The translations under genes were made by a program, and so were the position numbers. The notes beneath the pieces were generated by a model. It ran no database searches and was not told where the DNA came from. It saw nothing but the letters and a program-made list of their open reading frames with translations. Source: a virus. From it: DNA of 30,553 nt. Location: the IMG/VR virus record IMGVR_UViG_3300020578_000299, positions 1-30,553 of that record; one strand, written 5' to 3'. Position 1 is the stretch's first letter. Each line of letters begins with the position of its first letter. Shown here one piece after another: positions 1-30,553 of this stretch.

Positions 1-183
1 GCTGGTGAACCAAGGCTCTACTCCAAGATCGCCTCATCCCGTTTCACAGAAGACACCCTAGCCACCGTCACCCGCCGCCGAGGGCTGGAATGGCCCCATT
101 GGAACAAGAAGCCAGCGCACCTCGTGGAAGGCCTGGCAACCATCCGGGATGTTCCCCGCCTCGTGATGTTCGTCCTCAAATGA
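1..183 (+). CDS. C-terminal end of an unknown protein (5' truncated by window edge)
   Basis: Frame 1 is open from the first base to a TGA at 181-183, giving 60 residues with no start inside the window. The peptide is basic, contains an RRRG followed by a Trp-rich stretch (GLEWPHWNKK), and ends VMFVLK. Codons are G/C-ending like the following ATPase gene. The first class-specific promoter begins 19 nt after the stop, so this gene belongs to a separate upstream transcription unit. I do not recognise a family from this fragment. Confidence 0.6.
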   Translation, partial: AGEPRLYSKIASSRFTEDTLATVTRRRGLEWPHWNKKPAHLVEGLATIRDVPRLVMFVLK

Positions 184-201
184 GTGCAAAGTTCACCAGG
201 C

Positions 202-232
202 GGTGCAAAGTCGTCCCGCGACGTGGTAGATT
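202..232 (+). promoter_or_regulatory. Phage-class promoter, site A (RadA-like ATPase)
   Basis: GGTGCAA at 202-208, an 18-nt gap, then extended -10 TGG-TAGATT (TAGATT at 227-232). The same -35-like word, spacer and TGnTARNNT -10 recur before four other genes. The ATG lies 39 nt after the -10, leaving room for the GGAG ribosome-binding site seen ahead of it. A first GTGCAA at 184-189 has no -10 at the right distance. Confidence 0.7.
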
Positions 233-270
233 AAGACAGTAACGGCAACCCCCTCAAACGGAGACATCGC

Positions 271-1029
271 ATGAGCAAGATGAACCTGAATGTCGGCATC
301 AAGGGTTTCAAGCGCGGCACCAACATCACGGACATCACGGTCCCGGCCGCCCTCCGCGACCGCAAGAAGGTGGGCATCGAGTGGTTCGACGACGCCATCG
401 GCGGCGAAGGCTTCGTCCCCTCCTCGGTCATGATGCTCACCGGTACCCCCGGCGCAGGCAAGACCACCCTCCTCCTCCAGCTCGCCGACGCCATCACCAA
501 GTCCGGCCACATCTGCCTCTACAACACGGGCGAGGAATCACTCTACCAGGTCAAGATGGTGGTCGAACGCCTAGGCCTCCGCGCCGGCTTCGTCGTCGGC
601 CAGGACACCCTCGTCCCAGACCTCCTCGAGCACGCCGACCACCTCCGCGCGGCGTACCCCAAGAAGCAGGTCTTCATCCTCCAGGACTCGCTCCAGACCC
701 TCGACGACGGCAAGTGGAAGGACGGCGCCAACTCGATGACTCCCGTCCGCGCCACCGAGATGCTCACCGACTGGGCCAAGTCCAACTACGGCATCGTCGC
801 CTTCATCGGCCAGGTCACCAAGTCCGGCGACTTCGCAGGCAAACAAACCATCCTCCACGCCGTCGACGTCCGCGGCCAACTCTACATCGACGAGGAGAAG
901 CGCAGCGAGACGTACGGCGAACGCATCTTCGAGGTCACCAAGAACCGCTTCGGCTGCTCCGGCCGCTCGTACGTCCTCGGCATCAACCGCAACGGCCTCT
1001 ACGAGAAGGGCTCCTTCGGCGGCAGCTGA
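271..1029 (+). CDS. RadA/Sms-like RecA-fold ATPase (core domain only)
   Basis: This 252-residue protein has a Walker A GTPGAGKT at residues 58-65, a Walker B-like FILQDS at 135-140 and a RadA-type KNRFG motif at 224-228, preceded by a typical GQVTKSG-AG stretch. Bacterial RadA is a branch-migration helicase in recombination; it normally also has an N-terminal zinc finger and a C-terminal Lon-like domain. Both are missing, so this is the ATPase core alone. A role in phage recombination or replication is inferred. The ATG at 271 follows an AACGGAGACATCGC leader with a good GGAG, and promoter site A lies upstream. A KaiC-like ATPase is the alternative, but KNRFG favours RadA. Confidence 0.88.
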   Translation: MSKMNLNVGIKGFKRGTNITDITVPAALRDRKKVGIEWFDDAIGGEGFVPSSVMMLTGTPGAGKTTLLLQLADAITKSGHICLYNTGEESLYQVKMVVERLGLRAGFVVGQDTLVPDLLEHADHLRAAYPKKQVFILQDSLQTLDDGKWKDGANSMTPVRATEMLTDWAKSNYGIVAFIGQVTKSGDFAGKQTILHAVDVRGQLYIDEEKRSETYGERIFEVTKNRFGCSGRSYVLGINRNGLYEKGSFGGS

Positions 1030-1090
1030 CCCACTCGCTCTCTCACACGGCTTCCTTACGCTTCACTCTACACGCGCACTCCCCCCCACC

Positions 1091-1420
1091 ATGGACGACA
1101 CGACCAAACCCACTCCACCCGCACCCCGCAACTCGATCTGGGAACTCACCTGGGACGCCTCGCCCCACCTCTCCTCCACCACCGACTCTCCCTCCGACAC
1201 GGCGCTCCCGTCTCCTCTCTACGAGGTGGGCCTCCACGGCGCGTACGCTCCCACGTCGCTCTCGGTCTTCGAGGCTTGGACAGGCGATCGCCGCCTCAAC
1301 GGCTCTCCACACCACGGACCCATCTTCAACCTCGGCACCACGGTCTCATACACAGGCCCACGATCGTGCCCGTGCTCGACGTGCCAAGCCACCGTCGACC
1401 CACAGCACCGCAAGGACTAG
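1091..1420 (+). CDS. Small hypothetical protein with CPCSTC motif
   Basis: A 109-residue Pro/Ser/Thr-rich reading frame starting at ATG 1091, 61 nt after the ATPase stop. Third codon positions are strongly C-rich, like the ATPase gene, which supports real coding. No convincing Shine-Dalgarno precedes it; the leader is a C-tract. The C-terminus holds three clustered cysteines (CPCSTC) that could bind metal or stay reduced. I do not recognise a family. Opposite-strand and frame-shifted open frames here are GC-driven shadows. Confidence 0.5.
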   Translation: MDDTTKPTPPAPRNSIWELTWDASPHLSSTTDSPSDTALPSPLYEVGLHGAYAPTSLSVFEAWTGDRRLNGSPHHGPIFNLGTTVSYTGPRSCPCSTCQATVDPQHRKD

Positions 1421-1511
1421 CCCGGCCCCCCCGCTGTTCTACCACGACGACAGGGGCCGGTGGGCCCCCCACTCCACACCCCGGAATAGGTGGGGGGCGC
1501 CCCCCTACAAC

Positions 1512-1575
1512 AGCCCCACAAAGGCCCCTAAATTATGGGGGCCCCCCGCCCCTAAATGGCATCTTTTGTGGGGCT
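1512..1575 (+). terminator. Large G/C-rich stem-loop, possible terminator
   Basis: AGCCCCACAAA at 1512-1522 is perfectly complementary to TTTGTGGGGCT at 1565-1575. Inside the loop GGCCCC (1523-1528) can pair with GGGGCC (1538-1543). Just upstream, GTGGG/CCCAC and GGGGGGC/GCCCCCC are further palindromes. The stem is followed by TTCTGG rather than a long T-run, so rho-independent termination is plausible but not clear. The 1421-1856 stretch has no credible gene. Confidence 0.4.
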
Positions 1576-1601
1576 TTCTGGCGGCCGGGGGCGCTAAGGC
1601 C

Positions 1602-1793
1602 GCTCAAAAAATTCTGGAGAATTTTTCTGGATAAAAACTAGTCCACCCTGTCGCACACCACATGGACATGCGCCTCTAGTAACCTCTAGTAACCTCTAGT
1701 AACTTCACGTACCGATTCCGGAGCGGCTAGTTTTTCGATCCCGGGCCTCGAGCTCAAAAAATTCTGGAAGCAAATTTTGGTAGAAAACCAGTG
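1602..1793. repeat. Pair of long imperfect direct repeats, 150 bp apart
   Basis: GCTCAAAAAATTCTGGA occurs at 1602-1618 and again at 1752-1768, exactly 150 bp apart. Each copy continues with a similar AT-rich tail ending ATAAAAACTAGT or TAGAAAACCAGT, so the repeat unit is about 40 bp with mismatches. The copies flank three tandem decamers. AT-rich repeats in an otherwise GC-rich non-coding patch suggest an origin, a regulator array or duplicated promoters; the sequence alone does not decide. Confidence 0.6.
1673..1702. repeat. Three perfect tandem decamers (iteron-like)
   Basis: CCTCTAGTAA is repeated three times without a mismatch at 1673-1682, 1683-1692 and 1693-1702. The 10-bp period puts each copy on nearly the same face of the helix, as expected of protein-binding iterons. 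Partial CTAG matches lie in the flanking direct repeats. Confidence 0.65.
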
Positions 1794-1856
1794 CCTCTCT
1801 CCACCGAGTGTAATACATATCCTCCAGTAGCCCCTAGAAAAAGGACTCGTATTACG

Positions 1857-2351
1857 ATGAAGATCCGCATGTCGCAGTTAAAGAAGTTGATCCGTGAGGC
1901 CGTCACGTCCCTCGCCTCGTCCCAGGGTTTCCGCGCCGCTGGGTTGGCCGCCGGTGGTCCGTATCGCCGAGAGATTCCGGTGTTCCGCGATCCCTGGGCC
2001 CTCACCCAGCGCGTCGTCGACGGCGCCGACTATGAGCTGCTCTTTGACACGCTGCGGCAGATGCTCGCCGACGACGAGAAGTCGAATTACCTCGACGCGA
2101 GCCTCGTCGCGTACATCAAGAGGTTCATCGGCGTGTATGAGAAGATATCCGGAGGCCTGACGAGCGGCGACCACAAGATCACCGCCGCCGCGACCGACAG
2201 GATCCTCGAGACCGGCATCGCCGGCCTGTACGACGCCGGATCCCCTCGGCGCGAGGCCCTCGACATGTTCGGCCTCGTCGAGAAGCTGGGTCCTGAGGCC
2301 CTCCAGCAACTCGCCCTCGCCCCTCGGTCTCCGTCGTTTCCAGGTGCCTGA
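1857..2351 (+). CDS. Tagged hypothetical protein (N-terminal SQLKKLIREAV peptide)
   Basis: 164 residues from ATG 1857. A longer frame reaches back to 1791, but the ATG at 1857 starts with MKIRMSQLKKLIREAV, matching the start of other proteins here such as MKITVSQLRRLIREVL at 11329, so this start is preferred. The remainder is a soluble, mainly helical protein with no motif I recognise. It opens a cluster whose stop overlaps the next gene. A promoter-like GAGTGTAATACATAT lies at 1806-1820. By analogy with capsid-targeting peptides of T4 internal proteins the tag may direct it into the virion; this is inference. Confidence 0.7.
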   Translation: MKIRMSQLKKLIREAVTSLASSQGFRAAGLAAGGPYRREIPVFRDPWALTQRVVDGADYELLFDTLRQMLADDEKSNYLDASLVAYIKRFIGVYEKISGGLTSGDHKITAAATDRILETGIAGLYDAGSPRREALDMFGLVEKLGPEALQQLALAPRSPSFPGA

Positions 2352-2541
2352 GGTGAAGCTCGTCGAGGGTGTCGACTTCTACCGAGACGCGTCCGGATGG
2401 GCGGTCTGGACCCGTAAGTTCCTGCTGGATCGTGGGTTCTGCTGCTCCGGAGGGTGCCGGCACTGTCCGTACGACGACGCGGGGCGCGTCGTGCCTGAGC
2501 CTTGGGAGAAAGTGGGTATCATCGATGTCGAATCGACCTGA
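2344..2541 (+). CDS. DUF5522-like small Cys-rich protein
   Basis: 65 residues from GTG 2344 (a second GTG at 2353 is possible). The core reads LLDRGFCCSGGCRHCPYD, the CCxxGCRHCPY signature I associate with the DUF5522 family of small uncharacterised bacterial proteins. The four clustered cysteines suggest metal binding. The 2344 start overlaps the preceding stop by 8 nt, and the 3' end overlaps the next gene by 17 nt, indicating translational coupling. No biochemical function is known to me. Confidence 0.75.
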   Translation: MPEVKLVEGVDFYRDASGWAVWTRKFLLDRGFCCSGGCRHCPYDDAGRVVPEPWEKVGIIDVEST

Positions 2542-2812
2542 CGCGCTGCTGAGGAAGTTCATCCGTGAGGTCCTCCTTCGAGAGGGCCCGGCCGGCCCGG
2601 GCGTCACAGCCGATCCGTCGACGGGAACGTCGGGCGGTGCCCGAGACTACGACCTCGAGCGCGGTGTCGACATCGCCGGTTACTGGTACAAGAGTCCGGG
2701 CGACAAGGGCAGCGGCGATCCGGGTCGACCTGAAGACGTCGCCGAGTACATCGGGATGGTCCCGCCCGAGGCCGGCGAGGCCCCGGCCGGATCCGCTAGC
2801 CCAGCCGAGTGA
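2525..2812 (+). CDS. Tagged hypothetical protein (N-terminal LLRKFIREVLL peptide)
   Basis: 95 residues from ATG 2525. The longer frame from 2369 covers the DUF5522-like gene in another frame and is rejected. The N-terminus, MSNRPDALLRKFIREVL, is another member of the tag family. The rest is Gly/Pro/Glu-rich and looks disordered, with YWYKSPGDKGSGDPG in the middle. It overlaps the gene before and ends 43 nt before malate synthase, so all four genes from 1857 to 4379 probably share a transcript. Confidence 0.7.
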   Translation: MSNRPDALLRKFIREVLLREGPAGPGVTADPSTGTSGGARDYDLERGVDIAGYWYKSPGDKGSGDPGRPEDVAEYIGMVPPEAGEAPAGSASPAE

Positions 2813-2855
2813 CGCGTCGTGTACATACCTGGTGCCCGAGTGTAATTTGTCGGGT

Positions 2856-4379
2856 ATGTTTGATGCATCCAGCATTCTTGATCCGTGGTCGGCCGGTTTT
2901 ATCGAAGACTTTGTCAGAGAGTTTCGCGACGACGTCGCCGACGTCCTGCGGATCCGGTCCGAGCTGCGGCGCGATCCCCGGGGTTACATCGCGGCGGTGG
3001 CCGGTCTGCCGGTGTCACGAGCCGCGGCGGACCCGCGGTGGCGTGTCGATCCTCCCCCACCTGACCTGCTCGATCGCCGCGTCGAGATCACGGGTCCTGC
3101 CGTCGATGCGAAGATGGTCGTGACGGCCGCCGGTTCCGGCGCGTGTGGCTACATGATAGACGGCGAAGATTCGTTGTCTCCGACGTGGGCCGGCGTCCTC
3201 GCGACGCATGCCAATACGATTTCCCTTGTCCGTGGAGCCCTGCAGGCCCCCACCCGAACCTTGCCTGTCCTGCACTACCGTCCCCGGGGCCTGCACCTTG
3301 TCGAAAACAACTGGCTCGTCGACGGTGAGCCCGTCCCGGCGTGCCTCTTCGACGCCGGGATGTTCCTGTACCACAACGCTCGGGAGCTGCTCGCCCGAGG
3401 CAGCGGGCCCTACCTGTACATCCCGAAGCTTGAGCTTGAGGGTGAGGCGCGGTTCTGGCACCGTGCCTTGACGTGGTGCGAGGTGATGCTGCGGATTCCG
3501 CCTGGGTCGATCCGCTGCACGGTCCTCATCGAGACGCTGCCCGGCCTCGTCCGAGCCGAGTCGATACTGTGGGTCTTGCGGACGCGCGTGACGGGCCTCA
3601 ACGTTGGGCGGTGGGACTACATATTTTCTTGTATCAAGTCTCTGCGGCACGTGGGCTATGTGCTGCCTGATCGACAGGAGCTTGTGATGACGTCTCCGGA
3701 GCTGGCCGAGGCTGCTCGTTGGGTCGTCAATGTCGCTCACCGGCGCGGATGCCATGCGATCGGCGGTATGGCCGCCGCCGTTCCGAGCCGGCGCGATCCT
3801 GCCGCCGCGGGAGCGGCGCTCACGGCCGTCGCGCGCGACAAGGTTAGAGAAGCCGAAGGTGGGCACGATGGAACCTGGGTCGCTCATCCCGACCTCGTTC
3901 CGATCGCCGCGGCGGCTTTCGGTGGAGTGCTGCGGGATCGTGTCGAGCAGCGTCACGTCGTTCCTGGTGCTCCGTGTCTTGATCTCGACCTCGCGGTGCG
4001 GCCCCTTCGGGGCCGAGTGACGTGGGATGGTGTGGCCTCGGCGGCGCGAAGCGCCGTGGTGTATGTCGATGCCTGGCTGCGAGGGACGGGGTGTGTCGCG
4101 ATGGCCGGGCAGATGGAGGACGCCGCGACGGCCGAGATCAGCCGGGCTCTGCTGTGGCAGTGGGTCGCCGCCGGGGCCGTGCTCGACGATGGAACGCGTG
4201 TGACACGAGAGCTTGTGGACGCCGTCGTGCGGGGTGAAGCAGCGGCGCTTGGCGGCGCGGGAACTGAGCCCCGCCCCGAGGCTGTACAGCTCGTCCTTGA
4301 TTCAATATTGACGCCAGACATCCCGGAATTTATCACGACGCTTGGGTATCCCATCCTTTTAAAAATGTCGTCTAAATAA
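2856..4379 (+). CDS. aceB: Malate synthase A (glyoxylate cycle), phage-borne
   Basis: Malate synthase condenses glyoxylate with acetyl-CoA to malate. From ATG 2856 the protein is 507 residues, close to the roughly 530 of bacterial type A enzymes. Diagnostic blocks are in order: YRPRGLHL (catalytic Arg144), ELLARGSGPYLYIPK, VLIETLPG (Glu226), GLNVGRWDYIFS (Asp254), HRRGCHAIGGMAAAVP, GHDGTWVAHPDLVP and EDAATAEISR (Asp422, catalytic base position). All active-site residues are kept and there is no frameshift, so activity is likely. The frame extends upstream to 2565, but that part overlaps the tagged gene and has no family match. No isocitrate lyase is in the window. It lies 43 nt after a tagged phage protein, which argues for residence in the phage genome. 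Confidence 0.95.
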   Translation: MFDASSILDPWSAGFIEDFVREFRDDVADVLRIRSELRRDPRGYIAAVAGLPVSRAAADPRWRVDPPPPDLLDRRVEITGPAVDAKMVVTAAGSGACGYMIDGEDSLSPTWAGVLATHANTISLVRGALQAPTRTLPVLHYRPRGLHLVENNWLVDGEPVPACLFDAGMFLYHNARELLARGSGPYLYIPKLELEGEARFWHRALTWCEVMLRIPPGSIRCTVLIETLPGLVRAESILWVLRTRVTGLNVGRWDYIFSCIKSLRHVGYVLPDRQELVMTSPELAEAARWVVNVAHRRGCHAIGGMAAAVPSRRDPAAAGAALTAVARDKVREAEGGHDGTWVAHPDLVPIAAAAFGGVLRDRVEQRHVVPGAPCLDLDLAVRPLRGRVTWDGVASAARSAVVYVDAWLRGTGCVAMAGQMEDAATAEISRALLWQWVAAGAVLDDGTRVTRELVDAVVRGEAAALGGAGTEPRPEAVQLVLDSILTPDIPEFITTLGYPILLKMSSK

Positions 4380-4498
4380 CTCTACAGTTGCACATGGTCG
4401 ATTTTTTAAAACATCGCTGTGTGTCACAGAACCTTTAAGATTCGTGTTTAAAACGAGTTTGTACAACATGTCAATGCGATCTTATACTTAGAACTAGC

Positions 4499-5050
4499 AT
4501 GTCGTACGTAACGATGCGGATCTTTACGAGGATTTTGGAAGAGGGTTCCAAGAGTTCCGAGATCCACGTTTTTGATTTCGATGATACGTTGGTTCGGACA
4601 AATTCTCGTATATACGTGACCCACGCAGACGGATCCAGTAGCACGATGAATCCGCGCGAGTATGCTGCATATCGGCGGCATCCCAACGACATTTTTGATT
4701 ATTCTGATTTTGAGCAAGTGATCGAACCGATCCTCATGACGGGTACGTTCCTTCGTTTGAAAAGATCGATCTCTGAGGTCGGTGAAAACAACGTTTTTAT
4801 ACTGACTGCCCGGGGCAATCCGGATCCGGTTGCAGAATACATGAGCAGTGTTGGTGTCGATGGTATCAGAGTCTTTGCGACTGGAACGAGCGACCCTCGA
4901 GCGAAGGCCCAAGTTATCCGAAATGAAGTGCTTTCTCGCGCCATTCGGCGCGTATATTTTTACGACGATGCGGCAAAAAACATCGACGCAGTTCGAAACC
5001 TGAGAAAAAGTATGCCGGGTGTCGACATAATTACAGTACGAATGAAGTAG
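4499..5050 (+). CDS. HAD-superfamily phosphatase with tag-like N-terminus
   Basis: 183 residues. HAD motif I is FDFDDTLVRT at residues 25-34 (nucleophile Asp26, Asp28), motif II is FILTARG and motif IV is YFYDDAAKN. Such enzymes hydrolyse phosphate esters; phage members are often assigned to nucleotide or polynucleotide 3'-phosphate removal, but the substrate here is unknown. ATG 4514 (residue 6) would start MRIFTRILEEG, resembling the terminal tag family; 4499 is the longer choice. A TTATACTTAG element sits at 4484-4493. A/T-richer codons than malate synthase mark a composition change at about 4380. Confidence 0.8.
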   Translation: MSYVTMRIFTRILEEGSKSSEIHVFDFDDTLVRTNSRIYVTHADGSSSTMNPREYAAYRRHPNDIFDYSDFEQVIEPILMTGTFLRLKRSISEVGENNVFILTARGNPDPVAEYMSSVGVDGIRVFATGTSDPRAKAQVIRNEVLSRAIRRVYFYDDAAKNIDAVRNLRKSMPGVDIITVRMK

Positions 5051-5071
5051 TTAGGACTTAATTACCGATAT

Positions 5072-6325
5072 ATGCAACCAATCATCATCACGACAGTCGT
5101 TCGAAATCCGATGACTTTACCTCTTTTGTTGAGCTTGACAGACAAATTTGTCGAACGTGGGCTATTGACGAAGTTGAGGGTAGTCGATGAAACTCCTGGC
5201 GCTGCTGGAACGATTGCCGTGAGGAGTTTGGTCCCAGTGGACGGCGTCACGAATAAGAGGCAGGTCGTTGTCGACTATTCTAAGATTCGACAGAAAGATC
5301 CTCGAGCCTACATTTCGACCGGACTGACTGGGTATCATTACAAGACGACCGGTTTCAACTTGGTACAAGGTGGAGACCCTGTGGTTGTGGCTGTCCGAGG
5401 GTCACACGGCGGGAGCGTATGGGTTTCTTCTGGGGGTCGTGGTGCCGGTGGAGTCGAAGTTGTCATGAACGGTTCCGGTTGTTTCATTCGTACGGGGCGC
5501 GGCGGCGGAGATAAGTTGTCTGAAATTCCAGATTCCGGTGTCGTCGATGGCGGAACCGGATGGAGGACTGTCGAGCTAGCGTTGGCTGGTGGTGAATTTA
5601 TTGCGACTCTAGACACAGGAGCGCACCTCAAGTGCGGTGTAGGTTTTGGCGCTTCTGTCGTCGGTGTAAATATATCTTCTTCCCCTGTTGGGATCTCCGA
5701 CATCGTCGCAACGTCCTTGTCCGTCGGCTCTTTAGGACCTGATGTTGATCGTAGCTACGCTCGTTACTACAAGAGTCGACCTCCTGCAGATGAGTCTGGC
5801 TTTGAGTTAGTCTCCAACAATGATATCGTATACATAGATCCTGTTGGCTGGGAAAACTTGTTTGAATCCGGCGTCATATTGGCTGTAGGAGATGCTGCTC
5901 ACTTGCCCGCGGTACGTCGGGCTGGTATCGTGAAGTTTGGAACGTCTGATCACGAAAGTTTTCTAGATCGTTCTTTTCGTTGCACGGCCCGCGTCGAGCA
6001 GCTGTGGGCAGACAACATCTCTTTTAATATCGAGAGCGGGACCCATGTACTGAAGAATGGAAGCAGAATCGTTTCTGGTCCGCCTGTTCTTATGTGCGTC
6101 CTTGAAGCTTCACGAGTCGACAACCTAGAGGTCATAAAGCGTTATTCATCTCTACTTGAGTCCGGTCCCGTCGGCGAGCCTCTAGATCCGGCGGCGGATG
6201 ACGTTATCGCTTACTTTGATTCTATTCTCACAGGCCCTAAAGCAGATGAATTCCTCATAGAGCTCGTAGAAAGTTTGAACCAGCGGCAAAAAAGTCGTTT
6301 GGTCGAACTGCTTTCAAGAAGCTGA
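5072..6325 (+). CDS. Hypothetical protein, 417 residues, possible virion component
   Basis: The gene starts 21 nt after the HAD gene, on the same strand and likely the same transcript. The protein has an N-terminal alpha/beta-looking part (to about residue 95), a Gly/Val-rich beta-looking middle (about 105-215) and a helical end, LVESLNQRQKSRLVELLSRS. No catalytic motif is visible and I do not recognise the family. The Gly-rich beta pattern is compatible with a structural protein. Its last 12 bases overlap the end of the convergent gene at 6314-6958. Confidence 0.65.
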   Translation: MQPIIITTVVRNPMTLPLLLSLTDKFVERGLLTKLRVVDETPGAAGTIAVRSLVPVDGVTNKRQVVVDYSKIRQKDPRAYISTGLTGYHYKTTGFNLVQGGDPVVVAVRGSHGGSVWVSSGGRGAGGVEVVMNGSGCFIRTGRGGGDKLSEIPDSGVVDGGTGWRTVELALAGGEFIATLDTGAHLKCGVGFGASVVGVNISSSPVGISDIVATSLSVGSLGPDVDRSYARYYKSRPPADESGFELVSNNDIVYIDPVGWENLFESGVILAVGDAAHLPAVRRAGIVKFGTSDHESFLDRSFRCTARVEQLWADNISFNIESGTHVLKNGSRIVSGPPVLMCVLEASRVDNLEVIKRYSSLLESGPVGEPLDPAADDVIAYFDSILTGPKADEFLIELVESLNQRQKSRLVELLSRS

Positions 6326-6958
6326 GAAAAAAGTTGTAGTTGTTCGTGGAGAGAACCCGACGTTCTTCAGCGTAAGAGCGTTGATGAACGGTGGTGCTGT
6401 GTCGCCTGAGCCGATCTGGACATCGACTGTTGATGACGGAGCGATAAAGTTTCCTGTTACGACTATAAACTCATTTTCGTACAGATCGATGCTGACGTCG
6501 GGTGGAGACAGCAATATCTGTTTAGACGTTTTTAGTCTTCCGCTTCCAGCAAAAACCAGCTTGATTTCGTATATGCTGTCTGCGGAAAGAGCATCGATTG
6601 ACAATCGTAGAAATTCTTCGGGAGGCAGCCGCGGCGCCCAGGCGCCTGTCGAAGAGATCGTTCTTAGGTTTAGATCTTCTGTCGTAAAATCAGGGGAATT
6701 AAAAAGGGATCCACAAACGATCGGCGACCGCCGTCCGTTTGAAGTAGTTAGCTTTAAATCGTTAGAAAATTTGTAGTTTATGAACTCTAGACCGTTGACG
6801 ATAAGGGAGTGCTGCGGTTGTCCAAAGATGTATGCTCTCTGTTCTGTTCCGTCAGCTATGTCACCTGAGGATTGTACGGAAACGATGGAGTTCCATTCAA
6901 CGGACAACATCCTTTTGAATTTAAATCCACCGCCGTCTCCTTTTTTTCGAAATCGCAT
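6314..6958 (-). CDS. Hypothetical protein, 214 residues, beta-rich
   Basis: An unrecognised protein read from 6958 leftwards. The first 15 residues are basic and Gly-rich (MRFRKKGDGGGFKFKR), and a later Met-17 (MLSVEWNS) is an alternative start; both ATGs have AAGG immediately before them and neither has ideal spacing. The rest alternates hydrophobic strands with Ser/Thr/Gly turns, as in phage decoration or fibre-related proteins. An AATACTTAATC element precedes it. A virion role is only a guess. Confidence 0.6.
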   Translation of the reverse strand: MRFRKKGDGGGFKFKRMLSVEWNSIVSVQSSGDIADGTEQRAYIFGQPQHSLIVNGLEFINYKFSNDLKLTTSNGRRSPIVCGSLFNSPDFTTEDLNLRTISSTGAWAPRLPPEEFLRLSIDALSADSIYEIKLVFAGSGRLKTSKQILLSPPDVSIDLYENEFIVVTGNFIAPSSTVDVQIGSGDTAPPFINALTLKNVGFSPRTTTTFFSAS

Positions 6959-6992
6959 CCTTGATTAAGTATTTCGTCGTCAAGAAATAAAA

Positions 6993-7025
6993 AATCGGTC
7001 AATGGTGCTGCACCATTGACCGATT
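6993..7025 (-). terminator. Rho-independent terminator for the 7751-7086 minus-strand genes
   Basis: A perfect 15-bp stem (AATCGGTCAATGGTG paired with CACCATTGACCGATT) has a 3-nt loop. On the minus strand it is followed directly by a TTTTTTATTTC tract. It lies 61 nt past the stop of the 7086-7487 gene and just upstream of the next minus-strand gene. Confidence 0.85.
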
Positions 7026-7085
7026 CGGGGCAGATATGTTTTTGTTTCTTATTACCTTGATTCACATTCTTTCGAAAAAACCAAG

Positions 7086-7487
7086 TTAATTCTTTTTAGG
7101 TTTCGATGTCACCTTTTCGGCTTTTTCGATAGCATCTTCCTTAGGGAGGCCAGAAGCCATCATCCTGGATGCCATGACATCTGCGAAGTCAGCTTTTCCG
7201 TCTCCTGTGACGTCATTCTTTTTTGACTTCTTTTTTGATTCTTCACCGGAGGTTTTTATCTCGATGATCACGTCGCGAATGATCCTACGCAGTTCTGATA
7301 ATTGTAGTTCCATGGTATTTTCTTCTACGCCTTCTGCTTCTATCGCAGCGATTTGTCCTTGAGCACGTTTTCTGGACGTGTGACATGCTCTGTGCTTCTT
7401 TCCTTTCTTGTCTGTATATGACAAGACGTAAGAGCCTCTCTTTCCGCTCGATTGTTTGCACTTTTGTTTTCGAACCGTGTAAGGCAT
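7086..7487 (-). CDS. Modular small virion-like protein with internal tag and Asp-rich motif
   Basis: 133 residues in three pieces. Residues 1-53 are a basic, Cys/Lys-rich module (MPYTVRKQKCKQSSGKRGSY) of a kind seen repeatedly in large-phage proteins. Residues 59-75 are a tag-like helix, LQLSELRRIIRDVIIE, beginning with a Met that could be an internal start at 7313. Residues 92-104 hold DVTGDGKADFADV, an EF-hand or dockerin-like Asp/Gly loop, followed by an Ala/Met helix and a Lys-rich tail. No clear ribosome-binding site precedes Met-59, so one fused protein is more likely than two. It shares a unit with the 7545-7751 gene and ends before a strong terminator. Confidence 0.7.
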   Translation of the reverse strand: MPYTVRKQKCKQSSGKRGSYVLSYTDKKGKKHRACHTSRKRAQGQIAAIEAEGVEENTMELQLSELRRIIRDVIIEIKTSGEESKKKSKKNDVTGDGKADFADVMASRMMASGLPKEDAIEKAEKVTSKPKKN

Positions 7488-7544
7488 GATTTCAATAAAT
7501 ATTCTTCCAGACAGGGTTTGTTAACCTTCTGTTAAGAAAGAATA

Positions 7545-7751
7545 TCATTTTGTAGAAAAGCCCATCTTTTCGCCCACTTTTTTTATCTTCTTTTTTATGT
7601 CTTTCGGTACGTACACAGACCCCGCTTTAAAGTCAGGATCATCGAGAAGCTCTTTGTCGTACGCCTCGTCTGGGTGTGACCCTCCACGAACTTTCGTTTT
7701 TACAAATTCTCTTATGAGCTGTCGTAACAAGGTAATTTCTTTGTCTGACAT
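7545..7751 (-). CDS. Tagged small basic protein
   Basis: 68 residues. After MSDKE comes the tag helix ITLLRQLIREFVKTK, then an acidic linker and a Lys-rich end (DIKKKIKKVGEKMGFSTK). The N-terminal peptide matches those at 1857, 9516 and 11329. It starts 32 nt from the divergent lipoprotein gene. Function is unknown; a small internal or head protein is inferred from the tag. Confidence 0.7.
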   Translation of the reverse strand: MSDKEITLLRQLIREFVKTKVRGGSHPDEAYDKELLDDPDFKAGSVYVPKDIKKKIKKVGEKMGFSTK

Positions 7752-7783
7752 ACCAATACTTATCTAGAGAGGGGGTAGAGCAT

Positions 7784-8089
7784 ATGAAATTTACGAGAGT
7801 TTTTTATGGATTTTTGTTTTTTGCGATATTTTCTTGCGGCGCCCTACCGAGCAGCCAAGTCGAAGAAACGACAGCAGAAGGTGGTCATATACAATCTGGT
7901 GCGTATCCCTCTACGACGTCTTCGAAAAAAGATTCATCTGAAGACCCCGCTCCTGACGTCGATGGATGGATGTGCGGATTTGAACAGATTGTAATTGAAG
8001 ATCCGGACGGCAAACTAGTGGTAACGGAAATTCCTTTGACGTGCGATCCGATAGCCGACGTTTACATGGGCTGCGAACACACAAAATAA
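7784..8089 (+). CDS. Predicted lipoprotein
   Basis: 101 residues with a signal peptide of about 17 residues (KFTRVFYGFLFFAIFSC), whose Cys18 fits a lipobox, though Phe-Ser before Cys is not ideal. The mature part is Ser/Thr-rich, then carries a segment with three Cys (MCGFEQ, LTCDP, GCEHTK). A good GAGGGGG Shine-Dalgarno precedes ATG 7784, and an AATACTTATC element lies farther upstream. Phage lipoproteins often block receptors or exclude superinfection, or act as spanin subunits; which applies here is not visible. Confidence 0.65.
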   Translation: MKFTRVFYGFLFFAIFSCGALPSSQVEETTAEGGHIQSGAYPSTTSSKKDSSEDPAPDVDGWMCGFEQIVIEDPDGKLVVTEIPLTCDPIADVYMGCEHTK

Positions 8090-8113
8090 AAAGCCCCGGA
8101 TATCCGGGGCTTT
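8090..8113. terminator. Bidirectional terminator between convergent lipoprotein genes
   Basis: AAAGCCCCGGA, a TA loop, then TCCGGGGCTTT forms an 11-bp stem. On the + strand it is followed by CTTGTTTTT, and on the minus strand by ATTTTGTG. It overlaps the last base of the 7784-8089 stop codon and serves the convergent lipoprotein at 8141-8410 as well. Confidence 0.85.
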
Positions 8114-8140
8114 CTTGTTTTTAACAAAAGAAAATTTGCT

Positions 8141-8410
8141 TCAGTTTCCTCCGGAGCCGCCCGCGCCGCCCGCCGAGGCCGTCGACGCTGTCGTCATTGT
8201 TCCGCCCGTTCCTCCCGTGCTAGCCGTCGAGCCGCCCGTACCTGCTTGACCACCGCTTGAAGCTGTAGATCCGCCTTCACCTTGCGTTCCGCCGGCAGAA
8301 GCTGTCGATGCTGAGCTTGATGCTGTCGTCGAAGTCGACGAATCTTTACCGTCTTCACATGCGAGGAAGCACGCGGCGATCGTAACAATTGCGAATAGAT
8401 TCTTTGACAT
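8141..8410 (-). CDS. Predicted lipoprotein with Gly/Ser/Thr low-complexity tail
   Basis: 89 residues. MSKNLFAIVTIAACFLAC is a signal peptide with a clear lipobox (FLAC, Cys18). The mature region is almost only Gly, Ser, Thr and Ala, with repeated GGSTAS/TGGTGG units ending GGAGGSGGN. Such Gly/Thr spacer regions are common in secreted lipoproteins of Polyangia-type myxobacteria, which hints at host origin or mimicry. An AAGGATAACAAC leader gives the ribosome-binding site. No folded domain is present, so it may act as a surface spacer or decoy. Confidence 0.7.
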   Translation of the reverse strand: MSKNLFAIVTIAACFLACEDGKDSSTSTTASSSASTASAGGTQGEGGSTASSGGQAGTGGSTASTGGTGGTMTTASTASAGGAGGSGGN

Positions 8411-8433
8411 GTTGTTATCCTTATATCCTGTTT

Positions 8434-8458
8434 CACCAAAGCTGGTGATTGAACACCA
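8434..8458 (-). promoter_or_regulatory. Mutually exclusive hairpins between speD and the lipoprotein gene
   Basis: Read on the minus strand, TGGTG (8458-8454), CACCA (8447-8443) and TGGTG (8438-8434) follow each other, so the central CACCA can pair with either neighbour but not both. It sits in the 78-nt gap between the speD stop and the lipoprotein start. An attenuator or processing site is possible. Confidence 0.25.
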
Positions 8459-8488
8459 ATCTATACTAATAAAGTGAATGTTTACACG

Positions 8489-8887
8489 CTACGTAGCATT
8501 GTTAGGAAAAGTTCTGTTTACGACCGTGCAATCGCCGGCGACAACGCCCAACAAATCCCAAATAATTTTTTTCGCTTTGTCAGAATCGAAGTCCTTACAA
8601 GAGAATACGTCCATTGAAAAGCATTTACGAATTGGCCAACAGTGTATGGACATATGCGAAGTCGAAATGACGCACATTCCCGTGATCCCGCCTTCGTCTT
8701 GAAAGATATCGGACTGGAGTTTTGAGGCGTCTAGCGGCACTTCCAAAAAGTCTGGTCCCATTATTATCTTCATTTCCAGCGATTCTGCAAGCTTTTTGAA
8801 TATAGCTGTGAGGTCGACACTGTTGAACGCAGCTGGATCGTTGACAAACCCATCAAGGATTACGTGAATTCCCGCAGAATTTTTCAT
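8489..8887 (-). CDS. speD: S-adenosylmethionine decarboxylase, pyruvoyl-dependent (SpeD-like)
   Basis: AdoMet decarboxylase makes the aminopropyl donor for spermidine; its pyruvoyl cofactor arises by self-cleavage before a Ser. The 132-residue protein matches the short bacterial form. Around STSHMSIHCWP and SMDVFSC it has Ser77, His82 and Cys97, exactly the +5 and +20 spacing of Ser63, His68 and Cys83 in the Thermotoga enzyme. The usual Glu before the processing Ser (ESH) is Thr76 here, and TWPE is CWPI. These are changes near the active site, so altered substrate use or poor processing is possible. A strong AGGAG precedes ATG 8887. No other polyamine gene is in the window. Confidence 0.88.
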   Translation of the reverse strand: MKNSAGIHVILDGFVNDPAAFNSVDLTAIFKKLAESLEMKIIMGPDFLEVPLDASKLQSDIFQDEGGITGMCVISTSHMSIHCWPIRKCFSMDVFSCKDFDSDKAKKIIWDLLGVVAGDCTVVNRTFPNNAT

Positions 8888-9038
8888 TTTTCATTCTCCT
8901 GTAGCGCTGTGAGGATACTAACTATTAGGAAAATGAGAAAAAATTGACTTAATCACTTCGTACCAGGATCCATCGATCTTTGAAGCTTGTATTCCAACCT
9001 TTGTAACACTTTTGATTGATTAGGTTTGTGACCTTATA

Positions 9039-9086
9039 GACAAAATGGTACTTCTTATAATTCTTCATGAATTATAAGAGTTTGTC
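9039..9086. repeat. Long A/T-rich inverted repeat in the 8888-9111 intergenic region
   Basis: CTTATAATTC (9054-9063) and GAATTATAAG (9069-9078) form a perfect 10-bp dyad around TTCAT. Pairing resumes outward with ACT/AGT and, across an asymmetric bulge, GACAA (9039-9043) with TTGTC (9082-9086). No T-run follows on either strand, so an operator or RNA structure is as likely as a terminator for the 9112-9516 gene. The rest of 8888-9111 shows no gene. Confidence 0.45.
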
Positions 9087-9111
9087 CACATTGGGCAATA
9101 CCACCGGAAGA

Positions 9112-9516
9112 TCATTTTCCTTTTAAAATCTTGGAAACTGGTTTTCTAGACCATAGACGACAGCTCCAGTAGGCCGCTTTTGTCCTATCCGAGGCCCTTG
9201 GAGTGCCGCAACCGTGTCGTGCCCTGAACGACTTACGTGCCTTCGGGTTATCTCTACGAATTTCCATGTTTGGATCGCCAAACCCTACCTTTTTTACATT
9301 TCCTGTTTTCGGGTCCTTGACGTAAACTTTGTATTTTTTCACGTCACCCTTCATAGGCTTTCCTAATTGAACTTTTCTTCCTTTGTACTCGGCCTCGATC
9401 AAAACGGACTCTTGTATCGTTTCCAAATCAAGTTCAAATTGGTCCAACACGCCCAAACGTGCCAACATGATTCCTTCGGTTATGATTTCTTTTAGTATAG
9501 AGGGAGTGATTTGCAT
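9112..9516 (-). CDS. Tagged virion-like protein with conserved KKYKVYVKDPKTGNVKKVGF module
   Basis: From ATG 9516 the protein is 134 residues; the longer frame begins with TTG at 9537 and is less likely because ATG 9516 gives the tag-like start MQITPSILKEIITEGIML. The middle (about residues 43-70) reads as beta strands (KVQLGKPMKGDVKKYKVYV). The end, SFRARHGCGTPRASDRTKAA followed by YWSCRLW, has two Cys and many Arg. I have seen this C-terminal module attached to varied partners in marine and jumbo phages, usually as presumed structural proteins; its function is unknown to me. It is divergent from the nuclease gene. Confidence 0.75.
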   Translation of the reverse strand: MQITPSILKEIITEGIMLARLGVLDQFELDLETIQESVLIEAEYKGRKVQLGKPMKGDVKKYKVYVKDPKTGNVKKVGFGDPNMEIRRDNPKARKSFRARHGCGTPRASDRTKAAYWSCRLWSRKPVSKILKGK

Positions 9517-9557
9517 GCGTTTAAATATAGGCTTCAATCGGCGTTTAAAGTTGCTTC

Positions 9558-9588
9558 AGTGCAAAGGATGGGAAAAGATTGTTAAGAT
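9558..9588 (+). promoter_or_regulatory. Phage-class promoter, site E (nuclease)
   Basis: AGTGCAA at 9558-9564, an 18-nt gap, then TGT-TAAGAT with the -10 hexamer at 9583-9588. The ATG of the nuclease begins exactly 7 nt after the -10, so transcription should start at or next to the A of the ATG, giving a leaderless mRNA. Confidence 0.6.
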
Positions 9589-9594
9589 AAATTT

Positions 9595-10590
9595 ATGCTG
9601 AAGTTTGATACAACCAGTTGCAGCCTGCACAACCTCAGTTCTACAAATCTAGTAAAAGAATCTCTTCTTGAAAGGTACGATCTCCAGGCCGCGATCGTTG
9701 CATCGTGGGAAGAATTTTGTGATGAACTAAAGATGGGTCATCTATACTACATTGGTAATGAAATTAACCCGCACGCTTCTTGCGGAGACTCGATCGACAT
9801 CCTAGCTCTTGATTGGGAAGGAGCACCGGTTGTTATTGAATTAAAGCGGTCAAGAGATAAACTCCAGCTGTTGCAGGCGCTTTCTTATGCAGCAATGATG
9901 AAGACATGGACACCTGAAGATTTCTTGCAGCGCCTCGCCGGAAAAGAATGCGAAAGTGACGTTAGATCTCTTCTCGAAAACATCGAAGAGATGCCTGACC
10001 CACGAATCGTTCTTGTCGCAGAGGACTACGATCCTGAAGTCATCTTGACAGCGGACTTTTTACACAATCGTGATATCGATGTTACTGCCGTCGCGCTACA
10101 GTTTGTGAAGCATGGAAACGACCTGTTGATGTCTATCAATCGACGGTATCCGTTACCCGGTCTTGAAGAAACGTACACAGCACGTGGTCATGCTGCAAGA
10201 AAGCAAAACCAGTCTAAGAAGACAGAAGAAAGTTCTACTTGGGAAGATGTCCTCGCCGCTGGGAAGCTGCCCGTCTGGGCTCCTGACGTCATCAATGAAT
10301 TAAAGAAGCGAGGCTTTGGAGACGGGAATCCTAAAACTAGGTTTTTTGGAGCAAAACGTGGCACTTCAATCGGTAACATTTTGATGATCTGTATGCGGTC
10401 AGACAACGCCCATGTTCACGTATACGACCAATCTTATGAACATGGTGAGGCACTTCGTGCAAAGTTTGGGCAAGATGTTACTCTAGAACCGTGGGGCCGA
10501 GCGGGTGAGCAGCGTTCAGGCTGGAGCTTTCGTCTAAGGACAATCACCGAAGTCCGGAGGTTCTTCGACGTGCTTGATGGTAGGGTTTGA
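9595..10590 (+). CDS. DUF91/NucS-like PD-(D/E)XK nuclease
   Basis: 331 residues. The N-terminal half has a nuclease core: SIDILALD with Asp68, then VVIELKRS with Glu82 and Lys84, followed by the helix LQLLQALSYAAMM. This D-ExK layout and the DILALD-IELK spacing match the DUF91/NucS-type endonuclease group. The segment after about residue 205 is Lys/Ser-rich, then a second domain (about 215-331) that I do not recognise ends RRFFDVLDGRV. Repair, recombination or host-DNA attack are all possible. Start ATG 9595 has no Shine-Dalgarno but is placed for leaderless translation from promoter site E. Confidence 0.8.
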   Translation: MLKFDTTSCSLHNLSSTNLVKESLLERYDLQAAIVASWEEFCDELKMGHLYYIGNEINPHASCGDSIDILALDWEGAPVVIELKRSRDKLQLLQALSYAAMMKTWTPEDFLQRLAGKECESDVRSLLENIEEMPDPRIVLVAEDYDPEVILTADFLHNRDIDVTAVALQFVKHGNDLLMSINRRYPLPGLEETYTARGHAARKQNQSKKTEESSTWEDVLAAGKLPVWAPDVINELKKRGFGDGNPKTRFFGAKRGTSIGNILMICMRSDNAHVHVYDQSYEHGEALRAKFGQDVTLEPWGRAGEQRSGWSFRLRTITEVRRFFDVLDGRV

Positions 10591-10815
10591 TTAAAACCCC
10601 GGCGACGAAGGAACTGGCTGTGGAATGTCGACCACCTCGACAATAGCTCCCATCTTCTCGAATGATCTACGAAGTTTCATCTCAAGCTTTAACTTAGCTA
10701 GCGCTCTCCGTCGGAGCGCTTGAGTCATCAAATCTGGTTTGCTCGGATCCAGCTTCAATGTAGAGACAAATATCCACAAGGTCACCAACGTGACCATCGC
10801 ATGCAAAAAAAGCAT
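10591..10815 (-). CDS. Small membrane protein
   Basis: 74 residues: one N-terminal transmembrane segment (about residues 2-18, LFLHAMVTLVTLWIFVS) followed by a basic amphipathic helix (ALRRRALAKLKLEMKLRRSF) and a Pro-rich tail. AAGGTAAT upstream is an acceptable ribosome-binding site. It lies 8 nt after the 10824-11294 gene in the same direction and ends flush against the convergent nuclease. A holin or spanin-like role is possible but nothing specific shows it. Confidence 0.65.
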   Translation of the reverse strand: MLFLHAMVTLVTLWIFVSTLKLDPSKPDLMTQALRRRALAKLKLEMKLRRSFEKMGAIVEVVDIPQPVPSSPGF

Positions 10816-10823
10816 TTTTTATA

Positions 10824-11294
10824 TTACCTTTTTTTTGCTTCTTGTATCAAACTTCGAATTAAACTTCTGGCCTCAGGAGATTCAATCTTAAGAGTTTTTG
10901 GATATCCTTTTTGACCGGGCTTCAAACGAGGCTTACCTGCAGCACGACGTGCACGGATGTTCCCCCAGAGGGTGTTTTTCTTCTTACGCTTTTTTGCCTC
11001 TGAAACTTCTATTTCTTGTCGATCTCGAAGGTCACCAAAAGCAGCTTCCATGTCCAACTCAGGTTCAGACACTTCATGATGTTTATACTCAATATAACTG
11101 AACATGTCTGACATGTCGTTGTACGCACGGGAGATCTTGTACTGCACCCAACCTTCTAGCTCATCGTTTTCGCCAATCATGTCTAGAAGCATTTCGGCCA
11201 TTTCGGCGATTCGATGAAGCTGCGTGACAGCCATCACACCTTCGTGATCGGGATGTCCTTCGTTCCAGTCGTGACCTTCCATATCGTGATGCAT
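10824..11294 (-). CDS. Virion-like protein with C-terminal tag
   Basis: 156 residues from ATG 11294, chosen over 11321 because a TCTGAGG ribosome-binding site precedes it. The N-terminus is His/Asp/Glu-rich (MHHDMEGHDWNEGHPDHEG) and could bind metal. The middle is helical. Near the end, KKKNTLWGNIRARRAAGKPR is a basic module found in other phage proteins, and the last residues, ARSLIRSLIQEAKKR, look like the tag helix placed at the C-terminus instead of the N-terminus. Function is unknown; virion association is inferred. Confidence 0.7.
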   Translation of the reverse strand: MHHDMEGHDWNEGHPDHEGVMAVTQLHRIAEMAEMLLDMIGENDELEGWVQYKISRAYNDMSDMFSYIEYKHHEVSEPELDMEAAFGDLRDRQEIEVSEAKKRKKKNTLWGNIRARRAAGKPRLKPGQKGYPKTLKIESPEARSLIRSLIQEAKKR

Positions 11295-11328
11295 AATAAT
11301 AACCTCAGAATATATATACAAATATAAT

Positions 11329-11514
11329 ATGAAGATAACAGTATCTCAATTACGCCGATTAATCAGAGAAGTTTTAAGCGAAGAAGCAGATGTTCCTGGA
11401 CGGTGGCGCGCTAGCGATGGAGAACCAGTTAGCGATGAAGATCTTGTGAAGTTGGGGACCGGCGGGTTCGAGAGTCCTTTACCCGACAAAGAGACTGAAG
11501 AAAAAGCTGGTTAA
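11329..11514 (+). CDS. Tagged small protein (N-terminal SQLRRLIREVL)
   Basis: 61 residues starting MKITVSQLRRLIREVLSEE, the cleanest example of the shared terminal tag. The remaining about 40 residues are polar and acidic with no fold apparent (DVPGRWRASDGEPVSDEDLV). It is divergent from the gene at 10824-11294 with a 34-nt AT-rich gap, and its last 4 bases overlap the convergent HNH gene. It may be little more than a tag plus tail, as expected for a small packaged protein. Confidence 0.7.
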   Translation: MKITVSQLRRLIREVLSEEADVPGRWRASDGEPVSDEDLVKLGTGGFESPLPDKETEEKAG

Positions 11515-11891
11515 TTTTTTCTTTCAAACCTGCAAGATTCTAAGATAGCTCGTTTTGAAGCGTCTTTGGCTGTGGCGTATTGCCTGCAGCGTTCTTCTAC
11601 GTTTGGATTATAGCTACGAAACGACCCGCCGTGACCAATCATCAGATGGCATTCGTTCTCTCCCATACACAAAACAATCAAGTTTGATTCTACAAGTTCT
11701 AGATCAGGTCTGACGCGAAACGGTAGTATGTGATGAACCTGAAGCCGATCCGTTGACCCACACGCGGCGCATACTGGGTTAGTTTCAATAAATTTATCTC
11801 GGGTTTCGTCCCATCGAGAAGACCGTCTTGACTTTCTTTTTTCTCGTATAAAACTTTTTGCGTATCGAAAAGATTTAATCAATGATTTCAT
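11511..11891 (-). CDS. HNH endonuclease
   Basis: 126 residues. The first 30 are basic. CAACGSTDRLQVHHILP is the first half of an HNH/ββα-metal fold, with paired Cys and HH. NLIVLCMGENECH followed by MIGHGG gives the Asn, second Cys pair and final His. Phage HNH proteins serve as homing endonucleases, packaging nucleases or nickases; with no terminase nearby a free-standing enzyme is likely. It is a single gene between convergent and divergent neighbours, typical of a mobile HNH insertion. Confidence 0.85.
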   Translation of the reverse strand: MKSLIKSFRYAKSFIREKRKSRRSSRWDETRDKFIETNPVCAACGSTDRLQVHHILPFRVRPDLELVESNLIVLCMGENECHLMIGHGGSFRSYNPNVEERCRQYATAKDASKRAILESCRFERKN

Positions 11892-11950
11892 GGTTGACTC
11901 TTAATTTGAACAGCTCGTAAGCTTTGATATATCTATCAAAGAATAGCTAT

Positions 11951-12739
11951 ATGATCTTTCCGGAAAATATTAAAGATAGAGAAATCTACATTTTTGATAA
12001 GGTTTTTGCTGGAGAGTTTGAAGCAAAGTGGGTCTCAATTGAGCACACTTTTGATGGGAGGACGATACGACTTCAAGTCATGGAAGACGCGCTGAAGATT
12101 GATGGTGTACGAGTCAATGTCAGCGCTACTCTTCAACAAAGATTAGCAGACTTATTTGACGCATCTTTGATGACAGCTCAGGTTGCCGATCTGGTTTACA
12201 TTTCAGCGATGAGGAGGATTAATCCCGCCCCGATGCCAATTTCCACTTCAGTAGCTTCAATGTTAAAGCATTCGACTAATGTCGATGCCAGGTTAAAGTC
12301 TTTGTCGACTTTAGACGGGTTGGTCGCAGACCCGGGAAAGCATTGGATCCTCGATAAAAAGCTTGAACAGTCTGCGCGGCGAGCGTGCAATTACGGATGG
12401 CATTTTACCGGTCCTTCTTATCAAGGAATTTCTGGATTTCCCGTTGCTTCAAAATTGAACTCTTTGGGTTCTAAAACTATAAAAGTTATTCAGCCGAATG
12501 CGACAGCGCATGACGCTTTGCACTCAGATTATTCACAAATCTGTCAACTGGTTTCTCAGACTTGTTGGGTTGACGGTGTCGAAAAAAGATTTTTTGAATT
12601 ATTGAAAGACCCAACTTTAGCGACTTTGGTTAACCATCAAGGCCCACTAAAAGTGACCCGTCAGCCAGGCGTACCTGAAGTAAAGGGACAAATCGTTTTG
12701 TTTCCAACGATTATAATTCAACCTTTACCATCATCGTGA
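11951..12739 (+). CDS. Conserved hypothetical phage protein, 262 residues
   Basis: The frame opens at TTG 11924, but ATG 11951 (MIFPENIKDREIYIF) is preferred. The protein has an N-terminal beta-rich part, a central helical part and a C-terminal segment with YGWHFTGPSY, ATAHDALHSDYSQICQLV, CWVDG and NHQGPLKVTRQPGVP. I have an impression of similar C-terminal sequences in other phage proteins but cannot assign a function. It stands just before a zinc-ribbon protein and the endolysin, so a lysis or cell-wall role is possible from context only. Confidence 0.7.
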   Translation: MIFPENIKDREIYIFDKVFAGEFEAKWVSIEHTFDGRTIRLQVMEDALKIDGVRVNVSATLQQRLADLFDASLMTAQVADLVYISAMRRINPAPMPISTSVASMLKHSTNVDARLKSLSTLDGLVADPGKHWILDKKLEQSARRACNYGWHFTGPSYQGISGFPVASKLNSLGSKTIKVIQPNATAHDALHSDYSQICQLVSQTCWVDGVEKRFFELLKDPTLATLVNHQGPLKVTRQPGVPEVKGQIVLFPTIIIQPLPSS

Positions 12740-12766
12740 CAATTTGATGAAAGGATATACAACACC

Positions 12767-12961
12767 ATGCCAACATATGAATATGGATGCAGCATTTGTA
12801 ATGTGGAATTTGAAGTTCAACAATCCATTAAAGAAGAAAAAGGCGCAGAGTGTCCACGATGCAAAGTGTTTACTTGCAACAGGTTAATCTCAAAAGGGAC
12901 TTCCTTTTCTTTAAAAGGCGCGGGATGGGCTGCAGATAATTATTCAAAAACCTCTAATTAA
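12767..12961 (+). CDS. FmdB-type zinc-ribbon protein
   Basis: 64 residues. MPTYEYGCSICNVEFEVQQS and ECPRCK supply two CxxC pairs for one zinc, then the FmdB-typical ISKGTSFSLKGAGWAADNYS. This family is small and often annotated as a putative regulator; its function is not settled. GAAAGGA upstream gives the ribosome-binding site, 27 nt after the previous gene. Its stop overlaps the convergent endolysin stop by 4 bases. Confidence 0.88.
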   Translation: MPTYEYGCSICNVEFEVQQSIKEEKGAECPRCKVFTCNRLISKGTSFSLKGAGWAADNYSKTSN

Positions 12962-13650
12962 CTTTTTCTCAGAGATTCTAGCAGCTCTTCTGGTAATTCA
13001 ACTTTTGGATTTGTTCCAGTTTGAATATTTTTGCTCTTTGCAAAATCCAAAAGTGCCTGGGATGTTCGTGGTCCCCAGATACCATCAATTTTTGCAGAAT
13101 ATAAGCCTAGATTAAATAGCTTGTTTTGAGCTTCAATAAGCAAAGGTTTTGTCCATGGAATCATTTTCATTACGGTTCCAGAGTTTTCAGTTTGTTTCAT
13201 AAACAGCTGACTTTCTGACTTTCTTCTATTAAGAAGTCCTTGGTTGGTTTTCATGACACCACCGACTCGGAACTTGCACCATTCTTGCAATCTACTTGGA
13301 ACTTCTGAAAAGTTACCCGAATTTACGGCTTTTTGAACTCCTGTATTGATGATTCCACCTTCGCCTGTATTAAAAACGAAGCTGACTAGTGCGTCAAACT
13401 GGTTTTGGTTAAGTACCACAGAAATATGCTTTTTTACCGCAGATTCGAATCTTTCAACATCCTTGGCTAAGATTTCCATCGCTTGTTCTTTTGTGACCGT
13501 CGTGTAATTTTCTCCCGGTAGTATTACATGACCCACACCAATTGTCGGCTTACCAGCGGGACAATTATAACGATTGAGCATCAAACCTTCCCACTTCGTG
13601 ATGTGCTCAAGTCCTTCTTGCGATGTCTTCAAGTGATCGTTAATTCCCAT
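12958..13650 (-). CDS. Endolysin: GH24 lysozyme plus peptidoglycan-binding domain
   Basis: 230 residues. It hydrolyses the glycan strands of peptidoglycan at lysis. The GH24 motif EGLMLNRYNCPAGKPTIG holds catalytic Glu, Cys at E+9 in place of the T4-type Asp (a known variant triad), and Thr at E+15, followed by VGH. QNQFDALVSFVFNTG is also GH24-typical. From about residue 165, AQNKLFNLGLYSAKIDGIWG is a PG_binding_1-type repeat. No signal peptide, so a holin should be needed. An AAGGTG site precedes ATG 13650. Confidence 0.92.
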   Translation of the reverse strand: MGINDHLKTSQEGLEHITKWEGLMLNRYNCPAGKPTIGVGHVILPGENYTTVTKEQAMEILAKDVERFESAVKKHISVVLNQNQFDALVSFVFNTGEGGIINTGVQKAVNSGNFSEVPSRLQEWCKFRVGGVMKTNQGLLNRRKSESQLFMKQTENSGTVMKMIPWTKPLLIEAQNKLFNLGLYSAKIDGIWGPRTSQALLDFAKSKNIQTGTNPKVELPEELLESLRKS

Positions 13651-13672
13651 ATGAACACCTTTTTATAAATAC

Positions 13673-13703
13673 GGTGCAATATGAAAACGTTACATGATAA
13701 ACT
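13673..13703 (+). promoter_or_regulatory. Phage-class promoter, site B (deaminase)
   Basis: GGTGCAA at 13673-13679, an 18-nt gap, then TGA-TAAACT with the -10 at 13698-13703. The core ATGATAAACTA is identical to site D. The GTG start of the deaminase is 23 nt after the -10. Confidence 0.7.
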
Positions 13704-13725
13704 AGATTAACAGGCTGGAGACCCA

Positions 13726-14085
13726 GTGTCGATTGATAAAAGAATGTTGTCCATGGCGGCAGAAGTCGCCAAAGATAAACCTGAAAAACACGATAACAGG
13801 TCGTTTTACCTGGGAGCTGTAGGACTTCGAAATGACGGTGTGCTAGTAGTCGCAAAAAATATCGCTGCTAAAGACGTTGTTCCAACGCACCACGCAGAAG
13901 CTAGAGTCGTTCGCAAGTTAACTCCAGATTCAATTGTTTGGGTCGCAAGAATTTCTCGATCAACAGGAGAGTGGACGCTGTCTCGTCCGTGTAACGGTTG
14001 TCAAGGACGAATGAAGGCAGCAGGAGTACGAAAAGTTGTGTATACGATCGGCCCAGAAGAATGGGGCACAATACAACTAACGTGA
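13726..14085 (+). CDS. Cytidine/deoxycytidylate deaminase-fold protein
   Basis: 119 residues from GTG 13726, with GGCTGGAG upstream. The zinc-binding motifs of the CDA fold are present: THHAEARVV (His56, catalytic Glu58) and SRPCNGCQ (Cys89, Cys92). Such enzymes deaminate nucleosides, dCMP or pterin precursors; which is not visible, but phage members usually adjust the dNTP pool. It is driven by promoter site B and is the first of a run of same-strand genes. Confidence 0.82.
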   Translation: MSIDKRMLSMAAEVAKDKPEKHDNRSFYLGAVGLRNDGVLVVAKNIAAKDVVPTHHAEARVVRKLTPDSIVWVARISRSTGEWTLSRPCNGCQGRMKAAGVRKVVYTIGPEEWGTIQLT

Positions 14086-14086
14086 T

Positions 14087-14117
14087 GGTGCAATGTTGAT
14101 CAACTTGATGGTAGCAT
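14087..14117 (+). promoter_or_regulatory. Phage-class promoter, site C (14131 gene)
   Basis: GGTGCAA at 14087-14093, an 18-nt gap, then TGG-TAGCAT with the -10 at 14112-14117. It starts right after the deaminase stop. The next ATG lies 14 nt after the -10, so the leader would be only about 7 nt. Confidence 0.6.
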
Positions 14118-14130
14118 GAAAGTATAAAAC

Positions 14131-14361
14131 ATGTCAAAATCAAATGTAGTTTCTCTCCAAGAAAAGCTCGAAATCTGGCAACGCGTATACAAAAAAGACG
14201 AACTTGAAGTTTATATTTCCACGCACGGTCGTTTCAAGATCTACAGTGGAGACAAGATTACTCAACTTGATTTTTTTGATTCAGTTTCATTTTTAAAAGA
14301 ACTTTCCGAGTCCCTAGAGGTTATGATGGGAAACATGGGAATGTACAACGCTAATCGCTGA
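14131..14361 (+). CDS. Hypothetical protein, 76 residues
   Basis: An unrecognised acidic, helical/strand mixed protein (KLEIWQRVYKKDELEVYIST; FFDSVSFLKELSESLEVMMG). No Shine-Dalgarno is seen; the very short predicted leader from promoter site C suggests near-leaderless translation. It may be the first gene of a unit leading to the sigma factor. Confidence 0.6.
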   Translation: MSKSNVVSLQEKLEIWQRVYKKDELEVYISTHGRFKIYSGDKITQLDFFDSVSFLKELSESLEVMMGNMGMYNANR

Positions 14362-14387
14362 ACTTATAGTCAAAAGGTAGGTACAAA

Positions 14388-14708
14388 ATGTCGAAGAAAA
14401 ACAAACTCAACAAGAACTTTAACAACGAAGCACCAGAGATTTTCAACACCGATGATATCGGATACATGACAGATGAAGCTCTCCATGATCGTTCAAACCG
14501 TCTTGAGGGTGAAAGGAACCGGCTCGTCGCGATGGGAAGAGACCCTCACCTGTGGGAAGTCGAAATTGCGTATCTTCACCGTGAGCAGCAGCTTCGTCGT
14601 ACCCGAGCCGCTCGACACATGGAATACATACAAAAATTTCAAATCAATCCAAACTCGATGGAGCTTAAGCCATCCGCCACCACAGATGAGTCGCAAGGTT
14701 TGAACTGA
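14388..14708 (+). CDS. Hypothetical protein, 106 residues
   Basis: Starts 26 nt after the preceding gene with an AGGTAGGT ribosome-binding site. The first 25 residues are Asn/Lys-rich. The middle holds a charged helix with many Arg and Glu (EALHDRSNRLEGERNRLVAM; HREQQLRRTRAARHMEYIQK). It ends 6 nt before the sigma factor and is probably co-transcribed with it. No family recognised. Confidence 0.65.
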   Translation: MSKKNKLNKNFNNEAPEIFNTDDIGYMTDEALHDRSNRLEGERNRLVAMGRDPHLWEVEIAYLHREQQLRRTRAARHMEYIQKFQINPNSMELKPSATTDESQGLN

Positions 14709-14714
14709 GAATAT

Positions 14715-15503
14715 ATGCTGGAAAATTCATCTAAGACAGTGGTGTCAAGCTACTTAAACTCGCTGCAAGCCTATCCGCAGCTCGAGCATGAGGAGTTGAT
14801 CCAGCTATTTCAAGATTATGAAAAAGGTGGAAAAGACTCGATCACTGCGCGTCAAAAACTCGCGCAGTCTAACCTACGACTTGTTGTTTACATTGCAAAG
14901 AAGCAAAAAGGACACAATATTCCAATTGAAGACCTTATCCAAGAAGGAAACATCGGTCTTCTTAAGGCGATCGATCGATTCGATTGGAAGAAAGGTTTTC
15001 GTTTTTCAACTTACGCGACGTGGTGGATTAAACAAGCAATTAGTCAGTACGTCCTTAAGAGGAAAAAGATAATTCGGTTACCGGCGCATGCGGCTTCTGC
15101 ACAAAAGAAATTAATTCAAGCTGCTGATTCTTTCAAGGAAACGAATGGATACGGACCGTCATCTGAAGAATTGTCGGCAATGATAGATGTATCTGAGACT
15201 GTCATCAAAGCAACGATGCAGTCAGGAAAAAACATCATTTCTCTGCAGCAACCTATCGGTGACGATGGAGCTTCTACCCTAGAAGATCGTTTGGAAGATT
15301 CAAACCCGTCCAACGATCCTTTTGAGCTGTTGTCTAAAAAAGAAATGATGGAAATTGTAAAACGCGTTATGTCCAATCTTTCTACAAAAGAAGCGGCCAT
15401 TCTTCGGTTGCGATTCGGTCTTCACGAAGATATTTCTGTTGAAGACTACGTTATCACTGACGCAGAAGCAGAGCAAATTTCTTCAGGCGAAGGACTGGCT
15501 TGA
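14715..15503 (+). CDS. Sigma-70 family factor lacking region 4.2
   Basis: 262 residues. Region 1.2-like at about 13-40; region 2 at about 45-125 is intact, with QSNLRLVVYIAKKQKGHNIP, EDLIQEGNIGLLKAIDRFDW and RFSTYATWWIKQAISQYVLK. Region 3 follows (about 135-195). Region 4 begins as LSTKEAAILRLRFGLHED at 222-239 but then diverges to VEDYVITDAEAEQISSGEGL and stops; the helix-turn-helix that binds the -35 is absent. Other frames downstream do not encode it, so a recent frameshift is unlikely. It should direct host RNA polymerase to phage promoters through -10 contacts. The HTH protein at 15725 may complete it. Confidence 0.9.
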   Translation: MLENSSKTVVSSYLNSLQAYPQLEHEELIQLFQDYEKGGKDSITARQKLAQSNLRLVVYIAKKQKGHNIPIEDLIQEGNIGLLKAIDRFDWKKGFRFSTYATWWIKQAISQYVLKRKKIIRLPAHAASAQKKLIQAADSFKETNGYGPSSEELSAMIDVSETVIKATMQSGKNIISLQQPIGDDGASTLEDRLEDSNPSNDPFELLSKKEMMEIVKRVMSNLSTKEAAILRLRFGLHEDISVEDYVITDAEAEQISSGEGLA

Positions 15504-15504
15504 A

Positions 15505-15723
15505 ATGCAAGTCGCCATCATCTTACTTTTATTCTTGAACATTTTAGTTACAGTTTTTTTGAATAAAAAAATTAGCGATCGTCTAAATTCTTTGAAGTTG
15601 GATGAAAAAAATGAAACCTTCCAACGAGGCGAAAAAGATATACACACGATTTTGAGTGATAGATTGTTCGATATTCAAAACCGAAAGTACTCGGTGCAAC
15701 AAAGATTTAGAGATAGAGATTAA
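15505..15723 (+). CDS. Small single-pass membrane protein
   Basis: 72 residues from ATG 15505, just after the sigma stop; the longer frame from 15439 lies over the sigma gene. One N-terminal transmembrane helix (VAIILLLFLNILVTVFL), then a charged segment likely helical or coiled (LNSLKLDEKNETFQRGEKDI). A GGCGAAGGACTGG stretch may be the ribosome-binding site. The layout resembles an inner-membrane spanin or holin-accessory protein but is not diagnostic. Confidence 0.6.
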   Translation: MQVAIILLLFLNILVTVFLNKKISDRLNSLKLDEKNETFQRGEKDIHTILSDRLFDIQNRKYSVQQRFRDRD

Positions 15724-15724
15724 A

Positions 15725-16018
15725 ATGGTTCTTAAGAAAGGTTCAAAATTCTTGAAAGGTTATGCAACAGTCATCGAGGATGAAGGTGTTAATTACAGAG
15801 AGATCGCAGACATCATGTCTGAGATTGGGTTCATTATGAACCACTCTTCCGCAAGAAACTATATTTTGCGGATAATGCAAAAATTTGCAGAAGAATTTGA
15901 TACAGAATGGGGTCTGGATCTACCAGAAGAAAAGATCAAGGCTATCGCCGCTTCCCCACAATTTCAAAATGTGATTGCTGACCTGCTACATAATTTAGAA
16001 GCGACAAGAAAAAATTAA
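15725..16018 (+). CDS. Small HTH protein, candidate detached sigma region 4
   Basis: 97 residues from ATG 15725, the A of the ATG following one base after the previous stop; the longer frame from 15656 is rejected. Residues 22-56 (VNYREIADIMSEIGFIMNHS, then SARNYILRIMQKFAEEF) read as a helix-turn-helix like sigma region 4: EIA-type helix, turn, then a recognition helix with conserved Arg and Ile. The C-terminal 30 residues are an amphipathic helix pair. It lies two genes after a sigma factor that lacks this region, so a split sigma is inferred. A simple phage transcription regulator is the alternative. Confidence 0.65.
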   Translation: MVLKKGSKFLKGYATVIEDEGVNYREIADIMSEIGFIMNHSSARNYILRIMQKFAEEFDTEWGLDLPEEKIKAIAASPQFQNVIADLLHNLEATRKN

Positions 16019-16020
16019 AC

Positions 16021-16539
16021 ATGTCAAAATTCACAATTAAAAAATTACCACCAATTAAGCTCGTCGACCTCCTGAAAAAAAGGAAAACAAACCTAAAGCA
16101 GTTTCTTGAAACTTATGGTATCGTTGCGTACTCTACGTTACAACAAAAGTGCAATAGTCTCGGTGTGTCTCCACCATCAGAACAAGAGTTTAAAGAAAAC
16201 GTCAAATCTGCCATTTCTTCACCCCAAGAAGGCGTCGTTGTTTTAGACCCACCACCTCTGGTCAAGGAAGCAACGGGCGAATTTATCTTGGTTGATGACC
16301 TAGGGAATTCGCACGTAATGCACGAAAGAAATGTTTTACGTGAAGCTGAGGAAGAGCAACCAAAAGCTTCAAAAAAAAACAAAGAAAAAAGTCTAAAAAT
16401 AGATGAAAGCGTGTTTGTAGTTTCTCTTCCAGCTGAAAATTTTGAAAAAACCGGTCCTGATTTAGGGGAAGCCGTAAGCGTTGACGATGATTTAGATTCC
16501 TCAGTAACGAAACTTTCAACTTTGAAAAAAACAAAATAG
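16021..16539 (+). CDS. Hypothetical protein, 172 residues, acidic C-terminus
   Basis: Starts 2 nt after the HTH gene. Residues 10-58 form a compact helical domain (KLVDLLKKRKTNLKQFLETY, then GIVAYSTLQQKCNSLGVSPP) that resembles a small DNA- or protein-binding domain. After residue 70 it is low-complexity and acidic or lysine-rich. Co-transcription with the HTH and sigma genes suggests a transcription or replication role, but nothing more specific can be said. Confidence 0.65.
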   Translation: MSKFTIKKLPPIKLVDLLKKRKTNLKQFLETYGIVAYSTLQQKCNSLGVSPPSEQEFKENVKSAISSPQEGVVVLDPPPLVKEATGEFILVDDLGNSHVMHERNVLREAEEEQPKASKKNKEKSLKIDESVFVVSLPAENFEKTGPDLGEAVSVDDDLDSSVTKLSTLKKTK

Positions 16540-16542
16540 GTC

Positions 16543-16573
16543 GGTGCAAAGCAGCTGGTTGTTATGATAAACT
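16543..16573 (+). promoter_or_regulatory. Phage-class promoter, site D (DNA ligase)
   Basis: GGTGCAA at 16543-16549, an 18-nt gap, then TGA-TAAACT with the -10 at 16568-16573. An ATG begins directly at 16574, and a second ATG at 16580 lies 7 nt after the -10, where transcription should start. Confidence 0.7.
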
Positions 16574-16579
16574 ATGAAC

Positions 16580-17914
16580 ATGCAATCCGTCATCGACATC
16601 CTGGAACAGCTCGAGGCCAACAATTCTCGTCTATTTAAAGAGGAACTTCTTGAGTCGCAGGTCACTAACGACCTCCTCAAGAAGGTCTTCGTGGTCGCTG
16701 GCGATCCGTACCTCAACTTCTACGTCAACAAGTTCAAGATGCCCCTGGCGACGTCGCGCCGGCGCACCGATGATACGATCGTCGGCGACTTCATCGGTTT
16801 CATCAAGGAACGACTGTCGACCCGGGCGCTGACCGGAAACGCCGCGAAAGATGCAGTCATCGGCGAATTTACGAAGATGGACGAGCGCCAACAGAAGTGG
16901 TGTCAGAGGATCCTCCTGAAGAACCTCCGGTGTGGCGTCCAATCCACCACGGTCAACAAGGTGTGGCCCGGTGCAATCGTTGGATTCTCGGTTCAACTAG
17001 CCGAGACCCTAGAGACTCGGTACGAGGACGGTAAGGGAATCATCATCTGCGAACCTGTCATGTACCCGACGTGGGTCGAACCGAAGCTCGACGGTCTCCG
17101 GTGCGTGGCCGTGAAACATTCCGGTGAGGTGACTATGTTCACCCGCAACGGTACCGTACTCGAGACCCTACCTCGGATCAAGTCTCTCCTCGAGGCGGCT
17201 CCGTGGGACGAGTTCATCCTCGATGGTGAGGTCATGGGTGAAACGTGGAATGACTCTGCGTCTGTTGTGATGTCCCATAAGAAAGGTAAGGACGACTCGA
17301 AAATGATCTTCCACGTCTTCGATGCTCTTCCGTTTTCTGATTGGCATGACCAAGAAAGTCATTTGGATCTTGAAGACAGGTTAGAGCTTGTTAAAGAGCT
17401 GGTCTCAAAAATTGGAGACCCTGTTGTCGCTCAAGTTCAAGGTAGACTCATCAAGGATCAAGAAGAGCTACTAACCGCATACCTACATGACACCGACGCC
17501 GGTTACGAAGGTATCATGGTGAAAGACTTGGTGGCTCCGTACCTCTTTAAAAGGTCTTCAAATATTCGTAAGATGAAACCTATCGCGACTTACGAAGGAG
17601 TTATCGTAGGTCACTATGAAGGCCGGAGAGGCTCCAAACGTGAGGGCTTGTGGGGTGGCTTTGAGGTCGTCCTGCCGAATGGTGTGGTGACTCGAGTGGC
17701 CGGTGGATTTACTGATAAGCTGAAGGCCGATATCAACATCGATCCGGATTCATGGATTGGACGAATCATCGAGATGGAAGGTCAACCTGATCCTCTTACA
17801 GGAGACGGATTGACGAAAGATGGTAAGGTTAGGTTCCCTGTCTACATTCGTGCACGTGATCCTAGGGATGTTGATCAGAAAGTCGTTGCTGCTGGTCAAG
17901 CTTATCGGGGATGA
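16580..17914 (+). CDS. ATP-dependent DNA ligase
   Basis: 444 residues from ATG 16580 (446 from 16574). It seals nicks through an AMP-lysine intermediate. Motif I is EPKLDGLRC (Lys about 169), then EVTMFTRNG, FILDGEVMGE, IFHVFDALPF, YEGIMVKDL and a KRSSNIRKMKP motif V. The N-terminal about 150 residues are a helical DNA-binding region as in T4-type ligases. I chose 16580 because 16574 abuts the -10 of promoter site D and could not be in the transcript. Codons change at about 17300 from C/G-ending to A/T-ending, suggesting a mosaic gene. Confidence 0.95.
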   Translation: MQSVIDILEQLEANNSRLFKEELLESQVTNDLLKKVFVVAGDPYLNFYVNKFKMPLATSRRRTDDTIVGDFIGFIKERLSTRALTGNAAKDAVIGEFTKMDERQQKWCQRILLKNLRCGVQSTTVNKVWPGAIVGFSVQLAETLETRYEDGKGIIICEPVMYPTWVEPKLDGLRCVAVKHSGEVTMFTRNGTVLETLPRIKSLLEAAPWDEFILDGEVMGETWNDSASVVMSHKKGKDDSKMIFHVFDALPFSDWHDQESHLDLEDRLELVKELVSKIGDPVVAQVQGRLIKDQEELLTAYLHDTDAGYEGIMVKDLVAPYLFKRSSNIRKMKPIATYEGVIVGHYEGRRGSKREGLWGGFEVVLPNGVVTRVAGGFTDKLKADINIDPDSWIGRIIEMEGQPDPLTGDGLTKDGKVRFPVYIRARDPRDVDQKVVAAGQAYRG

Positions 17915-17917
17915 AAG

Positions 17918-18136
17918 ATGATCTACATTATTATTTTCGTCGTTGCAGGACTCTTCACGTTCCCGTCCTTCATAAAGCACTTCGTACTCGCTCCTTTTGT
18001 TGGAACGGTGTTTGGAGCTATAACATGGTTGATGATCTGCGTTTTCTATCGTGACGCTCTCAATCTCCAGGCTTTTTGTTGCTTTTTAATTTTAGGCGTC
18101 ATTTTCGCCGAAGTCGGAGCAGCGATGTCAGATTGA
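17918..18136 (+). CDS. Small multi-pass membrane protein
   Basis: 72 residues, starting 3 nt after the ligase stop with a GGGATGAAAG leader. Two to three transmembrane segments (IYIIIFVVAGLFTFPSFI; APFVGTVFGAITWLMICVFY; FCCFLILGVIFAEVGAAM) are separated by very short turns. The size and helix count fit a small holin, but it is far from the endolysin and follows ligase, so function is unknown. Confidence 0.7.
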   Translation: MIYIIIFVVAGLFTFPSFIKHFVLAPFVGTVFGAITWLMICVFYRDALNLQAFCCFLILGVIFAEVGAAMSD

Positions 18137-18296
18137 TGCTATTATCCACGGCGTGGATTGTTTCTTCCGTGACAAAAGTATGACAAAAAAACAGCTACTT
18201 TTAGAAAAGAAATCATAAGCGAATTCAAAATTCGCGACAATGCCTTGATACTTAAAATCAGCCGACCCACTTGGGCGGCGTTTAAAGGGGTATCAA
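18137..18296 (+). promoter_or_regulatory. Intergenic region with weak terminator, dyad and candidate promoter before fibre gene
   Basis: ATCCAC-GGC-GTGGAT (18144-18158) then TTGTTTCTT is a weak terminator. GCGAATT-CAA-AATTCGC (18219-18235) is a perfect dyad. TTGATACTTAAAATC follows at about 18246-18260 and resembles elements before other virion or lipoprotein genes. A GCCgaCCCA/TGGGcGGC imperfect hairpin lies between it and the GGGG-containing leader of the fibre gene. Confidence 0.4.
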
Positions 18297-20540
18297 ATGG
18301 CTATTTCAAAAATTCAACAATCTCAGGTCAGCGGTTCACTTTCTTTTAACGATGGACTTGAGGCGGGCCCTAGCCTCGCCGGTAAGGCGACATTGAAGGG
18401 CGACCTCGACTCGCTTCGTTCACAGATCAAAAAAATCATCGGTAAGTCAAACTGGTACGATGCTCTCGACGGTACACAAGACCTCGCGGACATCTACACT
18501 GCGGTGCGCGTCTCCGGCGCGGACACTGTCTTCCAAGGCGACATCGAAGTCGGCGGAAACGACATCAAGTCTTCCGGCGGCACTGTCGCGATCACACTCG
18601 ACAACGCAAACGTTTCTATCCTCGGCGCCGCTAGCGTTAACGGTAACCACCACGTCGGTGGTGGTTATGGCAACACAGGCGTCACCTTGTACTCCGACGG
18701 TAACCTCTCCATGGACGGCGCGCTCCTCGTCAAGGGCAATGCTAGCTTCGACGGCAACGTCGCGATCGGTGATGATCAGCAAGATCGCGTAACCTTTCTC
18801 GCGAAGGCCGCTTCTGACCTCAACATGGATGAATATAAGGTAACAAAGCTCGGTCAGGCAGCTGCTTCTGGTGAAGCTCTTGCCTGGGGTAAGGACGCTG
18901 CTGTCTCTGACCTCATCGTCACAGGTGGTGACTTCCAAGTTACCGCCGGTGGTACAGTTTTAGCCGCCAACATGACGCTCGGTGGAACACTCACTGTCGG
19001 TGGAAACTCAACGCTCGCGAGCGTTGAGATCGGTGACACCCTCGGCGTCGCAGGTGCAGTGATGCTTGGCAGCACGCTGTCAGTCGCTGGTGCATCTACA
19101 CTTTCATCACTCGGCGTTACAAACAACGCAACAGTCGGTGGAACGCTCGGCGTTATGGGAGCTTCTACGCTTTCATCCGTCAGCGTCACCGGCAACGCCG
19201 GCGTCGGCGGAACCCTCAGCGTTGTGGGTCATTCAACCCTCAGCACATTCGAGGCTTCTGGTCTCGCTGAGCTTATGGGTGGAGTGGATGTCAATGGATT
19301 TGCATCGATCTCTGCGGCAGGCGACGCGATCTTCGCATCGCTCGACGTCGCCGGTGCCGCCGATTTTGACGGCGCAGTGACAGCAGCTTCCATTGCAATC
19401 GACGGCGATGTGGCACAACGTCTCTACTTCGTTGGAGCCGATGGTTCGATCACTGACAACGCAGCGCTCAACTGGGATATCGCGGCTTCGCGCCTCGACG
19501 TCACCGGTTCGCTCGACGTCTCTGACGACCTCCGCGTTCGCGACGACGCTCTTATCGACGGGGTACTCGACGTTGTCGGGCTCGCTTCGCTCGATGGTGG
19601 CATCGACGTCAACGGCGCGAAGTTCACGGTTTCTTCCGCCGGCGCAATGTACGTCGACGGCGCAGCGCAGATCCATGGCGCTGCAACTTTCGACAGCAGC
19701 TTGACGGTTACGGGAGCCTCAGACCTCAACGGATCTCTCGACGTGCAAGGTGCAGCAAGATTCCAGAGCAATGTTGTGGTCGATGGCAACGCTCAAATCC
19801 ATGGCGACCTTCTCGTTCAGGGCGCGTTCACCTACATCGAAACCACAAACATGAAGGTAAAGGATGCATTCATCTACCTTGCAACAGGATCTAACGGATC
19901 AGTCGATTCCGGTATCGTCTTCAGCAAGGGAGCTGACAGCGGAACCAAGGACCTCATACTCGGTCAAGACGGCGGCGTAGGAGAATTTATCTTCGCGCAG
20001 CAGGTCCACAACCCCGACGCAGATTCACCATCTGACCTCAACAATGCCGTCCTCGTTCCGGCCTGGATGTCTATTTCGAAGTACGGTGTTTCGGAAGGCA
20101 ACGAGGCTGGCAGAGTCGGTATGGATGATGGTGCTTTTGCAGTCAAGGGCGCCAACGCACTTCTTCTCAAGTCAGGAGCCGAGTCTTTCTCACTCGCTTC
20201 CGCGGGCGAGCAGACGACCTTCGACGGAAACTTTACTGCGTCAACCCTCGTCGGCGCTCTCAACGAGCTCTACACCGACCTCCAGGCGGCCTCAGCCGGT
20301 GGAAACCTCTCGAAGGCTTCTTACGGCGTGGCAGACTTCGCAGGAAACGTCCTCAGCTTCTCTGGTCAGCAAACCCTCGCGTCTGCAGACCACAAGCTCG
20401 TCGACGTCTTCCTTAACGGTGTTCTCATGTCCCCAGGACGCGACCTCACCGCAATCACAACCACATCCGTGACATTCGACGCTTCGATCGTCAGCGCTCT
20501 CATAGCCGATGACGTCATCGTCATCGTCGCTCGTGGCTGA
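18297..20540 (+). CDS. Large repeat-built tail-fibre or structural protein
   Basis: 747 residues. The middle is made of short beta-strand repeats of about 23 residues with a GGTL-V-G-STLSS pattern (for example LSVAGASTLSSLGVTNNATV), best seen about nt 18980-19280, and similar LDV-G/DG repeats flank them. This is the pattern of beta-helical fibres or adhesins. The C-terminus, FLNGVLMSPGRDL to VIVIVARG, is a small cap module also present at the end of the 21250-21906 protein. Codons are strongly G/C-ending, unlike the fibres on the other strand. No signal peptide. A strong terminator follows. Confidence 0.85.
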   Translation: MAISKIQQSQVSGSLSFNDGLEAGPSLAGKATLKGDLDSLRSQIKKIIGKSNWYDALDGTQDLADIYTAVRVSGADTVFQGDIEVGGNDIKSSGGTVAITLDNANVSILGAASVNGNHHVGGGYGNTGVTLYSDGNLSMDGALLVKGNASFDGNVAIGDDQQDRVTFLAKAASDLNMDEYKVTKLGQAAASGEALAWGKDAAVSDLIVTGGDFQVTAGGTVLAANMTLGGTLTVGGNSTLASVEIGDTLGVAGAVMLGSTLSVAGASTLSSLGVTNNATVGGTLGVMGASTLSSVSVTGNAGVGGTLSVVGHSTLSTFEASGLAELMGGVDVNGFASISAAGDAIFASLDVAGAADFDGAVTAASIAIDGDVAQRLYFVGADGSITDNAALNWDIAASRLDVTGSLDVSDDLRVRDDALIDGVLDVVGLASLDGGIDVNGAKFTVSSAGAMYVDGAAQIHGAATFDSSLTVTGASDLNGSLDVQGAARFQSNVVVDGNAQIHGDLLVQGAFTYIETTNMKVKDAFIYLATGSNGSVDSGIVFSKGADSGTKDLILGQDGGVGEFIFAQQVHNPDADSPSDLNNAVLVPAWMSISKYGVSEGNEAGRVGMDDGAFAVKGANALLLKSGAESFSLASAGEQTTFDGNFTASTLVGALNELYTDLQAASAGGNLSKASYGVADFAGNVLSFSGQQTLASADHKLVDVFLNGVLMSPGRDLTAITTTSVTFDASIVSALIADDVIVIVARG

Positions 20541-20581
20541 TAAACGACTAGCATCGTAACAAAGTCTTAGTTTAACTAAGC

Positions 20582-20607
20582 ATGGGCCCGGGCGATCCCG
20601 GGCCCAT
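20582..20607 (+). terminator. Strong rho-independent terminator
   Basis: ATGGGCCCGGG, loop CGAT, CCCGGGCCCAT gives an 11-bp GC-rich stem followed by TTTTTG. It ends the 18297-20540 transcript. Confidence 0.92.
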
Positions 20608-20673
20608 TTTTGTTTCTGTCACGGTGTTTACTTCTAAAAAAAATGTAAATAATTTGAGCTGTAAGAAAAACAT

Positions 20674-21258
20674 ATGAACAACGAAGACATTTTGAACAAG
20701 GATCAGGCAACCGCAGTCGCTTCTTTTTTAGGAGGGCTTATTGTCGAAAAGACTTCGCAGCTCACAATGATGGTTGAAAACCTGAAGAGGGTTGAAGCGC
20801 AGGTCGCCGGATCGAAAGAAATTTCCGAGAAGGTGGGAAGTTACATCAAGAAGCAGCAGTTGGACGCGGCGAAGATGGTAGAGAAGCAGCAGATATCTCC
20901 CGAGGTAGGTAAGTTCTTTGAAACCGCCTTTGAAGCGACGCGATCTTTCGTCCGAACGACTTGCAGCGATGTAGAACGTCTTTATTTCCTACGACAGGGA
21001 GAGATGCTGTGCCTTAAGACCGAGATAGACAAGCTGTCAGAGTTAAAATCTCAGCATGAGCAGAAGGTCAAAGACCTCGAAAAAAAAGTTGAACCCGTTG
21101 CTGTTGAAGCTAAGTCTACGAACGTTGAAAAAAGTACCAAGAACAAAAAAGAGAAAGCGCAACGTGTTCGACCAGACCAAGATCCATCAACTCGGGCTGG
21201 TCGGGCTGCGATGGATATTGCAGAGCGTCGAAGGAAGTACCAAAAAAAGTCATTTTGA
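20674..21258 (+). CDS. Coiled-coil hypothetical protein
   Basis: 194 residues, almost fully helical, with a long coiled coil around LYFLRQGEMLCLKTEIDKLS and LSELKSQHEQKVKDLEKKVE, then a Lys/Arg tail (TKNKKEKAQRVRPDQDPSTR). No signal peptide or enzyme motif. Its last 9 bases overlap the end of the convergent fibre gene at 21250-21906. A scaffold, tail-completion or DNA-associated role is possible; none is shown. A GTAAGAAAAACAT leader precedes ATG 20674, with no strong ribosome-binding site. Confidence 0.7.
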   Translation: MNNEDILNKDQATAVASFLGGLIVEKTSQLTMMVENLKRVEAQVAGSKEISEKVGSYIKKQQLDAAKMVEKQQISPEVGKFFETAFEATRSFVRTTCSDVERLYFLRQGEMLCLKTEIDKLSELKSQHEQKVKDLEKKVEPVAVEAKSTNVEKSTKNKKEKAQRVRPDQDPSTRAGRAAMDIAERRRKYQKKSF

Positions 21259-21906
21259 GTACGTCGCGACAACTTTTGAATCCGGCGGCGGAGGTACGCT
21301 GAAGGTAACGGAGTTTCCGCTGATCGTGAAGTCGGCGGCGTCGCCGACCTCTTGAAGAACTCCATTTAAAAAGACCATGATAGTCGTCGACGAGGTGGGA
21401 GTGTACGCTGTCATGAAAACAGAGTTAGTTCCATCCGCGGTACCCATTAGCTTCTCGTTCCACTCTATATTCTGTACTGATGAGTTTGAAGTTATCGTTA
21501 TCTGTCCTGTCGATGCGTCAGATGAGAGCGTAATCCCGCTTCCTGCGACGAAGAAAGGATCTCCAAAAGTCGTAGTGATTTCTGACGTCGCGACTCCCTC
21601 GGTAAACTGTCCAGCGCCTTGTACGTCGAGAGACCCAGTTAGTTCTAAAAAATCACAATCAAAGTCGAAGGAGCCGGCGAGCTCGCCACCCTCGACACGA
21701 AGCGATCCGCTAATGACGACGTCGCCTCCGAAGACTGCGACGCGGCGGTCGATGATGTCTTTCGATGAACCCTTTCCGTTACCGCTGGTTAATCTTGAAC
21801 CGCTGACATAGAAGTAGACGTCTTTACCGATGTTTTCATAGACGGGTCGCTTCGACGATGAATCACCGACAATCAATGTTCTTGTTTTGTGGTTAGCTAC
21901 CGCCAT
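21250..21906 (-). CDS. Short tail-fibre-like protein
   Basis: 218 residues. An N-terminal module with DVYFYVSGSR and GDVVISGSLRVEGGE is shared with the adjacent 466-residue protein. The C-terminus (VFLNGVLQEVGDAADFTISG, then NSVTFSVPPPPDSKVVATYS) is a fibre cap module, like the 18297 protein. Probably a trimeric fibre segment. It sits 23 nt after the stop of the 466-residue gene in the same direction. Confidence 0.8.
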   Translation of the reverse strand: MAVANHKTRTLIVGDSSSKRPVYENIGKDVYFYVSGSRLTSGNGKGSSKDIIDRRVAVFGGDVVISGSLRVEGGELAGSFDFDCDFLELTGSLDVQGAGQFTEGVATSEITTTFGDPFFVAGSGITLSSDASTGQITITSNSSVQNIEWNEKLMGTADGTNSVFMTAYTPTSSTTIMVFLNGVLQEVGDAADFTISGNSVTFSVPPPPDSKVVATYSK

Positions 21907-21929
21907 CTTTTTGGTTTCATCCTAAAGAA

Positions 21930-23330
21930 TTACGCCTTTATCTCGGTCATTTCGATCGTAACGGTTCCCTTCAAAGATCCAGTGATATCAAATGTCGCCG
22001 GTGAGACGGCATCGATATAAAAAGACAGGTCTGAGTTGTAAGGCATGACCGAACCGCTTGATACAATTTCGAGGCTGTAAGTTAGGGCATCGGGCATCGC
22101 CAAGGTAGAGTTTAGGTCCAATACAGAAACCGAGCCGGCTGATTTGTACACAAGAGCGTCTGTCACAAACGCAAAAGAATCTAGAGAGTTAGCTGAATCT
22201 ACAATCGCGGCGGTGGCATGGACTGTATACGTCTTTCCGTCCTCTAGGTTTAAAAACTGTGTAAGACTTCCGCTGGCGTCGTAACCCTTAAATAGCAGAC
22301 TCTCATCACCGTTTGAGGCCTGGCCGGCCCAAACCAGCCTAGAATACTGCGAAGATCCTAAAGTGTTTCCAAAGTACGTACCTGCCAACCCGCTGCTAGC
22401 TTGTGCGTACTGGCCTGTTCTTGATGCATCGGCGAAGATACCTTCCGCAGTTGAAGCCAAACCTGTCGCTTCAGACCCATAACCTCTTGCAGTTGAACCT
22501 GTATGGTACAGACTACCGCTATGATACACGTGACCGGTGCTAGAATTTGCGAAGTAGACGTAGTCGTTGGATCCTGCTTTCTGCAAAAACAAAGATCCAG
22601 TCGTTATCTTAGTAGACCCGCTAATTTCTAACATATCTCCGAAGAAGCCATCGCTGCTTGTCATATTGATGCTGCCACTGACTACGACGTCGCCATCAAA
22701 CAATGATCGATTGGCTACCGATCCCGTGGCACCCTGCGTCGCGCGGGATCCACTGACATAAAAATAAACATCAGAAGCGATGGTAGAGGTAAAATCTCCT
22801 CCTATGGAAATGGAGTCTTGCGTCTTCATTTGTCCGCCAGATCCAGAGACGATCCAATCGTTTCCTCTGTCAAAAAGGACCCACGTCTGCGATCCTCCTA
22901 GAGTGACGTTTTTTGTAGAGAGTATCCACTTAGAACCCTCATTCGCGGTACCACCTTCGACGTAGACTGTAGCACCACATGTCAATGTAGTACCTGGGAT
23001 CGCGTCGTCGGTACGAGCCCATGTGTTCGTTCCTGTATTAACGATGTATATGCCGTTCTGCGAAGTGGTAGACTGATTTTTTAATAAAATTCTATCATCA
23101 TTGCTGAGAGTATTCATCGCACCATCGATGGCCTGCGTCGCGCTGCCCGGAGGCAGAGTTACGCTACCTGTCGAAGCATATTGAACCGATTCTTTCCAGT
23201 CTAGTGTTGTCACATTTACATCGCTTTCTGCTAGCGTAACATTGAGTGTGATAGGATCTGGTAGACGCTGGACGAAACCGTAGACTTTTCTAGCTCTCTG
23301 TCTATCATTGATGATTTTTTTGCCGGACAT
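21930..23330 (-). CDS. Tail-fibre or tail-spike protein
   Basis: 466 residues. Residues about 1-165 include the phage-tail domain pattern TTLDWKESVQYASTG, NDDRILLKNQSTTSQNGIYI and SKWILSTKNVTLGGSQTWVL, usually an attachment domain. Then come the shared DVYFYVSGSR / GDVVVSGS module, Gly/Ser/Thr-rich repeats and a jelly-roll-like C-terminus with IEM strand ends. A TGATAATTAAATC element about 70 nt upstream is the likely promoter on this strand. Host-range determinant is inferred from family, not shown. Confidence 0.85.
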   Translation of the reverse strand: MSGKKIINDRQRARKVYGFVQRLPDPITLNVTLAESDVNVTTLDWKESVQYASTGSVTLPPGSATQAIDGAMNTLSNDDRILLKNQSTTSQNGIYIVNTGTNTWARTDDAIPGTTLTCGATVYVEGGTANEGSKWILSTKNVTLGGSQTWVLFDRGNDWIVSGSGGQMKTQDSISIGGDFTSTIASDVYFYVSGSRATQGATGSVANRSLFDGDVVVSGSINMTSSDGFFGDMLEISGSTKITTGSLFLQKAGSNDYVYFANSSTGHVYHSGSLYHTGSTARGYGSEATGLASTAEGIFADASRTGQYAQASSGLAGTYFGNTLGSSQYSRLVWAGQASNGDESLLFKGYDASGSLTQFLNLEDGKTYTVHATAAIVDSANSLDSFAFVTDALVYKSAGSVSVLDLNSTLAMPDALTYSLEIVSSGSVMPYNSDLSFYIDAVSPATFDITGSLKGTVTIEMTEIKA

Positions 23331-23505
23331 ATTCTATTGACTTTTTTCTGCATCGATCGGCTTTTTGACGCGTCCTTCTGCGATTTAATTATCACGTAGT
23401 GCTAATTTCTCGATAAAAAGATTTTCCTTCATTGGGATGTGACGCTATACGCATTTTACACTATTTCAAACTTGTTTTTTACAAAATACATTCAAACTTT
23501 AAGTG

Positions 23506-23511
23506 TATAAT
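23506..23511 (+). promoter_or_regulatory. Consensus TATAAT -10 before lipoprotein gene
   Basis: A perfect TATAAT lies 38 nt before the ATG at 23549, in an AT-rich region, with no matching -35 at 16-18 nt. It differs from the GTGCAA promoter class and looks like a host sigma-70 element, consistent with early expression of the lipoprotein. Confidence 0.5.
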
Positions 23512-23548
23512 TAACTGCGCCTAAAAAAGGCATAATAGGAGACAAAAA

Positions 23549-23761
23549 ATGAAGAATGTTATTCTAACTACAGTTTGTTTGGCATTGGTCGGTTGCAAGT
23601 CTGAGGTTGTAGAGCCGAAGTCGGAAGCTTCTGCTTCTGCTTCAGTCGTTGCCACTGCCGTTGAGGCTGCTCCTGCGGCTTCTGCTTCTGCGGCACCAAC
23701 TGCTGCCGCGACAGTCGCTCCGGCGGCATCTGCAACTCCAGCTGCAGCTGACAAGAAGTGA
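23549..23761 (+). CDS. Predicted small lipoprotein, Ala/Ser-rich
   Basis: 70 residues. The signal peptide is MKNVILTTVCLALVGC with lipobox LVGC (Cys16). The mature part is Ala, Ser, Pro, Thr and Val only, ending AAADKK, with no fold. A TAGGAG site precedes the ATG. Such low-complexity lipoproteins are common in myxobacteria. With the two others it suggests the phage alters the host outer surface, for example in superinfection exclusion; this is inference. Confidence 0.75.
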   Translation: MKNVILTTVCLALVGCKSEVVEPKSEASASASVVATAVEAAPAASASAAPTAAATVAPAASATPAAADKK

Positions 23762-23769
23762 AACAAAAG

Positions 23770-23797
23770 CGTAGCCGCGCGTAAAAGCATGGCTACG
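23770..23797 (+). other. 7-bp stem-loop after the lipoprotein gene
   Basis: CGTAGCC (23770-23776) and GGCTACG (23791-23797) pair perfectly with a 14-nt loop. No T-run follows. It may stabilise or process the lipoprotein mRNA and abuts the tRNA-like cloverleaf. Confidence 0.5.
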
Positions 23798-23799
23798 AC

Positions 23800-23874
23800 G
23801 ATCTCGCAGTTTTCGCAGCACGGAACGTCTGAGAATTACCTCAGGAGGGGTGGGCGCAACACCCACCGAGATCG
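23800..23874 (+). ncRNA. tRNA-like cloverleaf with non-canonical loops
   Basis: GATCTCG (23800-23806) pairs with CGAGATC (23867-23873) as a 7-bp acceptor. D-like stem GTTT (23809-23812) pairs with GAAC (23823-23826). Anticodon-like stem CTGAG (23829-23833) pairs with CTCAG (23840-23844) around a 6-nt loop AATTAC. A 5-nt variable region precedes T-like stem GTGGG (23850-23854) / CCCAC (23862-23866) with 7-nt loop CGCAACA. The T-loop lacks TT, the D-loop lacks GG, position 8 is C, and the 3' end is not CCA. So it is either a degenerate tRNA, a mimic, or another structured RNA. Confidence 0.35.
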
Positions 23875-23878
23875 CAAA

Positions 23879-24040
23879 TTAATCTCCTTTACACAATAAG
23901 TCCAACTCGATTATTAGTTTGATGAGTTCTTTTCTGTACTCTGAACAATCTTCGTTGTTCTTTCTTGCTTCATCAATCATGTGATTTATCCTGTCAATTT
24001 CTTGATTTAAGAAATCTTTTATGGACTCTGCGCTTTCCAT
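23879..24040 (-). CDS. Small helical hypothetical protein
   Basis: 53 residues from ATG 24040, which has a GGAGAG site; a longer GTG-started frame reaches 24091 and has no such site. The peptide is one or two charged amphipathic helices (IKDFLNQEIDRINHMIDEAR; SEYRKELIKLIIELDLLCKG). No family recognised. Confidence 0.55.
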   Translation of the reverse strand: MESAESIKDFLNQEIDRINHMIDEARKNNEDCSEYRKELIKLIIELDLLCKGD

Positions 24041-24166
24041 ACCTTTAACTCTCCAAACGTTTCCAATAAACCTACAAAAAATGCATGACACACTTCTAAC
24101 GCATTAAAAGTAAATCATGCATTCATTCGCCCCTTGACCAGTATTAATTATTGCTCAAATTGAAAG

Positions 24167-24643
24167 ATGAAAGATGAATCTTTAAAAGTAATTCGAAGGT
24201 TTACAAAAGAGACAGGCTACGATTTTTTATCTAATTTTTATCCGTGCACTGTAAGGTTTGAAGGACAGTTGTATCCCACGGTTGAACATGCATATCAGGC
24301 GGCAAAGTCGGTGGATTTTAACGTTCGAAAAATAATTCTTAACGCTAAAAGTCCAGCGGAGGCAAAAAAGCTTGGCCAAGGAATCAAGATAAGGGATGAT
24401 TGGGATCTCGTGAAAGTTGATATCATGAGAACTTTAATCACGGAAAAATTTCAAAATCCTTTTTTGAGCCATCGGTTGATCGCGACCAACAGCGCTCAGT
24501 TAGTGTTGGATAATAAATGGAACGACAAGTTTTGGGGAGTTTGTCGAGGTGCTGGAGAAAACTGGCTTGGTAAAATTTTGATGGAAGTTAGAGAAAAAAT
24601 TAAAAAAGAATTAGAAGACGACGGGCATATACAGCCTTCATAG
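24167..24643 (+). CDS. NADAR (YbiA/DUF1768) family protein
   Basis: 158 residues matching the NADAR fold: LSNFYPCTVRFEG, LYPTVEHAYQAAKS (conserved Glu-His), DKFWGVCRGAGENWLGKILM. Family members act on ADP-ribose-containing compounds; some remove ADP-ribose from guanine in DNA, and others (YbiA) act on riboflavin intermediates. In a phage, reversal of host ADP-ribosylating defence is an attractive inference, but the substrate cannot be read from the sequence. First of three or four same-strand genes. Confidence 0.9.
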   Translation: MKDESLKVIRRFTKETGYDFLSNFYPCTVRFEGQLYPTVEHAYQAAKSVDFNVRKIILNAKSPAEAKKLGQGIKIRDDWDLVKVDIMRTLITEKFQNPFLSHRLIATNSAQLVLDNKWNDKFWGVCRGAGENWLGKILMEVREKIKKELEDDGHIQPS

Positions 24644-24672
24644 ATGTTGTAAAAATTAGACTACTTACGCAC

Positions 24673-25059
24673 ATGAAGAACGTAAAGCAGGTCATTGTTT
24701 TTCGTAAAGATATTAAGCTTCGCAGGGGGAAATTGGCCAGCCTAGCATCTCAAGCGTCCGCAAAGTTTATGTTTGAAAACAATGAGGCTGACAGGGGAGA
24801 CGAGCTGCGCGTCAGATTGTCGCAAGAAGAGGTACAATGGATCAAAGAATCCTTTCCAAAGTCAGTCTTAGGTATCGATTCCGCCGAAGAGCTGTCTGAT
24901 CTCGCGTTTCGAGCAGAGCTGCTTGGGATTAGCGTGTATTCGGTCTTTGATGAAAAAATCACAAAAGCCGACAGAAACGCATATCCTGTTTGCGTGGCGT
25001 TAGGTCCAGATAACGAAGAGTTGATTAACCAAATCATTGGGCACTTAAAGTCCATTTAA
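24673..25059 (+). CDS. Peptidyl-tRNA hydrolase, Pth2 type
   Basis: 128 residues. KQVIVFRKDIKLRRGKLASL followed by ASQASAKF matches the Pth2 signature (V-R-D, GK-A-Q-H-A). The protein ends LGPDNEELINQIIGHLKSI, the usual Pth2 finish. Pth2 releases tRNA from stalled peptidyl-tRNA. The Gln-His of the consensus is Ser-Gln here, and a charged insert follows at about 33-60, so it is somewhat diverged. It lies 29 nt after the NADAR gene. Confidence 0.8.
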   Translation: MKNVKQVIVFRKDIKLRRGKLASLASQASAKFMFENNEADRGDELRVRLSQEEVQWIKESFPKSVLGIDSAEELSDLAFRAELLGISVYSVFDEKITKADRNAYPVCVALGPDNEELINQIIGHLKSI

Positions 25060-25094
25060 ACGTTTATGTTTTCCTCGATGGTTATAAAATCGAA

Positions 25095-25688
25095 GTGAAC
25101 ATGAATGAACTACGGACAAAAGATTTCAACGACTTGATCGATCGTGACTATCAAATAGTACTGGCAGACCCACCCTGGAAGTATTACGGCGATCCAAACA
25201 AGAACCAGGCAGCCGGTAAGCACTATTCTATGATGTCATATGAAGAGCTAAAAGCCTTACCAGTCCGGTCTATCATGGCTAAAAAATCTATCATGTTTTG
25301 CTGGACGACGTCTTCAAAGATGGCAGAAACGTGCCGGCTTATAGAAGACTGGGGGTTGCACTACCGCGGAGTGTTTCAGGTTTGGGTAAAGACGAACTCT
25401 GAGGGTAAGGTCATCCATGGACAAGGAATTCGTCCATCCTTTACGAAGCCAACGGCAGAATATTTGCTCGTCGCATCAACAATGAAAGAAGGTAGAGCGT
25501 ACCCGCTATTGACAGAATCGATGCCTAACGTTGTCCTTTTAAAAAGGCCTGGAAATATTCATTCAAGGAAACCTTCGGAATTTAGAAAGAATATTACTGA
25601 CCTACTCGGAGACCTCAGAAAGGTTGAATTGTTTTCAAGAGAGTCGATAGAGGGCTGGGACGCTTGGGGGAATGAGGTTCCCACATGA
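25095..25688 (+). CDS. MT-A70 family N6-adenine methyltransferase
   Basis: 197 residues. DPPW at residues 25-28 is the catalytic motif, followed by YYGDPN and HYSMMSYEEL, then MFCWTTSSKM, VWVKTNSEG, TAEYLLVAST and RPGNIHSRKP of the MT-A70 class. These enzymes methylate adenine in DNA or RNA. Protection from host restriction or epigenetic control is inferred. A TTATAAAAT element precedes it. It overlaps the next gene by 4 bases (ATGA). Confidence 0.92.
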   Translation: MNMNELRTKDFNDLIDRDYQIVLADPPWKYYGDPNKNQAAGKHYSMMSYEELKALPVRSIMAKKSIMFCWTTSSKMAETCRLIEDWGLHYRGVFQVWVKTNSEGKVIHGQGIRPSFTKPTAEYLLVASTMKEGRAYPLLTESMPNVVLLKRPGNIHSRKPSEFRKNITDLLGDLRKVELFSRESIEGWDAWGNEVPT

Positions 25689-26158
25689 AAAAAGTCAGGA
25701 TGACGGTCGACAAAGACTCGTCTGGAAAAAAGATACCCGTGTTTAGCAGCCCAGAATCTCTGTACGTGTGGTTACATGATCCGGAGCTTCAAGATTCTCA
25801 AAAGATTGATCCAACTTTTGGATCAATGATCATGCTACGGCCGGGGGAGGTTATGGAGGTCGAGTGGATGGGTTGTGAATACGTTTACGAAGAGCAAAGA
25901 ACAATTCGAATTGATCAAATCAGGTTAGCGAAGACGATAAAGATCAAATCTTTGAAGAGCAGCGGCGTCATCGGGGTGCACAGCGGCTGGACGTCTGAAG
26001 AAATCATATCTTTCAAGAGCGGAACAGACGGCGAAATAAAGCGATCCAAGCTAACGAAGAAGTCAAAGCACAAATTCAACATCCAAGAATTATTTTCTGT
26101 AAAAGGTCTTGAAAGCAAAGAGCAGCCTTCCGTCATTGATCCTCAAGATTTACATTAG
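25685..26158 (+). CDS. Hypothetical protein coupled to the methyltransferase
   Basis: 157 residues, start codon overlapping the methyltransferase stop, so translation is coupled. The N-terminal about 85 residues look beta-rich (MLRPGEVMEVEWMGCEYVYE), and the C-terminal part is Lys-rich. No motif recognised. It could be an accessory subunit or simply a neighbour. Confidence 0.65.
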   Translation: MKKVRMTVDKDSSGKKIPVFSSPESLYVWLHDPELQDSQKIDPTFGSMIMLRPGEVMEVEWMGCEYVYEEQRTIRIDQIRLAKTIKIKSLKSSGVIGVHSGWTSEEIISFKSGTDGEIKRSKLTKKSKHKFNIQELFSVKGLESKEQPSVIDPQDLH

Positions 26159-26445
26159 ATCTTTTTTCCGTCTTTATTCAAATCTAAGTCTAATCCTTCT
26201 TCTCTTCGCTTTCTATCTTTGTAGTACGGTCTTGTGAAATAAAGGTTTAAGAGCCCATCTTCCGTAGCGGGGATCGTTTCTATCTCTTGGTCAGCGAATA
26301 ATTTTTCTTGAGCTTCTTTCAGCAATCTCTTTTTTATGTTATTGACTTTTCCATCCACGGCGCTCTGCACCCATTGCTGTACGTCGAGCAAGTCGTGTTG
26401 CAACGTTTTTTCGTCTAGATCGCTTATTTCAATCTGTATTTTCAT
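26155..26445 (-). CDS. Tail-associated small protein (fibre neighbour)
   Basis: 96 residues from ATG 26445, where AAAGGAG is well placed; the longer frame from 26475 overlaps the fibre stop. The sequence, LLDVQQWVQSAVDGKVNNIK, ETIPATEDGLLNLYFTRPYY, matches my memory of small proteins sited after phage fibre genes (possible chaperone or assembly factor). Family assignment is from pattern only. It follows the 742-residue fibre. Confidence 0.7.
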   Translation of the reverse strand: MKIQIEISDLDEKTLQHDLLDVQQWVQSAVDGKVNNIKKRLLKEAQEKLFADQEIETIPATEDGLLNLYFTRPYYKDRKRREEGLDLDLNKDGKKI

Positions 26446-26459
26446 GTAAATTTTCTCCT

Positions 26460-28688
26460 TTATCCTAGCAACCATCCGCTAAAAAAAGAATTTGAAACGC
26501 CGTCTACTATATCGGCTTGAGCCGCGCCGCCTTGCTGCCTCACTACGACGTATGCTGTGTCACTAGCATCCATGTCAGCGACGGTTGAACCATTAAGCCA
26601 CCAGTACTGCGGGTCGGCGTTAAATTGTCCGGGATCGAATAGGGATAGTCTGTAAGACCTATTCGATGTTACTAAATACAACGTATAGTAATCAGCATCG
26701 ATGTCTATGCTGTTAACCCTAACAGACACGTTGAAAAGATATTTTCCGCTCACAGGAGCCGTAAATTCATAATTTATAGTTGAAAAATTGTTTCCTGTAT
26801 CAAACACCTCAGAATCAAACTGAACTTTTACGTCTGTGCTCGTAGTAACGTTTGATTGAGTAGAAGACAACGTCACAAGAAATGTAGGCTGGTCTGGCAT
26901 CGTGACGCAACCGGTGCCGTTGCGTATTTTGACAAAAGAATCGCTGTATTCACTTCCAATAGTTACTTTTTTTACAGCGTTCGTATTGATACCACCACCA
27001 GGAGACGGCGACACGCCTCCAATATTGATGTATGTAAGAGCGTTAACAGTCCCTATGTTGATCAAGCTGTAGGATGTTGATTGTGTTGCGCTGTATACGT
27101 GACTGACAATGTCAACCTCATGTCCGTTGTAAGAATTACCGTCGCATATGCGGACTATGTTGTACCCAGATGTGTTCTTTGTTCCTATTTGAACATTTTG
27201 TTGCTTGGTCGCAGTACCGTCGCCGTCCGACCCTATCTTTATTGTTCTCGAAGTGTATGTATCTTCCGTCCCTATATCGATGTCACCGTTCGGAGTCACT
27301 GCGTCGCTGTTACCAGCTTGTATCGACATTCCGCTAGATCCAGCCCTTATCGTCGTGATCGATGCGGCCGTGGGGCTGCCAAGCGAAACTCTTGATTCAG
27401 CGCTAAGAGTACCAATCTTCGTGACGCTGTAATTTCCGGGCGTCGTTATGGGCGTCGCTATGGATCCATTGTTGCCCGTGTTTATGTAGACTTCGTGACC
27501 GGTGCTAGCTTCATCGTCACAAATTCTTACTTTGTTATAAAAAGTTGATTTTTGCGCTATCTCTACAGTTCCAAGGGCTGCCGTGGTACCTGGCAACAGG
27601 TTTATGGCGTTTGCTGCAGTTGACGTTGTCCCTATGTTGATCGTTCTAGTGGAGTTTGATGGACCGATGTTTATGTTGCCTGTTCCTGCGTCAATCGTTA
27701 CAGCAGACGTACCGGCAGTGTTTCCTAGGACTGTAGTGGTAGATGTACCTGATTTTCCAGTCAAGTATACTTCATTATCATCCATGTAGCCTATGGATGT
27801 GTCGTTGTTGGCAAACCTAATCTGCCCGCCGCTCGGCGCATTTAACCATGTATTCTTTGATCCGGCGGGAGACGCTTGAACGAGCGCATAGCCTGTTGCC
27901 AATGTCGCGTCTTTGTGCGCAAACGTAGCGTAATCAGTACCGCTTATCGTAACAGTTCCTATTTCTGATTTTCCGACTGTCAACAAGTCTGACGTCTTAT
28001 CATACGTAAATTCAGCGTCTGCGCCGAACGCCGACCCACCATCGTTAAACTGAACTTGTGAATTAGTTCCTGCAGGAGGAGTCCCCGTCGCAGACACGGT
28101 CACCGTGGACGCTCCGCTAGATATTGAGATTCCGCTGCCGGCTGTCAAGACTTTTTCATTCGTCAATGTACCGTTGGCTGTAGTTACGACGTACTCAGCG
28201 TTAACAGGAGCTCCTCCACCTGACGTAGCTTCTGAAGTTAGCGCCCAGGCAGAAGAATTCCAAATGAGCTGCAAAAACCCATAATTTGTTGTGATAGATT
28301 TTGTTGAAGATCCATCTATTAGGTGTCCTGCAGGACTAGTTACGTCTATGTTTGTCGTCGCGGCTGAGCCTCCAACGTCCTTTATTATGATAATTTGACC
28401 AGATGTTGGTCCCACCGGTAGGTTCAGCGTAACTGATCCACCACCGGTTGGATTAACGTTGACGCACGTCGTTTGAAATGGTATGTTGTAAGATTTTCCG
28501 CTAGCGAGTTCTATAGTAACTACGCTTAGACTTAAGCCGCCTAAGAGCTGCAACTCGACAGGAGAGTTTAATCGTCCAATTTGAAGCGCTGCGGTCGATG
28601 CAATCTTTTCGACCTGTTTTGTATTCTTGTTAAGAGCAAACACAAAACCAGCTTGGTTTGCTTGCGTTATAGTTGGTGTCGACGACAT
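26460..28688 (-). CDS. Large tail fibre with C1q/TNF-like C-terminal domain
   Basis: 742 residues. The N-terminal part (ITQANQAGFVFALNKNTKQV) is followed by beta-strand repeats with INIG/VTIDAGTG units, and twice a VRICD-GHEV module. The last about 140 residues (FDSEVFDTGNNFSTINYEFT, then PVSGKYLFNVSVRV and VADMDASDTAYVVVRQQGG) read as a C1q-like jelly roll, common at phage fibre tips for receptor binding. The stop and the next gene are 14 nt apart. Receptor unknown. Confidence 0.88.
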   Translation of the reverse strand: MSSTPTITQANQAGFVFALNKNTKQVEKIASTAALQIGRLNSPVELQLLGGLSLSVVTIELASGKSYNIPFQTTCVNVNPTGGGSVTLNLPVGPTSGQIIIIKDVGGSAATTNIDVTSPAGHLIDGSSTKSITTNYGFLQLIWNSSAWALTSEATSGGGAPVNAEYVVTTANGTLTNEKVLTAGSGISISSGASTVTVSATGTPPAGTNSQVQFNDGGSAFGADAEFTYDKTSDLLTVGKSEIGTVTISGTDYATFAHKDATLATGYALVQASPAGSKNTWLNAPSGGQIRFANNDTSIGYMDDNEVYLTGKSGTSTTTVLGNTAGTSAVTIDAGTGNINIGPSNSTRTINIGTTSTAANAINLLPGTTAALGTVEIAQKSTFYNKVRICDDEASTGHEVYINTGNNGSIATPITTPGNYSVTKIGTLSAESRVSLGSPTAASITTIRAGSSGMSIQAGNSDAVTPNGDIDIGTEDTYTSRTIKIGSDGDGTATKQQNVQIGTKNTSGYNIVRICDGNSYNGHEVDIVSHVYSATQSTSYSLINIGTVNALTYINIGGVSPSPGGGINTNAVKKVTIGSEYSDSFVKIRNGTGCVTMPDQPTFLVTLSSTQSNVTTSTDVKVQFDSEVFDTGNNFSTINYEFTAPVSGKYLFNVSVRVNSIDIDADYYTLYLVTSNRSYRLSLFDPGQFNADPQYWWLNGSTVADMDASDTAYVVVRQQGGAAQADIVDGVSNSFFSGWLLG

Positions 28689-28697
28689 GGTTAGTTA

Positions 28698-30056
28698 CTA
28701 GATGATAGTAGATCTTCCAAAAGAATTAGCTAACGTTGTGATCACTATGCTGTTCGGTGGTTCAGTTATAGGAGGTCTATTTCTAGACACATCATCAAAA
28801 TAAGGTAAAGAAGATGTAGCATATGTGCTCAAATTAGACGACCACGTGTTAACAGGTTGAACAACTTCATAAACCAGTTTGTCTGATTCTAACTGGTTAT
28901 TAGACGGATAAATCGTTTGCTTGACAAACCCTACTTTTAAAGGCGAATCAAAGGTTCCTTTGAAAGACTTTAAGACTTCATTGTTATTTTTTGTAATCGT
29001 ATTACTCAATTTTGTGTTATTTGCTAGCGCAGGAGGTGTGGCTGGTGTTTCAAAAGACCCAAAGTAATTCGTTGGTGAGTTTTCTTCGTCAAGGATAAAT
29101 GGAGCATTCAATCGTTGCTCTAACATGTCTCTATATTGTCCAAATTTATCTCGACGAAATATACAACTTGTGTAATGCGGATTGCCGTCGTATATACCGT
29201 ATTTCCAACCACGAATGATTGGACTTATCAGACAATTCACGGTATGTGATGAAGGAGATACAGATCCAGACCTAAAAGAAACTGCATTAGAGTAACCGTA
29301 ACGCGCACCATCATATAGGCCTACAGTGCTGGTGTCTCCAAAGCCATAAAGCACTTTTGCAGCATCTTGGACTTTTGGACCAATAGGAAACGCACCATTT
29401 TCGTATGCTATAACATAGTTACCGGCAAACCCGTACTGTATAACTATGTTATTAAATGATTTTCCTGCTGCAGTGCCAGCCGTTGCGACATAGCCGGTTG
29501 CTAATTTTTTCAATCTTTTTGCTGTAGAAAATTTTGGTTCAAAAGGAAAAGACATCACAAAGTCTGGTCCGAAGCTAGGCGGTGGGTTCGGCGACGGGTA
29601 GTGCACATTGAAAGCTTGTATAGGAATAATCGCGGTAGGACCATTTGACTCTATCCTACCCCCAGAACCGCTTAAACTGTTTACCATATCTACAAGTCTT
29701 GGTGGCAAGGTGTCATAAAATCTTTCATTGTTTGAAAAGACTTTCATGTTTCTAATGATCCCAGCGCGCTCGTGTCGCGGTTGTAGATTGTAGCTTCTGT
29801 TGGGATCGTTACCAGATCCAGTGAAAATAGAGTCGCGCGCGACGTTTAACCTGCTGAACACTAACCCTCTTTCCCCTCTGACAATTGAGACTTTTCCAGT
29901 AAAAAAATTGGTTGAGTATCTTAATAGCGAACCTGTGATGTAGTTGTCGTACGTCGATCCTGCAGCGAGGTTTGAGTAAAGAACGTCATACTGATCGACT
30001 ACTGGGTAGTCTCCGATAACGCTGAATATTGATTCTGAGTTAGAGTAATGCGTCAT
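28698..30056 (-). CDS. Virion structural protein, 452 residues
   Basis: Read from ATG 30056, overlapping the previous stop by 4 bases (ATGA). It contains ERGLVFSRLNVARDSIFTGS, RFYDTLPPRLVDMVNSLSGS, FVMSFPFEPKFSTAKRLKKL and RRDKFGQYRDMLEQR, with many Asn/Ser/Thr/Gly turns. Patterns like these are familiar in large structural proteins of jumbo-type phages, but I cannot name the part of the virion. It lies immediately upstream of the C1q fibre, suggesting baseplate or tail assembly. Confidence 0.75.
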   Translation of the reverse strand: MTHYSNSESIFSVIGDYPVVDQYDVLYSNLAAGSTYDNYITGSLLRYSTNFFTGKVSIVRGERGLVFSRLNVARDSIFTGSGNDPNRSYNLQPRHERAGIIRNMKVFSNNERFYDTLPPRLVDMVNSLSGSGGRIESNGPTAIIPIQAFNVHYPSPNPPPSFGPDFVMSFPFEPKFSTAKRLKKLATGYVATAGTAAGKSFNNIVIQYGFAGNYVIAYENGAFPIGPKVQDAAKVLYGFGDTSTVGLYDGARYGYSNAVSFRSGSVSPSSHTVNCLISPIIRGWKYGIYDGNPHYTSCIFRRDKFGQYRDMLEQRLNAPFILDEENSPTNYFGSFETPATPPALANNTKLSNTITKNNNEVLKSFKGTFDSPLKVGFVKQTIYPSNNQLESDKLVYEVVQPVNTWSSNLSTYATSSLPYFDDVSRNRPPITEPPNSIVITTLANSFGRSTII

Positions 30057-30553
30057 GGGTGATACTCCATACCTTCCTTGACATAGCTCCCGTACACTGT
30101 CATTTCAATCGATCCAGTATTAAGTGCGACTGTTCCATGGCTGCCAGACAATGCATAGTTGTTGTATACAGTATACACACCAGCATCATTACTACCGCTC
30201 ATCGAATAAATAACAGGTCGAGTTTTTGATATTGAAACAGTGATATTGTCTCCCGGCAACATTAGGTAGGGCGAAGGTCTAGAATCGACCAGCGAATAAG
30301 CCATGACGGATTCAAAAGTAAATCCTGAAGAATCTATCTTCGATTTTAGCTCAGACGATAAAGAACCGCTCGAAGAATAATAGAGCGGGTTTTTTATGAC
30401 GTCTTCTTGATTGTAGTTAGCTATCGTTCCGCCTAAAATGGAATTTCCATTAAATTCTAATCCCGATGCCCCGCGCGAAAGCGGACTAATTTGTTGAATG
30501 TATACTCTTGGAGATCTATTCAAATAAAGAGAAACATCGACAGTACTGCTTCG
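30053..30553 (-). CDS. Virion-like protein, 5' end outside the window
   Basis: The frame remains open to the window edge: SSTVDVSLYLNRSPRVYIQQ continues upstream of a TTG at 30523, so the true start is probably beyond 30553. At least 166 residues are seen. It is Ser/Gly/Tyr-rich, beta-like (MAYSLVDSRPSPYLMLPGDN; ISKTRPVIYSMSGSNDAG). Translationally coupled to the next virion gene. Function unknown. Confidence 0.75.
   Translation of the reverse strand, partial: RSSTVDVSLYLNRSPRVYIQQISPLSRGASGLEFNGNSILGGTIANYNQEDVIKNPLYYSSSGSLSSELKSKIDSSGFTFESVMAYSLVDSRPSPYLMLPGDNITVSISKTRPVIYSMSGSNDAGVYTVYNNYALSGSHGTVALNTGSIEMTVYGSYVKEGMEYHP

Follow-up and report, generated by a model that had tools for sequence, protein, structure and literature searches.

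Malate synthase (MS) is a cellular enzyme that converts two-carbon food into four-carbon building blocks, and in cells fed on C2 carbon the glyoxylate shunt sets the choice between burning that carbon and building with it. Hurwitz et al. (2013; PMC4053976) described viral-fraction genes for malate synthase and isocitrate lyase (ICL), aceAB, from Pacific Ocean viromes, and Nishimura et al. (2017; PMC5332604) found an aceBA operon in TARA_ERS478052_N000008, a T4-like virus of 179 kb from the sea. Malate synthase has been noted in giant eukaryotic viruses too (PMC9270025). The locus analyzed here lies in an IMG/VR record of 30,553 bases, referred to as the window at its full length, which holds an endolysin, an ATP-dependent phage DNA ligase, a sigma factor and repeat-rich fibre-like genes. 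As with TARA_ERS478052_N000008, MS is carried by a large virus with T4-type structural genes and a glyoxylate-shunt role is proposed, but MS and ICL form an operon there, whereas the window has MS alone, from a separate and diverged clade. The Pacific Ocean aceAB, for their part, are virome gene families and not a phage genome locus. The original prediction regarded glyoxylate-cycle enzymes as unusual phage cargo; this is right only in part, given the 2013 and 2017 reports and ∼50 further viral contigs. No report of the divergent clade was found in a literature search leaving out most subscription journals. New are the frequency with which viruses carry the shunt and, in very large phages, a divergent clade of MS that mostly lacks a linked ICL.

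The MS gene (positions 2856–4379, + strand) comprises 507 codons free of internal stops, and its ATG start codon occupies the same position as in relatives (MFDASSILDPWS / MIPYNNVIDPWS / MLSSSSIIDPWS). Both the TIM-barrel domain PF01274 (E = 3e-74; 249.6 bits against a gathering score of 26.4) and the C-terminal domain PF20659 (MS_C; E = 2e-26; 93 bits against 23.1) scored above their thresholds. In an alignment of 97 MS from phages and bacteria, E. coli AceB included, four residues were invariant wherever the column was covered: the catalytic Arg144 of the RPRG block (codon 3285–3287, +), Glu226 (3531–3533, +), which we take to be a Mg2+ ligand as in other malate synthases, the Mg2+ ligand Asp254 of the GRWDY block (3615–3617, +), and the catalytic base Asp422 of the MEDAATAE block (4119–4121, +). 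These are the catalytic residues named in the original prediction, and its claim of a complete enzyme was borne out by the two Pfam domains, the uninterrupted 507 amino acids and the predicted fold. The AlphaFold model (mean pLDDT 93.6, pTM 0.92) matched E. coli malate synthase A (3cuz) over its full length, with a TM score of 0.93 and an rmsd of 2.1 Å; isoform G matched clearly less well, and malate synthase A was the closest fold by far. The window gene encodes a complete malate synthase in a phage genome, and the enzyme is probably active.

The assignment to isoform A was upheld in part. The nearest solved structures by sequence are the malate synthases A of E. coli (3cuz) and B. anthracis (3cux), with which the window MS shares domain order, catalytic residues, fold and the lack of the isoform-G insert, and its length falls within the ∼500–540 amino acids of a full-length isoform A match. 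It is, however, phage-borne, only ∼36% identical to these enzymes, and scores 451.6 bits against TIGR01344 (malate synthase A equivalog), under the curated cut-off of 594.5, and was therefore not filed as an AceB equivalog. The enzyme is A-type in architecture, yet lies outside the curated TIGR01344 group. A PADLOC search gave no defence match for MS. Promoter and terminator scans around the gene returned no more matches than chance, and a late-promoter-like TAAATA motif also occurred at chance level.

Rescanning with an alignment of the clade itself raised its membership to seven viral records including the window. The other six (3300022752_005671, 3300044293_000906, 3300021376_005027, 3300011116_001261, 3300020204_003368 and 3300020578_006352) encode MS 57–60% identical to that of the window. 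No ICL was found in the window record (30.5 kb, a genome fragment), in G001 or in G002 (187 kb), and the recovered record lacks ICL in six of the seven clade members, where G002 is itself a fragment and the others are fragments of 7–34 kb. G012, which is collinear with nearly the whole window, has an intact ICL with the KKCGH motif ∼9 kb from MS; in the window the matching site, flanked by the tag9112 and o11924 homologues, is occupied by other genes. Because ICL is missing from the window and G002, both of them fragments, the phage-encoded shunt is incomplete in the known sequence.

A broader alignment scan yielded 58 viral MS loci, six of them from the window's clade and some of the remainder near-duplicates. 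Outside the clade, ∼50 viral contigs (L002, L003 and L126–L179) encode MS, and nearly all have an adjoining ICL. The MS of L002, L003 and L127–L179 are ∼40% identical to that of the window and form another clade, placed with the Pseudomonadota in the tree. Of 46 non-clade records searched, 44 contained ICL as well. The two without it have MS at the contig border: in one, MS stops fewer than 100 bases short of the end, and in the other it is truncated there. The two genes overlapped or were separated by at most 400 bases in 46 of the 49 loci measured. The gp23 gene was found in five of the non-clade MS records, and the phage status of the rest comes from the IMG/VR classification, for some also from neighbouring replication genes. 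Viruses thus seem to carry the glyoxylate shunt repeatedly as a module, and by no means only in the single published genome.

Considering gene content, conserved residues and location together, the window MS is likely to be an auxiliary metabolic gene that resides in the phage and encodes an active malate synthase. During infection, the phage enzyme would condense glyoxylate and acetyl-CoA to malate outside the host's control of its own aceB. The glyoxylate would be supplied by host isocitrate lyase, also by glycolate, glycine or purine breakdown, or alternatively by a phage ICL where one is present, as in G012. Malate could then pass to oxaloacetate and aspartate, and from these to the pyrimidines and amino acids needed by a very large phage, so that C4 compounds would be supplied with no carbon lost as CO2; the effect would be greatest where the host feeds on acetate, fatty acids or another C2 compound. 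Such a C4-supply role, as put forward in the original prediction, is plausible. IclR represses aceB in enterobacteria, and the phage probably carries a copy to escape host repression of aceB. A glyoxylate-shunt role is indicated by the MS and ICL pair of other viruses and the intact ICL of the collinear G012. The recurrence of shunt enzymes in phages, together with a deeply diverged MS that uncultured giant phages retain at one fixed place, suggests that in some environments the conversion of acetyl-CoA to C4 acids is an established strategy of infection and not a lone curiosity. The viral MS set also supplies enzymes that can be assayed and an opening to find out which hosts depend on the shunt.

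The enzyme might instead act alone on glyoxylate from glycolate, glycine or the purine breakdown of host DNA and RNA, mainly removing glyoxylate (or a related 2-oxoacid) or relieving acetyl-CoA pressure and not running the shunt. The ICL-free records of most clade members, the 187-kb G002 among them, speak for this reading, but the records other than G002 are short, an intact ICL occurs in G012 and viral MS outside the clade almost always adjoin one, and we consider it unlikely. Less probable still, the protein could resemble malate synthase but catalyse another reaction, on a different 2-oxoacid or acyl-CoA. The clade MS sits on a long branch, scores below the TIGR01344 cut-off and has six clade-specific residues at sites conserved elsewhere in the 97-sequence alignment; among them, G103 replaces F and Q/K/R419 replaces L beside active-site blocks. 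With this divergence, altered kinetics or an altered substrate are conceivable; against a changed reaction, all catalytic residues are invariant and malate synthase A is the closest fold.

A phage auxiliary gene for malate synthase remains our preferred reading, and its ancestry was examined in trees of 88 and 97 sequences, built without the AceB sequence of TARA_ERS478052_N000008. The clade MS formed a single group with a support of 100, and no sampled bacterial sequence fell inside it, as judged by quick-method trees with a partial bacterial sample. This is the placement among phage and bacterial sequences that the original prediction had proposed; it revealed a separate viral clade and gave no support to the recent transfer suggested with it. 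Wider free trees keep the window's clade apart from the ICL-linked viral MS group, yet in the AU test the joining of both viral groups was not rejected (p 0.88), the joined tree being even better; a single viral origin is accordingly kept as a candidate. That the viral MS of both groups descend from one old virus-specific lineage, circulating among T4-type phages independently of cellular genes, with the window's clade now a stand-alone enzyme using host glyoxylate, is a tentative idea that we regard as less likely than not. Among 50,697 phage records no clade member was found; the only MS matches were two Salmonella records and one 1.7-kb contig, whose MS groups with Pseudomonadota AceB-type enzymes. 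None of 299 Pseudomonadota genomes scored like a member of the clade, and a viral structure library contained no malate synthase. One of the viral contigs, L146, encodes an MS that groups with a Bacillota (Melghirimyces) enzyme and not with other viral MS; this is either a separate acquisition or a misclassified contig.

The left neighbour of MS is a short phage protein with the N-terminal tag MSNRPDALLRKFIREV (2525–2812, +), which ends 43 nt upstream as had been noted; its homologues lie in L097 (5523–5744; 72%), in L096 beside MS (8431–8628; 60%) and in the 309-kb G015. To the right lies a HAD/polynucleotide-kinase-like phosphatase (4499–5050, +; phrog_415, 5e-5), with homologues of 46–57% identity in ten viral contigs and L097. 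A RadA/KaiC-like ATPase (271–1029, +) marks the phage group, being 75–88% identical in seven viral contigs, two of them ∼300 kb. Relatives were found by scans with two flanking proteins, the HAD-like protein on the low-GC side and the RadA-like protein on the high-GC side, and all window proteins were then compared with the viral contigs so obtained. In L085, L086 and L094, MS (58–60% identical) adjoins HAD, sigma and ligase, the HAD homologue lying just downstream of MS. L096 holds RadA, the tagged gene and MS (58–60%) together. G012 (34 kb), the full record behind L096, is 84% identical to the window in RadA, 60% in the tagged protein, 60% in MS, 78% in o8489, 51% in the endolysin (12958–13650, −; phrog_7, 3.7e-44), 57% in sigma and 64% in the ligase. 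On the low-GC side, a phage sigma factor gene, followed by two small genes and an ATP-dependent DNA ligase gene, forms a block (14715–17914, +; Sigma-70 domains; phrog_114, 2.5e-99) whose order recurs in L085, L086, L094 and G012. G002 carries MS, HAD, sigma and ligase together with the T4-type gp23 major capsid gene. A search for near-identical phage DNA gave no match, and the PF17289 terminase profile found nothing over its cut-off in 33 records. In three relatives a UvdE UV-damage endonuclease lies between HAD and sigma (L085 10603–11541, L086 4964–5902, L094 2644–3585), identified by a Pfam match for the L085 copy and by a near-identical start for the other two; none was seen at the corresponding place in the window.

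MS is thus set between phage genes in independent contigs, as expected for the location of an auxiliary metabolic gene. The GC drop from ∼65% to 50% at 4.4 kb might be read as a sign that the contig is chimeric, or that host DNA has been fused to phage sequence, at 2.8–4.4 kb, but this is so improbable as to be dismissed, since L085, L086, L094 and L096, from different metagenomes, share MS and its neighbours and G012 has the GC step at the same place. The two objections raised in advance by the original prediction therefore both fail: the gene order kept in independent, collinear contigs rules out a chimera at the step, and phage genes on both sides, with gp23 in the 187-kb relative, show that this is not host chromosome. 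Since MS occupies the same place in relatives from other metagenomes, it is, on the evidence of gene order, a genuine and fairly old phage gene, neither an assembly error nor a recent pick-up.

The GC content of the window is 60–66% up to 4.4 kb and 37–58% after. In line with the prediction, MS codons end in G or C more often (GC3 72%) than those of the next two genes (52 and 48%); the upstream phage genes, however, are as high or higher (RadA-like 93%, tag1851 84%, tag2525 76%), and the high GC is therefore a regional property. The recent transfer that had been read from it is unsupported, because the high-GC segment takes in these upstream genes too. Moreover, the phage MS form their own long-branched clade, and a scan of bacterial contigs for a recent host source gave at most 46% identity (44–46% at best, among the best 80 of 588 matches). 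In L085, L086 and L094, MS is richer in GC than the following genes, and in G012 the GC falls from 55–60% to 35–49% just after MS, an abrupt step at the same gene boundary in two phages. The step thus belongs to the phage group as a whole and does not mark a recent insertion.

The gene is also accessory, being present in some members and absent from others. In L097, the tag (5523–5744) and HAD (6438–6956) homologues are fewer than 700 bases apart with no MS between them, and MS is absent from G015 and G016, relatives of ∼300 kb that each carry gp23; MS therefore comes and goes at a conserved site. Within this group of very large phages of T4 type (gp23), the members that have MS keep it at a fixed locus.

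Other parts of the window gave minor observations. The long repeat-rich fibre-like proteins (26460–28688, −; 18297–20540, +; 21930–23330, −) are conserved only partly in relatives. Positions 24167–25688 encode consecutively a NADAR N-glycosidase, the peptidyl-tRNA hydrolase PTH2 and an MT-A70 adenine methyltransferase, and the NADAR and PTH2 pair is kept together in G002. Many small proteins begin with a tag such as MKIRMSQLKKLIREA, containing (L/I)xE, which is the T4 prohead-protease consensus. Tag sites were seen in the window (1857–1900, 2525–2570, 9112–9537 (−) and 7086–7487 (−)), L085 (5721), L181 (472 and 8376), L185 (2644 and 16895) and L189 (7613). Tags of this type occurred in 14 of 368 N-termini against 4 of 737 internal windows, a ∼sevenfold difference in an ORF set that includes spurious ORFs. 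By analogy with T4 internal proteins, these N-terminal tags may be capsid-targeting sequences of packaged, injected proteins.
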